Assembly (NCBI GenBank): GCA_021805565.1
Contig: JAJZFA010000011.1
Coordinates: forward strand, 62,001 to 126,000
From: Pseudomonadota bacterium
Lineage (GTDB): Bacteria > Pseudomonadota > Alphaproteobacteria > Acetobacterales > Acetobacteraceae
Direction: 5' to 3'
DNA: 64,000 nucleotides
Below, one piece after another: positions 1 through 64,000 of this stretch; position 1 is the stretch's first letter, and each line of letters opens with the position of its first letter. The translations under genes were made by a program, and so were the position numbers. Below the pieces are notes generated by a model. That model did not search any database. It saw nothing but the letters and a program-made list of their open reading frames with translations, and was not told where the DNA came from.

Positions 1-1194
1 GCCCGCGGTTCGCAGCCTACCCAGTTCTTCGGCCGATAATCCCAGGCGCCCCTGGAAGATTTCCGTATTATGCGATCCCAGTTCCCGCCCCAGCCAGTTC
101 ACCTTGCCGGGCGTCTCGGTAAGGCGGGGCACGACGTTGGCAACCGCCAGTTCGCCCGCGCGAGGGTCGGTCAAGCGCAGGATATTCTCCCGCGCCGCGT
201 ATTGCGGATCCTCGAAGATTTCGTCGATGGCATAAACCGGCCCGCACGGAACCTGCGATCGTTCGCACGCCGCCATCAGGTCCGCTCGGTCCACCGTCGC
301 GGTCCACGCGCCAACCATTTCGTCCACCAGCGCCCGGTCCCGTTCCCGCGCCGCCAGGGTGCCCCAGCTTGACGTATCCGCCAGATCGGGGCGGCCCATG
401 GCATCGGCCAGCCGCGCGAAAATCTTGTCGTTGGTGCAGGCGATGGCGATCCAGCGATCGTCCTTGGTGGGGTAATGGCTGTGCGGCACCACGTTGACGG
501 TGCCCGGTCCCATACGCTGGCGGACGAAACCCTTATAGGCGAAAGCCGGGGCAAGTTCGTCCAGAATGCGGAAGATCGGCTCGTACAGGCCGATATCCAC
601 GATCTGTCCACGACCGGTTTTCTCACGCGCCTGCAACGCCAGCAGAGTGCCGAGCGCGCCGTATAGCCCGGCCATGTAGTCCGGGATTGTCGCCGATCCA
701 GGCGTTACCGGTGCTCGGTCGGGATACCCCGCCAGGAACGACAGCCCGCCGAACGCGTTGCCGATGCGGCCGAAGCCCGGCCGGTCCTTGTACGGCCCGG
801 TTTGGCCATAGCCGGAGATACGGACCATGATCAGCCTTGGATTGACCGCGCTGAGCACGTCGTAGCCAAGCCCCCAATTTTCCAGCGTGCCGGGCTGGAA
901 GTTCTCGACCAGGACATCGGATTCAGCGACAAGCCGTTTCAGCAGCCCGGCGCCGTCCGGTTTGCGCAAGTCCAGGGTGATGCAGCGTTTGTTGCGCGAT
1001 TCCGATAGCCACGGCAGCGAATCGCCGCATTCGGTCATCGTGCCGAAACGCCGGGTAGCGTCGCCCACAACAGGCAGTTCGATCTTGATGACGTCGGCAC
1101 CGAACTCGCCCAGTTGAGTGGCGCAGAACGGTCCCGCCAGAAAGGTGGACACATCCAGCACCTTGCAGCCCTGTAGCGCCTGCACGTCGATCAT
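1..1194 (-). CDS. CaiB/BaiF family CoA-transferase (3' end cut by window edge)
   Basis: Family III CoA-transferases move CoA between carboxylic acids in the cytoplasm. The 398 codons present open with MIDVQALQGCKVLDVST and show the family's N-terminal nucleotide-fold motifs, including FGADVIKIELP. The expected catalytic Asp is at about residue 172, in IPDYMAGLYGALG. The frame stays open to base 1, ending ELGRLRTAG, which is what the last residues of such proteins usually look like, so only a few codons are probably missing. The ATG overlaps the TGA of the upstream lyase gene (ATGA), so translation is coupled. It is the last visible gene of a five-gene operon, where it presumably activates or recycles the substrate as a CoA ester. 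The acyl substrate cannot be read from sequence. Confidence 0.9.
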   Translation of the reverse strand, partial: MIDVQALQGCKVLDVSTFLAGPFCATQLGEFGADVIKIELPVVGDATRRFGTMTECGDSLPWLSESRNKRCITLDLRKPDGAGLLKRLVAESDVLVENFQPGTLENWGLGYDVLSAVNPRLIMVRISGYGQTGPYKDRPGFGRIGNAFGGLSFLAGYPDRAPVTPGSATIPDYMAGLYGALGTLLALQAREKTGRGQIVDIGLYEPIFRILDELAPAFAYKGFVRQRMGPGTVNVVPHSHYPTKDDRWIAIACTNDKIFARLADAMGRPDLADTSSWGTLAARERDRALVDEMVGAWTATVDRADLMAACERSQVPCGPVYAIDEIFEDPQYAARENILRLTDPRAGELAVANVVPRLTETPGKVNWLGRELGSHNTEIFQGRLGLSAEELGRLRTAG

Positions 1195-2036
1195 CGGACG
1201 GACTCCAGCACCCTGCGGGCGCGTTGCACAATGGGGTAGTCGATGAACTGACCCTCCAACTGGATCGATGCCAGGCCTTTTGCCTCGGCTTCCCCGAACG
1301 CCGCGACGATACGGTGCGCGTGCGCGACGGCGGCCTCGTCGGGGGTGAAAGCGGCGTTCGCCGGAGCGATCTGATCGGGATGGATGCACATCTTGCCCTG
1401 AAAGCCCAACGCCGCCGCATGCTTCGCCGAGGCAATAAATCCCTCCATATCGCGCAAATCGGCCCAGACCGTATCCAGCGGCGGTTCCATCCCCGCCGCT
1501 CGGGACTGCATGACGCAGGCCGACCGGTAGGGCAGCAGTTCGGCTTCCGACCGCGTCCAGACCATGCCTATGTCCAGGGTGAAATCGCCCGCACCGAACG
1601 CCAGACGTTTCACCCTCGTGCCGGACCGGCAAACGCGGGCCAGATTGGCGATGCCCAAAGCGGTTTCGACGATGGGGATCAGGTCGATGCCACCAACGGG
1701 AAGGCCACGTTCGCGTTCCAGATTGCCGATCAGCCACTCGGCGGTGCGCAACTCGTGCGCGTGTTCCACTTTCGGTAAAACAATGCCATCCAAGCCGGAC
1801 AGGACGACCGCGGCGATGTCGCCATGGCACCATTCGGTGGTCAGGCCATTGACGCGAACGTAAAGCTTTCCCGCACGCGGCTGTCCGAATGTCGCGGCAA
1901 CCATCGCCCGCGTCGCGGATTTTTCCGATACCGCCACGGCGTCTTCCAGGTCGAGTATGGCGCCCCCGGCGGGCAGGCTCAGCGCTTTTTCGGTCCGGCG
2001 GGGATGGTTGCCGGGGGCGAACAGAAGGGTTTTCAT
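1191..2036 (-). CDS. HpcH/HpaI aldolase / CitE-like acyl-CoA lyase
   Basis: This 281-residue protein belongs to the citrate lyase beta-subunit/malyl-CoA lyase family, Mg-dependent TIM barrels that make or break beta-hydroxyacyl-CoA or citramalyl-type C-C bonds. Family hallmarks are visible: LLFAPGNHPRRTEKAL near the N-terminus, ILDLEDAV (about 27-34), the metal-ligand region IPIVETALG (about 120-128) and GKMCIHPDQI (about 214-223). It lacks the extra domains of citrate lyase complexes, so it is a stand-alone lyase. Its ATG overlaps the stop of the monooxygenase gene, and its stop overlaps the CoA-transferase start. Context suggests cleavage of a CoA thioester made by that transferase. (S)-citramalyl-CoA or malyl-CoA type substrates are possible but unproven. 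Confidence 0.88.
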   Translation of the reverse strand: MKTLLFAPGNHPRRTEKALSLPAGGAILDLEDAVAVSEKSATRAMVAATFGQPRAGKLYVRVNGLTTEWCHGDIAAVVLSGLDGIVLPKVEHAHELRTAEWLIGNLERERGLPVGGIDLIPIVETALGIANLARVCRSGTRVKRLAFGAGDFTLDIGMVWTRSEAELLPYRSACVMQSRAAGMEPPLDTVWADLRDMEGFIASAKHAAALGFQGKMCIHPDQIAPANAAFTPDEAAVAHAHRIVAAFGEAEAKGLASIQLEGQFIDYPIVQRARRVLESVR

Positions 2037-3397
2037 TCGGCTGCCTTTCGCCCGTTGTGCCAGTCCGATGCGCGCGGAATGGGAAGACCCAGATTTTCGC
2101 GCAGCGTGTTGCCGCGATACTCTTTCTGGAACAGGCCGCGATGTTGCAGTTCCGGCACAAGCAGGCGCACGACATCCTCATAGGCGCCCGGCATATGGGT
2201 CGCGGCCAAAACGAAACCGTCGCAGGCCGGGGCGACGAACCATTCCTCCATCTGGTCGGCAACCGATTTCGGAGTGCCGCAAAACACCTTGTGTTCGGCG
2301 ATGGTACCACGCCCGGACACTTCGACGAAATCGCGTACGGTCGGGTTTTTCTTACCGGAATACCGCACCACCCGTTCGCGGAAACCATGCCAGGAAAAGC
2401 CGGCGAGTTCCTCGTCGCTGAACGGTTCGTCGTAGCCCTTGGCGCCGAAATCGTAGTTCAGCACTTCCGAAATCAGCACAAGTGCATCGACGGGTTTCTT
2501 CGACGCGTCGATGATGGCACGCTTTTCCAATGCCGCGTCTTCGGATTCGGCAACGATGACATAGCAGGCGGGCGCGATTTGTACCAGCGCCGGGTCGCGA
2601 CCGGCGGCGGCAATGGCGCTTTTGAACGCCGCGTATTGCTGCTTACCCGCTTCCAGATCGTGGTAGATCACGAACACCAACTCGGCCCACCGCGCGGCGA
2701 AAGACTGGCCGCGTCCGGACTGGCCGGCCTGGATCAGGACGGGATGCCCCTGAGGGGACCTCGGCACGCTGAACGGACCGCGCGACTTGAAATATTGTCC
2801 CACGTGATCCAGCCGGTGAACCTTGGCGGGATCGGCGAACAAACCGTTCTTGTCGAGGATCAGCGCGTCGTCTTCCCACGTGTTCCAATGGCCCATGACC
2901 ACGTCCATGAATTCATCGGCCCGGTCGTACCTTGCATCGTGTTCCATGTGTTCGGCGGCGCCGAAATTCAGGGCCTCCGCACTGTTGAGCGATGTAACGA
3001 TATTCCACGCCACGCGGCCCTTCAGCATCAGGTCCATGGTCGCGAACACCCGAGCGACGTGAAACGGTTCATAGTAAGTGGTGGAATATGTCGTTCCCAG
3101 GCCCAGCTTCGATGTCGCCATCCCCATGGCCATCAGGATGGTGGATGGGTCCATTTTGACCGCGCGCACGCCGCCGCTAACCGCCTCGGCATGGTGGCCG
3201 GTGTAAAGGTCCGGCAAGGCAAGGCGGTCGTCGAAGAACGCCAGATGGATCTTGCCATCTTCCAGCGTGCGGGCGATGCGCTGATAGTATTCCGGAGTGG
3301 TGAAATCCAGCATCGTCGATGGATGCCGCCACGAACCGGGCAGGTTGGAACAATTCTGCGCCTGCAAGAAGGCAACCAGGGTCATCATGCGGTTCAT
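2033..3397 (-). CDS. NtaA/SnaA/DszA-type FMNH2-dependent monooxygenase (LLM class)
   Basis: A 454-residue luciferase-like monooxygenase of the NtaA/SnaA/DszA/MsuD subgroup, which uses reduced FMN supplied by a separate reductase to hydroxylate or cleave C-N or C-S bonds. Visible marks are the N-terminal LVAFLQAQNCSNLPGSWRHP strand, SSTYYEPFHVARVFATMDLM-like flavin-fold segments, GRVAWNIVTS (about 126-135) and the PVLIQAGQSGRGQSFAA phosphate-binding loop typical of this subgroup. No flavin reductase gene is adjacent, so reduced FMN must come from elsewhere. It is the third gene of the minus-strand operon, separated by 15 bp from the DUF4387 gene and overlapping the lyase by 4 nt. The substrate is unknown. 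Confidence 0.88.
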   Translation of the reverse strand: MNRMMTLVAFLQAQNCSNLPGSWRHPSTMLDFTTPEYYQRIARTLEDGKIHLAFFDDRLALPDLYTGHHAEAVSGGVRAVKMDPSTILMAMGMATSKLGLGTTYSTTYYEPFHVARVFATMDLMLKGRVAWNIVTSLNSAEALNFGAAEHMEHDARYDRADEFMDVVMGHWNTWEDDALILDKNGLFADPAKVHRLDHVGQYFKSRGPFSVPRSPQGHPVLIQAGQSGRGQSFAARWAELVFVIYHDLEAGKQQYAAFKSAIAAAGRDPALVQIAPACYVIVAESEDAALEKRAIIDASKKPVDALVLISEVLNYDFGAKGYDEPFSDEELAGFSWHGFRERVVRYSGKKNPTVRDFVEVSGRGTIAEHKVFCGTPKSVADQMEEWFVAPACDGFVLAATHMPGAYEDVVRLLVPELQHRGLFQKEYRGNTLRENLGLPIPRASDWHNGRKAAE

Positions 3398-3412
3398 CGG
3401 GTCGTCTCGCTT

Positions 3413-3724
3413 TCAGATCGGAAGATCGACATCCAGCAGCGGCGCGTGCTGCTGGCAGCCATAAACATCGGTGTCGCCAAAATCTCCCGCCGGGACCAGG
3501 CGGGGGAACGTCGCCTTGAACGCGAACGCGGCGGCATACGGCGTAAACAGGACATGCTGTTCGGCAACGCTGTAAAGTCGGGCAAACAACCCGGCGCACA
3601 GCACGCCGGTCTCCTCCACGCGCTGGAATGTCGCGGCATCGCCGAATACGACATCGACCGTCAGGTCGAACGGGCCCGCGTTCTTGCTTTTGCAGACCTT
3701 CGCCAAATCCTTGATTAGTGCCAT
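3413..3724 (-). CDS. DUF4387 family protein
   Basis: A 103-residue protein starting MALIKDLAKVCKSKNAGPF, a recognisable DUF4387 opening. Members are small ferredoxin-fold-like partners that occur next to, or fused to, AtuA-type (DUF1446) proteins, presumably as the second component of one enzyme. The ATG lies one base after the AtuA stop, so the two are certainly co-translated. A longer in-frame extension upstream would run inside the AtuA gene and is not needed. No catalytic residues can be assigned. The function is inferred only from the fixed partnership and the operon. Confidence 0.85.
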   Translation of the reverse strand: MALIKDLAKVCKSKNAGPFDLTVDVVFGDAATFQRVEETGVLCAGLFARLYSVAEQHVLFTPYAAAFAFKATFPRLVPAGDFGDTDVYGCQQHAPLLDVDLPI

Positions 3725-3725
3725 A

Positions 3726-5093
3726 TCATAACGTCTCGTAATGAATCGGGAATGGCTCCAGCGGGTCGTCCAGTTCGGCGACGTGATAGATGCTGAACCG
3801 GTAAACCGGCCCAACCTCGATATCCGACGGCGAGAACGGGAAGGCCATGTTGCCCTCGCGGCACAAACGGCCGGGGAAATCGGTGTGCAGCATGTTGGTG
3901 CGGGCCATGCCCAGCACGGCGCTGGCCATGTCCTGACTGTGCGCCGAAACGACTTCCAGCACAAAACCCAACTCGTGCGACGCGGCATCGCGCACCGGTT
4001 CGCGTCCGGCCATCACGCCATCGCGGCCGTAGATACGAATGCCAAGCTGGTAACTGCCGGGACCGGCCCCGAATGCCGCCGCCTTGGCAGCGACTTCGTT
4101 GCGGACACTATCGATGAAGTCGTCGAGACGGCCGATCAGCAGCGGATCGCGGGTGCCGCAGACACAGATGGACCGGTATCCGGCCAGTTCCACGCCTTCC
4201 AGCTTCACCGTATATTGCGCGGCCGGGTTCCACCGCATGCCAGAAATGCGCACCGCCCGGTCGCTGACGGCGTCGAACCGGCAGTCCGACGTATCCAGCA
4301 TCCCGCCCGGTTCGATGTGGTGGACCGGACTGCTGTTTTCATGCAGCGAATGATTGGCGACCGAAAGCGGGGTGCAGTGCCGAACGGGATTAGTGGGTTC
4401 GCATTCGACATGATCGTCGCGTACCGTGACCATCAGGCAGTCGTGACCCTTGGGGACCGACGGCGTGGCGCCGCATTCCAGCATCTTGCCGGCATACCAC
4501 GCCGGCGCGGGGGGCAAACCCGCACGCATGGCCGCCGCGGCCCAGGGCGCCGGATCGCTCGTCCGGCCCGCCAGCACAACCTGGGCGCCCGCCTCCAGCG
4601 CCGCGATGAACGGCTCCGGCCCCATCATCCCGACAATGCGGGCCGACCGGCCGATTGTTTCGTCCGTCAGCGCCGGCTGCCGGGCGAGCGGCTTCACACG
4701 GCTCGCCGCCACACGCCGCTTGACGCTGTCCTTGTCCTGTTCGGCATCGATCGTCGCCATTTTGAAATGCAGCCCGTCCTGCCGGGCGATGTCGCGCGCC
4801 ATGCCCGCCACAAGATCTAAATGCGGCGCCCCGCCGGCCCCGCCGCAGGTGCCGATCATGAGCGGAATGCCGGCCCGCACCGCCGCGTTCAGCATCAGCC
4901 GCAGGTCGCGCCGTATCGCGATGGGCGAGCAGAACGGCTTGCCCGACCCCAGATAATGCGGGCCGGGATCGACACTGCCGCCATCGGCGCCGATGACATG
5001 CGGATGACGGTCCATACCGGCCTTCAACGAGGCTTCGGGGAACCCGTAGCCAAGGATCGCGGTCGTGGACAGCATGCGGATTTCCGTGCTCAC
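3726..5093 (-). CDS. AtuA-type (DUF1446) acyclic terpene utilisation family protein
   Basis: About 455 residues of the AtuA/DUF1446 family, named after a gene of the citronellol/geraniol catabolic cluster. These proteins are associated with CoA-dependent degradation of branched or unusual acids. Clear motifs are GYGFPEASL, VIGADGGSVDPGPHYLGSG (about 27-45) and IGTCGGAGGAPHLDLV (about 75-90). I chose the GTG at 5093 because AGGA lies eight bases upstream. The ATG at 5075, six codons in, with GGAAA upstream, is equally close to homologue starts. The open frame reaches 5303, but that extension is poor in family sequence. First gene of the operon with DUF4387. Hydratase-like activity on an acyl-CoA is an inference, not seen. 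Confidence 0.82.
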   Translation of the reverse strand: MSTEIRMLSTTAILGYGFPEASLKAGMDRHPHVIGADGGSVDPGPHYLGSGKPFCSPIAIRRDLRLMLNAAVRAGIPLMIGTCGGAGGAPHLDLVAGMARDIARQDGLHFKMATIDAEQDKDSVKRRVAASRVKPLARQPALTDETIGRSARIVGMMGPEPFIAALEAGAQVVLAGRTSDPAPWAAAAMRAGLPPAPAWYAGKMLECGATPSVPKGHDCLMVTVRDDHVECEPTNPVRHCTPLSVANHSLHENSSPVHHIEPGGMLDTSDCRFDAVSDRAVRISGMRWNPAAQYTVKLEGVELAGYRSICVCGTRDPLLIGRLDDFIDSVRNEVAAKAAAFGAGPGSYQLGIRIYGRDGVMAGREPVRDAASHELGFVLEVVSAHSQDMASAVLGMARTNMLHTDFPGRLCREGNMAFPFSPSDIEVGPVYRFSIYHVAELDDPLEPFPIHYETL

Positions 5094-5189
5094 GCGGTTT
5101 GTCCTGCGGTTGCGGATGGCATCGTTCGTCTCCTCGTCCGAAGGGAATGCACCGATCGCGCCGGCCGGGCAAGCATCGGCCCAGGGTAA

Positions 5190-5237
5190 TACCAGCCGTC
5201 GGAAAGGATGACTTCCCATCCTTTCCGCCGGCTGGTA
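5190..5237. repeat. 48-bp palindromic element, copy A
   Basis: Two 20-nt arms (5190-5209 and 5218-5237) are complementary at 19 of 20 positions around an 8-nt loop. The arms run from TACCAGCCG to GGAAAGGAT and back. A near-identical element sits at 33114-33161 with different loop bases. It lies in the gap between the AtuA-type gene start and tspO, so it would be in the 5' region of both or outside both transcripts. It looks like a REP-like dispersed intergenic palindrome. No protein is encoded here. Confidence 0.8.
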
Positions 5238-5281
5238 CCGCGCGCCGGGTTGGAGGGCGGCGGCGCGCCAAAAAAAGACCG

Positions 5282-5336
5282 ATACCAAGCCGCGCCGGCC
5301 CATTCTTCATGGGCCGGCCTTTAAGCGGGTCGGTAT
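5282..5336. repeat. Second, longer palindrome beside copy A
   Basis: A perfect 10-bp inner stem (GCCGGCCCAT at 5294-5303 with ATGGGCCGGC at 5309-5318) has a 5-nt loop. It is flanked by outer arms ATACCAAGCCGC (5282-5293) and a right side ending GGTCGGTAT, which pair at 10 of 12 positions after a 6-nt bulge. The outer ends (ATACCA and GGTAT) resemble those of the neighbouring 48-bp palindrome, but the core differs. It lies 44 bp from that element and 107 bp before the tspO start. Confidence 0.6.
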
Positions 5337-5443
5337 AACGCGGCAGGCAAATTGTCAGCGGGCGAATCATAAAGCGGTGAAAGCCGGCGAACCGCCGTGC
5401 GCCGCGACGCGTTCGATATCCATCAATGTTCGGGCACCGCATC

Positions 5444-5917
5444 ATGGATAAATCCACAGCCGCTTTTGTCAGCATCGCCTCGGTCGCCGCCGCCGCGCTG
5501 ATCGGCAGCAGTTACGGACCACAACGCCCGCGGGAGGCAAAATGGTACGCGATGTTGCGGAAGCCGTCGTTTACTCCGCCGGGACCGGCGATCGGGATTG
5601 CCTGGGGGGTGTTGGAAACGCTGCTGTGCGTAACGGGATACCGGCTGCTGACCGGGCCGGCCGGCCCTAACCGCACCGGCGCCTTAACGGGATGGTCCGC
5701 GACGCTCGCGTGCCTGGCCGGTTTCATGCCGGTGTTTTTCGGCGGCAAACGCCTCGACGCCGGCACGGCCGTCGCGGGCGCGATGTTCGCCTCGGCGTCG
5801 GCCACCGCCGTTACGGCGTCGCATGAGGATACGGTGGCGGCGGTTGCGATGGTGCCGCTGGTCGCGTGGACCGCCTTCGCGCTGGTGCTGAGCGAGGAAA
5901 TCTGGCGCCGGAATTAG
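5444..5917 (+). CDS. tspO: TspO/MBR family protein (tryptophan-rich sensory protein)
   Basis: A 157-residue polytopic membrane protein of the TspO/peripheral benzodiazepine receptor family, which binds tetrapyrroles and related hydrophobic ligands. The conserved W-Y-x-x-L-x-K-P-S-F-x-P-P loop is present (WYAMLRKPSFTPPG, about 36-49), followed by the GIAWGVLETLL helix. The later aromatic-rich parts are weaker than in textbook members. An in-frame ATG at 5426 would add six residues, and neither start has a strong ribosome site. The stop codon TAG overlaps by two bases the TAA of the convergent MFS gene. Confidence 0.8.
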   Translation: MDKSTAAFVSIASVAAAALIGSSYGPQRPREAKWYAMLRKPSFTPPGPAIGIAWGVLETLLCVTGYRLLTGPAGPNRTGALTGWSATLACLAGFMPVFFGGKRLDAGTAVAGAMFASASATAVTASHEDTVAAVAMVPLVAWTAFALVLSEEIWRRN

Positions 5918-7164
5918 TTCGGCGGTTCCGGCCGCGACCGGGGGTCTTCCCGCACGAACAGGATGCAGATCGCCGCCACGACAGGACCTGCGGCCAGTGT
6001 GGCGAAAGCCGCCTGGAAGGACCCGGTCGATTGGAAGACCGCGCCGACAACCACGGGCACGATAACGCTGCCAAGCTGCCAGAACGCGCCCAGAATCCCC
6101 GCCGCCGATCCGGCCAAAACCGGCCCCGACGTCTCGGCCACCATCGCCGCGAGCAGGGGGCTGTAAAGAAAGGCGCCCAGCCCCACGAACGGAGCGGCGA
6201 GTTCGAACGCGGCCTTGCCGGTGAGCCGCCCGAACACCGTCAGCATGACGGCAAACAGAACGAATGTCGCAAACGTCAGCCATTTTCCGCGGCCGCCGGA
6301 CCAGTCCGATAACAGGCCGATCGCCGGTTTGCCGATAATGGCCGCGATGCCGGCCAGCGACACGATAAATCCCGCTTCCACGTCGGACAATCCGCGGCCT
6401 TTTACCATCAGCGCGTTGGCCCAGAACGCGAATCCCCAGGTGCCCCACAACGCCGCGAATCCGGTCAGGCCGAGCAGCCACAGGTTGCGGTTGCGCAGCA
6501 ATGGACGCAGGGACAGGACGGGGCGGACAGCTTGGGTCGCGCCGGGCGGCCGGTCGCGCAGCAGCAGGAAGGCCAGACCGCCAACCGCGATCGTTGCCGA
6601 TCCCAGCACGCGATAAACCCCTTGCCAGCCGATCGCCGCGGCCAGCGACGGCACCACGGCATTGGTCGCCGTCACGCCCAGAGACGATGCCATCATCAGG
6701 ATTCCCATCGCCCGGCCCCGGCTGGTTCGATCGAACCAGGCGACGATCAGCTTGATGCAGCAGGCGTAATCCGCTCCCGCCGCCAGTCCCATCAGTCCCT
6801 GGACGACAAGTCCGAATGCAATGCTGGCGGTAAAGCTAAACGCGATCGTGGCCAGGCCGAGCGCCAGCATGGACATGCCGAGCGTGGTCCGGCCGCCGAT
6901 CCGATCGCTGATGATGCCGCCAATCGCGTTGCTGGCCACGTACCCGGCGTAGAACGCGGTGACGAAAATTCCCAGTGCCGCAATGGGTAAACCGAGCGAA
7001 GCACCGGCTGGGACGGCGACGTTTGCCCAGGTGAGGCGATCGATGAAGCTCAGCAGGAAACTCAGCCACGCGATAAACAGGATGACCCAGCGATAGCCCA
7101 TTGGGGCAGGCGGCGTCGCTCTGCCGCGGGACACGACAGGCGGATGGAGCTGAGAAAGTGGCAT
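5914..7164 (-). CDS. MFS transporter (organic-anion/ACS-like)
   Basis: A 416-residue major facilitator with the usual alternation of hydrophobic segments and the loop-2 motif G-x-x-x-D-R-x-G-G-R (GGIISDRIGGRTTLG, about 82-96), then FDRTSRGRAMGI before the sixth segment. Sequence such as SFIDRLTWANVAVP near the first segment resembles organic-acid or sugar-acid symporters. The ATG at 7164 has little Shine-Dalgarno sequence. An internal ATG (MGYRWVIL, 7101) starts directly at the first membrane helix and may be the true start. It is divergent from the SDR-amidase operon, so it may import that pathway's substrate. The substrate is unknown. Confidence 0.82.
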   Translation of the reverse strand: MPLSQLHPPVVSRGRATPPAPMGYRWVILFIAWLSFLLSFIDRLTWANVAVPAGASLGLPIAALGIFVTAFYAGYVASNAIGGIISDRIGGRTTLGMSMLALGLATIAFSFTASIAFGLVVQGLMGLAAGADYACCIKLIVAWFDRTSRGRAMGILMMASSLGVTATNAVVPSLAAAIGWQGVYRVLGSATIAVGGLAFLLLRDRPPGATQAVRPVLSLRPLLRNRNLWLLGLTGFAALWGTWGFAFWANALMVKGRGLSDVEAGFIVSLAGIAAIIGKPAIGLLSDWSGGRGKWLTFATFVLFAVMLTVFGRLTGKAAFELAAPFVGLGAFLYSPLLAAMVAETSGPVLAGSAAGILGAFWQLGSVIVPVVVGAVFQSTGSFQAAFATLAAGPVVAAICILFVREDPRSRPEPPN

Positions 7165-7307
7165 GAGATAGACCGTTGCTTGTTCCGCGCCGTCGTGGAG
7201 GACGTTTACCCCGCGACAGACCCGGCGCCTACCGGCCGCGCGACCGGCCCCATCTTGTTTTGAACGCCGGTCCGGCCTTCACTGTGCCGGACACCGAGGA
7301 GAACCGC

Positions 7308-8036
7308 ATGCCAGACCGTTTCGCAGGACGCACCGCTATCGTGACGGGCGGCGTGTCCGGTATCGGCGCCGGGGTTGCCCGCCGCCTCGCCGCCGAGGGG
7401 GCGGCGCTGAGCCTTTGGGACATGGACGCGGCGGGTTTGGCGCGATCGGGCGCGGCGCATACCGTGACACTGGATATCGCCGATCCGGATGCGGTCCATC
7501 GCGCGGCGGAAGCCAGCGCCGCCGCGCTGGGGAAAATCGATATCCTGGTGACCTCGGCCGGTGTGACCGGCCCCAATCATCCAACCTGGGACTATCCTGT
7601 CGCGGCCTGGGACAAGGTGATCGATATCAACCTGAAGGGCGTGTTTTACTGCTGCCACGCGGTGGTGCCATTCATGCGGGCCAATTCGTACGGCCGCATC
7701 GTCAACATCGCCTCAATCGCCGGCAAGGAAGGCAATCCTAACGCATCGGCCTATTCGGCGTCGAAGGCCGGCGTTATCGGGCTGACGAAATCGCTGGGTA
7801 AGGAACTGGCCACGACCGGAATCCGCGTCAACTGCGTTACTCCCGCCGCGGTGAAAACGCCGCTGTTCGAGCAGATGACCCAAGAGCAAATCGACTGGAT
7901 GCTGTCGAAAATCCCCATCGGGCGTTTCGGCACGATCGATGAGGTGGCGTCGCTGATCCTTTGGCTGGCCAGCGAGGAATGCGGCTTTTCGACCGGCGCG
8001 GTGTTCGATATTTCCGGCGGCCGCGCAACCTACTGA
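7308..8036 (+). CDS. SDR family NAD(P)-dependent oxidoreductase
   Basis: A 242-residue classical short-chain dehydrogenase/reductase. It has the cofactor motif TGGVSGIG (about 13-20), the NNAG-equivalent region LVTSAGVTG (about 83-91), and the catalytic Ser-Tyr-Lys as NIASIAGKEGN followed by YSASKAG (about 146-152). The start has a strong GAGGAG six bases upstream. Acidic residues after the second strand (SLWDMDA) suggest NAD over NADP. It is followed 46 bp later by an amidase and then marC on the same strand. The substrate alcohol or ketone is unknown. Confidence 0.9.
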   Translation: MPDRFAGRTAIVTGGVSGIGAGVARRLAAEGAALSLWDMDAAGLARSGAAHTVTLDIADPDAVHRAAEASAAALGKIDILVTSAGVTGPNHPTWDYPVAAWDKVIDINLKGVFYCCHAVVPFMRANSYGRIVNIASIAGKEGNPNASAYSASKAGVIGLTKSLGKELATTGIRVNCVTPAAVKTPLFEQMTQEQIDWMLSKIPIGRFGTIDEVASLILWLASEECGFSTGAVFDISGGRATY

Positions 8037-8082
8037 ACCGCTTCGCCCGCCCATCCCATCGACCCGCAGGAGACAATATCGG

Positions 8083-9492
8083 ATGAATTCGGAAGACCTC
8101 GGCTTCCTGCCCGCCACCCAGCTCGCGGACCTGATCCGCACAAAGCAACTCTCGCCGGTCGAATACACCGTCGCGCTTCTGGAGCGGATCGGGACGCTGG
8201 AGCCCAAGGTTAACGCATTCGCCTATCTGGCGGCGGACCAGGCGATGGACGCGGCCCGAGTGGCCGAGGCAAAGCTGATGTCCGGCGATCGCATCGGGCG
8301 GCTGCACGGGGTGCCGGTGACGATCAAGGATCTGGCGATCACCAAGGATATGCCGACCCAGCAGGGCAGCTTCATCCACCAGGGCGACCGGCCCACGGAA
8401 GATACGCCGGTTGTGCCCCGCCTGAAGGACGAAGGCGCCATTATCCTGGGAAAGACAACGACGTCGGAGTTCGGGTGGACGGGCGTCTCGCGGTCCCCGT
8501 TAACCGGGATCACCCATAATCCGTGGAAGTCCGGTTACAATGCCGGCGCGTCCTCGGCGGGCGCCGGGGCGGCTTCGGCCGCGGGATTTGGGCCGTTGCA
8601 TCAGGGCAGCGATGGCGCCGGATCGGTTCGCATGCCGGCGCATTTCTGCGGCGTGTTCGGATTGAAACCCAGCTTCGGCCGGGTGCCTTATTATCCCGTC
8701 GGCACTGCCGACCTTACCTCCCATATCGGCCCGCTGACGCGCACCGTCGCGGACTCGGCCCTGTTCCTGGAGGTTATGGCAGGCCCGCATCCGCTGGATT
8801 ACACGACCCTGGAAGCCGGCCCCGCCGCTTACCATGCCCGGCTGCATGAGGGGATAAAAGGCAAACGCATCGCCTATAGCCCCGATCTCGGGCATGCGCG
8901 TGTCGATCCGGACATTGCGGCGCTGGCGAAAGCGGCGGCGGAACGGTTCGCCGCACTCGGCGCGATCGTGGAGGAAGTTCCGACGCCATGGGCCGCGGCG
9001 GGTCCGGACCTGATTCGCTTCTTCTGGTCGGCCCATCTGACGCGGCTGAAACCCCGGCTAAAACAATGGCAATCGCGTATGGACCCTGGGCTGGTCGCCT
9101 GCATCGAAGCGTCCGCCAATGTTTCCATCGACGAGTATCAGGCCGCCCGGGAACGGAAAATGGCCTACGTCGCCGCCATTCACCGCTGGTTCCAGGACTG
9201 GGATTTCCTGCTGACACCGGCCGTGTCCGTCGCCGCTTTTCCGGCGGACAGACTGATGCCGGATCATTGGCCCCAGCACGCATGGGACTGGGTTGGATGG
9301 GCGGAATTTTCTTACCCGTTCAACATGGCATGGAACCCCGCGGCCAGTGTGCCCTGCGGAGTCACCGCCGGCGGATTGCCGGTTGGATTGCAGATCGTGG
9401 GCAAACGGTTCGACGATTTGGGCGTGTTGCAGGCCTCCGCCGCGTTCGAGGCGATCCAGCCCTGGGCAGGCCGCCGCCCCGCCCTCGGCTGA
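8083..9492 (+). CDS. Amidase signature family hydrolase
   Basis: A 469-residue amidase signature enzyme that hydrolyses a carboxamide to acid and ammonia. The Ser-cisSer-Lys triad is readable: Lys in VTIKDLAI (about residue 85), the GASSAGAGAAS glycine/serine loop (about 155-165) and the nucleophile region GSDGAGSVRMPAHFCG. The C-terminal half ends with the usual PVGLQIVGKRFDD block. It lies 46 bp after the SDR gene and 6 bp before marC. It is only distantly like the second amidase in this window (52867-54396). The substrate is not predictable; aryl or acyl amides and Glu-tRNA-type roles differ in context, and no gatC or gatB is nearby. Confidence 0.9.
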   Translation: MNSEDLGFLPATQLADLIRTKQLSPVEYTVALLERIGTLEPKVNAFAYLAADQAMDAARVAEAKLMSGDRIGRLHGVPVTIKDLAITKDMPTQQGSFIHQGDRPTEDTPVVPRLKDEGAIILGKTTTSEFGWTGVSRSPLTGITHNPWKSGYNAGASSAGAGAASAAGFGPLHQGSDGAGSVRMPAHFCGVFGLKPSFGRVPYYPVGTADLTSHIGPLTRTVADSALFLEVMAGPHPLDYTTLEAGPAAYHARLHEGIKGKRIAYSPDLGHARVDPDIAALAKAAAERFAALGAIVEEVPTPWAAAGPDLIRFFWSAHLTRLKPRLKQWQSRMDPGLVACIEASANVSIDEYQAARERKMAYVAAIHRWFQDWDFLLTPAVSVAAFPADRLMPDHWPQHAWDWVGWAEFSYPFNMAWNPAASVPCGVTAGGLPVGLQIVGKRFDDLGVLQASAAFEAIQPWAGRRPALG

Positions 9493-9498
9493 CCGGCC

Positions 9499-10158
9499 AT
9501 GCTGGAAGCCGCGCACGCCTTTCTGCTCGGTTTTCCTGCTTTGTTCTCAATTGTGAATCCGATCAGCGGCGCCTTCATCTTCCGGGGTGTCACCACCAGC
9601 CGCTCGCCCGAGGCCCGCACGCGGCTGGCCCGTCTGGTTGCGCTGAATTCGCTGGCCGTGATGATGGGCGCGCTGTGGGCCGGATCTTACCTGCTGGCAT
9701 TTTTCGGCATTACCCTGGCGGCGCTGCGCGTGGCCGGCGGGCTGGTTGTGGCACTCAGCGGCTGGCGGCTGCTGAACACGCCGGAAACACAGGATGACCG
9801 GAAACAGGCGCAAGCCGCCTCGGCCGACGGATTCGAGGATATCGCACTGTTTCCGCTGACGATCCCGCTGACCACCGGCCCTGGAACGATCTCGGTGGCG
9901 GTCGCGTTGGGGGCCGGGCATCCGCGGCTGTTCGGCGGGTTGGGCTGGTTCTTCCTGGGCATGAGCGCGGCGGCGGTGGCGATGGCGGCGACAATCTGGG
10001 TGACCTACAGGTATGCCGACCGGCTGACCGGGATGATGGGCCCCACCGGGACTCGGACGATCACCCGGATGTCGGCTTTTTTGCTGCTGTGCATCGGCGT
10101 GCAGATTCTGATTACGGGGGTGGAAGACGTGCTGGGGCCGCTGCTGGCGGCGCGTTAG
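9499..10158 (+). CDS. MarC family integral membrane protein
   Basis: A 219-residue, six-helix type membrane protein of the MarC/UPF0056 family. It starts MLEAAHAFLLGFPALFSIVNP, where the FxxxNP signature is conserved, and repeats the fold in the second half (FPLTIPLTTGPGTISVAVALG, with the family's P-x-x-x-GPG). A small-molecule transport or multidrug role was once proposed for MarC, but its function is unsettled. It begins 6 bp after the amidase stop, so it is probably co-transcribed. A hairpin follows at 10171-10198. Confidence 0.88.
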   Translation: MLEAAHAFLLGFPALFSIVNPISGAFIFRGVTTSRSPEARTRLARLVALNSLAVMMGALWAGSYLLAFFGITLAALRVAGGLVVALSGWRLLNTPETQDDRKQAQAASADGFEDIALFPLTIPLTTGPGTISVAVALGAGHPRLFGGLGWFFLGMSAAAVAMAATIWVTYRYADRLTGMMGPTGTRTITRMSAFLLLCIGVQILITGVEDVLGPLLAAR

Positions 10159-10170
10159 CGCCGACGCAAG

Positions 10171-10198
10171 GGGTAACGCCCAACGTCGCTCGTTACCC
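10171..10198. terminator. Stem-loop between marC and TauE/SafE gene
   Basis: GGGTAACG (10171-10178) pairs perfectly with CGTTACCC (10191-10198) across a 12-nt loop, 13 bp after the marC stop. No T-run follows on either strand, so a factor-independent terminator is only possible, not certain. It could serve either of the two convergent genes. Confidence 0.4.
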
Positions 10199-10347
10199 GC
10201 CCGGCAGGCTGGCCGATCGCCCCGCCGATGGCGGCAAGCCGGACGATTGAAAGCCCGCTCCGCCCGTTTTCGCGAGGTCGAATGTGCCCGCGCCAAGTGT
10301 CCGGGTCGCGTTCGCGCTTGGTGGGTCGCCACCTCCGGCGGAAATCG

Positions 10348-11106
10348 CTAGTTCTTGTACAGCATATAAGCGGCAACTACGAATATGAACCCCGCGAAGA
10401 CTTGGTTCAGCAATGCCTTACGCGGCGCCAGCCGTATGGCCAGTGCCATGCCCGCAAATCCACCCGCTATCCCACCGGCGATGTATTCCGCCGCGATTGG
10501 CCAATCGATCAGCCCGGAAACAGCATAGTTTACCGCCGTGGTCAGCCCGAACGTACCCACGGCCAGCAGCGAGGAGCCGACCGCGAACAGCATTGGCATC
10601 CCGGTCGAGAACAAAAGGCCGGGCACGATCAGAAACCCGCCGCCTATGCCGAAAAAGCCCGAAAGCGTTCCAACCGCCAAGGCAGCGCCAACCACTTTAA
10701 CGATACTGCCATTGTTGTCGCCGCCACCCACCGCCTGGACCGGCCTGCGGCGCAACATCGACACGCCCACCACGATCATGAGCAAAGCAAACAGGAACAG
10801 CAGGCGTTTGCCGTCGAACGCCTTCCCGAGTGTCGAGCCGGTCGCCGCGCCGGCCACGCCAGCCAGCGCGAACACGATGGCATTGCGCCAGCGCACATTT
10901 CCCGCGCGCGCATGACCGGCAAAGTTGACGAAGGCGTTGACCGAAACGGCGAGCGCGCCTGTTCCAATGGCCGCATGCGGCCCAAGCCCGACCACATAAA
11001 GCAAAAGCGGCGTTGCCATGATCGAGCCGCCGCCGCCTGTCAGCCCAAGGGTGAAACCAACCAGGCTTCCAGAAAGAACCGCCAGAATGCCGCGGGCTAC
11101 ATCCAT
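10348..11106 (-). CDS. Sulfite exporter TauE/SafE family membrane protein
   Basis: A 252-residue permease with the family's internal duplication: GFTLGLTGGGGSIMATPLLLYVVG in the first half and GFFGIGGGFLIVPGLL in the second, each starting a four-helix bundle. The family exports or imports sulfite, sulfoacetate, taurine-derived anions and similar organosulfur compounds. It is monocistronic, convergent with marC, and 348 bp from the next gene upstream. Nothing nearby fixes the substrate, although NtaA-type monooxygenases elsewhere in the window could release sulfite. Confidence 0.88.
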   Translation of the reverse strand: MDVARGILAVLSGSLVGFTLGLTGGGGSIMATPLLLYVVGLGPHAAIGTGALAVSVNAFVNFAGHARAGNVRWRNAIVFALAGVAGAATGSTLGKAFDGKRLLFLFALLMIVVGVSMLRRRPVQAVGGGDNNGSIVKVVGAALAVGTLSGFFGIGGGFLIVPGLLFSTGMPMLFAVGSSLLAVGTFGLTTAVNYAVSGLIDWPIAAEYIAGGIAGGFAGMALAIRLAPRKALLNQVFAGFIFVVAAYMLYKN

Positions 11107-11454
11107 GAAGGGTTCCGTTAGTTTGCCGCCGCAGCCAGAATTGTGCCATCGGTTCGGGTTAGAGAGAGCATCCGGCTGACCGGGTCAGGCCACCGATCCT
11201 CCGCTCCACGCCACATGCGTGCCTTGCCCAATGATAAGCCGCGTTCGGCTATTCGTTAAAGTCCCCAGGCGCAAGTGCCGTGAGCGGAACGAACGGCTCG
11301 CTGGCCGGCCATAACCCTGGCATAACGGGATAATCGTTAAGGCGAGGCAAGCGCTTGTTTCCGCATCGCGTTATCCGTCCGTTGCGGTTTCCTCCCGAAC
11401 GCCTCATCGTGGACATCGCCGCCCGCCGCACCCGCGAAACCGAACGAGGATAGA
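11107..11454. other. 348-bp gap between divergent TauE/SafE and MFS genes
   Basis: This must hold promoters for both divergent genes. The middle is less GC-rich, with several TTAA and TAAT stretches (for example TTCGTTAAAG near 11252 and GATAATCGTTAAGG near 11329), but I could not fix a convincing -35/-10 pair. There is no coding frame I would support. Confidence 0.5.
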
Positions 11455-12837
11455 ATGCTAACACTAGCCGGCCGGATCGAACGGTTGCCGTTTTCCCGCT
11501 TCCATATCCAACTGCTGCTGATCGGCGGACTAGGCTACAGCTTCGATGGTTTGGATGCGGCCGTGGTTGCGTTCGTACTCCCGGTCCTGCGGACGGCGTG
11601 GTCGCTCAGCAGCATCCAGACCGGCGTGCTCGGCAGTGCGACCTATATCGGCTTCTTCTTCGGGGCGCTCTTCGCCGGACTGATCGGCGATGCGATCGGC
11701 CGGCGCGCGGTGATGATGTGGGCGCTCGCCCTCTACTGCGCGGCGTCCGTTGCGTCTGCGTTCACGCAGGACTGGCCGGCCTTCCTGGCCTGCCGCATCG
11801 TCGCCGGGGCCGGAACCGGCGCCGAATCGGCGATCATCGCGCCATTCCTGTCCGAATTCGTTGCCAGCCGTTATCGCGGCCGGTTCACCGGCTCGCTCGC
11901 CGGGTTCTTCTCGTTCGGCTTCGTCGGCGCGGCATTGATCGGTTACTTCGTCATCCCCGGACATCCGGATGCGTGGCGCTGGGTGCTGGCGTTCACCGCC
12001 GCGCCAATCCTGATGCTGTTGTGGTGGCGCCGCGCCCTGCCGGAATCGCCGCGCTGGCTGGTCAGCGCCGGGCGCGCCGCCGAAGCCGAGGCGATCGTGG
12101 CGGCGATGGAGCAAAGCGTCGCGCGCGCGGGCCATGTTCTGCCGCCCGTCGCCGCGTCCCCCGATCCGCCGGCCCTGGCCGGACCACGGCGGTCCTTCGC
12201 CGGAAAGCTCGCCATGCTGTGGGCGCCCGGCCTGCGCCGCATCACGGCCATGAGCTGGCTGATGTGGCTGTCGATCACCTTCAGTTACTACGCTTTCTTT
12301 ACCTGGATCCCCAGCCTGCTGGTGCAAAGCGGCATGACCATCACCCGTAGTTTCGGGTACTCCATCGCGATCTACGTGGCGCAAATTCCCGGCTATTTCT
12401 CCGCCGCCTGGATGAATGAGAAGGTGGGCCGTCAGGCGACGATCGCCAGCTACATGATCCTGGGCGGTATCTCCGCCATCGGCCTCGCGCTCAGCCATGC
12501 CGACACCATGGTCATGACCGCCGGTATCTGCCTGTCGTTTTTCATGAACGGCACCTACGCTGGCGTGTATGCCTATACACCCGAGATATTTTCCACGGAA
12601 ATCCGAGCCACCGGGATGGGTACGGCCTCGGCGATCGGGCGTATCGGCGCCATCGGCTCGCCCATTCTGGTCGGCTGGCTGTATCCCAACTTCGGCTTCG
12701 CCGGCGTGTTCGGCACCACCACCGTCGTCCTGTTGGCCGGCGCGATGGCGGTGATCTTCCTGGGCGTTCCGACCCGCAACCGCACGCTGGAGGCGATCGC
12801 CGCCGGCGAATTGTCCGCGGCGGGCACGCATCGATGA
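11455..12837 (+). CDS. MFS transporter (sugar-porter/aromatic-acid symporter like)
   Basis: A 460-residue major facilitator with twelve-helix type hydrophobicity. Diagnostic loops are GDAIGRRAVMM between segments 2 and 3 and PESPRWLVSAGR after segment 6, as in sugar-porter and AAHS-type carriers. YTPEIFSTEIRATGMGTASAIGR near segment 10 matches the PEIFPTxxRxxG pattern. Its TGA overlaps the ATG of the GAF-domain gene, and an amidohydrolase follows, making a three-gene operon. It probably imports the compound sensed or hydrolysed by these partners. Confidence 0.88.
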   Translation: MLTLAGRIERLPFSRFHIQLLLIGGLGYSFDGLDAAVVAFVLPVLRTAWSLSSIQTGVLGSATYIGFFFGALFAGLIGDAIGRRAVMMWALALYCAASVASAFTQDWPAFLACRIVAGAGTGAESAIIAPFLSEFVASRYRGRFTGSLAGFFSFGFVGAALIGYFVIPGHPDAWRWVLAFTAAPILMLLWWRRALPESPRWLVSAGRAAEAEAIVAAMEQSVARAGHVLPPVAASPDPPALAGPRRSFAGKLAMLWAPGLRRITAMSWLMWLSITFSYYAFFTWIPSLLVQSGMTITRSFGYSIAIYVAQIPGYFSAAWMNEKVGRQATIASYMILGGISAIGLALSHADTMVMTAGICLSFFMNGTYAGVYAYTPEIFSTEIRATGMGTASAIGRIGAIGSPILVGWLYPNFGFAGVFGTTTVVLLAGAMAVIFLGVPTRNRTLEAIAAGELSAAGTHR

Positions 12838-13325
12838 CCACCGGCGATGCCATCGTGCGGCTGGCCTGTGCGCACGCCGCCACCGGCCAGCCCGGTGCTA
12901 CAATGGCGGCGCTGGGGCAGGCCCTGTCCGCCAGCATCGGCTACAAGTTGTTCACCGTATTGCTGCACGACCCGGCGGCGGGGGAAATCCGGCGGGCCTA
13001 CAGCACCATGCCAGACGCCTACCCGGAAGGCGACGCCAAGCCTATTACCGGATCGCCCTGGATGCAGCAGGTCCTGGTTCGCGGCGAGCCGTATATCGGG
13101 CACGACCGCGAAGATATCCGAACCGTCTTCTTCGACTACGAACTGATCTGGTCGCTGGGCTGCGAGAGCGTCCTGAACCTGCCCGTGCGATGGAATGGAC
13201 ACGTCATAGCGGTCATGAACCTGCTGCACGAGGCGGGCTGGTACGATGCCGCCGATCCCGCCAGCCTTCTGCCATTGGCGCAGCTTGCCGTCCCGGCGAT
13301 CCTGATCATGCACCGAAAGCGATAA
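12834..13325 (+). CDS. Single-domain GAF protein
   Basis: A 163-residue soluble protein that appears to be one GAF domain. It has the helix MAALGQALSASIGYKLFTVLLHDP, the strand-loop region around LVRGEPYIGHDREDIRTVF, and CESVLNLPVRWNGHVIAVMNLLHEAGWY, where the SxxxxPL/NLLHE core of GAF domains is clear. No HTH, kinase or GGDEF domain is attached. It overlaps the transporter gene by 4 nt and ends 5 bp before the amidohydrolase, so it is made with them. It may bind the transported molecule. A free-methionine-sulfoxide-reductase-like role is possible, but the fRMsr cysteine set is not evident. Confidence 0.8.
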   Translation: MTTGDAIVRLACAHAATGQPGATMAALGQALSASIGYKLFTVLLHDPAAGEIRRAYSTMPDAYPEGDAKPITGSPWMQQVLVRGEPYIGHDREDIRTVFFDYELIWSLGCESVLNLPVRWNGHVIAVMNLLHEAGWYDAADPASLLPLAQLAVPAILIMHRKR

Positions 13326-13330
13326 GCCCC

Positions 13331-14560
13331 ATGCAAACCCTGTTCATCAACGCCACCATCGCCGACGCCACCCGTCCGGAACCGCGCACCGGCAACGTTC
13401 TAATCGAGGACGGCGTCATTCGCGATGTCGAAGCGAAACCGGGCAACGCCGAGAATCGCGAGGTCATCGACCTCCGGGGCCGCACGCTGATGCCCGGCCT
13501 GATCGACTGCCATGTGCATGTTGTCGCGAGCACGATGAACCTGACGATGAATGCCCAGTTGCCGGACGCAATGGCGGTTCTTCGTTCCGTGCCGATCATG
13601 AAGGGCATGCTGGATCGCGGCTTCACCACCGTCCGCGACATGGGCGGCGCACCCTATGCCCTGGCGGAAGCCATCGAACAGGGGCTGACGCCGGCGCCGC
13701 GGCTTATCGTCTGCGGCAAAGCCCTCGCCAAAACCGGCGGGCATGCCGACGCAAGGCCGCGTTACGACACCCACGACCCCACCCGCTGGCAACACAATTT
13801 CGGCGCGCTCGGGCGGATCGCCGACGGCGTGGACGAAGTGCGGCGCGCCAGCCGGCAGGAATTGCGGCAGGGCGCCCATTTCCTGAAGGTTATGGCCAAT
13901 GGCGGCGTGTCCAGCCCAACCGACCCGATCGCCTGGCAAGGCTATTCCGCCGACGAACTCACCGCGATTGTCGGGGAAGCGAAGGACGCCCAGACCTATG
14001 TGTCGGGCCATCTTTACACGGCGGAGGCGATCGTCCGGGCGCTGCAATGCGGGGTTCACTCGCTGGAACATTGCAACCTGATCGACGCGCCCGCCGCACG
14101 TATGGCCGCGGCCGCGGGCGCGGTCGCGGTGCCGACCCTGGTAACGTATGAGGCCTTGGCGCAGGACGGGCCGTCGTTCGGCTTTCCCGCCGCGTCGATC
14201 GCCAAGATCGAGGACGTGCGGTCGGCCGGTATGGCCAGCCTGTCGATCCTGCGCGACGCCGGCGTTACGATGGCATTCGGCACCGATCTGTTGGGCGAAA
14301 CGCATGTCCGCCAGAGCGAGGAATTCTCCATCCGGGCGCGGGTATTGCCGTCGCGGGAGATTTTCGCCAGCGTCACGACCGTCGGTGCCCGCCTGATCGG
14401 CATGGAAGGGCGTCTCGGTGTTGTCGCGCCGGGCAGCATTGCCGACCTGCTGGTCGTGAACGGGTCGCCGCTGGATGACATCGCGATCCTGGCCAACCAT
14501 CATGCTACGATTCAGCTGGTAATGAAGGCCGGAAGCATCCATCGCCGGTCAGGCATTTAA
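13331..14560 (+). CDS. Metal-dependent amidohydrolase (imidazolonepropionase/prolidase-like)
   Basis: A 409-residue amidohydrolase superfamily enzyme with a two-metal TIM barrel. Ligands are visible in order: HxH in LIDCHVHVV (about 58-66), Lys in HFLKVMANGG (candidate carboxylated Lys), His in SGHLYTAEA and HSLEHCN, and Asp in FGTDLLGE. The N- and C-terminal beta-sandwich parts (LIEDGVI; GSIADLLVVNGSPL) are present. It is the last gene of the MFS-GAF-amidohydrolase operon, five bases after the GAF gene. Members cleave cyclic imides, Xaa-Pro dipeptides or imidazolones. The substrate here is unknown, and the pairing with a transporter suggests a scavenged amide. Confidence 0.88.
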   Translation: MQTLFINATIADATRPEPRTGNVLIEDGVIRDVEAKPGNAENREVIDLRGRTLMPGLIDCHVHVVASTMNLTMNAQLPDAMAVLRSVPIMKGMLDRGFTTVRDMGGAPYALAEAIEQGLTPAPRLIVCGKALAKTGGHADARPRYDTHDPTRWQHNFGALGRIADGVDEVRRASRQELRQGAHFLKVMANGGVSSPTDPIAWQGYSADELTAIVGEAKDAQTYVSGHLYTAEAIVRALQCGVHSLEHCNLIDAPAARMAAAAGAVAVPTLVTYEALAQDGPSFGFPAASIAKIEDVRSAGMASLSILRDAGVTMAFGTDLLGETHVRQSEEFSIRARVLPSREIFASVTTVGARLIGMEGRLGVVAPGSIADLLVVNGSPLDDIAILANHHATIQLVMKAGSIHRRSGI

Positions 14561-14576
14561 GGCCCGTAACAGGACG

Positions 14577-15155
14577 TCAGCCGCCCCGTTTCTCCCGGTG
14601 ATACGCGCGGTTCGGCATCATGTCAGTCGCCGCCGCCATGCGGTTGGACAGGTTGAAAAACGCCACCGTCTCCGACAGATCGAAAATGTCTTCCTCGCTT
14701 AGTCCCTGCTGCGACAACGCATCGCGATCCGCGTCGTCGATCAGGTGCGGCGTCGTTGTCAGTTTCCAGGTGTAATCCAGCATCGCCGTCTGCCGCGGGT
14801 CCAGCCGCGCCACGCGGTAGTTCAGCGCCATCATCTCCCCCAGTTCGGGGTCGCCGGACAGCACCCGCACGGCCGCGCCGTGTGCGACAAGGCAATAGTA
14901 ACACCGGTTCGCCGAGGAAACGACAACCGCCACCATCTCCCGCTCCAGCTTCGAAAGGCCTGATTTCGACAGCATGATCTCGTTGTACATCGCCATGAAG
15001 TGACGCAGGCGTTGCGGCCGCAGGCTGTAAGTCGCGAATACATTCGGGACGAAGCCAAGCTTATCCACGCACTTTGCCCAGATCGCTTTCAGGTCGTCGT
15101 CGAGTTCCGCCGGATCGGGAACGCCAAGGGCGGAGATATGGTCAGGCTGCGGCAT
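14577..15155 (-). CDS. AhpD-like carboxymuconolactone decarboxylase/peroxidase-related protein
   Basis: A 192-residue protein of the peroxidase-related AhpD/CMD group. The redox site is CYYCLVAHG (Cys85, Cys88, His92), preceded by a conserved Glu in LSKLEREMVAVVVSS. Such proteins use the CxxC pair to reduce peroxides or organic hydroperoxides in the cytoplasm. The ATG lies 4 bp after the stop of the LLM oxidoreductase, so the two form an operon. A co-encoded flavin monooxygenase would leak peroxide, which is a plausible reason for the pairing (inference). Confidence 0.85.
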   Translation of the reverse strand: MPQPDHISALGVPDPAELDDDLKAIWAKCVDKLGFVPNVFATYSLRPQRLRHFMAMYNEIMLSKSGLSKLEREMVAVVVSSANRCYYCLVAHGAAVRVLSGDPELGEMMALNYRVARLDPRQTAMLDYTWKLTTTPHLIDDADRDALSQQGLSEEDIFDLSETVAFFNLSNRMAAATDMMPNRAYHREKRGG

Positions 15156-15159
15156 GATG

Positions 15160-16254
15160 CTACTCCGCCGCCTGTGCCACATTTGGCTTCTTCCACGCAT
15201 GCAGCACCGGCAGCACCTCCCTGGCGTATAGTTTCAGGCCGCTCTCGGCCAGATCGTACGGCGTGCCGCCAAAACGGAACGATGTCGCCAGTTCGAATTC
15301 GCCAACGATAGCGCGGCGTTCCTCGAACATCCGCAGGATATGATCGGGCGTGCCCCACACGGCCGCCTGCATGAAGGCGGCGATGATTCCGTCCATCCCG
15401 ATTTCCTTCGTCAGCGCGATTTTCTGGGCGTACGAATCATAGCCTTTCACGGTACTGAAATGTTCCCCCAGCAACTCATAATGATAGAAATTGCTCTCCA
15501 CGAACTTGCCCATATACTGGCGAGCCATGTCCTCCGCACCGTCCATGGTGGGCGTGCAGATGCAGAAATCCGCCAGCAGCGGCGGCAGGTCCGGACCGCC
15601 ATACATTTGTCGGGTGAGCTCGCGATGCTTGCGGATCGCCGGCATGCGCATCGGCCAGGGGCGGTCGGCGAACATCACCATCCGGGCATTCAATTTCGCG
15701 GCGGAAACGACGGAATCGTCCGAGGATGCCACCGCGTAGATACGGCCGTCGATCGGTTTGTAAGGACGTGGACGCAGTTCGGTGCGCGGCTGCTTGTAGA
15801 ATTTCCCGTCGCCCTCGATATAGCCGGTGCGCAGCGCGCCCACGATCATCGCGGCGGCCTCATCGAAGCGTTCGCGGGATTCGTCCATGGTGCCGCGAAA
15901 GGCGTGGAACTCGCGCCTGGCCAAGCCGCGCCCCATGCCCAGGCGCAAACGCCCCTTGCTGAGCAGATCGACCGTGATCGCCCGTTCCGCCACCCGCAGC
16001 GGGTCGTTCCACGGCAGGATGACGGCGGCGGTGCCAAGATCGATGTTTGGACACACCGCGGCCAGATAGGCCATCAGTTGCAGGTTGTCCGGGCAGAAGG
16101 AATAATCGTTGAAATGATGTTCCACCGCCCAAAGCGCATCGAATCCATGGTCGGCGGCCAGACGGGCGAGCTTGATTTCCTCATCCCAGACTTGCTCGTC
16201 TGACACATTGTCCCAGCCGTAACTGGCGAAAACCATCTGTAAACCGACGTCCAT
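15160..16254 (-). CDS. LLM class flavin-dependent oxidoreductase (luciferase-alkanal type)
   Basis: A 364-residue bacterial-luciferase-fold enzyme closer to alkanal-monooxygenase LLM proteins than to the NtaA type at 2033-3397. It has LARLAADHGFDALWAVEHHFNDYSFCPD (about 29-56, the WxxEHH motif), then DLLSKGRLRLGMGRGLARREFHAFR (the SxGRxxxGxGRG motif). A strong CAGGAGG precedes the ATG. It is the first gene of a two-gene operon with the AhpD-like protein. The substrate is unknown and no reductase is adjacent. Confidence 0.87.
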   Translation of the reverse strand: MDVGLQMVFASYGWDNVSDEQVWDEEIKLARLAADHGFDALWAVEHHFNDYSFCPDNLQLMAYLAAVCPNIDLGTAAVILPWNDPLRVAERAITVDLLSKGRLRLGMGRGLARREFHAFRGTMDESRERFDEAAAMIVGALRTGYIEGDGKFYKQPRTELRPRPYKPIDGRIYAVASSDDSVVSAAKLNARMVMFADRPWPMRMPAIRKHRELTRQMYGGPDLPPLLADFCICTPTMDGAEDMARQYMGKFVESNFYHYELLGEHFSTVKGYDSYAQKIALTKEIGMDGIIAAFMQAAVWGTPDHILRMFEERRAIVGEFELATSFRFGGTPYDLAESGLKLYAREVLPVLHAWKKPNVAQAAE

Positions 16255-16615
16255 TGCGTCCTCCTGGTGCGTTCCTGACGTCATGCTTTCACGGACGCGG
16301 GTCAGGCGCAAATCCGGTCGCGGTAGGACTGGTTTCCCGGCGTGGCGAACGCAGGCGAAGCGACAGCCAGTCATGAACCCGCCGCTTTTGTGCGATCGCT
16401 CCGCGGGTTCGCCGGCGTGAGTTTTGTTCAAAGCGGTTCGGTCATTATTGGGCTCGCGCTCAGCCCCGCCGGCACCTCCGGCACATGTGAATTTCCGCGG
16501 GAATCCTGCGATGAAAATCAGATCGGTGGATCGCGAACGGTCCAACCCCGTTCAGCCGCCCGGCAAACGCGGGGTCATGGTCGTGCAGCCGGCACAGCCG
16601 CAACAACTCGTCCGC
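16255..16615. other. 361-bp gap before the LLM operon and after mocA
   Basis: No supported gene. It holds the promoter region of the LLM operon. There is an inverted repeat GAACCCGC (16375-16382) with GCGGGTTC (16403-16410) around a 20-nt loop, which could be part of an operator or the far 3' end of the mocA/xdhC transcript. Confidence 0.45.
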
Positions 16616-18274
16616 CTACGCGATCCGCTCCGGTCGCATGCCCTTCGGCAGTGTCGCCAGCGAGTCCGCTGTATCGAAGTCGCGCAGCACGGCATCGTCC
16701 GCCATTTCCACCTCGCACACGCATTCGGCGTATTTTCCAACCAGAAATCGTGCGCCGGAATCGCCGCCGATCTGGAGGATTTCGGGAAAGAAACGGCGGT
16801 CCCACAGCATCGGGTTGCCCTGTTTGCCGCGAAATGTGGGCAGCACGATCAGCCGGCCTTCATGCGGATCGTACATCGATAGCAGCCGGTCGATCATGCG
16901 TCCGGTGACCAGCGGCATGTCGCCAAGGCAGACCACGGCGGCGGCGCATTCCGGCGGAACGGCGGCGATACCGGCTTTCAGGCTGGCGGACAGCCCGTCG
17001 GCATAGTCGTCCGCGTGGACAAATCGTACCGGACGGCCACCGAGTGCCTGTTCGACCTCGGTGGCCTGATGGCCGGTGACGATCAGGACGGGCCTGGCGT
17101 TGGACGACAGCACATTGTCGGTCACGCGAGCGATCATCGTCTTGCCGGCCTTGTCGGCGATCAGCAGCTTGTTGTGCGGCGCCATGCGGCGGGACCGGCC
17201 GGCCCCCAGAATCAGTCCGGCGACGATGGGTGCGCTGCGCGGGGCGGCGCCGGAACGCGGCGTGGCCGGGGCTTTCTCGCGCGGCATCGGCCTGGTTTCC
17301 ATTTCCTTCAGCAATCCGCCGACGCCCATGCGCATCAGGTCGTCCGGCGTGACGGGCACACCCGCGAAGAGTCGCGTCAACACGAAATCGATGCCGTTCA
17401 GGCTGGGGCTGCGGGCACAGCCGGGCAGCACCAGGGCAGGAATACCCCCGATGCGGCCCAGGCAGATCAGATTGCCGGGATCGACGGGCATGCCGAAATG
17501 CAGGATTTCGCCGCCGGCGCGAACGATGCCTTCCGGCCCGACATCGCGCCGGTCCACCACCGCGGACGCCCCAATCACCAGCAGCAGGCCGGCCCCGGCC
17601 ACAAGCAGCGTTTCAAGCGCCTGACCGATGGCATCGGGCTGGTGGGCGCAGCGGATGGCCGGCAACAGGGTGCCCGTCAGGGCGGTTACGCGCGCATCGG
17701 TGATGGCGATGGTCTTTTCGGTAACGCTGTCCTTCAATCCGGGCAGTTGGGTCACGACCAGCCCAACCTTGAGCGGAATGAACGGATGCAGCGTCAGCGG
17801 ACTGGCGCCCTGACGGATCAGCGCTTCGGCGACCGACAGAACGTTGCCGGGTACGGAAAACGGGATGATCTTGATGGTCGCCAGCAGATCCTTGCGCGCG
17901 ACAACGGCATAATCCGGCAGGGTACCGATGGTCAAAGCTTCGTCAATCGTGTTCAGGCGGTCGATTCGCGCGGTATCCACGCGCAGCAGGCCGGGCGCCT
18001 CCGCCACCAGATTCACCCGGCCCGTGGCCGCCCGCGACCGGGCGATCAACGGCGCGGTCAACGGGGTCGCGAGGCGGTCGGCGGCGATGTCTTCCGGCAC
18101 ATCGCCGGGTTCCAGGCGGGCGCAGACCACCTCCTGGCGACCTGCCTCGCGCAGCGCGGCGATCGCGGAGTCGTCCAGCAGGGCGCCCTTGCGAATCATC
18201 CGCTCGCCCACCTTCTGGCTGTGCGCCATGATCGCACCCCGGGCGTCGTCCAGCGGCGCGGCGCCGAATTTCAT
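16616..18274 (-). CDS. MoeA-like domain fused to MocA-type molybdopterin nucleotidyltransferase
   Basis: A 552-residue two-domain protein. Residues about 1-335 resemble the molybdopterin-binding (MoeA/MogA-like) fold, with LLLVIGASAVVDRRDVGPEGI and PGCARSPSLNGIDFVL. Residues about 350-552 are a MobA-like NTP transferase with LILGAGRSRRMAPHNKLL (about 356-373) and CLGDMPLV. MocA enzymes attach CMP to molybdopterin for xanthine-dehydrogenase-family enzymes, and the fusion occurs in alphaproteobacteria. Its ATG overlaps the xdhC stop by 4 nt, so both serve molybdenum hydroxylase maturation. The molybdoenzyme itself is not in this window. Whether the N-terminal domain is catalytic is unclear. Confidence 0.85.
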   Translation of the reverse strand: MKFGAAPLDDARGAIMAHSQKVGERMIRKGALLDDSAIAALREAGRQEVVCARLEPGDVPEDIAADRLATPLTAPLIARSRAATGRVNLVAEAPGLLRVDTARIDRLNTIDEALTIGTLPDYAVVARKDLLATIKIIPFSVPGNVLSVAEALIRQGASPLTLHPFIPLKVGLVVTQLPGLKDSVTEKTIAITDARVTALTGTLLPAIRCAHQPDAIGQALETLLVAGAGLLLVIGASAVVDRRDVGPEGIVRAGGEILHFGMPVDPGNLICLGRIGGIPALVLPGCARSPSLNGIDFVLTRLFAGVPVTPDDLMRMGVGGLLKEMETRPMPREKAPATPRSGAAPRSAPIVAGLILGAGRSRRMAPHNKLLIADKAGKTMIARVTDNVLSSNARPVLIVTGHQATEVEQALGGRPVRFVHADDYADGLSASLKAGIAAVPPECAAAVVCLGDMPLVTGRMIDRLLSMYDPHEGRLIVLPTFRGKQGNPMLWDRRFFPEILQIGGDSGARFLVGKYAECVCEVEMADDAVLRDFDTADSLATLPKGMRPERIA

Positions 18275-18969
18275 GCGGCGGGTTTCGGCGCCAGCGGAGC
18301 GTTGCGGCGAACGGCGACGATCTCGGCGATGATGGACAAGGCGATTTCGGGCGCGGTGACGGCCTCGATATTCAGCCCGACCGGGCCGCGGATGCGCGAC
18401 AGCGCGTCGTCGGGGTGGCCCAGCGCGCGCAGGCGGGCCAGCCGGGCGGCGTGGGTGCGGCGCGACCCCAGGGCGCCGATATAAAAAGCCTGGGATTTCA
18501 GCGCGGCATCCAGCGCGGGATCGTCCAGCTTGGGATCGTGGGTCAGGGTGACGACAGCGGTGCGGCTGTCCGGGACGAAGGCCGCCATCGCCTCATCCGG
18601 CCAGGCGGTGGAGATTTCGGTGCCGGGAAAGCGCTCATCGGAGGCAAAGGACCGGCGGGGATCGACCACGGTGACGGAAAAGCCGCAGGGCGCGGCGAAC
18701 GGCACCAGCGCCTGGGCGATGTGAACGGCACCGACGACGATCAGGCGAAGCGGCGGATTGTAGGCCTGCAGGAACCAAGCGGTATCGCCAATTTGGACGG
18801 TGCCGCTTTCGTCGCGGTCCAGCGTCCGGCCGGCGGCGTCGTTCAGGGCAGGGGGGGCGTCAGGGTCCGGCAACAAACGCTGTTCGCCGGACGGAAGCCG
18901 GGTCGCCAGGACGATGGGGCGTTTATCGTGTTTGGCCCGTTCGAGGGCCGTGAGGATGTCAGGTGTCAT
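18271..18969 (-). CDS. xdhC: XdhC family molybdenum cofactor insertion protein
   Basis: A 232-residue XdhC/CoxI-type chaperone that binds (sulfurated) molybdenum cofactor and delivers it to xanthine-dehydrogenase-like enzymes. Evidence is the N-terminal block LATRLPSGEQRLL, the Rossmann segment RLIVVGAVHIAQALVPFA (about 98-115), then VVTLTHDPKLDDPAL and FYIGALGSRRTHAARLARL, the last being the family's best-conserved stretch. In VGAVHIA, Val replaces the Gly of the usual GAGHIA. I start at the ATG at 18969. An upstream in-frame extension runs into the 24-bp minisatellite and is unlikely to be coding. The stop overlaps the start of the MoeA/MocA fusion gene. Confidence 0.88.
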   Translation of the reverse strand: MTPDILTALERAKHDKRPIVLATRLPSGEQRLLPDPDAPPALNDAAGRTLDRDESGTVQIGDTAWFLQAYNPPLRLIVVGAVHIAQALVPFAAPCGFSVTVVDPRRSFASDERFPGTEISTAWPDEAMAAFVPDSRTAVVTLTHDPKLDDPALDAALKSQAFYIGALGSRRTHAARLARLRALGHPDDALSRIRGPVGLNIEAVTAPEIALSIIAEIVAVRRNAPLAPKPAA

Positions 18970-19040
18970 GGACGGGTTTCCCGCGATTGAGGTGGGCACG
19001 CCAGGGCACCGATCCCGATCAGGCCGACACCGACTGTGCC

Positions 19041-19112
19041 ATGGCCGGACGCGGCCTGATAGGCATGGCCGGACGCGGCCTGATAGGCATGGCCGGACGC
19101 GGCCTGATAGGC
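19041..19112. repeat. Minisatellite: three perfect 24-bp tandem units
   Basis: The unit begins ATGGCCGGACGCGG and is repeated exactly at 19041-19064, 19065-19088 and 19089-19112, with a decayed fourth start (ATGGGCGGG) after it. The length is a multiple of three, so several frames stay open through it, but none belongs to a recognised gene. It lies 72 bp upstream of the xdhC start, in the leader or promoter region of xdhC. Confidence 0.9.
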
Positions 19113-19255
19113 ATGGGCGGGTTCCGCTTCCTTGCCATATCCGTGCGGCGCGGTTTGCATCCTTGCCGCGCATGGCGAAAGTCCCGGCTCGGTTTTAGCG
19201 TTCCAGCGCCGATGCGGGCCGGCAAGGTAGCCGTGTTGCCCGGCACCCCCGATAA

Positions 19256-19357
19256 CCGGCATCCGGACCCAGGGCACCGGCCGGTTCACGATCGCCGGGC
19301 GGATCGTGAACGCGCTGTGCCGGGTGCGCACGGTTGTTCCGGCAACGCGGATGCCGG
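19256..19357. repeat. Nested three-tier palindrome after the ABC exporter gene
   Basis: Perfect inner arms GTTCACGATC (19284-19293) and GATCGTGAAC (19302-19311) have an 8-nt loop. Around them sit GGCAC/GTGCC (19273-19277, 19317-19321) and outer arms CCGGCATCCG/CGGATGCCGG (19256-19265, 19348-19357). The structure begins 5 bp beyond the exporter stop codon, so it would form at that mRNA's 3' end. It may act as a transcription terminator without a U-tract or as a REP-like element. Confidence 0.65.
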
Positions 19358-19362
19358 GCGGG

Positions 19363-21186
19363 CTATGCGGCCTCGGCCGGTTCCATCTGCTGCTTGCGCA
19401 ACAAATCCCGGTATGGTCCCGGCCGTGCGGCCAGCGCGGCGGGGGACCCGTCATCGACGATACGTCCCTTGTCCATAACGATGATGCGATCGAAGCGTTG
19501 CAGCGTGGAAAGCCGGTGGGCGATGGCGATCACCGTGCGCCCCGTCATCAGCCGGTCCAGCGCATGCTGGATCGCCTGTTCCGATTCAGTATCCAGTGCG
19601 CTGGTCGCTTCGTCCAGCAGCAGGATCGGGGCGTTTTTCAGCAGCGCCCGGGCGATCGCCAGCCGTTGCCGTTGCCCGCCCGACAGTTTCACCCCACGGT
19701 CCCCGACCATTGTGGCGAATCCTTCGGGCATCGCTTCGATGAACGTCCGGCAATGGGCCATGTCGGCCGCCGCCAGCACCTCCGCCTCGGTCGCGCCGGG
19801 CCTGGCATAGCGGATGTTTTCCAGCACTGAACGATGGAACAGCGCGATATCCTGCGGTACTACGGCCATCGCATGGCGCAGGCTGTCCTGGGTCACGGTC
19901 CGGATGTCGTGTCCGTCGATCGCGATGTGTCCGTCGCCGATGTCGTGGAACCGTTGCAGCAAAGACAATACGGTCGATTTGCCGGCCCCGGAAAATCCGA
20001 CCAGTCCGATCCGTTCCCCAGGGGCGATCGTCAAGTTGAAATCGTCCAGCACGGCCGGGCGGCCGGGATAAGCGAACCGTACCTGGTCGAACACGACAGC
20101 CCCCGGCCCATCGGGCAGCATCGCCGCATCCGCCACATCGTTCAGTTCGTGCGGCGTCAGCAGGGTCGCGAGCGCTTCCTGTAGCCGGGCGATATGCTGC
20201 GTCAGATCGACGAGCGAGACGGCCAGATCCCGCGTGCCGTGCAGGATGCCGAACGCCAGGGCGGTGATCAGCACCAGATCGCCGACCTTGGCCTGGCCGT
20301 GCTGCCACAGAAGAATGCCCCAACCCACCGCGCCGGCGGTCAGAAAGGCCGTTAGCACCGCATGCACAAGCCGGATATTTTCCAGATAATACAGGCTGCG
20401 GCGGCGCGCGGCCATTTCGGTTTCCATCCTGTCGCCGATACGCCGCTGCTCGCGCAGTGTCGCGCCGAAGGCGCGGACGACGTTGAAATTGCCGATGGTA
20501 TCGACAAGTTCTCCATCTACGGCGGCGGCCTTTTCGGCATAGTCGCGATGCCGATCCGACCCTTTGCGGGCGAGATGGAACACCACCGCACCGAGCGCCA
20601 GGGCAATGCCCATCAGCGTTCCGGCCAGTGCCAGATCGACGGATCCGATGAAACAGATCGACAGCGCCACCGCGATCGTCGGCGGCAGCACGTTCCAGGC
20701 GCCGGTGTTTTCCACCGTGAACGCGGCATTGGCTGTCGAGGTGATCCTGCTGGCCAGCGCACCGGGCAGCCGTTCGGCGAAATAGGCGGGCGCGTGGCCG
20801 GCCAGATGGCGGAACAAATCCCGCCGTACATCGCCCGTCACCGCGACGAAGGTGCGGTGCGCCGCGTAGCCGCCCACCCGCCAGGATAAATTATCCGCCG
20901 CGACCAGGCCGCACAGCAGCGCGAACGCGGTCCACACCTTGTTGCCCGCCGCCTGTTGGCCCGTGGCGACGATGTCGATCAGGTATTTCATACCATACTG
21001 GGTGGACACGCTGCACGTGACCGCGACCAGGACCGACAGCAAGACCGTCAGATGGCCGGCCGGATGGCGCCGAATATAGGTGAACAAAAAAGCCAGCGGC
21101 CGGCTGCGCAACGCTGGCAAATAACCGGAATCCTGCGCGGGCGCACCCGATTGAACGGGGAACGGAATCGCAACTGTATGCCCCAT
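19363..21186 (-). CDS. ABC transporter, fused permease/ATPase (MsbA-like exporter)
   Basis: A 607-residue half-exporter. It has an N-terminal six-helix domain (about 25-310) and a C-terminal ATPase with Walker A GFSGAGKST, the Q-loop VVPQDIALF, signature LSGGQRQRLAIARALL, Walker B ILLLDEATSALD and switch AIAHRLST. It presumably dimerises in the inner membrane to export lipid, polysaccharide precursor or drug. I start at the ATG at 21186 (MGHTVAIPFP). The Shine-Dalgarno GCAGGAG is 13 bases away, a little far, and an open extension upstream is unlike the family. It is divergent from a GT4 glycosyltransferase 260 bp away, so envelope lipid or glycan export is a fair guess. Confidence 0.88.
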   Translation of the reverse strand: MGHTVAIPFPVQSGAPAQDSGYLPALRSRPLAFLFTYIRRHPAGHLTVLLSVLVAVTCSVSTQYGMKYLIDIVATGQQAAGNKVWTAFALLCGLVAADNLSWRVGGYAAHRTFVAVTGDVRRDLFRHLAGHAPAYFAERLPGALASRITSTANAAFTVENTGAWNVLPPTIAVALSICFIGSVDLALAGTLMGIALALGAVVFHLARKGSDRHRDYAEKAAAVDGELVDTIGNFNVVRAFGATLREQRRIGDRMETEMAARRRSLYYLENIRLVHAVLTAFLTAGAVGWGILLWQHGQAKVGDLVLITALAFGILHGTRDLAVSLVDLTQHIARLQEALATLLTPHELNDVADAAMLPDGPGAVVFDQVRFAYPGRPAVLDDFNLTIAPGERIGLVGFSGAGKSTVLSLLQRFHDIGDGHIAIDGHDIRTVTQDSLRHAMAVVPQDIALFHRSVLENIRYARPGATEAEVLAAADMAHCRTFIEAMPEGFATMVGDRGVKLSGGQRQRLAIARALLKNAPILLLDEATSALDTESEQAIQHALDRLMTGRTVIAIAHRLSTLQRFDRIIVMDKGRIVDDGSPAALAARPGPYRDLLRKQQMEPAEAA

Positions 21187-21445
21187 GACCAAGCTTGGGC
21201 TCCTGCAACCGGGATAAGGACGCGGACCCGAACCGCCCGGCATTGTTCCGTCATGCTTGCCGTCCGGGAAAATGCCCGGATGTTGGGACAAACACGCCGA
21301 TTTTTCGCCACATTCGAAAACTATAACCAACACTTGATAGTCGCCTCGGGAATGTGAAGTCAAGCACAAGTTGTGTAGGTGGGTCACAAGAAACTAAGGT
21401 GCCTAACGTCAGTCATTTTACAGTCCAAACCGGGGCAGGTTACTC

Positions 21446-22513
21446 ATGCGTATTGCTCAAATATCGCCTCTGTTCGAAGCCGTCCCGCCAAAATTGTATG
21501 GCGGAACCGAACGGGTTGTCTATTCGCTGACCGAGGAACTGGTCGCGATGGGCCATGACGTCACGCTGTTCGCGAGCGGCGATTCCGTTACATCGGCCAC
21601 GCTGGCGCCCATGCGGGACCGGGCGCTGCGGCTCGATCCATCCGTCAAGGACTGGGTTGCCACATACTACCGCATGGTGGAACTGATCTATCGCCGTAAG
21701 GACGAGTTCGATGTGCTCCATTTCCACATCGACTATTTCCCGCTGCAATTGTTCAGCCGCCAGAATGTGCCCTACCTGACCACAATCCACGGCCGCCTGG
21801 ATCTGCCGGAATTCGTCGAAACCTATGGCACATTCGCGAAATCGCCGTTCGTCTCCATCTCCAACAGCCAGCGGCGGCCGATTCCCAATTTGAACTGGGT
21901 GCGCACCGTTCTGCACGGCATGCCGGCCAACCTGCTGACCCCTCAGCCGGTCAAGCAGGAATACGCCGCGTTCCTCGGCCGGATCTCCCCGGAAAAGGGC
22001 GTTGACCGGGCGATCCACATCGCCGGCAAAGCGGGCATGAAGCTGAAAATCGCCGCCAAGGTCGATAACGCCGACAAGGAATACTACGACAGCAAGATCG
22101 CGCCGCTGATCCGAGGCAACCCCGATGTCGAATTCATCGGCGAAATCAACGACGCGCAAAAGCCGGCGTTTCTGTCGGGCGCCCACGCGCTGATCTTCCC
22201 GATCGACTGGCCGGAACCGTTCGGACTCGTCATGATCGAGGCCATGGCCTGCGGCACACCCGTCATCGCCTTCAACAGCGGTTCGGTGCCCGAGGTCATG
22301 GATGACGGCGTGACCGGATTCATCGTTAACGATGTCGAACAGGCCGTGGCGGCCGCCGGCAAAATCCATACGCTGGACCGAACCCGCGTCAGGGCGACGT
22401 TCGACCGTCGTTTCACCGCGCGCCGCATGGCCGAGGATTACGTTGATGTTTACGAGGAGTTGGCCGAGAAAGCGCGCCATCCAGCCCGTTGGCTGGAGGC
22501 TGCCAACGCCTGA
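21446..22513 (+). CDS. Glycosyltransferase family 4 protein
   Basis: A 355-residue GT-B retaining glycosyltransferase. The N-terminal acceptor domain starts MRIAQISPLFEAVPPKLYGGTERVV (the GGxExxV loop), and the C-terminal nucleotide-sugar domain has FLGRISPEKGVDRAI (about 174-188) and the E-x7-E motif EPFGLVMIE (about 254-262). Retaining UDP- or GDP-sugar transfer follows from family membership; donor and acceptor are unknown. The upstream 259 bp is unusually AT-rich and includes the small palindrome CACAAGTTGTG at 21365-21375, a possible operator. An MFS gene follows after 42 bp. Confidence 0.9.
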   Translation: MRIAQISPLFEAVPPKLYGGTERVVYSLTEELVAMGHDVTLFASGDSVTSATLAPMRDRALRLDPSVKDWVATYYRMVELIYRRKDEFDVLHFHIDYFPLQLFSRQNVPYLTTIHGRLDLPEFVETYGTFAKSPFVSISNSQRRPIPNLNWVRTVLHGMPANLLTPQPVKQEYAAFLGRISPEKGVDRAIHIAGKAGMKLKIAAKVDNADKEYYDSKIAPLIRGNPDVEFIGEINDAQKPAFLSGAHALIFPIDWPEPFGLVMIEAMACGTPVIAFNSGSVPEVMDDGVTGFIVNDVEQAVAAAGKIHTLDRTRVRATFDRRFTARRMAEDYVDVYEELAEKARHPARWLEAANA

Positions 22514-22555
22514 CGCGGGCAAGCGCAGCACCCTTGCCGACCCGAAGGTAATGGC

Positions 22556-23788
22556 GTGACGCGAAGCCTGCTTGGATTGAACGGCCTGAACTTCTTCACC
22601 GCCGCGGTTCAGGCCGGATTCGGGCCTTTCATCGCGGTCTGGCTCACCCAAAGCGGGTGGACACTGGAAGCCTTGGGCCTGGTCCTCAGCGCCGGAACGC
22701 TGGCCGCACCGATCGGCCAGCTTCCAGGCGGCATGCTGGTCGATCAGATTCACGCCAAGCGAACCGTCGCCGCGGGGGCGTTGATCGCGCTGGGCGCCAG
22801 CGCCTTGATGCTGTGTCTGGCGCCGACGCTGCCAATCGTCTGGGGCGCGCAAATCGCGCACGGACTGGCAAGCTGCGTCATGACGCCGGTCATCGCCGCG
22901 CTGACCCTTTCGCTGTGCGGACATGAAAAGTTCAGCGAACAGGTTGGTCAGAACACCCGCTATGCGGCGATCGGCAACGCCGCGTCGGCGGCGTTGCTCG
23001 GGGCGGCCGCATCGTCGATCTCGGAGCAGGCGGTGTTCCTGGTTACCGCCGCGCTGGTGGTCCCAGCGCTGAGCACACTGTTCATGCTGCGGGCCACGGA
23101 TCGCTTCGAGCCGGCGGACGATCATCCCGCGATGCTTCGCCCGGCACAGCGGCCACACTGGCCCTGGCAAATTTTCGCCGAACCGGCGCTGCATATCTTC
23201 GCTATCGCGTGCGTATTATTCCAGCTTGCCAATGCCGCGCTGCTGCCGCTGGCCCTGAACAGGCTGACCCATCGGGGCGATGCCCCCGGATTGCTGGTAT
23301 CGGCGACAATTGTGGTGCCGCAGGTCATCACGGCGCTGATCGCGCCCTGGGCCGGCCGGCTGGCCCAACGCATTGGCAGGCGTCCAGTACTGCTGGCGGG
23401 TTTCGCCGCCGTGCCGCTGCGCGCGCTGCTGTTCGCCCTCCTGCCGGGCGCGCTGCCGCTTGCGGCGTTTCAGGCGCTGGATGGTGTCAGTGCGGCAGCC
23501 TTCGGATTAATGCTGCCCTTGATCGCCGCCGACGTCACCAAACGCACCGGCTACCTCAACCTTGCCATCGGCGCACTCGGACTGGCTTCCGGTCTCGGTG
23601 CCACGTTCAGCACCGCCGCGGCCGGCTGGATTGGCGAACGCCTGGGCGATCGAGCGACATTTCTGCTTCTCGCCGCGGCTGGGGCGTCCGCAGTGGCATT
23701 GCTCTGGGCCGCAATGCCAGAAACCCGTCCGGCACAAAAGCGTCGGGTGCGCGTCCCCAATGCGGATAACGCAACCCAGTCCGCCTGA
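22556..23788 (+). CDS. MFS transporter
   Basis: A 410-residue major facilitator with a GTG start at 22556 (GAAGG upstream). It has two six-helix halves. The first half carries GQLPGGMLVDQIHAKRTV as the loop 2-3 motif (D-x-x-x-x-K-R), and the second half carries APWAGRLAQRIGRRPVLLAG, the repeat of it. It resembles small drug/metabolite efflux MFS proteins whose second half faces the usual R-x-G-R-R loop. It sits between a GT4 gene and a 2-hydroxy-acid oxidase on the same strand. An ATG five bases upstream is out of frame. The substrate is unknown. Confidence 0.85.
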   Translation: MTRSLLGLNGLNFFTAAVQAGFGPFIAVWLTQSGWTLEALGLVLSAGTLAAPIGQLPGGMLVDQIHAKRTVAAGALIALGASALMLCLAPTLPIVWGAQIAHGLASCVMTPVIAALTLSLCGHEKFSEQVGQNTRYAAIGNAASAALLGAAASSISEQAVFLVTAALVVPALSTLFMLRATDRFEPADDHPAMLRPAQRPHWPWQIFAEPALHIFAIACVLFQLANAALLPLALNRLTHRGDAPGLLVSATIVVPQVITALIAPWAGRLAQRIGRRPVLLAGFAAVPLRALLFALLPGALPLAAFQALDGVSAAAFGLMLPLIAADVTKRTGYLNLAIGALGLASGLGATFSTAAAGWIGERLGDRATFLLLAAAGASAVALLWAAMPETRPAQKRRVRVPNADNATQSA

Positions 23789-23879
23789 TCCACCCTGCCG
23801 GTCCGGACTTGCGCGTTCCCCAACGCCGATGCCTGATGGTCCGATAAGTGTCCGATCGCACATTGTCCCCGGGGGAACC

Positions 23880-24995
23880 ATGGACCAGGAAGCAAAGCAT
23901 CTTTTCGAACCGGCCGGCGATTTTCAATGCCTGCATGAGTTCCTGCCCGCCGCCCGCGCCAAACTGTCCGACAACATCTGGAGCTATCTGGTCGGCGCCA
24001 CGGAAACCGAGACCACGCTGCGCCGCAATCGTCTCGCGCTCGATTCGCTCGCCCTTCGGCCACGTGTCTGCGTCGATGTGTCGAAGGTCTCGCTCGGCAC
24101 CACGCTGTTCGGCCGCAAACTTCGCCTGCCGGTGATCCTGGCCCCGGTCGGCTCTCTCGAATCGTTCGATCCCGGCGGCGCCGCCACCGCTGGACGCGCG
24201 GCCTCGGCGTTCGGCGTGCCGATCATGGTCAGTTCCGTCACCGCGCCAGGGCTGGAAGAAGCCGCCGCCGCCGCGCCGGGCCCGAAGATTTTCCAGCTTT
24301 ACGTCCGGGGCGATAACGCCTGGATCGACGACGTGGCGAAGCGCGCGGTCGATTCCGGATACGATGCCTTCGCCATCACCGTGGATACCGCCGCCTATTC
24401 CCGGCGAGAACGCGATATCGCCGGCCGCTTCGTCAAGCCGTGGCGCGCCGTTGCCACCGGCCAGGGCTACCAGGCCAGTTTCACCTGGGACAACGTCAAG
24501 CACTTCAAGGACAAGCACAGCATCCCGCTGATCCTGAAGGGTATCGGCACCGGCGAGGACGCCGCCCTGTGCTGCGAACATGGCGTCGATGGCGTCTATG
24601 TCTCCAACCATGGTGGCCGGCAACTCGACCACGGGCGCGGATCGATGGACATCCTGCCGGAGGTGATGGAAGCGGTGCGCGGCCGAGCGAAGGTGATCGT
24701 CGATGGCAGTATTTGTCGTGGCACGGACATCGTCAAAGCCATCGCACTCGGCGCCGACGCAGTGGCGATGGGCCGGATGTATTGCTACGCCATGGCGGCC
24801 GGCGGCGAGGCCGGAGTGGTTAAGATGCTGGAACTGCTGGAGCATGAATTCGGCGTCTCGATGGCGCTGGCCGGCGCGCGAAGCCTGGGCGAACTGAACC
24901 CCCGCTATGTATTTCGCGACGCGCCGCCAGTGGCGCGGCCGCATGCCCACAGCGCCTTTCCGCTGCTGCAAACCACGCCGGAATATCGCGGGTAG
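23880..24995 (+). CDS. FMN-dependent alpha-hydroxy acid oxidase/dehydrogenase
   Basis: A 371-residue TIM-barrel flavoprotein of the glycolate oxidase / L-lactate dehydrogenase / mandelate dehydrogenase family. It oxidises a 2-hydroxy acid to the 2-oxo acid. The active-site motif VSNHGGRQLD places the base at His244 and the carboxylate-binding Arg at Arg247. LKGIGTGEDA and VIVDGSICRGTDIVKAIALGADAV supply FMN contacts, where the usual LVKGV Lys is Lys220. GGGGAACC precedes the ATG. No hydrophobic membrane insert is visible, so it should be soluble and oxidase- or cytochrome-type unassigned. An SDR follows 77 bp downstream. Confidence 0.9.
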   Translation: MDQEAKHLFEPAGDFQCLHEFLPAARAKLSDNIWSYLVGATETETTLRRNRLALDSLALRPRVCVDVSKVSLGTTLFGRKLRLPVILAPVGSLESFDPGGAATAGRAASAFGVPIMVSSVTAPGLEEAAAAAPGPKIFQLYVRGDNAWIDDVAKRAVDSGYDAFAITVDTAAYSRRERDIAGRFVKPWRAVATGQGYQASFTWDNVKHFKDKHSIPLILKGIGTGEDAALCCEHGVDGVYVSNHGGRQLDHGRGSMDILPEVMEAVRGRAKVIVDGSICRGTDIVKAIALGADAVAMGRMYCYAMAAGGEAGVVKMLELLEHEFGVSMALAGARSLGELNPRYVFRDAPPVARPHAHSAFPLLQTTPEYRG

Positions 24996-25072
24996 AACCG
25001 GCGCGGCGGGTGCGGATTGCTCGCTCCGGCCCGCTCCGGCATGCTGGACGCCGATAATAAGGAGGACACAAA

Positions 25073-25840
25073 ATGGCAGGCATACTCGACGGCAAGGTCG
25101 CACTGGTTACAGGCGGTGGCAACGGCATTGGCCGGGCGGCGTCGCTGGCATTCGCCAGGGAGGGCGCCCGTGTGGCGGTCGCCGATTATGAGGCGGAGGC
25201 GGCGCGCGAGACGGTCGGCCTGATCAACAGCGCCGGCGGCCAGGCGATTTCCCTGTCGGGCGATGTCACCGTCGCGGCCCAGGTCCAGGCGATGCTGGAT
25301 GGCACGATCGCGGCGTATGGGCGGCTCGATTGCGCGTTCAACAATGCCGGCATCGCCGGTCATCAGGTGGAATCCTTCGGTCAACTGACCCACGAATGGT
25401 CGGAGGCGTCGTTCGACCGGATGATCGAGGTGAATCTCAAGGGCGTCTGGCTGTGCATGAAGCATGAGATTCCGCTGATCCGGGCGGCGGGCGGCGGGGC
25501 GATCGTCAATACGGCCTCGGTCGCCGGGCTGATCGGGCTGCGGACCTCCAGCGGCTATGTCGCCGCCAAGCATGCGGTGATCGGGCTGACCAAGACCGCG
25601 GCGCTGGAATATGCCGAGGAGAAAATCCGGGTCAACGCGGTGTGTCCGGGCTATATCGTAACCCGCATGACCGGACCGGTGCGGGAAAACCGCGCCGACG
25701 TCATCCTCGGGCGGACGCCGATGCGCCGGTTCGGCGAGCCGGGCGAAATCGCCGAGATGGTGGTGTGGCTGTGTTCGGATCGCGCCAGTTACGTGACCGG
25801 CGCCGCGTATGAGGTCGATGGCGGCATGACCGCGAGTTAG
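25073..25840 (+). CDS. SDR family oxidoreductase
   Basis: A 255-residue classical SDR with TGGGNGIG (about 13-20), acidic Asp after the second strand (VADYEAEA, favouring NAD), NNAGIAG (about 90-96) and the catalytic S-Y-K as NTASVAG followed by YVAAKHAVIGL. It ends YEVDGGMTAS, the usual SDR tail. An AAGGAGG ribosome site precedes the ATG. It probably shares a transcript with the hydroxy-acid oxidase. A GC-rich hairpin follows at 25876-25895. Confidence 0.9.
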   Translation: MAGILDGKVALVTGGGNGIGRAASLAFAREGARVAVADYEAEAARETVGLINSAGGQAISLSGDVTVAAQVQAMLDGTIAAYGRLDCAFNNAGIAGHQVESFGQLTHEWSEASFDRMIEVNLKGVWLCMKHEIPLIRAAGGGAIVNTASVAGLIGLRTSSGYVAAKHAVIGLTKTAALEYAEEKIRVNAVCPGYIVTRMTGPVRENRADVILGRTPMRRFGEPGEIAEMVVWLCSDRASYVTGAAYEVDGGMTAS

Positions 25841-25875
25841 ATCCGGCGAACACCGCGCCTGCGCGGCGTGCGATT

Positions 25876-25895
25876 CCCGCCGGATCGCCGGCGGG
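25876..25895. terminator. GC hairpin after SDR gene
   Basis: CCCGCCGG (25876-25883) pairs perfectly with CCGGCGGG (25888-25895) over a 4-nt loop, 35 bp after the SDR stop and 100 bp before secD. There is no U-tract, so terminator function is uncertain. Confidence 0.4.
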
Positions 25896-25994
25896 GCGGG
25901 AACAACCGGGCACTGGACAAGCGGCGCCGGCGCGGCGCATTAGGACCGCCGCCGCACCAGCGGCACGGTGTCCGGGAGCTCCGCGCGTAAGCCC

Positions 25995-27572
25995 ATGATG
26001 TATTTCAGCCGCATGAAGACCACGCTCATTCTGGGCGTCTGCCTGCTTGGGTTGCTCCTGGGCGTCCCTAATTTGTTTCCCGCGCCGGCGTCGTGGATGC
26101 CATGGCGCACCGTTCACCTCGGCCTCGATTTGCGGGGCGGCAGCTATCTGCTGCTGGAGGTGGATATGAACGCGGTGCTGAAGGAACGGCTGGACAGCCT
26201 GGCCGACGGTGTGCGCCAGTCGCTGCGGGACAAGCAGATTTTTTACCAGTCGCTGGAACCGCAACCCGATAAAACCAGGGTTCTGCTGCGACTGCGGGAC
26301 GCGGGTAAGGCCGATGCGGCGGTCGCGGCGCTGCGGTCGCTGATAAGCCCGGATGCCTCGACCGGTCTGCCCGATATGGCGATCGCGGCGCAGCCGGACG
26401 GCAGTATTACCCTGACCTTGTCCGCGACCGCCCTCGCCGCGCGCGCGACCGGCGCGGTGGACCAGTCCATCGAGATTATCCGCCGGCGCATCGATGAAAC
26501 CGGCGTCGTGGACCCGCAAATAACCCGACAGGGTCAGAACCGCATCGTTGTACAACTGCCCGGTGTCGGCGATCCGGATCGCATCAAGCAGTTGATCGGC
26601 AAGACCGCGCACATGACCTTCCGGCTGGTCGATGAGACCGCGAATCCGTCCCTGGGCGGGCCACCGCCCCCCGGCGACGATTTCCTGCCGATGCAGGACC
26701 GGGCTGGCGAGAAGATCGCCGTTCGCAAGCGGATCGATGTCGATGGCGCCGACCTGACCGACGCACGCGCCGGAACCAGCCCGGAATCCGGCCAGTGGGT
26801 GGTGAACTTCGCCTTCAATTCGGTCGGCGCGCGCCGGTTCGCCGATATCAGCCGGGCCAACGTCAACCACCGGTTCGCCATCGTGCTTGACGACAAGGTG
26901 ATTTCCGCTCCCGTGATCCGGGAAGCGATCACCGGTGGGCGCGGTCAGATCAGCGGGTCGTTCGATGCGCAAACCGCCAACGATCTTTCGGTGCTGCTGC
27001 GCGCGGGCGCGCTGCCGGCGCCGCTGACGGTGGTGGAGCAGCGCAGCGTCGGGCCGGAACTCGGCGCCGACAGTATCCGGGCCGGAGCGATCTCGCTGAC
27101 CGCCGGATTCCTGTTCGTCATTTTCTTCATGGCGTTTTTCTACGGGCTGTTCGGCTGGTTCGCGAATTTGGCGCTGGTGATCAACCTGTTCATGATGCTG
27201 GGCATTATGTCGCTGTTGCAGGCCACGCTGACGTTGCCGGGCATGGCGGGAATCCTGCTGACGCTGGGCATGGCCGTGGATGCCAACATCCTGATCAATG
27301 AACGTATCCGCGAGGAACAGAAGCTGGGCCGTCCGCCCCTGGCGGCACTGGAACACGGGTTCAGCCGAGCGTACAGCACGATTTTCGACAGCAACGCCAC
27401 CGCCTTCCTGGCGCATGTGATGCTGTTCGTGTTCGGGTCGGGGCCTGTCAAAGGATTCGCCGTGACCATCACCGTGGGGATCGCCACATCGCTGTTCACC
27501 GCCTGGATGCTTACCCGGCTTTTGGTGTCCCGCTGGTATATCGCTACCCGTCCCAAGCTTCTGCCGGTTTGA
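25995..27572 (+). CDS. secD: Protein translocase subunit SecD
   Basis: A 525-residue membrane subunit that, with SecF, uses proton motive force to help Sec-exported proteins leave the channel. Visible are the first membrane helix with MMYFSRMKTTLILGVCLLGLLLGVPN, the D1 motif HLGLDLRGGSYLLLEVD (about 46-62), the P1 periplasmic domain, and the C-terminal RND-type helices with TLGMAVDANILINERIREE (D4/D5). I start at ATG 25995, where the homology begins; ATG 25998 and GTG 25968 are alternatives, and no good ribosome site distinguishes them. No yajC is found in the 154 bp upstream. secF follows after 11 bp. Confidence 0.95.
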   Translation: MMYFSRMKTTLILGVCLLGLLLGVPNLFPAPASWMPWRTVHLGLDLRGGSYLLLEVDMNAVLKERLDSLADGVRQSLRDKQIFYQSLEPQPDKTRVLLRLRDAGKADAAVAALRSLISPDASTGLPDMAIAAQPDGSITLTLSATALAARATGAVDQSIEIIRRRIDETGVVDPQITRQGQNRIVVQLPGVGDPDRIKQLIGKTAHMTFRLVDETANPSLGGPPPPGDDFLPMQDRAGEKIAVRKRIDVDGADLTDARAGTSPESGQWVVNFAFNSVGARRFADISRANVNHRFAIVLDDKVISAPVIREAITGGRGQISGSFDAQTANDLSVLLRAGALPAPLTVVEQRSVGPELGADSIRAGAISLTAGFLFVIFFMAFFYGLFGWFANLALVINLFMMLGIMSLLQATLTLPGMAGILLTLGMAVDANILINERIREEQKLGRPPLAALEHGFSRAYSTIFDSNATAFLAHVMLFVFGSGPVKGFAVTITVGIATSLFTAWMLTRLLVSRWYIATRPKLLPV

Positions 27573-27583
27573 GGTTTCGTTCC

Positions 27584-28558
27584 ATGTTCGTCAAACCCCG
27601 CTTCCGCCTGGTTCGCGACGGCACCCGCATCCGGTTCATGCGCGGCCGCTATCTGGGCCTGCTTGTCTCGGCGATCCTGTCCACCGCGTCGGTCATCTTG
27701 TTCTTTTATCCCGGCCTGAATCTCGGCATCGACTTCTCGGGCGGCGTGGTGATGGAGGTCCGCACCCAGGGACCGGCCGACTTCGCGCAAATTCATGCGG
27801 CGTTGAGTGCCGATCATATTCCCGACCAGGGGGTGCAGCGCTTCGGCGATCCGTCCGAGGTGCTGATCCGTCTGGGCGCCCAGCCAAGCGAACAGAGTAC
27901 GCAGGCGGCGGTGGCGAGGGTGCGGGCGGCGCTGGAAAAAGGCGTTCCGGGCGCGAAAATCGAGCGCACCGACGCGGTGGGCGCCAGCGTGTCGGCCGAG
28001 TTGTTTCGCAACGGGTTGCTGGCGCTGGGAATCAGCCTGCTGATGATCCTGGTTTATATCTGGTTCCGGTTCGAATGGCAGTTCGCGGTGGGCGCGGTCG
28101 TGACGCTGATCCTGGACATTACCAAGGCGATTGGCTTCCTGGCGCTGACCCGGATCGAGTTCGATCTGGTGATGGTCGCGGCCATTTTGACGGTGTTGGG
28201 GTATTCGACCAACGACAAGGTGGTGGTGTACGACCGGGTGCGGGAAAATCTGCGCAAATATAAAACGATGCCGTTGCGCGAACTGATCGACATGTCGATC
28301 AACGAGACGCTGAACCGGACCTTGGGCACGTCGATGACGGTGTTCCTGGCAAGCCTGCCGCTGGCTTTGTTCGGCGGCGAATCCATATCCGGCTTCGCCT
28401 GGGTGATGCTGTTCGGCATTGTTGTCGGCACGTCGTCGTCGATCTTCATCGCCGCGCCGATCCTGTTGTTGCTGGGCGAGCATCGCCTGCGCCGGGATGC
28501 CGCGGCGCCGGTCATACCGCCATCGTCCGCCAAACCCGTGACGGCCTCGCGGCCGTGA
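27584..28558 (+). CDS. secF: Protein translocase subunit SecF
   Basis: A 324-residue partner of SecD. The hallmarks are GLNLGIDFSGGVVMEVR (about 44-60), the periplasmic domain, and the helices with TVLGYSTNDKVVVYDRVRENLRKYK (about 208-232), then NETLNRTLGTSMTVFLASLPL. The ATG at 27584 has GAGG nine bases upstream and follows the secD stop by 11 bp. Its TGA overlaps the GTG of the next gene (GTGA), an unusual coupling to a solute-binding protein. Confidence 0.95.
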   Translation: MFVKPRFRLVRDGTRIRFMRGRYLGLLVSAILSTASVILFFYPGLNLGIDFSGGVVMEVRTQGPADFAQIHAALSADHIPDQGVQRFGDPSEVLIRLGAQPSEQSTQAAVARVRAALEKGVPGAKIERTDAVGASVSAELFRNGLLALGISLLMILVYIWFRFEWQFAVGAVVTLILDITKAIGFLALTRIEFDLVMVAAILTVLGYSTNDKVVVYDRVRENLRKYKTMPLRELIDMSINETLNRTLGTSMTVFLASLPLALFGGESISGFAWVMLFGIVVGTSSSIFIAAPILLLLGEHRLRRDAAAPVIPPSSAKPVTASRP

Positions 28559-29547
28559 TCGCCGGGCCAGGCCGGAGGGCCGTTCTGGCAGGGCTTTCGG
28601 GATTCGCGGTTCGTTCGGCGCATGCGGCGGCAGGCGCGGCTGGCAACTCGCCGATCCGGCGGATGACGATCCTGCTGGGATTTCCCGCGGAGTCCGACCC
28701 CGATAAGGTCGCTCGCGACTTTCTGGCGTGTCTGTCGGTGCATTTGCCCGGCATCGATATCGTCCCGCAAAATGTTCCGGGCGATGCCGGCCGGACCATG
28801 CTGGCGGCCTTGGGTGCGGCCGAACCCGGCGGCGCGACGGCGGGCTGGGCAATCACCCCCACGCTGCCGGCGCGAATCGTCGATCGGGGCGATCCGTCGC
28901 TGGGCCGGCGTATCCAGTTGATCGGCCAGGCGGAGCGGGAGCCGATCGCGTTTGTCTCCCGCCCGACCGATCCGGCAATGTCGATGCAGGACATCGTTCA
29001 ACGATCCGGCGACGATTCCGGGGCAGTGCCGCTGGGCACGCCACCGGCCGGCAGCGCGCCGCATCTGGCCGCGCTGCGGTTGCAACTGCTTGCTAGGACC
29101 CAACTGAATATCGTGACGTTTCCATCGGCCGAGGCGGCGCGCCAGGCGGTGCTGGCCGGCAATGTGGCGGCTGCCGCGCTGGGCCTGTCGCCGATCTTCG
29201 CCGATGTGCGCGACGGCAAGCTGACAGCGATCGGTATCGCCGCGAGACGCCGGTTCGGGCTGTTGCCCGACGCCCCGGTGCTGGATGAGGGCGGTATTCC
29301 GCTGTCGGCGTTCATTCGCCGCGGCCTGGCGGTGCCGGCGGGAACCTCGCCGGAGGTGATCGGCTGGCTGGCGGATGCGATGCGGGAGGCGACGCAGGAT
29401 GACAGTTTCCGCGATCGCGCCGAGGCAACCGGCATTCATGCGGCCTGGGCTGGCGGCGAGGAATGGCAGGCACAGATGCAAACCGAACAGGCCGAACTAA
29501 GCCAGATATGGACGACGAACCCATGGCTTTCGTCGCCTCGCGGGTGA
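28555..29547 (+). CDS. Bug/TctC-type tripartite tricarboxylate transporter substrate-binding-like protein
   Basis: A 330-residue predicted exported protein. The N-terminus MIAGPGRRAVLAGLSGFAVRSAHAAAGAAG looks like a signal peptide with a twin Arg, cleaving near AHA. The body has the Bug fold pattern: PIRRMTILLGFPA, IDIVPQNVPGDAGRTMLAAL (like the xENxxGAGG region), and the C-terminal RRGLAVPAGTSPEVIGWLADAMREA (like the PAGTPxxVVxxLNxAxxxA block). Bug proteins bind carboxylates in the periplasm. No TctA or TctB permease is nearby. The GTG start overlaps the secF stop, so it is made with SecDF. Homology is moderate and the ligand unknown. Confidence 0.7.
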   Translation: MIAGPGRRAVLAGLSGFAVRSAHAAAGAAGNSPIRRMTILLGFPAESDPDKVARDFLACLSVHLPGIDIVPQNVPGDAGRTMLAALGAAEPGGATAGWAITPTLPARIVDRGDPSLGRRIQLIGQAEREPIAFVSRPTDPAMSMQDIVQRSGDDSGAVPLGTPPAGSAPHLAALRLQLLARTQLNIVTFPSAEAARQAVLAGNVAAAALGLSPIFADVRDGKLTAIGIAARRRFGLLPDAPVLDEGGIPLSAFIRRGLAVPAGTSPEVIGWLADAMREATQDDSFRDRAEATGIHAAWAGGEEWQAQMQTEQAELSQIWTTNPWLSSPRG

Positions 29548-29693
29548 GCTGGCCCCACGGGTGACCTGAACCTTGGGGGATGCAAGCGTCTGCTTTGTCG
29601 CGGACGCCGGGAATGTCCGGTGAAGGTCCAACCGTTCGGCGAGGGTCCGCCGCGTTCTGGCGACGGCCATCGCGTTCGGTCGTGTCGTGCGCG

Positions 29694-31490
29694 TCAACTC
29701 TCCTGCGATGCCAAAGCGGTGTGTCCCGCAACGGAATCGAGCAAACCCTCTTCGGCGGCCTTGATCTGCAATGCCAGATATTTCGAGTAAATCCGCACAT
29801 GCGGCAATCCGCCCGCCGCGAACCACAGGTTCGGCTGGGCCGTCCGTCTCCACATGTTGCGTTCCTCCCCTCCCTCGTCATAGCCCCACACGGGTCCGAT
29901 CCGGCCGGCGATGTCATCGCCCAGGTATTGCCGCACGACCTCTTGCTGGTTGTGGTAACCCGTCGCCGTCACCAGAAGATCGGCGGCCAGAACACGGCCG
30001 TCCTTCATTTGCACACCGTCTGGAACGAACCGGCCGATGTCGGCGTACTGGATCAGGCCGATGGACCCGTCGGCGATCAGGTCGGAACAACCGACGTTGA
30101 AGTAATATCCACCGCCGCGCCGCAAATATTTCATCTGAAAGCCGGTCCCGTCGGGCGGTCCATCGTCCAGCCGGAAGCCGCGTGCCGCCAGCGTATCCAG
30201 CAATGGCTTGTCCGCCGCCTGCGACGCGGCGGTGGAGATCTGGTAGCCCTTGACCAGCACGGCGTAGGGGACTGCCGTCGCCAACAGGTCGCAATCGGCC
30301 AGCGACGGGCCTTCCTTGTACATGTCATAGACTTTTTGCGCCTGTGTCAGGCTGACGATCAGCGTCGTGCTGCGCTGGATCATCGTCACCTCCGCCCCGC
30401 TGGCATGCAGGTCGTGCGCGACATCGTGTCCGCTGTTGCCGGTGCCCATCACCAGGGCCTTGCGCCCTTTCCAGGCGTGGCCGGCGGTGTACTGGCCGGA
30501 GTGCATGACCGTGCCGGCGAAATCGTCCAGTCCTGGCGCATCGGGGCGGATCGGTATCGAACTGACACCGGTCGCGAAAATCAAATGTTTGGGCCGCAGA
30601 ACCCGTTCCGATCCATCCTGCCGCCGCAGTGCGACTTCCCAGCGGCCCGTGGTTTCGTCGAAGGTGCCGTATTTCAGTTCGGTTCCGGTCCATATATTCA
30701 GATCCATCGCATCGGCGTAGGATTCGAACCAGTTCGCCAGCTTGTCCTTCGGAATGAACACCGGCGTATTGGGCGGAAATGGCATATAGGGCAGGTGGTT
30801 GATGTGGACTTCGTTATGCAGCGTCAGCGAATGATAGCGCTTGCGCCACGCATCCCCGACGCGCTCGTGCCTGTCGATGACAAGCGTATCGACACCCAGA
30901 TGCCCCAGGCACGCCGCGAGTCCCAGTCCGGCCTGGCCGGCGCCGATGACCAGGGCGGCCGGATCGTGGACCTTGTATGCCATGGCCTCGCGCCGGTGAT
31001 CCAGCCAGTTCGGCCCGCCGAACTCCCGCGAATACGCCTGGCCCGTGGAAACCCTGGGGCCGATCCGCTCCTCATGGCCGGCGATCTCATCCAGCGCGGT
31101 CAGCAGCACCCATGCCACCGGCCTGCCGTTTTCGCCGGGTACCAGCCGCAGCACGCCACTGCCGCGCCCAACCGCTGTTTCAAATGCAAACAGCGCCTCG
31201 ATCGTCCATTCGCCCGCCCGGCTGACGAGCCTGGGCGCCATTCGCCCCGGCGCGACGCGAAAGCCGCCGGGACGGACCCGCGGCACCGTCCGGTCCAGGG
31301 TGGCGGCGATTTCGGCCGTTCCGTTCATGGTCAGGATGTGCCAGGTGAATGAAACCAGATCCCGCCAGTGCCCGTCCGGCCGGAACAGGGCAGCGGCTTG
31401 CCGCGCGTCCCGCCGCGCCAGCGCGGCATCGAACGCCGACAGCCATGCGGCCGCGGCGGTGTGCGGGTCCAAATCGGCCAAAGCGGTCAT
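29694..31490 (-). CDS. Flavin-containing monooxygenase-like oxidoreductase with N-terminal NTF2-like domain
   Basis: A 598-residue protein. Residues about 1-135 resemble an NTF2/SnoaL-like cone (AWLSAFDAALARRDARQAAALFRPDGHWRDL). From about 178 there is a class B flavoprotein monooxygenase with the FAD site GAGQAGLG (183-190), the second FAD block ERVGDAWRKRYHSLTLH, and the NADPH site GTGNSGHDVAHDL (349-361), plus a final ATG motif (VTATGYHNQ). The arrangement matches the YUCCA/FMO-like proteins that act on amines, ketones or sulfides. It is divergent from a small lipoprotein gene. No partner suggests the substrate. Confidence 0.87.
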   Translation of the reverse strand: MTALADLDPHTAAAAWLSAFDAALARRDARQAAALFRPDGHWRDLVSFTWHILTMNGTAEIAATLDRTVPRVRPGGFRVAPGRMAPRLVSRAGEWTIEALFAFETAVGRGSGVLRLVPGENGRPVAWVLLTALDEIAGHEERIGPRVSTGQAYSREFGGPNWLDHRREAMAYKVHDPAALVIGAGQAGLGLAACLGHLGVDTLVIDRHERVGDAWRKRYHSLTLHNEVHINHLPYMPFPPNTPVFIPKDKLANWFESYADAMDLNIWTGTELKYGTFDETTGRWEVALRRQDGSERVLRPKHLIFATGVSSIPIRPDAPGLDDFAGTVMHSGQYTAGHAWKGRKALVMGTGNSGHDVAHDLHASGAEVTMIQRSTTLIVSLTQAQKVYDMYKEGPSLADCDLLATAVPYAVLVKGYQISTAASQAADKPLLDTLAARGFRLDDGPPDGTGFQMKYLRRGGGYYFNVGCSDLIADGSIGLIQYADIGRFVPDGVQMKDGRVLAADLLVTATGYHNQQEVVRQYLGDDIAGRIGPVWGYDEGGEERNMWRRTAQPNLWFAAGGLPHVRIYSKYLALQIKAAEEGLLDSVAGHTALASQES

Positions 31491-31661
31491 GGTGTTCTCC
31501 AGATACTCTTCGGTAGAGGGTACAACCGGACGGTGTCATGCGAAAGAGCGTGGTGCGGCGGAACCGGCGCATCCGCGGGCCGCGTGCGGCAGGTCCGCAT
31601 CCTGGCGGGTCAATCGCGGCGCGGACTGCTATACCGGTTCGGTCAGGCGAAGCGAGGTCAT

Positions 31662-31988
31662 ATGACGGATTGTTCCAGGGTTGCCGCTTCGGCCGCGACG
31701 GCAAGGCGGCGGCGGTGGCGGATAATTACAGTGCTGGCGGGCCTTGTGCTGGTACAGGGCGGATGTTCCGCGCCGTACGATCCGCCGGTTCAGGGCGACC
31801 ATGCCGCGGCACGCTACAAGGCCGATCTGGGGAAATGCCGTTCGGACTCGGCCGAACAGGTGCGGATCAAGAACGCCGACACGCCCGCGACCTGGATAAA
31901 ATCCGCCTTTACCGGTTCGTCCGAGGTCCGCGCCGCGATCCGGGCCTGCATGAAGGCCAAGGGCTATACGCTGGAGTCCGCACCGTAA
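31662..31988 (+). CDS. Small predicted lipoprotein
   Basis: A 108-residue protein with a basic N-terminus (ARRRRWRI), a hydrophobic stretch ITVLAGLVLVQG and a Cys in QGGCSAPYD that would be the lipid anchor after signal peptidase II. The lipobox is imperfect because of Gln at -3. The mature part is short, with two further Cys (GKCRSD and RACMKAKGYTL), which could form a disulfide. The ending CMKAKGY recalls small entry-exclusion-like lipoproteins, but I cannot assign a family. GAGG lies five bases before the ATG. A longer open frame upstream is not needed. Confidence 0.65.
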   Translation: MTDCSRVAASAATARRRRWRIITVLAGLVLVQGGCSAPYDPPVQGDHAAARYKADLGKCRSDSAEQVRIKNADTPATWIKSAFTGSSEVRAAIRACMKAKGYTLESAP

Positions 31989-32270
31989 GAGATTATTCGA
32001 CAATAGACGCTAGGGGCGGCAGCGTCGGTCGATCCGTAAGCTGATGTTTTGTAAAGTAATTATTCTGGTTTTCTGACGCAATTGTGTGCCAGCGTTGCCG
32101 AGGGCCAGTTCAAACATAGCCTCAGGGATACCCGCATACAGCGCAGGCATCAGGGCAGCATCGGCAATAAGGGTGCGAGTGCGCCGATAAAGCTGCCTGC
32201 CCAAAGCATGACAAAAAGCGTGTCCGGCAACGATCGCTTCGGAATGTGGCGCCGGGCACACCCTAAAAAC

Positions 32271-33026
32271 TTATGTCCCGTTCGATTCGGGGTCTGTGTC
32301 GGTCTCTTGCTGGAAAAAACGTGTGGTGCCGAGCAAAAGCCGGCGAAAGTTCTCCACCTTCGATGCCGCTGGATCTTGGTTCGCGGCTTGGGCGCTCAAC
32401 CACGTGTCAAAAGCCACGTCTTGAGCATTCATCTCATTTTTCGACATCATTTCGCTCGGAGCCGCCGCCCGGCCGGCAACTGGCGCCACAACCGAGGTCT
32501 TGACCGGAGACGCCGCACGCTCCGCAACCGGCGCCTGTTGCGGCCGGACCGGTTCGGCCGGTTCGGCTTCAGGCTGCGCCAGCACCACATCCAGCATCGA
32601 CCGTTCGGCGATATACCGTGCCCAGGCGTCCTCGTTCTCCGTCACGGGATCGGCATCGCGCTTGCGGCGCTCCGCCTGCGCCTGCCGCAGCCGAGCGTGA
32701 ACCGCCATCCATAGCCGCATCATCGAGGCGTACTGTGCGTTCAGTTTTACCATCAATTCGGGGTCATGGTCGTTCTTGCGAACCAGCCGCAGCATTTCCT
32801 CGGCCTGCGCGCGGGAGGCGATGCAGTGGCTGGCGATATCGGCCTCATCGGCGTTGACCGGGGCCAGCGATGCGACTTTGGCGATGGCGGTCAGATTTCT
32901 GGCCCGCACTCCGGCCGGGGTGTCATCCAGCGGCGGCGGAAGCATGTCCATGAGGGTATAGACGAGCTGGTAGTATAGCGTCGGCATGAGGTCGATGGCC
33001 GAACGGGGCGGGGGCGAGGTTTCCAT
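32271..33026 (-). CDS. Hypothetical protein with Pro/Ala-rich C-terminal region
   Basis: A 251-residue protein I do not recognise. Residues about 10-130 look helical (LYYQLVYTLMDMLPPP, then LNAQYASMMRLWMAVHARLRQAQAERRKRD). Residues 150-205 are low-complexity Pro/Ala/Glu-rich, and the last 40 are again ordered (TWLSAQAANQDPAASKVENFRRLLLG). It has no signal peptide or membrane segment. A good sigma70-like promoter lies immediately upstream on the minus strand (33035-33062), leaving almost no leader. It is monocistronic. Transposon- or phage-related hypothetical proteins can look like this, but I see no mobile neighbours. Confidence 0.65.
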   Translation of the reverse strand: METSPPPRSAIDLMPTLYYQLVYTLMDMLPPPLDDTPAGVRARNLTAIAKVASLAPVNADEADIASHCIASRAQAEEMLRLVRKNDHDPELMVKLNAQYASMMRLWMAVHARLRQAQAERRKRDADPVTENEDAWARYIAERSMLDVVLAQPEAEPAEPVRPQQAPVAERAASPVKTSVVAPVAGRAAAPSEMMSKNEMNAQDVAFDTWLSAQAANQDPAASKVENFRRLLLGTTRFFQQETDTDPESNGT

Positions 33027-33034
33027 TCCTGGAA

Positions 33035-33062
33035 TATTAAGCTAATTTAGGAAATGTGTCAA
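33035..33062 (-). promoter_or_regulatory. Sigma70-like promoter for the hypothetical gene at 32271-33026
   Basis: Reading the minus strand, a perfect TTGACA (33062-33057) is followed by a 16-nt spacer and TTAATA (33040-33035). The predicted start would be around 33028, and the ATG begins at 33026, so the mRNA would be leaderless or nearly so. AGGA abuts the ATG, too close to work as a normal ribosome site. Confidence 0.5.
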
Positions 33063-33113
33063 GAACTGTAACGGGCGCGGATCGGCCAATCGGGTGAAGA
33101 TGATCAGATATAG

Positions 33114-33161
33114 TACCAATCGGCGGAAAGGATCGAGAGTCATCCTTTCCGCCGGTTGGTA
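33114..33161. repeat. 48-bp palindromic element, copy B
   Basis: Arms 33114-33133 and 33142-33161 are complementary at 19 of 20 positions around an 8-nt loop. They match the element at 5190-5237 in length, loop size and nearly every arm base (GGAAAGGAT and ATCCTTTCC cores are identical), while the loops differ (CGAGAGTC here, GACTTCCC there). It sits in the 332-bp gap between the hypothetical gene and the DsbA-like gene, which otherwise contains no supported gene. Confidence 0.8.
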
Positions 33162-33358
33162 TTATCGCCCCGGAAGGCGAGGTGCCCGTTCGTTCGGCAC
33201 CCGATTAATGGAGGTGAATCGCTTTCTGCGTGCGATGTTGCTGTTGTTCTGAAGCTCCGGGCCGCATGGGCATGCGCCGGTTTTCCCCCGCGGATATCGA
33301 AGGCCGGCGGCGTTGCGCGATCCGGCCGTTTTTGGCCGTTGTCCTGTCCTGGCCGGCG

Positions 33359-34093
33359 TCATCCCTTCCGGGCGTCGGCGGCGATCGTCTGTAAGGCCGG
33401 CAGATCCAGCGCGCCGGGTATCAGATCGTTGCCGATCACCAGCGCCGGGGTTCCCTGGATTCCAAGATCGTGCGCCAGTTTCACATTCGCATCGATGCGA
33501 GCCTGAATCGCCGGATCGTCCATGTCCCTGGCCATGCGCGGCCAGTCCAGTTTCAGTGCCCTGGCCGTCGCTTCCAGTTGAGCCAGCGTCGTGGCTGGGG
33601 GCAGTTTCATCACCGCTTCCCGCATCGCCAGATAGGCGTCTTGCCGCTGTGCCGCCAGCAGTGCCTTGGTGCCGAGCACGCTCGCTGGTCCTAGGATCGG
33701 CAGGTCCTTGTAAACGAGGCGCACCTTGCGGTCGCCGGCCAGGAAGCTGTCCATCGCAGGTTCCATCTTCCGGCAATACGGACAGCGGGTGTCGAAGAAT
33801 TCCACGATCGTCACATCGCCGTGCGCGTCGCCCGCCACCGGATCGGCCGGAGTCACCAGCCGATCCCCGGCGTGGGCGATCGCCGTTCGGGTTGCCGCCT
33901 GTGTCCGCTCCCCGTCATCCGCCTGGAGGGCGGTGACCGCGTCGCGCAGGATCGACGGGTCCTGTTTCAGCGCATCGCGCAGAATTGCGACGATTTCGGC
34001 GCGCTGCGCAGGCGAAAATTCGGCGGCCGGCGCGGGGGTGCCCCATGACACGGCCGGCAGGATCAGGGCGGCGGCGAGCAAACGGCGAATCAT
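33359..34093 (-). CDS. DsbA family thiol:disulfide interchange protein (Com1/ScsC-like)
   Basis: A 244-residue exported thioredoxin-fold protein. It has a signal peptide MIRRLLAAALILPAVSWGTPAPAAE, an N-terminal helical extension with SILRDAVTALQADDG (as in Com1/ScsC/BdbD), and then the active site FFDTRCPYCRKM (Cys104-Cys107). A cis-Pro loop appears as GIQGTPALVIGN near the C-terminus. It should act on disulfides in the periplasm. It is divergent from the gamma-glutamyltransferase-like lipoprotein. No DsbB is adjacent. Confidence 0.9.
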   Translation of the reverse strand: MIRRLLAAALILPAVSWGTPAPAAEFSPAQRAEIVAILRDALKQDPSILRDAVTALQADDGERTQAATRTAIAHAGDRLVTPADPVAGDAHGDVTIVEFFDTRCPYCRKMEPAMDSFLAGDRKVRLVYKDLPILGPASVLGTKALLAAQRQDAYLAMREAVMKLPPATTLAQLEATARALKLDWPRMARDMDDPAIQARIDANVKLAHDLGIQGTPALVIGNDLIPGALDLPALQTIAADARKG

Positions 34094-34254
34094 CGTTCAT
34101 CCTTAGAAGGCGGGTCGGGCTGGCACTGGCCGCCGGGACGCAGCGTGGTTGCCGCTGATGCGGAAGCCGGTTATGGCACGCGTCTTATAGCGATGACACC
34201 CGTTCTGGCGAACCGGCGATTTCCGGAACGGACACGACCCACAGGATGGACGGA

Positions 34255-35742
34255 ATGCGGTTGGGCCCTGAACAGATAGTACCGCGTCCGCCGCACGATC
34301 GCCGGCGCTCGTTTCGTTCGCTGCCCGCACGCGCGTTTCTGGCGATGCTGGCGGTATTGCCTGGCTGCTCCACGGTCAATTCGGTCTCGAACGTCGTCCT
34401 TGGTCCGTCCGGACCGCCTTTGGGGCAGCCTGGGCATGTTCGGGGATTCCTCGGCGGGGTCGTGGCGGACGAACCGCGCGCGGCACTTGCCGGCCGCGAT
34501 GTCCTGTCGGCCGGTGGGTCCGCCGCCGATGCCGCGGTGGCCGTCGCGCTCGCCCTTGCGGTCACCTACCCCTCCCGCGCCGGCCTCGGGGGCGGCGGTG
34601 CCTGCCTTGCCTACGCGCCCGATACCGGCGGTCCGGCCAAGGGTATGCCGCAGGCGGCGATATTCAACCCGCTCGCACCCGCCGCGAGCGGGGCCAACGC
34701 CGATCGCCCCGCGGCCATCCCCATGCTCGCCCGCGGTCTGTTTCTGTTGCACGCCCATTATGGCGTATTGCCGTTCGAGGCCCTGGCCGGTCCGGCGGAA
34801 CGCATGGCGGCGTCCGGGGTTCCCGTTTCGCGCGCGCTGGCGAAGGATCTGGCCCTGGTGGCCGGCCCGCTGCTGGCCGATCCTGGCGCGCGGTCGGTCT
34901 TTTCCCGCGATGGGGTGCCGCTTACCGAAGGCCAGACGCTGCGTCAGCCAGACCTCGCCGGCACACTCGGCCAGATTCGCGGCGCCGGGGTGGGCGATCT
35001 GTATCAGGGCGCGATGGCGCACCGGATCGCCCTGGAATCCGCCCAGATTGGCGGTCCGCTGACGTTCGACGATTTGCGCGGCGCTCTGCCAAAACTGATG
35101 ACGCCGCTGATCCAGGCGTACCACAACAACAAAATCGCGTTCCTGCCGCCGCCGGCCGACGGCGGACTGGCCGCCCAGGCCGCTTTCGGCACGCTGTCCA
35201 ACAGTACTGGGGCTATTGCCGCTGCCAATGCGCGTGCCCTGGCCGTTGTCGCCCGCTATCGTGCCGGCGGCGTGACTCCGGATCAGGTCCTGGCCGCCGC
35301 CAACCTGACCGCCGCCCCGGCGGTGCTGTTTCCCGCCTCCACCGGCTTCGTGACCCTGGACCGGGACGGCAACGCGGTGGCGTGCGTGCTGACGCTGAAT
35401 AATCTGTTCGGGACCGGACGCATTCTGCCCGGCCTGGGCTTTCTGGCGGCGGCGTCTCCGGCCGCGGTGCCGGCGCCGTTGCTGGCGGCCGGCCTGGTCT
35501 GGAACGACCGGAAAGACGCCTTTCTGGCGGCCGTTGCCGGATCGGGCCAGTCCGCTGCCCCGCTGGCGGTGGCCCTGGCGCTGACCGACACACTGCAAAC
35601 CGGCCGCCCCGTCAGCAGCCGGATCCCCGATCCAGGGCGCGCCAACATCGTCGCCTGCGCGAAATATCTACCGGGCGACACCGCATCCTGCGCGTGGACG
35701 AACGATCCGCGCGAATCCGGCCTGGCTATTGGGTCCAATTGA
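34255..35742 (+). CDS. Divergent gamma-glutamyltransferase-like lipoprotein
   Basis: A 495-residue Ntn-hydrolase of the GGT superfamily. Fold motifs are present: DVLSAGGSAADAAVAVALALAV and RAGLGGGGACLAY in the large-subunit half, and DRDGNAVACVLTLNNLFGTG in the small-subunit half. The N-terminus carries a signal with lipobox LPGC, predicting an outer- or inner-membrane lipoprotein. Key residues differ: the position of the nucleophile/self-cleavage Thr (18 residues before TLN) is Ser (AST), the F-R-E-x-A-P Arg that binds the glutamyl carboxylate is missing (FNPLAP), and the NNxMDDF loop is absent. Activity as a true GGT is doubtful. I prefer the ATG at 34255 (AGGA 8 bases away) over 34246. It may be co-transcribed with the aminotransferase that follows. 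Confidence 0.75.
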   Translation: MRLGPEQIVPRPPHDRRRSFRSLPARAFLAMLAVLPGCSTVNSVSNVVLGPSGPPLGQPGHVRGFLGGVVADEPRAALAGRDVLSAGGSAADAAVAVALALAVTYPSRAGLGGGGACLAYAPDTGGPAKGMPQAAIFNPLAPAASGANADRPAAIPMLARGLFLLHAHYGVLPFEALAGPAERMAASGVPVSRALAKDLALVAGPLLADPGARSVFSRDGVPLTEGQTLRQPDLAGTLGQIRGAGVGDLYQGAMAHRIALESAQIGGPLTFDDLRGALPKLMTPLIQAYHNNKIAFLPPPADGGLAAQAAFGTLSNSTGAIAAANARALAVVARYRAGGVTPDQVLAAANLTAAPAVLFPASTGFVTLDRDGNAVACVLTLNNLFGTGRILPGLGFLAAASPAAVPAPLLAAGLVWNDRKDAFLAAVAGSGQSAAPLAVALALTDTLQTGRPVSSRIPDPGRANIVACAKYLPGDTASCAWTNDPRESGLAIGSN

Positions 35743-35770
35743 GCCTCGGGATGCGGATCGGTATGACAGG

Positions 35771-36931
35771 ATGGCGCTGAAAACCGGAAAAGGCGCCGCC
35801 GCCCCGCCATTCCTGGTGATGGACGTTATCGCCGCCGCCAATGCCCGGCAGGCCGCGTTGCCCACCGGGTCGCCGCACGTTATTCGGATGGAGGTCGGCC
35901 AGCCCGGAACCGGTGCCCCGGCCGGTGCGGTCGCGGCCGCGCAAGCCGCCCTCCGTTCTGGCCATCCGCTGGGCTATACCGAAGCGTTCGGCCTGCGGTC
36001 CCTGCGCGACCAGATCGCCGCCCATGCCAAGGATTGGTATGGCCTAACGATACCGATCGGGCGGATTGCCGTGACCGTTGGCGCGTCCGGCGCCTTTCCC
36101 CTGGCTTTTCTCGCCGCATTCGATCCCGGCGATCGCATCGCCATGGCCGCGCCGTTCTATCCGCCTTACGTGAATATCCTCACCGCCCTGGGCATGACTC
36201 CGGTCATCCTGGAGGCCACGTTGGAAACCCGGTTCCAGCCCACGATCGCCATGCTGGAAAAGCTGGACCCGCGTCCCGACGGATTGATCGTCGCCAGCCC
36301 CTGCAACCCCGCCGGTACCATGCTGCACACCGATGAACTGGCCGCCATCGCCATTTGGTGCCATCGCAACGGCGTTCGCCTGATCAGCGACGAAATCTAC
36401 CACGGGCTGAATTACGACAGCCCGGTCGCGTCCGCCGCCCAGTTCAGCGACAGCGCCATCGTGGTGAACAGCTTTTCTAAGTATTTCTCCATGACCGGCT
36501 GGCGCATCGGGTGGATGGTGTTGCCGGACGACCTTGCCCGTCCGGTCGAATGCCTCGCGCAAAACCTGTTCATCAGCGCGCCCTATATCGCTCAGGTAGC
36601 CGCCGAAGCCGCCTTCGGTTGCCACGATGAATTGCGGGCAAACGTCGCCAGTTACCGCCGGTCCCGCGATTACCTGCTTGCCGCGCTACCCGCCGCCGGA
36701 TTCACCCGGCTGTCGCCGGCCGAGGGCGCGTTCTATCTGTTCGCCGACATCGCGGACCGGTCCAACGACAGCGTCGCCTTCTGCGCCCGCATGCTGCGAG
36801 AGGCCGGCGTCGCCGTCAGCCCCGGCGTCGATTTCGACCGCACACGGGGCCATCGCTTCGTCCGGTTCAGCTATTGCGGCCCCGAGGCGGACATGCGCGA
36901 AGTGGCCGCCCGGCTGCAACGGTGGCGATAG
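35771..36931 (+). CDS. PLP-dependent class I/II aminotransferase
   Basis: A 386-residue fold-type I aminotransferase. Motifs are GYTEAFGLRSLRDQIAAH, the cofactor-binding Asn/Pro region VASPCNPAGTMLH, SDEIYHGLNYD (Asp and Tyr to the pyridine) and the Schiff-base Lys in NSFSKYFSMTGWRIGWM, then the substrate Arg in RFVRFSYCG. ATG 35771 is chosen where homology begins; a TTG 42 bases earlier overlaps the previous gene. It follows the GGT-like gene by 28 bp, so the pair may process amino-acid or peptide substrates. Specificity is unknown. Confidence 0.9.
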   Translation: MALKTGKGAAAPPFLVMDVIAAANARQAALPTGSPHVIRMEVGQPGTGAPAGAVAAAQAALRSGHPLGYTEAFGLRSLRDQIAAHAKDWYGLTIPIGRIAVTVGASGAFPLAFLAAFDPGDRIAMAAPFYPPYVNILTALGMTPVILEATLETRFQPTIAMLEKLDPRPDGLIVASPCNPAGTMLHTDELAAIAIWCHRNGVRLISDEIYHGLNYDSPVASAAQFSDSAIVVNSFSKYFSMTGWRIGWMVLPDDLARPVECLAQNLFISAPYIAQVAAEAAFGCHDELRANVASYRRSRDYLLAALPAAGFTRLSPAEGAFYLFADIADRSNDSVAFCARMLREAGVAVSPGVDFDRTRGHRFVRFSYCGPEADMREVAARLQRWR

Positions 36932-36946
36932 GATGCCGGGCCGTCG

Positions 36947-36965
36947 CGGGCTTGGCATAAGCCCG
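36947..36965. terminator. Hairpin between convergent aminotransferase and XRE genes
   Basis: CGGGCTT (36947-36953) pairs with AAGCCCG (36959-36965) around GGCAT. It lies in the 45-bp gap between the two stop codons, so it could end both transcripts. No strong T-run follows. Confidence 0.4.
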
Positions 36966-36976
36966 GAAAACCGCGC

Positions 36977-37315
36977 CTATGGTACGTCATCCAACAGGTC
37001 TTCGATCCGGACCCTTAGCACCTTGGCCAGTTTGGCGTAGGTGCCGGCGCTCAATCCGCGGCGCCCTGTTTCAGCCTGTGCAAGGGACGGTTGTGCGATA
37101 CCGGTCCGTGCCGCGAGATCTGTTTGCGTCAGACCCCTGTGGCGGCGCCAGAATGCCAAATTTGTCGGCGAGGCCAAATAAGCGTCCACTTCGGCGCCGG
37201 TCAACGTTTCTACGGCGCCGGTTGCAATGCCGCGCATCGCCTGCGCGTGATCGCGCGCATCGATCAGGTCGTCATATTCCGTTCTGGTCAGGGTAATGGT
37301 GTCTATATCGGTCAT
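36977..37315 (-). CDS. XRE family helix-turn-helix regulator (antitoxin-like)
   Basis: A 112-residue protein with a C-terminal HTH_3/Cro-CI domain, RRHRGLTQTDLAARTGIAQPSLAQAETGRRGLSAGTYAKLAKVL (about 58-101), and an N-terminal region TITLTRTEYDDLIDARDHAQAMRGI, like the prefix found on HigA/antitoxin-type regulators. An ATG at 37315 fits the family length. No toxin gene is adjacent on either side: the neighbours are an aminotransferase and a GT2 gene. It is therefore an orphan antitoxin-like or autoregulated repressor. Confidence 0.82.
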   Translation of the reverse strand: MTDIDTITLTRTEYDDLIDARDHAQAMRGIATGAVETLTGAEVDAYLASPTNLAFWRRHRGLTQTDLAARTGIAQPSLAQAETGRRGLSAGTYAKLAKVLRVRIEDLLDDVP

Positions 37316-37443
37316 GGTGCGTTGCCTTTTAACCAAAGGCGCCCCCGCAAGCGAATCGTCAACTTCCGCGCTTTCGATGCACGATCGGCCTTGGGCGACC
37401 GACGGAGTTCATTTTTAAACCGGAATGACAACGACGTGGGCAA

Positions 37444-38157
37444 TCACCCCCGGACCTGAACCGCGACGCGCACAAAAGTCGAAACGATTTTACCGCCGGC
37501 GCGCAGCGTACCGCGCAAGGACCCAGCCACCTTGGACGTTCCCCCCGCTCGGCAACGATACGGCACCGGAACTTCCAGTATTCGCAGCCCGGCGCGGGCC
37601 GCCTTCATTTGCATCTCGATGTTCCAGCCATACGTCATTTCCCGCATGTCCAAAGCCAGCAGCGCATCCCGCCGGATCGCCCGGTAGGCGCACATGTCGC
37701 TGTAGCGGACCCCGTACAGCGCGCCGATGCCCAACCCGGCCGCGCGCCCCGCCAAAACCTGATGCCACCGCATCGCCCCCGGATCGCGCTGCCCCCTGGT
37801 ACGCGAGGCCAGCACAAAGTCGTGCGTCCCCGCCAAAACCGGGCCGGCCACGCGCGTTAGCAAATCCCCGCGATCCGCCCCGTCCCCGTCCAGAAACACG
37901 ATCGCCGGACCCCGGGCCGCCATTGCCCCCGCCCGGCACGCGCGCCCGTATCCCCGGCCCGCATCCAGCACGATCGCGCCCGCCGCTCGCGCGATGTCCT
38001 GTGTGCCGTCTGTACTGCCGCCGTCCGCAACGATAATTTCCGCCACATGCAAGCCTGGAAGTTCGCGGATAACGTCCCCGATGGCATCGGCTTCGTTGAA
38101 CGTGGGAATAACCACGCTCACCCGGTCGCCGTCCGCCGGTCCGGTCACAAACTCCAT
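37444..38157 (-). CDS. Glycosyltransferase family 2 (polyprenyl-phosphate sugar synthase-like)
   Basis: A 237-residue GT-A inverting glycosyltransferase. It opens with RVSVVIPTFNEADAIGDVIREL (about 12-33), has the VADGGSTDGTQDIA nucleotide loop and the FLDGDGADRGDLL metal motif (DxD, about 92-104). It ends with a GYEIxMxMKAxR-like block (GWNIEMQMKAARAGLRILEVPVPYRCR). Dolichyl/undecaprenyl-phosphate mannose or glucose synthases and TIGR04283-type enzymes look like this. No membrane anchor is seen. It overlaps the 3' end of the radical SAM gene by 13 bp and is the last gene of a four-gene operon. Confidence 0.87.
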   Translation of the reverse strand: MEFVTGPADGDRVSVVIPTFNEADAIGDVIRELPGLHVAEIIVADGGSTDGTQDIARAAGAIVLDAGRGYGRACRAGAMAARGPAIVFLDGDGADRGDLLTRVAGPVLAGTHDFVLASRTRGQRDPGAMRWHQVLAGRAAGLGIGALYGVRYSDMCAYRAIRRDALLALDMREMTYGWNIEMQMKAARAGLRILEVPVPYRCRAGGTSKVAGSLRGTLRAGGKIVSTFVRVAVQVRG

Positions 38158-39197
38158 CGCAACCCGCAATTCTGGCATGGCGCGGGCGGGGTATCGCCCA
38201 GCAGCGAACCGCGGAAACCGCGATAGGCCGGGCTGTTCCAAATTTCCCGCAGCGTGTCCTGCGTGGCATCCCCCAGCGTATAGTTTTCGTAGCCGCGCGC
38301 CGAGAACGGAGCGATGCAGCATGGCAGCGCCCGCCCGTGCGCGGTGAAATACATCAAGGACCAAGGGCGCCGGCAGGTTGCCCAGGGCGTGTCGCCGGCC
38401 GCCCGTTTCAGGCTCAATCCCGGTTCCGTCGCGCCCGATGCATCCAGTGTCACCCCCAGTTCCGCACCGATAAACCGAGCGGCTTCGATTGCGGCCTGCT
38501 CGGTGTTATCGGTCTGCTCGAATAATGAAGATGAAGACTGGGCCTTGCCGAAACCGTTGCTGTCGAAGACCAAACGCTGTAAATGTACGTCGCGGACGCC
38601 CATCGATGCCGCCAGCCGAACAAATGCCGGCAGTTGGCCGACTGTTTCTTTCAGTCCCGTCAGCCACAGCGAAACCCGCGGATGCGTAACCCCCATGGCC
38701 TGTTGATAAGCCGTGAATTTTCCCACATCGCGAACAATGCGGCCGAAAAAATCCTTGCCTCTTATCGCCGCGTAACTCGCCCGGTCCGCGGCATCCAGCG
38801 ACACCCGCAATTCGTCCAGTCCGGTATCGATCAGTTCCTGGAATTTCTTCGGATTCAGCAACGTGCCATTGGTGTTGAACAAAACATAAGTGCCGCGATC
38901 TTTCAAATACCGGATCATTCGCGGCAGGTTCCGCACCAGCATCGGTTCGCCCACGCCGTGCAGCACCACGCGCGCCACGTCCGGAACCTGATCGACAATC
39001 CGGGTGAACAGCGCCCAGCTCATGTCCGCCGGAGGCTCCAGATCCTCGAACGTCCGCGGACACGTCTCGCACAACAAATTGCAGCGGTTGGTGACTTCCA
39101 GATACAGGCAAACCGGTGGCGCTTGTGCGACCGCGTTCCGTTCCGCCGCGACCGACTCGAAGTAACGCCCGGGATCCAGCAAGGTCAACGAGGACAT
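38145..39197 (-). CDS. Radical SAM/SPASM domain enzyme
   Basis: A 350-residue radical SAM enzyme. The [4Fe-4S]-SAM motif CxxxCxxC is Cys39, Cys43, Cys46 (TNRCNLLCETCPRT), followed by GVGEPML (the GGE-like motif). The C-terminal SPASM part has further Cys (ATCRRPW, LPCCIAPF, CQNCG) that could bind one or two auxiliary clusters. SPASM enzymes modify peptides, sugars or other small substrates, or act as dehydrogenases. It is embedded in an operon of three glycosyl/nucleotidyl-transferase-type genes, overlapping both neighbours by 13 bp. No precursor-peptide gene is visible, which favours a sugar, lipid or metabolite target (inference). Confidence 0.88.
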   Translation of the reverse strand: MSSLTLLDPGRYFESVAAERNAVAQAPPVCLYLEVTNRCNLLCETCPRTFEDLEPPADMSWALFTRIVDQVPDVARVVLHGVGEPMLVRNLPRMIRYLKDRGTYVLFNTNGTLLNPKKFQELIDTGLDELRVSLDAADRASYAAIRGKDFFGRIVRDVGKFTAYQQAMGVTHPRVSLWLTGLKETVGQLPAFVRLAASMGVRDVHLQRLVFDSNGFGKAQSSSSLFEQTDNTEQAAIEAARFIGAELGVTLDASGATEPGLSLKRAAGDTPWATCRRPWSLMYFTAHGRALPCCIAPFSARGYENYTLGDATQDTLREIWNSPAYRGFRGSLLGDTPPAPCQNCGLRWSL

Positions 39198-40507
39198 CGG
39201 ATCGTTCCTTCAATCGGTTTAAGGCGGGGATAGAGAAAAGCCGCAATCGCCAGCAGCGCCGCCGGTCCGTAAATCGCGGAAGACCAGGCCAATGAGTCGC
39301 GATACCCTTCCAAATACATCAGAACAGGCACCGTCGCCAGCCACAGCACCGCCGGGTTGGGCGACACCGTGGCCGGGACCGCCAGCCAGGCGAAATACCA
39401 TGGATACGGCGGCCCGAGACCGGCCGTCAGCACCGCCATCATGGTCCCCGCCGCTCCGCACAGCGCCACCGCACCGTCCGGCCGCCGGACAAACGCGTAC
39501 TGGGCGCCTAAACCGGCAAGCACAATCGCCAACCCCGCCAAATACACCGGCCCGGCCGCGGCCGGCAGCGCCACAACCCGGCGGACTAAGTTCAGCAGCC
39601 ACAAACCCGACCCGTCGTTTAGCCCTTCCTCCGCCCCATAGCCGCCTAAAAACCCGAATACCCGCCATCCGACTCCGCTATACAGCGCATAAAATGCCGC
39701 CACCGTCGCCGTCGCGGTCAGGGCCAACCGCCAGCCGCCGCCGCGCCGCCACAGCACCGGGGCCACGACCGCCGGCAGCAGCTTGGTCAACACCGCAAGC
39801 CCCAAAGCGGCCCCCGCCCAGCCATCGCGCCGCCGCACCCGTAACAGTAAAGCCAAGGAAACGAACCCGGCTACCGCCGCATCGATGTGCCCATTGCCGG
39901 CAAACGCCCAAACCGGCAGTGGATTCCAGGCATATATCAGCACCCGTTCCGCCGGCAGCGAAGCCGCCGCCAGCAGCCGCATCAGGCAAAACACCGCCAG
40001 TATCTCGAACCCCACCATCGCCAGCTTTATCCCGGTTGGGCCAGACCACACCCAGGCCACGATCGCAAAAATAACCTGTGCCCCCGGCGGATAAATCGTC
40101 GGTGCATAATCCGCTCGGTTTATATGCGGAAAGATCGCGGTATCTCGCAAAAAGGCCAGCGCTGGATCGTCGGGAATGTAACGATATGGACTTATTCCGG
40201 CCACCTGTACCCGTCCGTCCCAGACATAGCGATTGATATCGCTGGACAGAAACGCCGGCGAGACAATCAACGGCACGCGCAACGCGATCGCGACTAAAAG
40301 AACAATCCAAATCCCCCGCCGCGGAGCCCCCCAGTAAAGCACGCCGGACACCGCCGCCAAATACACCGCCGCACTGACGCACAGAATAACCACCAGTTCC
40401 ACCGCCGCCTGAGGCGTTCCGACAATTCCCGAACCTGGCGTATGCAGCGACAGGCCCGCCAGGGTCAGGCCCAGCAAAATCGTCCCAGGCAGAGCCAGGC
40501 GAATCAT
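39185..40507 (-). CDS. GT-C type integral membrane glycosyltransferase (GT87/DUF2029-like)
   Basis: A 440-residue polytopic protein. The first periplasmic loop carries SSDINRYVWDGRVQVAGISPYRYIPDDPAL (about 74-103), the acidic catalytic loop of GT-C mannosyl-type transferases that use polyprenyl-phosphate sugars. Hydrophobic helices fill the rest, with TIYPPGAQ and GLGPPYPWYFAWLAVP loops also typical. Family members transfer mannose or another hexose to lipid or glycan outside the membrane. It overlaps the DUF2064 gene by 4 nt and the radical SAM gene by 13 nt. The GT2 in the same operon could make its lipid-linked donor. Confidence 0.87.
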   Translation of the reverse strand: MIRLALPGTILLGLTLAGLSLHTPGSGIVGTPQAAVELVVILCVSAAVYLAAVSGVLYWGAPRRGIWIVLLVAIALRVPLIVSPAFLSSDINRYVWDGRVQVAGISPYRYIPDDPALAFLRDTAIFPHINRADYAPTIYPPGAQVIFAIVAWVWSGPTGIKLAMVGFEILAVFCLMRLLAAASLPAERVLIYAWNPLPVWAFAGNGHIDAAVAGFVSLALLLRVRRRDGWAGAALGLAVLTKLLPAVVAPVLWRRGGGWRLALTATATVAAFYALYSGVGWRVFGFLGGYGAEEGLNDGSGLWLLNLVRRVVALPAAAGPVYLAGLAIVLAGLGAQYAFVRRPDGAVALCGAAGTMMAVLTAGLGPPYPWYFAWLAVPATVSPNPAVLWLATVPVLMYLEGYRDSLAWSSAIYGPAALLAIAAFLYPRLKPIEGTIRCPR

Positions 40508-41268
40508 TCCGCCGCGAGACCGCGCCGTGCCGCCCGCAAGTCCATGCGGTCCAGTGCTTGGGCCGTGAATCGCGCGGGGTAGGGACGCAGGCCCGGTCCG
40601 GCCTGTTGTTCCGTCCGGGTTTCATCGCGCAACCGGATCAACGCCGCCGGGTCGTCCACGTCGTACCACACCGGCAGTTCGACAACGTCCAGCCCCAACG
40701 CCGCCGCGCGCGCGCGCGTTGTCTGTGCCACCGCATCCGTGCTCCAGGGAATATCGGCGAACAAATGCGCGTGCGCCGCTTTCAGGCCGAGCAAATAATA
40801 CCCGCCATCCTCGGCCGGCCCCAGCACCACGCGATCCCCTGGCGCCGCAAGCACCGTCGCGGTTCGCACCAAAAGCTCGGTTGGCAACGTCGGACTATCG
40901 GCGTTCAGCGCCACAGCCGAACGATGCCCGAGTGCCAGCATCGTGCGGAATGCGTGCAGCAGGCTGCGGCCCAGCGCCACGACACCCGCCGGCACCGGCG
41001 GCGAACCGTCGGCCAGCAGCAACCCCGTTCCCGCCGCCAGATGTCCGCCGAACAGCGCCTCGGTCCCTGCCGGAGCGTAGGCGATATACCCCGATACCGG
41101 AACCTTCCGGCCCGCCAGTGCGATGTTGTCGGTGATATCCCGCAAAAATGCCCCGCTCAGCGCTGCGGCTTGCTCCGGCAGTAACGGCGGACAGAGCCGG
41201 GTTTTGGAGAACCCCGGCCGCGGTGCCTTGGCCATCACCGCGATCGCACACTCCGTTACAGCTGGCAT
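40504..41268 (-). CDS. DUF2064/TIGR04282 family glycosyltransferase-like protein
   Basis: A 254-residue GT-A/nucleotidyltransferase-fold protein. It opens AIAVMAKAPRPGFSKTRLCPPL (about 8-29), the family's signature, and continues with VALNADSPTLPTELL (DxDxP-type metal motif) and LGPAEDGGYYLLGL. TIGR04282 proteins were named from arsenosugar gene clusters, where they sit beside a GT2 (TIGR04283) and a radical SAM protein; the biochemical role is not settled. First gene of the four-gene operon; 469 bp without a gene lies upstream. No ArsM or ars genes are seen. Confidence 0.87.
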   Translation of the reverse strand: MPAVTECAIAVMAKAPRPGFSKTRLCPPLLPEQAAALSGAFLRDITDNIALAGRKVPVSGYIAYAPAGTEALFGGHLAAGTGLLLADGSPPVPAGVVALGRSLLHAFRTMLALGHRSAVALNADSPTLPTELLVRTATVLAAPGDRVVLGPAEDGGYYLLGLKAAHAHLFADIPWSTDAVAQTTRARAAALGLDVVELPVWYDVDDPAALIRLRDETRTEQQAGPGLRPYPARFTAQALDRMDLRAARRGLAAE

Positions 41269-41737
41269 GGATCAAATTCCGTTACAGGCATTGCCGCGCG
41301 GTCCATCCCAAACGCATTCGGCCGCCGGCCAGAACACCGCCCGTTGCAAGATCCGGCTTATCGATGAACAAACAAGGCATCATAGTGTCAGCACGCCGCC
41401 AAGGCCGCAAATGAACTACCTGCAATCTCCGCCCGCCATGCCGCGCCGGGATCCTTTGGAGGTGTCCTTCCGCATGACGTTGAGCGCCATATGTCGCAGC
41501 ACGGCAAGATATCCGGAACGGAACACACTCCAAACGAGCCATCGGAATGAGGGTAGGCGCGTTGTCATCTTTCGGAGCGATCGCCGCCTGACAGACCCCG
41601 ATGCGACGGCCAAGGACGACCGGGTCGTGCGACGGGTATGCGGCGGTCGGCACTGCCGTCAGCGGTGCGTCCTGAAATTGAGGCGCGGCAGCTACGGCGC
41701 GCGTTCAATCCTTAATCGTGCGCCGTCCCGCGGGCAT
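41269..41737. other. 469-bp gap; contains a short duplication of the rsmB 3' end
   Basis: Nothing convincingly coding. A 19-nt sequence, TTCAATCCTT followed by RATCRTGCG, occurs at 41704-41722 and again at 41737-41755 (17 of 19 identical, 33 bp apart). The second copy is the rsmB stop and last codons (MIKD), so the first is a decayed duplicate of that end. The rest should contain the promoter of the DUF2064 operon. Confidence 0.5.
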
Positions 41738-42976
41738 TCAATCCTTGATCATGCGTGCGGCGAAGAACCCATCCATACCGCCGCGATCCCGCCAAAAGCC
41801 GGGGTTGGTGCGCAGGAAACCATCCTTGGTCAGTCCCTCCGGCAGCGCGGCCAACTCGTCCGCGCGAAACGGGTCGTGGCGCAGCCGTCCGCGTGCGACC
41901 GCGGCGGCGATCCGTGGCGCGCCTTCGTCATATTGCAACGAGCACACGGCGTAGATCAGCCGGCCGCCCGGACGCAGCATGGCCGCCGCGGCGTCCAGCA
42001 GGGCGTCCTGGGCCACGGTCACGGTTTGCACGTCGCGTGGCCGCTTCACCCGGGCTACGTCGGGGTGGCGGCGGATCGTGCCGGTGGCGCTGCACGGCGC
42101 GTCGAGCAACACGGCGTCGAACAGCGATGGCGGGGTCCAGACAGTGGCATCGGCGTTGACCACGTCCGCATGTAATCCCCAGCGTTGCAGATTGGCGGCC
42201 AGCCGGTCCATACGCCTTGGATCGCGCTCGATTGCAGTGACGGCCGCGCCGGCTGCCACCAACTGCGCGGTCTTTCCGCCGGGGGCGGCGCACAGATCGG
42301 CGATGCGCTCGCCCGGCCGCGCGGCAAGCAGCCGAACCGGCAGCGCGGCGGCGGCATCCTGCACCCACCAGGCGCCGGTTTCGAACCCGGCAATATCGGC
42401 AACGCGGGTGCCGGCGGGAAAGCGCACGGAACCGGTGGGCAACAGCGTGCCGCCGTCAGGCGCCGGCTCGCCCGGCTTCAACGTCACGTCCAGCGGTGCC
42501 TCATTCTGATGCGCGGTGGCGATGGCGCGCGCGGCCTGCTCCCAGGCGGTCCACAGCCAGGCCGGCGTATCCAGGCGCGGGGAATCGAGATCGTCCAGCG
42601 CGGCCGGCCCGGCTTCCGCGACCTTGCGCAGGACCGCGTTGATCAGCCCGGCGAACGGCGTCAGCCCGCGTCGTTTGGCCAGGCTGACGGCAGTGCCGAC
42701 CGCCGCATGGACAGGGGTTTCCAGCAGCAGCAGCCCCGCCGCGCCAATCCGCAGAACCGAGCGAACCGGGTCCGGCGGTTCTTTTCGCAAAAACGGCTCC
42801 AGCACCGCATCCAGGGTGCCCATGCGCCGCAGCACGGCCGCCGCCAACCGATGGGCGGCCGACCGGTCGCGGGATTCTAGCGCCGGCAGCCCATCCAGCG
42901 CTTCCTCCAGCGGACGGTTGCGTTCCAGCACCGCGGTCAACAGGTCGAAGGCGGATTCGCGTGTTGGATCAGGCAT
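41738..42976 (-). CDS. rsmB: 16S rRNA (cytosine-967-C5)-methyltransferase RsmB family
   Basis: A 412-residue RNA m5C methyltransferase. An N-terminal NusB-like helical domain (about 1-140) precedes the SAM domain. Motifs are CAAPGGKTAQLVA (SAM loop), DAPCSATGTIRRHPD (motif IV with its Cys) and CSLQYDEGAPRI (motif VI with the catalytic Cys). It methylates C967 of 16S rRNA in the cytoplasm. Its ATG overlaps the ugd TGA by one base (TGATG), so the pair is co-translated. The 3' end is partly duplicated 33 bp downstream. Confidence 0.9.
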   Translation of the reverse strand: MPDPTRESAFDLLTAVLERNRPLEEALDGLPALESRDRSAAHRLAAAVLRRMGTLDAVLEPFLRKEPPDPVRSVLRIGAAGLLLLETPVHAAVGTAVSLAKRRGLTPFAGLINAVLRKVAEAGPAALDDLDSPRLDTPAWLWTAWEQAARAIATAHQNEAPLDVTLKPGEPAPDGGTLLPTGSVRFPAGTRVADIAGFETGAWWVQDAAAALPVRLLAARPGERIADLCAAPGGKTAQLVAAGAAVTAIERDPRRMDRLAANLQRWGLHADVVNADATVWTPPSLFDAVLLDAPCSATGTIRRHPDVARVKRPRDVQTVTVAQDALLDAAAAMLRPGGRLIYAVCSLQYDEGAPRIAAAVARGRLRHDPFRADELAALPEGLTKDGFLRTNPGFWRDRGGMDGFFAARMIKD

Positions 42977-44289
42977 CAGACGACAGACCGGCCAATCCCG
43001 TGGTAGCTGAATCCGGCTTCGCGCATGGCGACCGGATCATAGACGTTCCGCAAATCCACCACTACCCGCCCGCGCATCGCATCGCGCAGCCGCTCCGGCG
43101 CCAACGCCCGGAATTCATTCCATTCGGTGATCAGCACCAGGGCATCCGCGCCTGTCGCCGCATCCAGCGCGCCGGTGCAATACTGCACGGAATCCGGTAA
43201 CAGCGGACGGGCCTGATCCATGCCCTCGGGATCGAACGCCCGGACGACCGCGCCGTCCCCGGCCAGGCGGGAGACGATCGGCAGCGCCGGAGAATCGCGC
43301 ATATCGTCGGTTTCCGGCTTGAAGGTCAGGCCCAGCACGGCGATGGTTTTGCCGCGCACCGAACCGCCGCAGGCCGCGACAATGCGCATCGCCATGGCGG
43401 ATTTGCGGGCATCGTTGACCGCGACGGTGGCTTCAACCAGCCGGGACGGGGCGCCGTAATCCTGCGCGGTGCGGACCAGGGCGAGCGTGTCCTTGGGAAA
43501 GCAGGAACCGCCATAGCCCGGGCCCGGATGCAGGAATTTGCGGCCGATGCGGCCGTCCAGGCCGATGCCGCGCGCCACGTCGTGTATATCGGCGCCAACC
43601 TTCTCGCACAGATCCGCCATTTCGTTGATGAATGTCACCTTCATCGCCAGAAAGGCGTTGGCGGCGTATTTGGTCAGTTCCGCGGTTTCGATCGCAGTGA
43701 ATACAATGGGGGCTTCGATCAGGTACAACGGCCGGTACAGGCGGCGCAGAACCTCCCGAGCGCGATCCGATCCGGCACCGATTACGACGCGATCCGGACG
43801 CATGAAATCGCCGATGGCGTTGCCTTCGCGCAGGAATTCCGGGTTGGACGCCACATCGAAGTCCAGATCGGGGCGGGTGGCTCGGACAATTTCTTGAATG
43901 CGGCGTCCCGTGCCAACCGGGACGGTCGATTTGGTGACGATCACGGCATAGCCGGTCAGGGCGTTGGCAACCTGTTCGGCGGCGGCATAGACATAGGTCA
44001 GGTCGGCATGACCATCGCCGCGTCGTGTTGGCGTGCCGACGGCGATGAACACCGCTTCGGTGCCATCGACGGCGGCGGCCAGATCGCCGGTGAACGCCAG
44101 CCGTCCCGCGGCAACATTGTCGCGCACCAACTGTTCCAGGCCGGGCTCGTAGATCGGCATCCGGCCTTCGCGCAGTGCGGCCAGCTTTTGCGCGCCGGTC
44201 TCGACCACCGTGACCTCGGTACCGAATTCGGCGAAACAGGCACCCGAAACCAGGCCCACATAGCCGCCGCCGATTATTGTAATGCGCAA
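42976..44289 (-). CDS. ugd: UDP-glucose 6-dehydrogenase
   Basis: A 437-residue UDP-sugar dehydrogenase that makes UDP-glucuronate with two NAD. It has the NAD site IGGGYVGLVSGACFAEFG (about 6-23), FIAVGTPTRRGDGHADLTYV, FLREGNAIGDF, and the catalytic Cys263 in GPGYGGSCFPKD. The C-terminal UDP-binding domain includes VLGLTFKPETDDMRDSPA. It overlaps rsmB by one base downstream and is divergent from a Gfo/Idh/MocA oxidoreductase. UDP-glucuronate may feed exopolysaccharide or the glycosyltransferases nearby. UDP-mannose or other nucleotide sugars are less likely alternatives. Confidence 0.92.
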   Translation of the reverse strand: MRITIIGGGYVGLVSGACFAEFGTEVTVVETGAQKLAALREGRMPIYEPGLEQLVRDNVAAGRLAFTGDLAAAVDGTEAVFIAVGTPTRRGDGHADLTYVYAAAEQVANALTGYAVIVTKSTVPVGTGRRIQEIVRATRPDLDFDVASNPEFLREGNAIGDFMRPDRVVIGAGSDRAREVLRRLYRPLYLIEAPIVFTAIETAELTKYAANAFLAMKVTFINEMADLCEKVGADIHDVARGIGLDGRIGRKFLHPGPGYGGSCFPKDTLALVRTAQDYGAPSRLVEATVAVNDARKSAMAMRIVAACGGSVRGKTIAVLGLTFKPETDDMRDSPALPIVSRLAGDGAVVRAFDPEGMDQARPLLPDSVQYCTGALDAATGADALVLITEWNEFRALAPERLRDAMRGRVVVDLRNVYDPVAMREAGFSYHGIGRSVV

Positions 44290-44395
44290 CTGCCAGGGTC
44301 CTTACGCGAATGAAGGGACGATTCAGCACATGGCGCGTGCGGTTTCCAGCGAATTAGCGTGACGATCCCACGCGCCGGCATGGTTCGGAAACCCC

Positions 44396-44424
44396 TTGAC
44401 ATGACGCGACAACGCCGGATGTCT
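44396..44424 (+). promoter_or_regulatory. Possible promoter for the Gfo/Idh/MocA gene
   Basis: A perfect -35 TTGACA at 44396-44401 is followed after 17 bases by ATGTCT at 44419-44424, a poor -10. Transcription would start about 40 bp before the ATG. The same 185-bp gap must also hold the ugd promoter. Confidence 0.35.
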
Positions 44425-44474
44425 GAAACCGCGGAGCGACCGCCGCGTGCGGGGTGCCAGAACCGGGGATCGTC

Positions 44475-45467
44475 ATGACGGAATCGAAGCTGCGGATCGG
44501 TATCGCCGGGGCGGGCCATTTCGGCCGCTACCACGCGCTGAAAGTCGCCGCGTCCACCCGAACGCGGCTGTCGGGTATTTTCGATCCGGACCTGGAACGC
44601 GCCAAGACCGTGGGCTGGGAAGCCGGTGCCAAGGAAATGGAATTCGATGCGCTGCTGGCCGCATCGGACGCGGTGATCGTGGCCGCCCCGGCCGAGGTGC
44701 ATCACGAACTGGCAGCCATGGCAATGCGCGCGGGCAAGCATGTGCTGATCGAAAAGCCGATCGCCGCGACGCTGGCGCAGGCGGACGAACTCGGTGCCCT
44801 GGCGGCGGAACGCGGGCTGGTGTTGCAGGTCGGTCACCTGGAGCGGTTTTCCGGCGCCTATCGGGCGATGGCCGGCCGGACCGGCGCACCGCTTTACATC
44901 GAAGCGACCCGGATCGCGCCGTTCAAACCGCGCGGTACCGATGTGTCGGTGATCCTGGATCTGATGATCCACGACCTGGATCTGGTGCTGGCGCTGATCG
45001 ACAGCGAAATCGACCACGTCGATGCCGTCGGCGCCCCTGTCGCCAGCCCGCATGAGGACATCGCCAGCGCCCGGCTGCGCTTCCGAAACGGCGCGATGGC
45101 GACGATCACCGCCAGCCGAATTTCGCCGCGCACCGAACGCCGGATGCGGATATTCGCCCAAAACTTTTATATGGCGGCGGATTTCTCGGCTCGGCGATTG
45201 ACCGTGATTACCCGCACATCGGGCGAGGGCGGTCAGCAGCCCGTGCCGGGCGTGCCAGGGTTCGGCGCGGAGGAAGTATCATGGGAAGACCATGACTCGC
45301 TGGCCGCCGAACATGCCGCCTTCGCGGCATCCGTGCTGGATGGTGCGCCGGTCCTGGTCGATGCCGCGGCCGGGCGGAGGGCGCTGGCGGCGGCGCTGGC
45401 GGTGGGCGAAAGCATGCGGACATCGCGGGAACGGATGATGGCGTCGGGATTGATCGAAGCCGGGTAG
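44475..45467 (+). CDS. Gfo/Idh/MocA family NAD(P)-dependent oxidoreductase
   Basis: A 330-residue sugar-type dehydrogenase. The N-terminal Rossmann motif is GIAGAGHFGRYHALKVA (about 10-26). The catalytic EKP motif is HVLIEKPIAAT (about 91-101), and the second part of the active site is VILDLMIHDLDLVLALI (His as general acid/base candidate). GGGGATCGTC precedes the ATG. Some members make 3-oxo-sugars from UDP-sugars such as UDP-GlcNAcA, and the divergent ugd makes this plausible here. Inositol or other polyol substrates are possible too. Confidence 0.87.
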   Translation: MTESKLRIGIAGAGHFGRYHALKVAASTRTRLSGIFDPDLERAKTVGWEAGAKEMEFDALLAASDAVIVAAPAEVHHELAAMAMRAGKHVLIEKPIAATLAQADELGALAAERGLVLQVGHLERFSGAYRAMAGRTGAPLYIEATRIAPFKPRGTDVSVILDLMIHDLDLVLALIDSEIDHVDAVGAPVASPHEDIASARLRFRNGAMATITASRISPRTERRMRIFAQNFYMAADFSARRLTVITRTSGEGGQQPVPGVPGFGAEEVSWEDHDSLAAEHAAFAASVLDGAPVLVDAAAGRRALAAALAVGESMRTSRERMMASGLIEAG

Positions 45468-45479
45468 GCAGCGGGCTGT

Positions 45480-46220
45480 TTATCCCAGACGGCGGCGGTA
45501 TAGCGCGATCAGGCGTTCCCAATGGCGTTCCGCAGCCGGCTTATCATAGCACCAGCGTTGCGGAAACGCGAAACCATGGTGGACGCCGGAATACATTTCC
45601 AGTTCGCCGCCATTGCCGGATTGTTCGAACCGCGTCCGCAGGTCCGCGACCATCGGCAGCGGTGCCAGTTCGTCGTGTTCGGCGCAGGCGATGTACAGTT
45701 CGCCCTTGGCTTTCGCCAAAGTCAGGTGCGGGCTTTCCTCGTTCTCGCTGACCAGCCAGGTGCCATAAAACGATGCGGCGGCGGCGATGCGATCTGGATA
45801 ACGGGCGGCGGCCGCAAGAGCGTACGGACCGCTCATGCAATAACCATGGGCGCCCACGGGGCCTTTCCCCGCCGCCGGCTGTGTATCCGCGAATGTCAGC
45901 ATATCGGCGAAGTCCTCCATCACCGGCGGGATGGTCATTTGGGTGCGGACCGCGCGCATCCGAACCTGTTCGGCGCTGCCCTTGGTCAGCACCTCCGAAC
46001 CGTATTTCGTTTCTTTTCCCGCTCGGTAATACAGGTTCGGCAGCACCACGTAATAGCCAACCGAACACAGGCGTCGCGCCATATCGTACAGTTCCTCGCG
46101 AATGCCGGGCGCATCCATCAGAAAGAACACGACGGGGTGCGGGCCGTTACGATCCGGATGCACGATAAACGTCTCCATCGCGCCGGCGCGGGTGACGATG
46201 TCGCGGGTTTGCTCGATCAT
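45480..46220 (-). CDS. Dienelactone hydrolase family protein
   Basis: A 246-residue alpha/beta hydrolase of the dienelactone hydrolase family. The nucleophile is Cys128 in AHGYCMSGPYAL, with Asp183 in ACAEHDELAP and His215 in SGVHHGFAFPQR. It is longer in the middle than clcD-type enzymes, as in broad carboxymethylenebutenolidase-like proteins. It is convergent with the Gfo/Idh gene (12 bp apart) and follows the phnCDEE transporter after 73 bp on the same strand, so it may be the last gene of that operon. The substrate is unknown. Confidence 0.87.
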   Translation of the reverse strand: MIEQTRDIVTRAGAMETFIVHPDRNGPHPVVFFLMDAPGIREELYDMARRLCSVGYYVVLPNLYYRAGKETKYGSEVLTKGSAEQVRMRAVRTQMTIPPVMEDFADMLTFADTQPAAGKGPVGAHGYCMSGPYALAAAARYPDRIAAAASFYGTWLVSENEESPHLTLAKAKGELYIACAEHDELAPLPMVADLRTRFEQSGNGGELEMYSGVHHGFAFPQRWCYDKPAAERHWERLIALYRRRLG

Positions 46221-46293
46221 GGCCGGGTTCCTTTTTGGCTCTGGTCATAATGTTTCCACGTCACCCGTTTGGCGGCAAGATCGAGGCGGCCGG

Positions 46294-47121
46294 TCACGCT
46301 TCGCCGATCAGCCGAAGCCGCAAAAACCGCGAAATCGTATCGATCGCCGCCACGGAAATCAAAATCAGCACGATACTATACGCCACCTGATCCCAGGCAT
46401 TGATCTGAATGCGTTCCGATAGCCGCAGCCCGATTCCGCCAGCCCCTACCAGGCCCAGAATCGTCGCCTCCCGCGTGTTGGCCTCGATTGTATAGAGCGT
46501 CTGGCCGATCATCGTCGGCAGCACCTGCGGCAACACGCCAAACCGCACGCGCGCGACGAAGCCCCCGCCGGTGGCGCCGATGCCGTCCACCTGCCCGCGA
46601 TCGATCGTTTCAACCGCCTCGGCAAACAGCTTGGCCAGCACGCCGGTTTCGACCACCGCGATCGCCATGATACCCGCGACCGGCCCAAGCCCCATTGCCC
46701 GGACGAACACCAGTGCCCAAATCAGTTGATCCAGGCCGCGCAGTCCGTCGAACAGCCGGCGGGTTACGAAATGAAAAATCCGGCCGGGGATCAGATTTCG
46801 TGCCCCGAGAAAGCCCAGCGGCGCCGCGAATACGACGGCCAGGACGGACCCAAGATACGCCATGGCAATGGTTTCCAGCATGGACCGCCACAGTTCCGCG
46901 TGATCCCAACCAGCAAATCCGGTCCAATCCAGCATCAAACGCAAAATCGTCCACGCCTTCGGCAGACCGCCGAACACGCGGCTAAAATCGAACAGCCACA
47001 TCAGATAAAACAGGTAGGCGATAACACCGGCCATTAGCGCCCGGCGCGGCCAGCCCTGGCCACGAAACACCTCTGGAAAGCGATCCCGTTCGGCGGCGAT
47101 ATCCAGCTCGGTGGCAGTCAC
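46294..47121 (-). CDS. phnE: Phosphonate/phosphite ABC transporter permease PhnE (second copy)
   Basis: A 275-residue inner-membrane permease with the PhnE features. The binding-protein-dependent permease loop is EAVETIDRGQVDGIGATGGGFVARVRFGVLPQVLPTMI (about 185-221), followed by EANTREATILGLVGAGGIGLRL. It starts with GTG at 47121, which overlaps the TGA of the upstream permease gene (GTGA). It forms a heterodimer or homodimer channel with the first PhnE and takes energy from PhnC. The last transporter gene before the dienelactone hydrolase gene. Confidence 0.9.
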   Translation of the reverse strand: MTATELDIAAERDRFPEVFRGQGWPRRALMAGVIAYLFYLMWLFDFSRVFGGLPKAWTILRLMLDWTGFAGWDHAELWRSMLETIAMAYLGSVLAVVFAAPLGFLGARNLIPGRIFHFVTRRLFDGLRGLDQLIWALVFVRAMGLGPVAGIMAIAVVETGVLAKLFAEAVETIDRGQVDGIGATGGGFVARVRFGVLPQVLPTMIGQTLYTIEANTREATILGLVGAGGIGLRLSERIQINAWDQVAYSIVLILISVAAIDTISRFLRLRLIGEA

Positions 47122-48059
47122 GACATCGAACCGATGAAGCGGTGGCGAACCTGTTCCGACAACAGGTCGATCATCACCACGACCAACAGGATCAGGATAC
47201 AAATGGCGCTGACTTCCTCATAAATGTTGAAGCCAATGACCCGTTTCAATTCTTGTCCGATACCGCCTGCTCCCACGAAGCCAATAATCGTGGAAGACCG
47301 GACATTGATCTCGAACCGCAACAGCGCGTAGCTGAGAAAGCCCGGCAGCACCTGCGGCACCGCACCCAGCCTGATCTGCGCCAACCAGGACCCACCAGTG
47401 GACCGGATGCCGTCCACCGGCCGTAAATCGGCATTTTCGTTAAGTTCGCAGAATAGTTTGCCCAAAGATCCAGCGGTGTGGACCGCCATCGCCAGTACTC
47501 CCGCCAGCGGCCCGATACCAAATGGCCAGACCAGGATCAGCGCAAGCACGATCAACGGGATGGAGCGCATCGTCTCCAGCAGCCGGCGGATAGCGAAAAC
47601 GATACCATAACGGTTGTTAAAGCGGCTTGTCGCGGGAAACGACAGGACAAACGCGGCGGTGAAGCCAAGCACCGTGGCAAGGATGGCCATTTGGATGGTC
47701 TGCCACAACAACGACAGATAGGTGCCGATCCGGTAGAACCAGTAAGCGACGGATTGCGGTTCCCTGACGCCGCCGGTCAGGTGCCCCAGCGCCAGAACGG
47801 GCATGGATACGGGGCTGAATTTCGGCTGGATGGAGAACAGTTTGCCAAAATACTCGCCGATGCGCGGAAGGCCGGCGGCGATCGTCGCCGGCAGGAACCC
47901 GGTCCATGCGGCGGCGCAGACAAACAGCAGCAGGGCGACGGCGACGGTGAGCAGCGTCCGGTTCAGCCGAGCGCGCCGGACCGCACCGAATTGCTTTACA
48001 AACAGCCGGTAAGCTGGATCTGAGGTGGGATCGGGCCGGTCCACGGACGGGCGGTTCAC
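47118..48059 (-). CDS. phnE: Phosphonate/phosphite ABC transporter permease PhnE (first copy)
   Basis: A 313-residue permease, longer at the N-terminus than its partner. It has helix LLTVAVALLLFVCAAAW, and the permease loop is ELNENADLRPVDGIRSTGGSWLAQIRLGAVPQVLPGFLSYAL followed by EINVRSSTIIGFVGAGGIGQEL. I start with the GTG at 48059, which overlaps the phnD TGA by GTGA. The reading frame is open further upstream, but inside phnD. Two different PhnE proteins are usual for this transporter type. Confidence 0.9.
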   Translation of the reverse strand: MNRPSVDRPDPTSDPAYRLFVKQFGAVRRARLNRTLLTVAVALLLFVCAAAWTGFLPATIAAGLPRIGEYFGKLFSIQPKFSPVSMPVLALGHLTGGVREPQSVAYWFYRIGTYLSLLWQTIQMAILATVLGFTAAFVLSFPATSRFNNRYGIVFAIRRLLETMRSIPLIVLALILVWPFGIGPLAGVLAMAVHTAGSLGKLFCELNENADLRPVDGIRSTGGSWLAQIRLGAVPQVLPGFLSYALLRFEINVRSSTIIGFVGAGGIGQELKRVIGFNIYEEVSAICILILLVVVMIDLLSEQVRHRFIGSMS

Positions 48060-48985
48060 CGTCCGCCCTGGCGTTCGGCTTCGCGCAATTGGATGATGTC
48101 CTGGTAAAGGCTGAGCGTCGCCCGGACGTAGCCAACGCCCGACCCTTGCTCGATCTGGTCGTAGATATCCTTGTGCGATATCGGCAGATCCAGCATGAAC
48201 GCGGCGAAGGCGGTCTTCAGGCCGGCGGGCAGCGCGGATCGCAAGCCCCACGGCCCGTTGGGGATTTTCCCCGACCGCCAGATGATGGTGAGGTCGGACA
48301 TTTTCAGCATGCCGCGATCCACCATGCCGCGCAGGGCGCCCCGGCTGTATCCCTCGGCGATATCGCCCTGGCCGGATGTCCAGGTGACGCAGGCATCGTA
48401 TTGCCGGTTCAGCACGGCGATGATTCCTTGCTCATGCCCGCCCGCGAAACCGGTCCGGGAAAAATACGCGCCGTCCGCCAGGTCTATCCCCGCCGCCTTC
48501 AGCGATGCGCTGGGAATTAGATAACCGGACGCCGAGTTCGGATCGGCCCAGGCCAGCGAATGGCCCTTCATGTCCGCCAGCGATGCGATGCCCGAATCAG
48601 ACCGGACCACCATCGCGGCAATGTAAAAGACCGACCCGTCTTTTTCCTGTGGAACCACGATCGGTTCGACGCATTCGCAGTCCAGCCAGGCCCCCGCGAA
48701 CGCCGACGGGCTGAACTCCGCGAGGTCCAACTGACCGGCGGCCATCGCCTGCATGACCCCGGCGTAGTCGGCGGCGGGATATAATTTCACCGGGATGCCC
48801 AGGCTGTTTTGCAACAGTGTTTGAAACCCGTCATAGCGCGCCAGACGGCTGGACGTGTTTTCCCCGCCCAGCAGGCCGATACGCAGTTCCTTGACCTGCT
48901 GTTTCCAGTCTTGCGCGGACGCCGCCAGCGGCGCGAACAGCATCGTTACGATCATTGCAAGCGAAAATATGATACGGCGTGGCAT
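48056..48985 (-). CDS. phnD: Phosphonate/phosphite-type periplasmic binding protein PhnD
   Basis: A 309-residue exported protein with a signal peptide (RRIIFSLAMIVTMLFAPLAASAQ) and the PhnD fold. Motifs are LRIGLLGGENTSSRLARYDGFQTLLQ, PVKLYPAADYAGVMQAMAAGQLDLAEFSPSAFAGA, the phosphate-loop type SLADMKGHSLAWADPNSASGYLIPS, and TWTSGQGDIAEGYSRGAL. GGGAG precedes the ATG. It lies 96 bp after phnC on the same strand. The ligand may be phosphonate, phosphite or a related oxyanion; no C-P lyase or ptxD gene is here to choose between them. Confidence 0.9.
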   Translation of the reverse strand: MPRRIIFSLAMIVTMLFAPLAASAQDWKQQVKELRIGLLGGENTSSRLARYDGFQTLLQNSLGIPVKLYPAADYAGVMQAMAAGQLDLAEFSPSAFAGAWLDCECVEPIVVPQEKDGSVFYIAAMVVRSDSGIASLADMKGHSLAWADPNSASGYLIPSASLKAAGIDLADGAYFSRTGFAGGHEQGIIAVLNRQYDACVTWTSGQGDIAEGYSRGALRGMVDRGMLKMSDLTIIWRSGKIPNGPWGLRSALPAGLKTAFAAFMLDLPISHKDIYDQIEQGSGVGYVRATLSLYQDIIQLREAERQGGR

Positions 48986-49081
48986 CGACAGACTCCCGTA
49001 AGGGCAGCATTGGACAAACGTGCGTCGGCACACCGATAAAGCTGCCCGTTCTAACAACGGCTTAAGCTATCCCCTGACACC

Positions 49082-49894
49082 CTATTGTGCCAACGCGGGG
49101 CGATAATTCGTTACGGCTGGCGGATCGTCCGGGGCTTCGCCGGCCGGCTGGCCGTAAATCTTGTGCAATGCCCGGTCATCCAGCGCGGCGGGCGATCCGT
49201 CGAACACGATATGGCCACCCGACATGCCGATAATCCTGCGGCAATACGACCGGGCGATATCCAATGTGTGCAGATTAACCAGCACGGTCATACCGTCGCG
49301 CCGGTTGATATCGGCCAGTGCGTCCATTACCAGCTTGGCATTCAGCGGATCGAGCGAGGCGACCGGTTCGTCGGCCAGCACGATCCGTGGCTGCTGCATC
49401 AAGGCGCGGGCTATGGCCACCCGCTGTTGCTGTCCTCCCGACAGCGTATCCGCCCGTTTCATGGCGAACCCCGCCAGACCCAGGCGGTCCAGCGCCCGGA
49501 TCGCCAGCGCCCGTTCCGCTGGCGTAAACCATGCCAGCAACACCCGGGCGACGGGGATGGCGAACAGCCGTCCGCACATGACGTTTGTCAGCACGTCCAG
49601 CCGGTTAACCAGGTTGAACTGCTGGAATATCATCGCCGTGCGCGCCCGCCATTGGCGTAGCGCCTGGCCGCGCAGTGCCGTCACGTCGTCGCCGTTATAG
49701 AGAATGCGCCCCTCCGACGGATCGGTCAGCCGTCCGATCATCCGCAACAGGGTCGATTTTCCGGCGCCCGACCGGCCGATGATGCCAATCATTTCCCCAT
49801 CCGCGATCGACAGGCTGACATGGTCCACCGCGCACGTGTCCCCGAAACGGCGGGTCAGATCGAGGAGTTGCAGCAACGGGTCGTCCTGTTCCAT
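49082..49894 (-). CDS. phnC: Phosphonate/phosphite ABC transporter ATP-binding protein PhnC
   Basis: A 270-residue ABC ATPase with Walker [10 protein letters not shown] (about 46-54), signature [15 protein letters not shown], Walker [14 protein letters not shown] and the switch [10 protein letters not shown] (H-loop). It also has the PhnC-type [23 protein letters not shown] stretch. First gene of the phnC-phnD-phnE-phnE operon. Start uncertain: ATG 49894 (MEQDDP) is used, and ATG 49927 would add 11 residues. Neither has a good ribosome site. It is divergent from minCDE. Confidence 0.9.
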
Positions 49895-50073
49895 TTGTAC
49901 GCCGGGTGCCGGCGGCGAAATTTCCATCGCGATGCAGTATGGCCCGAGTCGCGGAAGCGGGCGAGAAAATCCGCGCCATGGCGCCGGCGTCGCCCAGAAT
50001 ACTGTCCGGCGACGCACCACGTGTTGGGCCGTTAAACCGCTTGGCTACTACCCCTAGCGGTCGGTACGGAAGG

Positions 50074-50082
50074 TTATCCACA
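50074..50082 (+). promoter_or_regulatory. DnaA box
   Basis: The sequence TTATCCACA is a perfect match to the DnaA-box consensus. It lies in the gap between phnC and minC, 64 bp before the minC GTG. It is the only perfect box I noticed in the window, so it is not an origin cluster. DnaA control of min expression is conceivable but speculative. Confidence 0.45.
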
Positions 50083-50145
50083 TTATTTTGTGCGCGCTCT
50101 AGGATTCTCGTTGACCGTTCGGCGGTCAGCGGATAGGTCGGGATT

Positions 50146-50868
50146 GTGACATCCTCCGAGACAAAACCGCTGATCCGCCTGCGGGGCCGTTCTATTATGG
50201 CCCTTGTCCTGGCGCCCGAGATACCGCTGGACGGTTGGCTGAACGCACTCGATGCCCAAATGGAACGGTCTCCGAATTTTTTCGACGCCCGTCCGGTGGT
50301 GGTGGATCTCGGTGCCATTCCGCGCGAGCAGCCGGGTATCGCACGGTTTCTTCAACTGCTGGAACAGCGCGGGATCCGCATTATTGGCACCGAAGGCGCC
50401 CATCCGTCCTGGGAAGGGATCGAGGCGTGGGGCCGTCCGTTACCGGTTTCCGCCAAGCCGGGGCGGGAGATCGAGGCGCCCGTGGCCCATCCTGGCAAAA
50501 GCGTGCCGCAGCCCGAGGTCGCCGCGACTGGCGGCGAGTCGAACACGCTGATCATCGATCAGCCGGTTCGGTCCGGTCAGTCGGTTGTGTTCGAGCGGGG
50601 CGACATTACGGTTCTGGGTTCGGTGGCTTCGGGTGCCGAGGTCATGGCCGGAGGATCTGTTCACGTGTACGGAACGTTACGCGGCCGAGCGATTGCGGGG
50701 CTTTCGGGTCATGCGGGGGCGCGGATTTTTTGTAGCAAGTTGCAGGCGGAACTATTGGCGATCGATGGCGTCTATCAAACCGCGGACGACATGCCTGCCA
50801 AGGTTCTGGGCAAGCCGGTGCAAGCGTGGCTCGATGGCGAACAGATGAAAATCTCGGTTCTGGATTAG
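50146..50868 (+). CDS. minC: Septum site-determining protein MinC
   Basis: A 240-residue inhibitor of FtsZ assembly, placed by MinD. The N-terminal domain includes PLIRLRGRSIMALVLAPEIPL (about 7-27). A linker rich in Pro/Gly/Ala follows (about 95-140), then the C-terminal beta-helix with TLIIDQPVRSGQSVVF, GDITVLGSVASGAEVMAGGSVHVYGTLRGRAIAG and ARIFCSKLQAELLAIDGVY. The start is GTG at 50146 (GTCGGGATT before it). First gene of minCDE; minD follows after 11 bp. Confidence 0.93.
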   Translation: MTSSETKPLIRLRGRSIMALVLAPEIPLDGWLNALDAQMERSPNFFDARPVVVDLGAIPREQPGIARFLQLLEQRGIRIIGTEGAHPSWEGIEAWGRPLPVSAKPGREIEAPVAHPGKSVPQPEVAATGGESNTLIIDQPVRSGQSVVFERGDITVLGSVASGAEVMAGGSVHVYGTLRGRAIAGLSGHAGARIFCSKLQAELLAIDGVYQTADDMPAKVLGKPVQAWLDGEQMKISVLD

Positions 50869-50879
50869 GGGGAACGCAG

Positions 50880-51695
50880 ATGGGCAAGGTGTTGGTGGTA
50901 ACGTCCGGCAAGGGTGGTGTCGGCAAGACGACCTCCACCGCCGCGCTGGGTGCCGCGCTCGCGCGTGGCGGCGAAAACGTGGTGGTCATCGATTTCGATG
51001 TCGGATTGAGAAACCTCGATCTGGTCATGGGTGCGGAACGCCGCGTGGTGTTCGATCTCATCAATGTGGTGCAGGGCGACGCCAAGCTGGCGCAGGCGCT
51101 GATTCGCGACAAGCGCATCGACACGCTATCGTTGCTGCCGGCGTCGCAGACGCGCGACAAGGACGCACTGACGACCGAAGGGGTGGACAAGGTCATTGCC
51201 GAATTGAAGGAAAAATTCGACTGGGTGATTTGCGATAGTCCGGCGGGTATCGAGCGCGGTGCGTTGTTGGCGATGCGTAACGCCGATGTGGCGGTTGTGG
51301 TCACCAACCCGGAAGTCTCCTCGGTGCGGGATTCGGATCGCATTATCGGTATGCTGGATTCAAAGACCCTGCGGGCCGAACGCGGCGAGCGGATCGACAA
51401 GCATTTGCTGGTCACCCGCTACGATGCCGGCCGGGCCGCCCGTAACGAAATGTTGAAGGTGGAGGATGTGCTGGAAATCCTGTCCATTCCCCTGCTGGGA
51501 ATCATTCCGGAGAGCGAGGAAGTTCTGAAGGCGTCCAACGTGGGTTCGCCGGTGACGTTGAATAACCCGAACAGCGCGCCGTCGCGCGCCTATTTCGACG
51601 CGGCGAAGCGGTTGCGGGGGGAGGCTGTCGATGTGGTTATTCCGCTGGAACGCACGGGGTTCATCGGGCGTTTGTTCGGGCGGAGGGTCGCATGA
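50880..51695 (+). CDS. minD: Septum site-determining ATPase MinD
   Basis: A 271-residue membrane-cycling ATPase. It has the deviant Walker [10 protein letters not shown] (10-18), [23 protein letters not shown] (about 39-61), [14 protein letters not shown] and [15 protein letters not shown]. The C-terminal amphipathic membrane-targeting tail is [13 protein letters not shown] strong AGGGGGAAC precedes the ATG. Its TGA overlaps the minE ATG (ATGA). Confidence 0.96.
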
Positions 51696-51991
51696 ACCTG
51701 CTCGAATTTTTCCGCGGCAAGAAGACCACCGCCCCGGTTGCCCGCGACCGGCTACAGGTGTTGCTTGCGCATGAGCGCAGCGTGATCGGCAAATCCGATC
51801 TGCTCGCGACGTTACAGGAAGAAATATTGGCGGTGATTGCCCGCCATATCAAGGTGGATCGCGATGCGGTGCAGATCAAACTCGATCGGGGGGCCACGGT
51901 CTCTACATTGGAGATCGATGTCGAAGTGCCGCTGAACGCCGCGAAGGTTTTTCGTCCGGCCGGCGGTTCGGGGATTGCGGCCCCGGTATAG
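51692..51991 (+). CDS. minE: Cell division topological specificity factor MinE
   Basis: A 99-residue MinE. It has an N-terminal amphipathic start [29 protein letters not shown] (about 1-29), which contains the MinD-activating helix, followed by the beta-hairpin dimer part ([22 protein letters not shown]). It displaces MinC and stimulates MinD ATPase to create the oscillation. It overlaps minD by 4 nt. The C-terminal tail SGIAAPV is slightly longer than average. Confidence 0.95.
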
Positions 51992-52178
51992 GGGGAGTAC
52001 CCGAATTTTCGTGTGCGGGGCTTATTCAGTCTCACCCACCATTGGGTAAACGACTGTAAGCGAGGGATGGTCCTGGCGGAAAGGCCATGACGCAGGCGTG
52101 GTTGTTCCTTTGGTCGATCAAAATGCCTGGTCCTTTGTCAGTTCCGCCTTTGGAGCCACACGGTTCTACGGGACCAAG

Positions 52179-52367
52179 ATGTCGGTCGCCATGGACCCCA
52201 CCAACACGCCGCAAAACGACGACTGGGACGAGGACCGCGAGGGGCCGTCCGGCTTCGAGCGCAAGGCTGAGCGTGCCCGCATGTTCGCCGCCGAAATGGT
52301 TTTGCAGTCCTTCGCCTTGATGGCGGCCGCCGAGGGGTCGATCGCCGCCGATGCCGATATCACCTGA
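52179..52367 (+). CDS. Small hypothetical protein
   Basis: A 62-residue acidic protein starting MSVAMDPTNTPQNDDWDEDREG and ending in a helical part FERKAERARMFAAEMVLQSFALMAAAEG. GGGA lies six bases before the ATG. It is 187 bp after minE, so it may have its own promoter. I do not recognise a family. The charged start and amphipathic helix look protein-like, but coding is not certain. Confidence 0.45.
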   Translation: MSVAMDPTNTPQNDDWDEDREGPSGFERKAERARMFAAEMVLQSFALMAAAEGSIAADADIT

Positions 52368-52767
52368 GACGACTTAATGCACTACGAGGCCAGCACACCG
52401 GCTGCCGCCAGCGTGAGCCGCACTTCAGCCGCCGTCGAAATGGCCGCTTTCGCCTGAGACGGGACCACTATGAGATACTGGCAATCGAAACACGGCCACT
52501 GGACCACGGCGAACTGACCGAGATCATCGCGGGACGCGACGATGGCCCGGATGCAATCACCGGGGCGGAGTTGACCTACTAACGAAACACGGAGTTGGGT
52601 CCGGAAGGATCCGGTTTTATTGGAACCGGCACGGTCAGGCGGCATTGCGACGAGAGCAAGTCAGCAAAGGATCAAGGCGCTGCCGCTAGAACATTCGGCG
52701 TCTGAGCGAACCGTCAATGTTCTTGATGCGTCCGCTATAACGTGTAGTGTGGATCCCATACTTAAAT

Positions 52768-52801
52768 GATGGCCCCGGGCCATGTCGTTTTACTTATTTT
52801 T
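52768..52801 (+). terminator. Possible intrinsic terminator after the minCDE region
   Basis: The palindrome ATGGCCCCGGGCCAT (52769-52783) is followed by GTCGTTTTACTTATTTTTG, a T-rich tract. On the plus strand this fits a short factor-independent terminator for transcripts coming from minCDE and the small ORF. The loop would be only about 3 nt. Confidence 0.45.
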
Positions 52802-52831
52802 GCGTAAAAGACCCGCAAACAACCGCATAGC

Positions 52832-52858
52832 GCGCCCCCACCCGCGGGGCAGGGGCGC
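52832..52858 (-). terminator. Hairpin after the amidase gene
   Basis: GCGCCCC (52832-52838) pairs with GGGGCGC (52852-52858), and the loop itself contains CCCGCGGG. It is 8 bp beyond the amidase stop codon, so it would end the amidase/Liv operon transcript. T-rich DNA occurs only further downstream. Confidence 0.45.
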
Positions 52859-52866
52859 TCGGCCGG

Positions 52867-54396
52867 TTAAGCGCTGATCTTCTTCCAGTTCTCCGCGTTC
52901 TCGAACGCGGCAGCAGCGCGATAGATGGTGGTCTCCTCGTACATCTTGCCAATCAACTGCAGACCGACCGGCAATCCGTCCGCGAATCCGCACGGGATGC
53001 TCATCGCCGGATGGTGGGTGCAGTCGAACGGCGATGTGTTCGGCAGCATCTCGAATGCCCGTTGCAGGATTTCGGCGATCGGCGCGTTTTCATCCGGGAT
53101 CGGCGTTGCCGTCATCGGCACCGTCGGCATCAGCAGCAGGTCGTAGCTGCTTAGCACCGAATCATAAGCGGCGCGCAGCCGGCGGACGAGGTTCTGCGCC
53201 TTGGCGTAGTAGTGACCACGATAATGTTTGGTCATGTACTGACCAAGCAGCATGGTATTTTTCAGCGAGTCCGAAAATTCGTCCGCGCGCGTCTTCCAGT
53301 TGCTATGGAAATCCAACATTGAAGTAACATAGAGGCCCTGCCAATTGAATCCGAAGCCGTTGCCGTGCATCATCTGTACCGTTGCACCCTCGGCGGCAAC
53401 TGGCAACCAGATCGCCGGACCGGCAAGATGCATCGGGATCGATACGGTTTCGACAGTGGCGCCCAGGCTCATGAACTTCTCCGCCGCCGCGTGAACCAGC
53501 GCGTCCACCTTTGCCTCGCTCTGCGGATGACCGAACCCTTCCTTGACCACCGCGATGCGCAGTCCCTTCGCACCCTTGCCAAGGGCCGCGCGGTATTCCT
53601 GTGGCAGGCCGCCGTACTGGCGAGGATCAAGCCCGTCAGGCCCTGCCAGCACCTCCAGCAGCAGCGCGTTGTCCTCAACCGTTGCAGTGATCGGGCCGGT
53701 GTGGTCGATGGTCGATTCGATCGGCATGATGCCCGTGTAAGGCACCAAGCCGTGAGTAGCCTTCATCCCGTAGGTGCCTGAATTGGCCGACGGCATGCGG
53801 ATCGAACCGCCCTGGTCACCGCCGAGCGCCATGTCCACCTCGCCCAGTGCCACCAGCGTCGCACTACCCGAGGAGGATCCACCGGCGGAGTAGCCCATCC
53901 TGTGCGCGTTGTGGACCGGTCCCGAGGCACTGGTATGGCTACCGCCAGAGAAACAGAAATACTCGCACACCGCCTTGCCGGCGATGGTGCCGCCGGCGTC
54001 CAGGATGCGCGTTACCACGGTCGCGTCCACGTTCGGCACGTAACCTTCCATCGTCGAGGCGCCGTTCATCAACGGCACGCCAGCGAGACAAATATTGTCC
54101 TTCAGGACGACCTTCTTGCCCTTCAGCTTGCCGCTTGGCGCGCCTTTCACCGTCGTCTTGACATACCATGCGCCGCGTTTGTTTTCCTCGCCGGAAGGGC
54201 GGTACCCAGGCGTGCGCGGATATGTTACCACCGGCAACTCATCCGTCATCCGGTCGATCAAGTTATAGGCCCCGACACCCGATTGCAGCGCGGCGAGATG
54301 AGCCGCTAAATCCTCGTCGGTGAAAGTCATGCCGAGTTCGGCGGCGACCTCGCGCAGTTGGTTGGTGGTCGGAGCCTTGACGGTTCTTAGTGTCAT
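52867..54396 (-). CDS. Amidase signature family enzyme of the amide uptake operon
   Basis: A 509-residue amidase signature hydrolase that turns an amide into acid plus ammonia. Lys is in GKKVVLKDNICLAG (about 98-111), and the Gly/Ser block is GYSAGGSSSGSATLVALGEVDMALGGDQGGSIRMPSANSG (about 166-205), containing the cis-Ser and nucleophile Ser. The C-terminal PVGLQLIGKMYEE block is present. Its N-terminal extension (TLRTVKAPTTNQLREVAAELGMTF) is typical of acetamidase/nitrilase-associated amidases. AGGAGA precedes the ATG. It is the last gene after livF (13 bp), so it probably hydrolyses what the transporter imports. Confidence 0.9.
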   Translation of the reverse strand: MTLRTVKAPTTNQLREVAAELGMTFTDEDLAAHLAALQSGVGAYNLIDRMTDELPVVTYPRTPGYRPSGEENKRGAWYVKTTVKGAPSGKLKGKKVVLKDNICLAGVPLMNGASTMEGYVPNVDATVVTRILDAGGTIAGKAVCEYFCFSGGSHTSASGPVHNAHRMGYSAGGSSSGSATLVALGEVDMALGGDQGGSIRMPSANSGTYGMKATHGLVPYTGIMPIESTIDHTGPITATVEDNALLLEVLAGPDGLDPRQYGGLPQEYRAALGKGAKGLRIAVVKEGFGHPQSEAKVDALVHAAAEKFMSLGATVETVSIPMHLAGPAIWLPVAAEGATVQMMHGNGFGFNWQGLYVTSMLDFHSNWKTRADEFSDSLKNTMLLGQYMTKHYRGHYYAKAQNLVRRLRAAYDSVLSSYDLLLMPTVPMTATPIPDENAPIAEILQRAFEMLPNTSPFDCTHHPAMSIPCGFADGLPVGLQLIGKMYEETTIYRAAAAFENAENWKKISA

Positions 54397-54409
54397 GATT
54401 GTCTCTCCT

Positions 54410-55132
54410 CTAGTGATGCGCGACCGTGTTTGGTCCGGCGCCGATGAATTCTTGCTCGAGGGACGGATCCGCAATTGCCGCCCGGTCGAGTTCGCGCACG
54501 ATGCGCCCGCGATGGATTAGCAGCAAGCGATCCGCGAGGCCGCGGAGGAAATCCAGATTCTGTTCGACCAGCAGCACCGCAATCCCCCGCTTGCGTCGCA
54601 GGTCGCCAATCCTCTCGATCATCGCCTGCACGATGGACGGCTGAATGCCCTCGGTGGGTTCGTCCAGCAGTAGCAACCGGGGCGTACCGGCAAGCGCGCG
54701 GGCCAGTGCGAGCAATTGTTGCTCGCCGCCGGACAGCGCGCCGCCCGGCCGGTCCAGCAGCCGCTCCAGTTCGGGAAATTCTTCGATGGCTTCAGCTTCG
54801 GCATGCGTGGGCGGCCGACGCTTCGCCAGCGCGCCAAAATGTAGATTCTCGCGCACCGATAAACCGGGAAATATCTGCCGCCCCTGGGGAACAAAACCAA
54901 TTCCGGCATGCGCGCGGCGGTTCGGTGGCAGCTTGTCGATTGGCTTTCCATCGATGCGCACGCTGCCGCGCCATGTCGGCACCAGGCCGACGATAGTGCG
55001 CAGCAGCGTCGATTTGCCCATGCCGTTATGGCCAAGGATACCGACGCACTCGCCGGGGGCGACAGTGAGGGAAATACCGTCCAACACCCTGATCCGGCCA
55101 TATCCGGACACCAGATTTTCCACCGCGATCAT
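54410..55132 (-). CDS. Branched-chain-type ABC transporter ATPase LivF/UrtE-like
   Basis: A 240-residue ABC ATPase with Walker A GHNGMGKST (about 34-42), FVPQGRQIFPGLSVRENL (Q-loop region), signature LSGGEQQLLALARAL and Walker B LLLLDEPTEGIQPSIV, a LivF/UrtE ending. The ATG at 55132 overlaps the livG-like stop by ATGA; a longer open frame upstream lies in livG and is not used. It pairs with the LivG-like ATPase on the two permeases. Confidence 0.9.
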   Translation of the reverse strand: MIAVENLVSGYGRIRVLDGISLTVAPGECVGILGHNGMGKSTLLRTIVGLVPTWRGSVRIDGKPIDKLPPNRRAHAGIGFVPQGRQIFPGLSVRENLHFGALAKRRPPTHAEAEAIEEFPELERLLDRPGGALSGGEQQLLALARALAGTPRLLLLDEPTEGIQPSIVQAMIERIGDLRRKRGIAVLLVEQNLDFLRGLADRLLLIHRGRIVRELDRAAIADPSLEQEFIGAGPNTVAHH

Positions 55133-55845
55133 GCGACAGCCTTGCCGAGATACACATCGCGTACGCGCGGATCCTTGAACACGATCTCCGCGGAATCCTC
55201 CATTAAAACGCGCCCTTGGTGAAACACGGTGACGGTGTGGGCGATGGTGCGGATGAACTGCATGTCGTGCTCGACGACGACGATCGCATGTTCGCGGTTC
55301 AGTTCGCGGATCAGGTCGGCGGCGCGTCCGGTTTCTTCGGCACTCATTCCCGCCGTTGGTTCGTCGAGGATAATTAGATCCGGCTCCGGCGCCACCACCA
55401 TGGCGAGCTCGACAAGCTGCCGCTGGCCATGCGCCAGCAGGCCGATCCGCCGGTTGCCGAGGTCGCCGACCTCTAACCGTTCCAGCGCGCGCACCGCCCG
55501 CCGCCGCGCCTCGGCCTCGCCATGCAGCCGGCGAACGGCGAGGACCACGCCTTCCATCGCCGTCAACCCATCGAACAGCGACGGCACCTGCGTCTTGATG
55601 CCGACGCCGAGCCGTGCGACCGCGAAGGGATCGAGCGCGGTTATGTCGCGTCCGCGCCAGAAAATGCGTCCGCCGGTCGGCTTGTATTGCCCGGTCAGAC
55701 ATTTGAAGAACGTGCTTTTCCCCGCTCCGTTGGGGCCGATCAGGCAGCGCAGTTCGCCCTCGTTGACCGCGAGCGTCACGCCATCCACGGCGACGACACC
55801 GCCAAAGCGCATCCGCAACCCATCGGTGGACAACAGCACCGTCAT
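55129..55845 (-). CDS. Branched-chain-type ABC transporter ATPase LivG/UrtD-like
   Basis: A 238-residue ABC ATPase with LRMRFGGVVAVDGVTLAV, Walker A GPNGAGKST (about 38-46), KTQVPSLFDGLTAMEGVVLA, a signature-like LLAHGQRQLVELAM (LAHGQRQ instead of LSGGQRQ) and Walker B LIILDEPTAGMSAEET. The LAHG-type signature is usual for UrtD/urea-amide transporters. It overlaps the permease gene before it and livF after it by 4 nt each. Confidence 0.9.
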   Translation of the reverse strand: MTVLLSTDGLRMRFGGVVAVDGVTLAVNEGELRCLIGPNGAGKSTFFKCLTGQYKPTGGRIFWRGRDITALDPFAVARLGVGIKTQVPSLFDGLTAMEGVVLAVRRLHGEAEARRRAVRALERLEVGDLGNRRIGLLAHGQRQLVELAMVVAPEPDLIILDEPTAGMSAEETGRAADLIRELNREHAIVVVEHDMQFIRTIAHTVTVFHQGRVLMEDSAEIVFKDPRVRDVYLGKAVA

Positions 55846-56840
55846 GATTCGTCGCCCCGGCGGGCCAACTTCGCGAGTAGATTAGTCGCGGTTGGCAGCA
55901 GCCCTTTCGGCACAGCGACCACCGCGAGCATGAACAGTGCGCCTAGCAACAGGTTCGGGTCGATCATCGACAGCGTGCCGGCATAGGTGGTCAACGTCTG
56001 GATCAGGATGCAGCCGATCACAGGGCCGGCCAGCGTGCCGATGCCCCCGACGAGCACCCAGATAATCACCTGCCCCGCATAGGAGAGAGAGAACATCGTC
56101 GGCGAAACGAACACGCAGTTAGCGAACAGGATGCCGCCCAGCCCCGCCATAAATCCACCAACGGCAAACAAGGCCATCTTGTGCAGCCGCACGTCATAGC
56201 CGAGCAACTCGGCGCGCAGTTCGTTTTCCTTGATTGCCACCGAGACGCGACCGAAGCGGGTGCGCAGGATCAATTTGGCCGCCGCGTAGCAGAGCCCAAG
56301 GCATAGCACGGCGATGACGAAAATCTGATCTGGTGCCAATTGCGTGCCCGGATCGAACGGAACATTCAGCGGCGGCGTTCCCGGAATGCCATTGAAACCG
56401 CCCAGCGGCGACGATCCGATTTTCCACTGGTCGCCAGCGGTCGAGTTGGCGAACTTGAACAGGATCAGCGTCGTGGTCAGCGTGATGACGCCCATGTAAA
56501 CGTCGCTGATGCGACCGTAGAACATCAGATAGCCCAAGGCGGCCGCCACCGCTGTCGGCAGCGCAAGCGCCAGCGGTATCGCCCAGGTGGTATCGCCGAA
56601 GTTGATTGAGGCGACGGCGTAGGTGTAGCCGCCCAGACCAAAGAACGCGGTTTGCCCGAAGCACAGAATACCGCCGAATCCCCAGATCAGCCCGAGGCTC
56701 AGTGCGAGCACCCCCATGCTGACAAACACCGTCGCGTTGATCAGCGTGAACAGTTCGAGGTACCGCGGCAGCAGCACCGCGGCCAGCACCGCGGCCATCA
56801 ACGCGACGCCGATCTGCAGGCCGGTGCGAAACCCAACCAT
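55842..56840 (-). CDS. Branched-chain-type ABC transporter permease LivM/UrtC-like
   Basis: A 332-residue inner-membrane permease with FVSMGVLALSLGLIWGFGGILCFGQTAFFGLGGYTYAV (about 39-76), the conserved LivM loop, and RVSVAIKENELRAELLGYDVRLHKMALFAVGGFMAGLGGILFAN (about 198-241), the EAA-like cytoplasmic loop. It starts directly (0 bp) after the livH-like stop and overlaps livG by 4 nt. Confidence 0.9.
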   Translation of the reverse strand: MVGFRTGLQIGVALMAAVLAAVLLPRYLELFTLINATVFVSMGVLALSLGLIWGFGGILCFGQTAFFGLGGYTYAVASINFGDTTWAIPLALALPTAVAAALGYLMFYGRISDVYMGVITLTTTLILFKFANSTAGDQWKIGSSPLGGFNGIPGTPPLNVPFDPGTQLAPDQIFVIAVLCLGLCYAAAKLILRTRFGRVSVAIKENELRAELLGYDVRLHKMALFAVGGFMAGLGGILFANCVFVSPTMFSLSYAGQVIIWVLVGGIGTLAGPVIGCILIQTLTTYAGTLSMIDPNLLLGALFMLAVVAVPKGLLPTATNLLAKLARRGDES

Positions 56841-57707
56841 CTAGAGTGCCCGGCGCAGGAAGCGCCCCGTTATTCCGCGCGGCAAAAGCCGCAGCAGCAC
56901 GATTGCCATGACGAGCAGCGCAACCTCGCCGAACACCGGCGTAGTCAAGAAGGTGAAAACTGTCAGCACGCTACCAAGCAGGCCGGAGGCGACCAGTGTG
57001 CCGGTCAGCATCGCCGCTCCGCCGGTGATGACCGTGATGAACGCTTTTGCGATATACGCCGTCCCCATTGTCGGCAGCACACCGGAAACAGGCGCGATCA
57101 GCCCGCCCGCCAGTCCCGACAATGCGGCCCCGGCGGCAAAGGTCAGCGCATAAACCCGCTCCGGTGACACGCCGAGGGCCGCCGCCATCTCCGCGTTCTG
57201 CATCGTGCCGCGCGCGATCAGGCCGGCCGGAGTCAGCTTCAGCACCGCCCAGACGATCAGCGACAACACCACGGACGCTAGCACCAGAAACATGTCGTAG
57301 CCCGCCACGTGGAAGCGCCCGATACCGAAGCTTCCGAACGGCGCGGAGATACCAGTCACGGAATTGCCGAACAGCATTGTCACGCCGCCGATGAACGCGA
57401 GCGATAATCCCCATGTCGCCAGCATCGTGTCCACCATTCGCCCGTAGAGCCTACGGATCAGCACCCGCTCCACGACCGCGCCGATGAGGCCTACCACCAA
57501 AGGCGGCAAGACGAGGATCGACAGCCACCGATTAATGCCCTGCCCGGACGCCAAAATTGCTGTGTATCCCCCGAGCATCAGGAACTCGCCGTGGGCCAGG
57601 TTGATGACACGCATCATCCCAAAAACCACGGCGAGACCGAGGCTCACGATCACCAGGGTCGCTACACCGGACACAATTTGGAGCGCGACAACGACAGCGT
57701 AATCCAA
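56841..57707 (-). CDS. Branched-chain-type ABC transporter permease LivH/UrtB-like
   Basis: A 288-residue permease. GLAVVFGMMRVINLAHGEFLMLGGYTAIL (about 23-51) is the LivH hallmark, and RGTMQNAEMAAALGVSPERVYALTFAAGAALSGLAGGLIAP (about 165-205) is the loop contacting the ATPase. The start is TTG at 57707 (encoding MDYAVVV as translated), with an AGG a few bases before it. No ATG with homology is available near. It sits 18 bp after the binding-protein gene. Confidence 0.88.
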   Translation of the reverse strand: MDYAVVVALQIVSGVATLVIVSLGLAVVFGMMRVINLAHGEFLMLGGYTAILASGQGINRWLSILVLPPLVVGLIGAVVERVLIRRLYGRMVDTMLATWGLSLAFIGGVTMLFGNSVTGISAPFGSFGIGRFHVAGYDMFLVLASVVLSLIVWAVLKLTPAGLIARGTMQNAEMAAALGVSPERVYALTFAAGAALSGLAGGLIAPVSGVLPTMGTAYIAKAFITVITGGAAMLTGTLVASGLLGSVLTVFTFLTTPVFGEVALLVMAIVLLRLLPRGITGRFLRRAL

Positions 57708-57725
57708 CGGACCTGTTCCGCCGGA

Positions 57726-58973
57726 TCAGATTTTCACATCCACCTCATACTGTTTGTTCTCGTTCGGGTGGGCGGCAAGGTCGCAGACCGAGGCGGTATC
57801 GAGCGGCGGCTGCTGCGGGAACGTCTCCAACGCCCTGAAGGCCTGGTTTGTACATCCGGCGACGAACACATCCAGCGTGGTGTGATGTGTCTTCGCATCG
57901 ATCGTCGTCTTGCCGGCCGGCGTATTGAGGGAGATGCCGGTTTCCAGTGCCTTGATCACTTCCATCCGATCGATCGACTTCGCGCGCCGTACGGCCTCGG
58001 CCCATAGATTGAAGCCGATATACGTCCGCATCCCCAGTTCCCCGCCGAGATACGGCGCTTTGGCACCAAGCTTGGCGTGGAATTTTTCCAGGAATGCCTT
58101 GTTCAGCGGGTTATCGACTTCCTGAAAGTAGCTGAACGCCGAGACGATGCCGTCGCCTTCCTCGGGCGAAAGCAGGATGTTTTCATTGCCTCCGCCGAAG
58201 GTAGTTGAGGCGATCGGAATGGATTTTTTCAGGCCCGCAGCTGCCCACTGACGGTAGAACGAGATATGCGCGCCGCCGACCAGCGCCGAGATCACCGCAT
58301 CGGGCTTGGCCGCCTGGATCTTGCTGATCGCAGGCCCGAAATTGGTCACATCGAGCGGGAAGAAGTCGACCGACAGCACCTGTCCGCCGCCTTCGCGCAC
58401 GTACTTGGTAATCCACTTGCTGGTGATCTGACCGTAATTGTAGTCTGCGGCGACGATATAAACGTTCTTGCCCCAGTGCTTCTGCACGTACGGGACCAGC
58501 TTGTTCACGTTCTGCGCGGGCGTCGAGCCGGTGCAGAAGATGTTGCGGTCGCACACGCCGCCCTCATACTGTGTATTGTAGAAAAACAGAGTATTGAACC
58601 GCCGCAGGATCGGCCGGATCGCTTCACGCGAGGCCGATGTGATGCCGCCATGCACCACCGCGGCCTTGTCCTTCGTGGCCGCCTGAGTAGCGAATTGCGT
58701 GTAGAGCTGGATATTCGACTGCGGATCGTAGTTGATGAGCTGGATCGGCCGGCCGAGCAGTCCGCCCGCCGCGTTCAATTCGTCCACGGCAAAATCGAGG
58801 CAGGCGATCATCGGCTGGCCATAGATATCAAGGCCGCCCGACGCATCATGGATGCCCACCACCTTGATTGGGTCGGCACCAAGCGCCGCATGGCGCATGA
58901 TCGCGGGCGCGGCAAGGGTGGATCCGGCTGCAAACAAGACGGTATTTAGAGCATCGCGCCGGCTGAGTGTCAT
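57726..58973 (-). CDS. Amide/urea-type ABC transporter substrate-binding protein (AmiC/UrtA/FmdD-like)
   Basis: A 415-residue exported type I periplasmic binding protein. The N-terminus has a Tat-like motif LSRRDALNTVLFAAGSTLAAPAI, then IKVVGIHDASGGLDIYGQPMIACLDFAVDELNAAGG (about 35-70), typical of the amide/urea branch. AAKDKAAVVHGGITSASREAIRPIL and YEGGVCDRNIFCTGSTPAQNVNKLVPYVQK are further family blocks. AGGGGG precedes the ATG. It is first in an operon with LivH, M, G, F-like proteins and an amidase, so it probably binds a short-chain amide or urea. Confidence 0.9.
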   Translation of the reverse strand: MTLSRRDALNTVLFAAGSTLAAPAIMRHAALGADPIKVVGIHDASGGLDIYGQPMIACLDFAVDELNAAGGLLGRPIQLINYDPQSNIQLYTQFATQAATKDKAAVVHGGITSASREAIRPILRRFNTLFFYNTQYEGGVCDRNIFCTGSTPAQNVNKLVPYVQKHWGKNVYIVAADYNYGQITSKWITKYVREGGGQVLSVDFFPLDVTNFGPAISKIQAAKPDAVISALVGGAHISFYRQWAAAGLKKSIPIASTTFGGGNENILLSPEEGDGIVSAFSYFQEVDNPLNKAFLEKFHAKLGAKAPYLGGELGMRTYIGFNLWAEAVRRAKSIDRMEVIKALETGISLNTPAGKTTIDAKTHHTTLDVFVAGCTNQAFRALETFPQQPPLDTASVCDLAAHPNENKQYEVDVKI

Positions 58974-59202
58974 AAGAAATCCCCCTGGAGAATGGCGAGA
59001 ATCGTTGGTATTGAAAGTCAGGTTATTAAGGCTTAAAGGTTCTTGCAACCCAATAAATGCGGACAAATCAAATTTCTTTCGAGCCGGTCGGATAAGGAAA
59101 GTTAAAAAAGCCGTTTTTAGCCGCGATCGCGTGCGTAGAGGTGGATCAATGTGTCGTAAACGTAATATTTGATACGGAGATAATCAACGCCGCGGAGATG
59201 CA

Positions 59203-59891
59203 TTATCGCGACGTGTTGGCGGTGTTCAGCACGGCATCGAACTCCTGGCTGTCGATGCGGACGTGGTTTTTGTAACCATAGTACGAGTTGCCGTGCTTCT
59301 GTGTCCAACGAGCGTCGCGGTCCGTCCGCGCCCGCTTCGGCGGGTTCTCCGCCCAGCCCGCCGGCACCTCGTCCGCCTTGATCGCCGCGTTCTCCGTCTC
59401 TTTATTATGGTTCGCCGGCGTAGCCACAATGGTCGCATCGGCGACCTGCCCGCCCATCGCGAGGTAGCCTTTGTCTTTCAGGTGTTTGCCGAAGTCCGCG
59501 AACAATTCTTCAATCACCCCCGAGGTAGCCAGCGCCTCGCGATACAGCCAGACGGTCTTGGCGTCCGGCACGCCGTCCTGAAGTCCCAGGCCGGGGAAGC
59601 GCATGAATGACAGCCGGTCGCTGACCAGGTAGTCAACCGCGTCGTCGCCCAGGTTCCAGAGCGATTGCAGGACCAGCATCTTGAACATCGGACTCTCGTC
59701 GAGCGGCTTGCGGCCGGCAACCGGCTTGCGGGCCTCGGCGGTGTTGCACTGACCGGCTTGTTCCAATGCGGCGCGCAGCGTGTCGCGCAAGCACTCCCAG
59801 GGGATGGTCGATTGATCGCCACCACTGGATCGGGCCTGGCGTCCAGGCTGTCATTGCGGCGGCCGAGGTCGGAAAAGCTGGGCTGGTGCAT
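59203..59891 (-). pseudogene. IS5-type transposase remnant (frameshifted, internally deleted, truncated)
   Basis: The N-terminal piece in one frame reads MHQPSFSDLGRRNDSLDA from 59891. The main body continues in another frame from about 59840 with STIPWECLRDTLRAALEQAG, LDESPMFKMLVLQSLWNLGDDAVDYLVSDRLSFMRFPGLGL and DGVPDAKTVWLYREAL, all IS5-like. It then reads NHVRIDSQEFDAVLNTANTS and stops at 59203. In intact relatives, about 20 or more residues separate the NHV and DSQ parts, so an internal deletion is likely. The C-terminal DDE region is missing. No terminal inverted repeats could be paired. It is non-functional. Confidence 0.8.
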
Positions 59892-60047
59892 TGCGCACCC
59901 GTCGCGGCTGGCCGTTAGTTGCCGTATAGAATCGAGATTCGTGTGTCCTGGCAACGGTGATTTTTAGAGGTTCCCCTTAGTCTGCCGGCTTGGTTTGCGT
60001 TGGCCGGCCACGGCGGCGATTTCTATTCCCTGTTTGGTCAGAGGTTT

Positions 60048-60085
60048 CCCCCTGGGCCGGAGATCGGAATAACCGGCCCAGGGGG
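60048..60085. terminator. Strong hairpin after the degP-like gene
   Basis: A 13-bp perfect stem (CCCCCTGGGCCGG at 60048-60060 with CCGGCCCAGGGGG at 60073-60085) has a 12-nt loop. It ends 8 bp before the protease stop codon region (60094), so it lies at the mRNA 3' end. There is no U-tract on either strand. Confidence 0.55.
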
Positions 60086-60093
60086 GTCGCTAT

Positions 60094-61596
60094 TTAGCCC
60101 TGATCGTCCGGCGCATCGACGCTGACTCCGACGAATATCGGCTGGCCATTGCGGATGACCCGCAGGGCCAGTGCATGGTCGGTACTTTTCAACGCGGCGC
60201 GCATTGCCTTAGCCGCCTCGGCGGGCGAGGTCACCGCATGGGTTCCGACGCCGACAATGACGTCGCCGGGCTGCAGGCCGGCCGTTTCGGCCGGGGATCC
60301 CGCTTGCACGCCTTGTACCAGCGCCCCCTTCGTGCCGTCCGGAAGATCGAGTTGCCCGCGCATATCCGGCGACAGCGGCGCCAGCGCCAGTCCGATCCGA
60401 GCGGGATGGCCATCCGGCTGACTGTCGTTGCCGGCGGTTCGTTCGTTTGGCAGGCTGCCGACCTTCACGGAGACGTCCTTGACCTGACCGTCGTGCAGCA
60501 CGCTGAGCTGCGCGGACTGACCCGGAAGAATGCCGGCGACGTTCAGCGCCAGTTCCTTGGGGGTAAGGATTTTTATCCCATTGACTCCCTGGATCACGTC
60601 GCCGGCTTCAAGCCCCGCGTCCGCTGCCGGGCTACCTGGCTGCACGCCGGCCAGCAGGGCGCCGTCATTGGCCTTCAGGTGCATGGCCTTTGCCGTCGCG
60701 GGCGTGATGTCCTGGGCTTCGACGCCGACATAACCACGTACCACCTTGCCGCCGTGTTCAAGCTGTTCGGTGACGGTGCGGATCATGTTGGACGGGATCG
60801 CGAAACCGATGCCGACCGATCCGCCGGTGGGCGACAGGATCGCGGTATTCATCCCGATGACCTTGCCATCCTGGGTAAACAGGGGGCCGCCGGAGTTGCC
60901 CTGGTTGATCGGCGCATCGATCTGGATGAACTGATCGTACGGTCCGGCGCCGATATCGCGACTGACAGCCGAGACAATACCGGCGGTAACGGTGCTGCTC
61001 AGGCCGAACGGGTTGCCCATGGCGACGACCCATTCGCCCGGCTTCACGTCGCGGGAATTGCCAAGCTGAATGAATGGCATCGGATGTGGTGCATCGACCT
61101 TCAACACGGCGATATCGGTGCGTGGGTCGGTGCCGATGACCTTGGCCGCCAGCACGGTGCCGTCGTCCAGGGTAACGCTCAGGCTGCGGGCGCCCTTGAC
61201 CACGTGGTTGTTGGTCACGATCAGTCCGTCGGCGCTGACGATGAATCCGGAACCGCGTGCCTCGGCCGCGTGCGGCTGCTGGCCGTGCGGCACCATCTGG
61301 CCAAACGGGGACGGCATCTGCTGCTGCTGTCCGCCGTCTTCGTCCTGTTCCAGCGCGGCCGGCATCGCCTTCATCATGTTGGTGATCGACACGACCGCGG
61401 GTTTGACCTGTGTGACAAGGGCGCTGAAATCGGGCAGCGCGTGCGGCTGAAGCTGCGCGCCGGGCGGATTGACCGGGGCGGCGTCGCCGGCCATGGCGCT
61501 GTGTCCCAGGGCGTATCCGCCCAGGCTGGTGCCGGCCAGCAAGGCAACCGCGAGGGCGGACCGGCGGACCGGGCGGCGTTGGGTTTCATTGGTCAT
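60094..61596 (-). CDS. Do/DegP-family periplasmic serine endoprotease
   Basis: A 500-residue HtrA-type protease. The N-terminal segment ALAVALLAGTSLGGYALG is a signal or membrane anchor. The trypsin-like domain has His131 (TNNHVVKGA), Asp161 (DPRTDIAVLKV) and Ser235 (QGNSGGPLF). Two PDZ domains follow (about 290-375 and 400-490, with LLAGVQPGSPAADAGLEAGDVI and ALVQGVQAGSPAETAGLQPGDVI). It degrades or chaperones misfolded envelope proteins. An AGGA site precedes the ATG. The Gln/Glu-rich loop before the His (EDGGQQQQM) is the flexible LA-type loop. Monocistronic. Confidence 0.92.
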   Translation of the reverse strand: MTNETQRRPVRRSALAVALLAGTSLGGYALGHSAMAGDAAPVNPPGAQLQPHALPDFSALVTQVKPAVVSITNMMKAMPAALEQDEDGGQQQQMPSPFGQMVPHGQQPHAAEARGSGFIVSADGLIVTNNHVVKGARSLSVTLDDGTVLAAKVIGTDPRTDIAVLKVDAPHPMPFIQLGNSRDVKPGEWVVAMGNPFGLSSTVTAGIVSAVSRDIGAGPYDQFIQIDAPINQGNSGGPLFTQDGKVIGMNTAILSPTGGSVGIGFAIPSNMIRTVTEQLEHGGKVVRGYVGVEAQDITPATAKAMHLKANDGALLAGVQPGSPAADAGLEAGDVIQGVNGIKILTPKELALNVAGILPGQSAQLSVLHDGQVKDVSVKVGSLPNERTAGNDSQPDGHPARIGLALAPLSPDMRGQLDLPDGTKGALVQGVQAGSPAETAGLQPGDVIVGVGTHAVTSPAEAAKAMRAALKSTDHALALRVIRNGQPIFVGVSVDAPDDQG

Positions 61597-62029
61597 GCGA
61601 GAATCCTGTTGTTTTTCGGCTTCGAAAGGCTGGGCCGGTGCGGCGAAGGACTTTGTCTGGCCGCACAGACGACAGCATGAACATGCGGGCGAATGGCTTA
61701 CCGTTCTCTAGTCGGAGCAATTAAATTCGTGTTATTTTCGCAACACTAAAATATTAAATACATTTTAGAATTGACTATCGCGACGCGTTTTCGGGTAGCA
61801 ATTTCGGCTGGTATCGCCAGCGCCAGAATTCGCCGGGCGGCGGCTTTTTGCCAGCGAACGAAACGGGATTGTCCGGATTGCCGGCTGGCTTGGCGCTCAC
61901 GCCGCGATTAGCTTACGCTGCGGTGCGGCAGGATCATTGCCATTTGTCCATTCAGCGTGCAAAAGAGACTCTTGCGCGAAATCGCGCTGCCCTGATGGCA
62001 GGTCTGTTACGCCAAGGAAAGTTGTGGCA
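61597..62029. other. 433-bp divergent gap between degP-like gene and gltB
   Basis: The middle is very AT-rich compared with the rest. It contains two inverted repeats: GTGTT (61729-61733) with AACAC (61742-61746), and CTAAAAT (61746-61752) with ATTTTAG (61762-61768). These could be operator sites for a regulator controlling either gene. A -35-like TTGACT lies at 61771, but its -10 is weak. No coding frame is supported. Confidence 0.5.

Positions 62030-64000
<1,971 letters not shown>

Follow-up and report, generated by a model that had tools for sequence, protein, structure and literature searches.

Arsenosugar clusters, which, going by NCBIfam names, we take to consist of ArsM, ArsS (TIGR04167), TIGR04282 and TIGR04283, combine a DUF2064/TIGR04282-like protein with a GT2 glycosyltransferase and a radical SAM enzyme. 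Polyprenyl-phosphate sugar pathways join a GT2 of the DPM1/AglJ type, a soluble DPM-like enzyme, to a multi-pass membrane glycosyltransferase of the GT-C class. In hopanoid side-chain synthesis, HpnH, HpnG, HpnO, HpnI and HpnJ bring radical SAM, phosphorylase, aminotransferase and glycosyltransferase enzymes into one pathway (PMC12583986).

In the window, i.e., the whole stretch of 64,000 nucleotides that was analysed, four overlapping genes lie on the minus strand between positions 37444 and 41268, encoding in this order a DUF2064 protein, a GT87 membrane glycosyltransferase, a radical SAM/SPASM protein and a GT2 glycosyltransferase. The gene coordinates gave the overlaps announced in the original prediction, 4 bp for DUF2064/GT87, 13 bp for GT87/radical SAM and 13 bp for radical SAM/GT2, and this arrangement suggests translational coupling. 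The overlaps had also been taken to imply one stoichiometric pathway; the notion of one functional unit is supported by the conservation described below, whereas stoichiometry does not follow from gene overlap.

To assess conservation, the neighbourhood of the radical SAM gene was compared among relatives, as had been proposed, and 80 loci were kept; all four genes occurred together in 51 of the 64 assessable ones. Moreover, of 40 genomes that have the radical SAM gene (rSAM-positive), 37 gave a GT87 match, as against none of 40 that lack it (rSAM-negative), the two sets not being matched for phylogeny. These findings indicate that the association of the four genes is not due to chance and that the cassette is a conserved unit. 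The exact overlaps vary: two annotated Methylobacterium plasmids show two 4 bp overlaps followed by a gap of 3 or 4 bp. Confinement of the set to this lineage, which would have spoken against the original prediction, was not observed, as the four genes are also present in Methylobacterium, in two genomes from a further family and on a plasmid of an actinobacterium, on which GT87 is fused to GT2. The cassette is both conserved and mobile. Miltoncostaea has this GT87::GT2 fusion, and its DUF2064 protein is fused to a NUDIX domain. Our searches of the open-licence literature, insofar as the texts were available, returned no account of this four-gene set.

The DUF2064 gene (41268–40504, minus strand) encodes a protein of 254 aa from a family that Pfam describes as uncharacterized. 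It matches PF09837 with 73.2 bits (cut-off 25.8) and falls just short of TIGR04282 (130.9 bits, cut-off 134), a cut-off exceeded by the corresponding protein of the G200 relative (156.6 bits). The predicted structure (pLDDT 90.3) has a CofC/FbiD-like fold; its nearest solved folds are 3cgx, another DUF2064 protein, followed at ranks 2–9 of the PDB search by FbiD/Rv2983, the 3-phosphoglycerate guanylyltransferase 7p97 and MM2497, with E values from 8.6e-10 to 4.1e-8. At the sequence level, the CofC model TIGR03552 was not reached (28.1 bits, cut-off 105) and no match to PF01983, the Pfam CofC family, was found at E ≤ 0.001, while the Miltoncostaea relative does pass PF01983 (26.4 bits, cut-off 22). 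The DUF2064 protein is predicted to fold like nucleotidyltransferases of the CofC type and not clearly like a glycosyltransferase. Since these folds are related and the mannosyltransferase PcManGT appears at rank 11 of the same search, the modelled protein could instead be a glycosyltransferase.

The GT87 gene (40507–39185, minus strand; 440 aa) encodes a member of the GT-C class, matching PF09594 with 49.8 bits (gathering cut-off 25) and showing about 8 hydrophobic segments in a simple hydropathy analysis. Of the assessable loci, five lack GT87 alone, and each of them carries another, larger membrane protein in its place, indicating that GT87 is replaceable within the cassette. The GT2 gene (38157–37444, minus strand; 237 aa) was read from the ATG at 38157; starting at a TTG at 38364, the open frame is longer, but it would overlap the radical SAM gene by more than 200 bp. 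Its product matches PF00535 with 80.1 bits (cut-off 23.3), has no hydrophobic segment by hydropathy and is related in the PDB to GpgS and to dolichol-phosphate mannose synthase (5mlz). The nearest NCBIfam models are of the polyprenyl-phosphate-sugar-synthase type, all of them below cut-off: AglJ, the best, with 121.4 bits (cut-off 325), TIGR04283 with 64.5 bits (cut-off 182) and the dolichyl-phosphate hexose transferase model with 59.7 bits (cut-off 375).

The radical SAM/SPASM protein (39197–38145, minus strand; 350 aa) matches PF04055 with 53.7 bits (cut-off 29.5) and, for the SPASM domain, PF13186 with 52.8 bits (cut-off 21.5). It carries a CxxxCxxC motif (C39/C43/C46) and C-terminal cysteines at 275, 293, 294, 341 and 344, and two alignments, one of 14 and one of 36 sequences, each with the window protein included, show all eight of these cysteines to be invariant. 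SPASM proteins of the PqqE type, with two auxiliary clusters, have seven SPASM cysteines. With only five invariant C-terminal cysteines in both alignments, the protein does not fit this type, and it likely carries one auxiliary Fe-S cluster. The best NCBIfam model, TIGR04317, a radical SAM maturase of tungsten oxidoreductases, was rejected as an assignment (139.9 bits, cut-off 380). The nearest solved sequence is the peptide-modifying PqqE, with BtrN a close second. The predicted structure is poor (pLDDT 68.8), and a fold search with it returned a mixture of peptide and sugar enzymes without telling the two apart.

The original prediction treated the four genes as the whole set, a view that the wider neighbourhood does not support. 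In 42 of 55 assessable relatives, a gene for an MsrP-like molybdoenzyme lies within 4.5 kb upstream of DUF2064, a cytochrome b561 gene is found upstream in 41 of 55, and 17 of the 55 loci have there a hypothetical protein that appears to be secreted, judging by its N-terminus. Moreover, genes of the nucleoside phosphorylase (PNP) family co-occur with the cassette within the bacterial family: matches are present in 21 of 40 rSAM-positive against 3 of 40 rSAM-negative genomes (Fisher p = 2e-5, in sets not matched for phylogeny), including 6 of the 7 positives that lack an MsrP-like match; one sequence family in which antisense frames are mixed with real phosphorylases was left out of counting. 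The PNP proteins pass PF01048, and no NCBIfam cut-off was reached. Where they lie at the cassette, PNP or molybdoenzyme genes are in series with it, with overlaps of 1–4 bp or short gaps; in L063, L066 and L094 (the G200 locus), for example, PNP and DUF2064 overlap by 4 bp. PNP is nevertheless either not obligatory or replaced, since no match was found at E ≤ 1e-40 in 19 of the 40 rSAM-positive genomes, only 18 of the 80 loci hold the gene, and the Miltoncostaea stretch shows none. In the genome of the window, a PNP that shares 54% identity with the one in the Acidocella relative L066 is encoded on another contig, C39, 8 bp downstream of a DoxX gene if its start is the ATG at L101:9025. In the G200/G217 and Miltoncostaea clusters, the cassette adjoins a set named in NCBIfam after Rv1679, Rv1680 and Rv1681, for which, at E ≤ 1e-6, the 80 loci gave no match. 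With 498.4 against 380 bits, the radical SAM protein of G217 exceeds the cut-off of the Rv1681 model, the other two staying below theirs; our literature search found no paper naming two of these three. Altogether, the four genes are probably the core of a larger pathway, in which a periplasmic enzyme with molybdenum or a nucleoside phosphorylase is often included.

We tentatively favour, at somewhat less than even odds, a modular pathway with the cassette as its core, in which one unusual sugar is built on a lipid carrier and attached outside the inner membrane. PNP would cleave a nucleoside to give a ribose-type sugar-1-phosphate, which the DUF2064 protein, if its predicted CofC-like fold is a guide, would turn into a nucleotide sugar. 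GT2 would then place the sugar on polyprenyl phosphate, and GT87, acting in the periplasm, would hand it to a lipid or another acceptor. The radical SAM enzyme would oxidise or rearrange the sugar, perhaps after GT2 and before GT87. The cytochrome b561/MsrP-like pair, which belongs to the operon of most relatives, may act on the exported product. That GT2 makes a lipid-linked sugar which a GT-C enzyme transfers outside had already been proposed, and the nearest GT2 models, the membrane nature of GT87 and the GT87::GT2 fusion, which joins the two partners of the polyprenyl-phosphate pathways in Miltoncostaea, are consistent with it, even if the NCBIfam scores of GT2 remain below cut-off. In contrast to those pathways, a radical SAM/SPASM enzyme and DUF2064 are almost always part of the cassette.

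A possible but doubtful alternative is envelope glycan decoration, in which DUF2064, GT2 and GT87 would decorate lipopolysaccharide, some other lipid or a polysaccharide with a common sugar, the radical SAM enzyme would alter this sugar, and PNP and the molybdoenzyme would be unrelated neighbours. This proposal is close to the model of the original prediction. It agrees with the families of GT2 and GT87, with the many positive genomes that give no PNP match and with the window itself, where no molybdoenzyme gene adjoins the cassette; however, it leaves unexplained both the enrichment of the PNP and molybdoenzyme genes with the cassette and their tight placement in series with it.

We consider it unlikely that the cassette serves to mature a periplasmic molybdoenzyme or its small partner, in which case GT2 and GT87 would glycosylate either the MsrP-like enzyme or its hypothetical neighbour, a target that the radical SAM/SPASM enzyme would modify as well. 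The presence of these genes and of cytochrome b561 upstream would fit such a role, as would the two metalloenzyme maturase models that score best for the radical SAM enzyme, TIGR04317 and TIGR04311, both below cut-off. However, no such molybdoenzyme occurs in the stretch read of the G200/G217 and Miltoncostaea clusters, 7 of the 40 rSAM-positive genomes have no MsrP-like match at E ≤ 1e-40, and in the window's genome the nearest MsrP-like gene is a divergent copy on another contig. An MsrP-like/cytochrome b561 pair on contig C47 was considered as the missing partner and set aside: its MsrP-like protein forms a long branch (0.46) that falls outside the groups linked to the cassette, and it may not be an ortholog.

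Decoration of hopanoid side chains, i.e., the same chemistry carried out on the hopanoids that these Alphaproteobacteria make, appears very improbable. The Hpn enzymes form a parallel set (PMC12583986), and in Methylobacterium clusters the gene after GT2 encodes an aminotransferase. A gene for an aminotransferase that lies close to the cassette in the window (35729–36931) was rejected as its equivalent, with 27% identity over 296 residues; only long matches were used, the query having included part of GT2. Against this explanation, the scanned proteins stay below the Hpn models: the 25 best models for the radical SAM protein do not include HpnH, no HpnG model is matched by the PNP of L066 (E ≤ 1e-5) or by that of L093 (E ≤ 1e-8), and GT2 reaches only 19 bits against HpnB. 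Moreover, glycosyltransferases of the lipid-carrier type stand in place of HpnI.

The likeness to arsenosugar clusters is closer than the original prediction had it, yet membership in such a cluster does not hold. A PNP-family phosphorylase co-occurs with the cassette as well, and in G007, a distant genome of the Pseudomonadota, a single stretch encodes a DUF2064 protein, an AglJ-like GT2 and a 31% GT87 relative; an ArsM-like protein, an MTA phosphorylase and a radical SAM protein are encoded there too. DUF2064, GT2 and GT87 may thus be a module that can be reused. In L039, ArsM, an ACR3-like protein and ArsJ adjoin the cassette. Nonetheless, the cassette core includes GT87, its radical SAM enzyme is of the SPASM type, and the ArsS model TIGR04167 (cut-off 300 bits) is absent from the best 25 of that protein's 52 NCBIfam matches, the 25th scoring 36.8 bits. 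GT2 falls short of TIGR04283 (64.5 bits, cut-off 182), and among the loci analysed, apart from L039 and L111, ArsM is seen only as partial matches (30–37% over 110 residues) in L078 and the G200/G217 loci. As had been claimed, ArsM is missing: model NF008823 gave no match at E ≤ 1e-30 in the window's genome (G000, 98.5% complete). ArsM exceeded its cut-off in 8 of 40 rSAM-positive and 4 of 40 rSAM-negative genomes (p = 0.35). We therefore reject a strict arsenosugar pathway, and true arsenosugar or arsenosugar-lipid synthesis, with ArsM encoded at some other place in the genome, is the least probable explanation despite the near-threshold TIGR04282 score.

In its logic, the favoured lipid-carrier pathway is similar to the synthesis of arsenosugar lipids, but without the arsenic, and to that of hopanoid side chains. 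A more specific and speculative version, to which we give perhaps one chance in four, would make it a non-arsenic counterpart of arsenosugar-lipid synthesis: a nucleoside-derived pentose, modified by the radical SAM enzyme, activated by DUF2064 and exported on polyprenyl phosphate, would be joined by GT87 to a membrane lipid, giving a new class of glycolipid that the periplasmic molybdoenzyme/cytochrome b561 pair would then oxidise or reduce. The cassette brings lipid-carrier glycosylation together with radical SAM chemistry, a nucleoside phosphorylase family and a periplasmic molybdoenzyme. It also gives a testable starting point for finding a new glycolipid or glycoconjugate of bacteria and for learning what DUF2064 does.

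The four genes lie on the minus strand of the window and encode a DUF2064 protein (41268-40504), a GT87 protein (40507-39185), a radical SAM/SPASM enzyme (39197-38145) and a GT2 protein (38157-37444), all passing their Pfam cut-offs. As originally predicted, they form one overlapping set (4, 13 and 13 bp). The window is part of contig C52 of a 4.49 Mb assembly (G000; 64 contigs, 98.5% complete). A phosphonate-type ABC transporter is found ~5 kb from this cassette (46294-50020), with PhnC over its cut-off (319.3 bits against 266.1), PhnD slightly below (250.1 against 261.1) and two permease-like frames recognized by sequence reading only.

A scan of public genomes with the radical SAM protein gave 185 relatives, the best 80 of which were taken. 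These loci, mostly labelled Acetobacteraceae, Rhodospirillales, Rhodopila, Acidisphaera or Methylobacterium, include near duplicates (e.g., L041 and L042); the flanks were long enough for an assessment in 64, and the 16 that were cut off were left out. The neighbourhood analysis proposed with the original prediction revealed all four genes in place in 51 of the 64 assessable loci, with DUF2064 in 59, GT87 in 56 and GT2 in 59. Among the 13 incomplete loci, GT2 is not in place in L008, L024 and L078, DUF2064 is absent from L057 and L081, GT2 alone is in place in L054, and no member is in place in L053 and L059. GT87 alone is missing from L067, L071, L073, L074 and L075, where, as in L059, a larger membrane protein is encoded instead. 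The L074 copy of this protein has many hydrophobic segments and matched no NCBIfam family, and the L071 copy matched no Pfam family.

Within the family of the window, the radical SAM gene (E<=1e-50) was observed in 61 of 299 sampled genomes and in 40 of 250 high-quality genomes; four of the seven genomes of the genus have it, and G493, of the same genus, has a copy. Copies that are split or carry one internal stop (G523:C49:45689-46902, G457:C1:1926009-1926866 and G480:C24:183637-184680, same family) reflect either recent loss or assembly errors. We compared the 40 high-quality positives with 40 negatives chosen without matching by genus, using Fisher p-values that ignore relatedness: GT87 was present in 37 positives and no negative (p = 2e-19), a PNP-family nucleoside phosphorylase (PNP; E<=1e-40) in 21 versus 3 (p = 2e-5), an MsrP-like periplasmic molybdoenzyme (E<=1e-40, paralogs counted) in 33 versus 14 (p = 3e-5), and ArsM over its cut-off in 8 versus 4 (p = 0.35). 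Moreover, PNP was present in six of the seven positives without a molybdoenzyme match.

Beyond the family, the radical SAM gene occurs in 3 genomes, including G000, of a sample of 398 Pseudomonadota, and GT87 occurs in the same three, with a 31% relative in the distant G007 (sample of 299). G200 and G217, Pseudomonadota of another family, carry DoxD-like, GT2, radical SAM, GT87, DUF2064 and PNP genes, adjoined by relatives of Rv1679, Rv1680 and Rv1681; in G217, the Rv1681 relative is over its cut-off (498.4/380) and the other two are below theirs. A comparable set occurs on a Miltoncostaea plasmid (Actinomycetota): the radical SAM protein is at 46%, GT87 is fused to GT2 and DUF2064 to NUDIX, and no PNP lies in the stretch read. 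Co-occurrence thus extends past this lineage; restriction to it had been named as evidence against the prediction. The plasmid set (L088:1-11002) lies near selD and includes DM13, DoxX, AhpD-like and DUF2515 proteins and Rv1679-Rv1681 relatives.

AlphaFold modelled the DUF2064 protein with good confidence (pLDDT 90.3). Among solved structures, the model is closest to another DUF2064 protein; FbiD/Rv2983, 3-phosphoglycerate guanylyltransferase and MM2497 come next, and after them mostly KdsB, IspD and GlmU; the mannosyltransferase PcManGT ranks 11, FKRP 25 and COLGALT1 31. Because the nearest folds are of CofC/FbiD type, we favour a predicted nucleotidyltransferase over the 'glycosyltransferase' of the NCBIfam name; Pfam and NCBIfam scans of the protein did not reach the CofC sequence models. 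An alignment of 14 radical SAM sequences shows eight invariant cysteines, the three of CxxxCxxC and five C-terminal ones, which makes one auxiliary cluster likely. With C275-x17-C293 and C341-x2-C344, their spacing presumably matches that of the auxiliary-cluster cysteines of BtrN, a sugar-alcohol dehydrogenase. The nearest solved sequences are PqqE (45.6 bits) and BtrN (43.8 bits), and the fold matches of a poor model (pLDDT 68.8) do not settle between a peptide and a sugar enzyme. GT2 is of the AglJ/DPM type and has no hydrophobic segment; GT87 is multi-pass.

In outline, the cassette is like two known systems: hopanoid side-chain synthesis (PMC12583986) and the arsenosugar pathway, where ArsS adenosylates arsenic (PMC12159101). 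Membership of the latter was rejected, which upholds the doubt first expressed about an arsenosugar cluster: ArsM has no match in G000 at E<=1e-30, GT2 falls short of TIGR04283, and the 25 highest-scoring NCBIfam models for the radical SAM protein do not include ArsS. TIGR04282 falls slightly below its cut-off. In L039, the cassette, PNP and DoxD-like genes adjoin an arsenic operon (15386-20904) with ArsM (347.1/263) and ArsJ (519.8/400) over their cut-offs, an ACR3-like protein slightly below (281/282.8), and frames resembling ArsR and GAPDH, recognized by sequence reading only. The other loci examined gave no match to ArsR, ACR3 or ArsJ; L078 has a partial ArsM-like match. A stretch of G007 (C41:62000-81000) encodes an MTA phosphorylase (280.6/274.85, over its cut-off; possibly a housekeeping enzyme), an Rv1681-like radical SAM protein (121.5/380), an ArsM-like protein (184.1/263), a DUF2064 protein (TIGR04282, 105.7/134), an unnamed 297-aa protein, an AglJ-like GT2 (106/325), a FAD/ferredoxin-like protein, the GT87 relative, which reached no Pfam model at E<=0.01, and a cellulose-synthase-like GT2. 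No relative of the SPASM-type enzyme of the cassette turned up there. The stretch is possibly a new arsenolipid cluster.

Upstream of DUF2064 (4.5 kb, either strand), we surveyed the 55 loci with this gene in place and >2.8 kb of upstream sequence. Most of them had an MsrP-like gene (PF00174; 42 loci) or cytochrome b561 (41 loci) there. Less frequent were a solute-binding-protein gene (23 loci), a hypothetical protein (17), a DoxD-like gene (12) and PNP (9). MsrP-like or PNP was found in 45, and elsewhere in the locus for four of the ten misses (L032, L039, L047 and L073); PNP occurs anywhere in the examined stretch in 18 of 80 loci. In L102 (same place as L003, the closest relative), the genes for the solute-binding protein, cytochrome b and the molybdoenzyme form a series with overlaps of 4 and 1 bp that stops 3 bp ahead of the DUF2064 frame. 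Methylobacterium clusters have an aminotransferase after GT2, and two of their cassette copies are on plasmids, so the cassette is able to move. None of these upstream genes adjoins the window cassette in the 30 kb inspected; G000 has a DoxX-PNP pair on contig C39, 8 bp apart if PNP begins with the ATG at L101:9025, and a divergent pair of cytochrome b and MsrP-like genes on contig C47. Also on C39, ~4 kb away from this DoxX-PNP pair, Cas9 (TIGR01865, 565.7 bits) precedes frames resembling Cas1 and Cas2 that were identified by eye (L101:25-4483).

Searches of mostly open-access papers, weak evidence of absence, found none on DUF2064, alone or with radical SAM, and none naming two of Rv1679, Rv1680 and Rv1681. 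Among the matches listed, no title concerned the cassette for Rv1681/MoeX, arsenosugar with radical SAM or phosphorylase, or arsenosugar gene clusters, nor, again as weak evidence of absence, for GT87, radical SAM, Acetobacteraceae and Rhodopila.

The analysis shows linkage, co-occurrence, a predicted fold for DUF2064 and the glycosyltransferase family memberships; the following steps are inferred. PNP would yield a sugar-1-phosphate, which DUF2064 would activate, and GT2 would load polyprenyl phosphate with the sugar. The radical SAM enzyme would modify the sugar and GT87 would transfer it outside, where relatives that have the molybdoenzyme pair would use it to act on the product.
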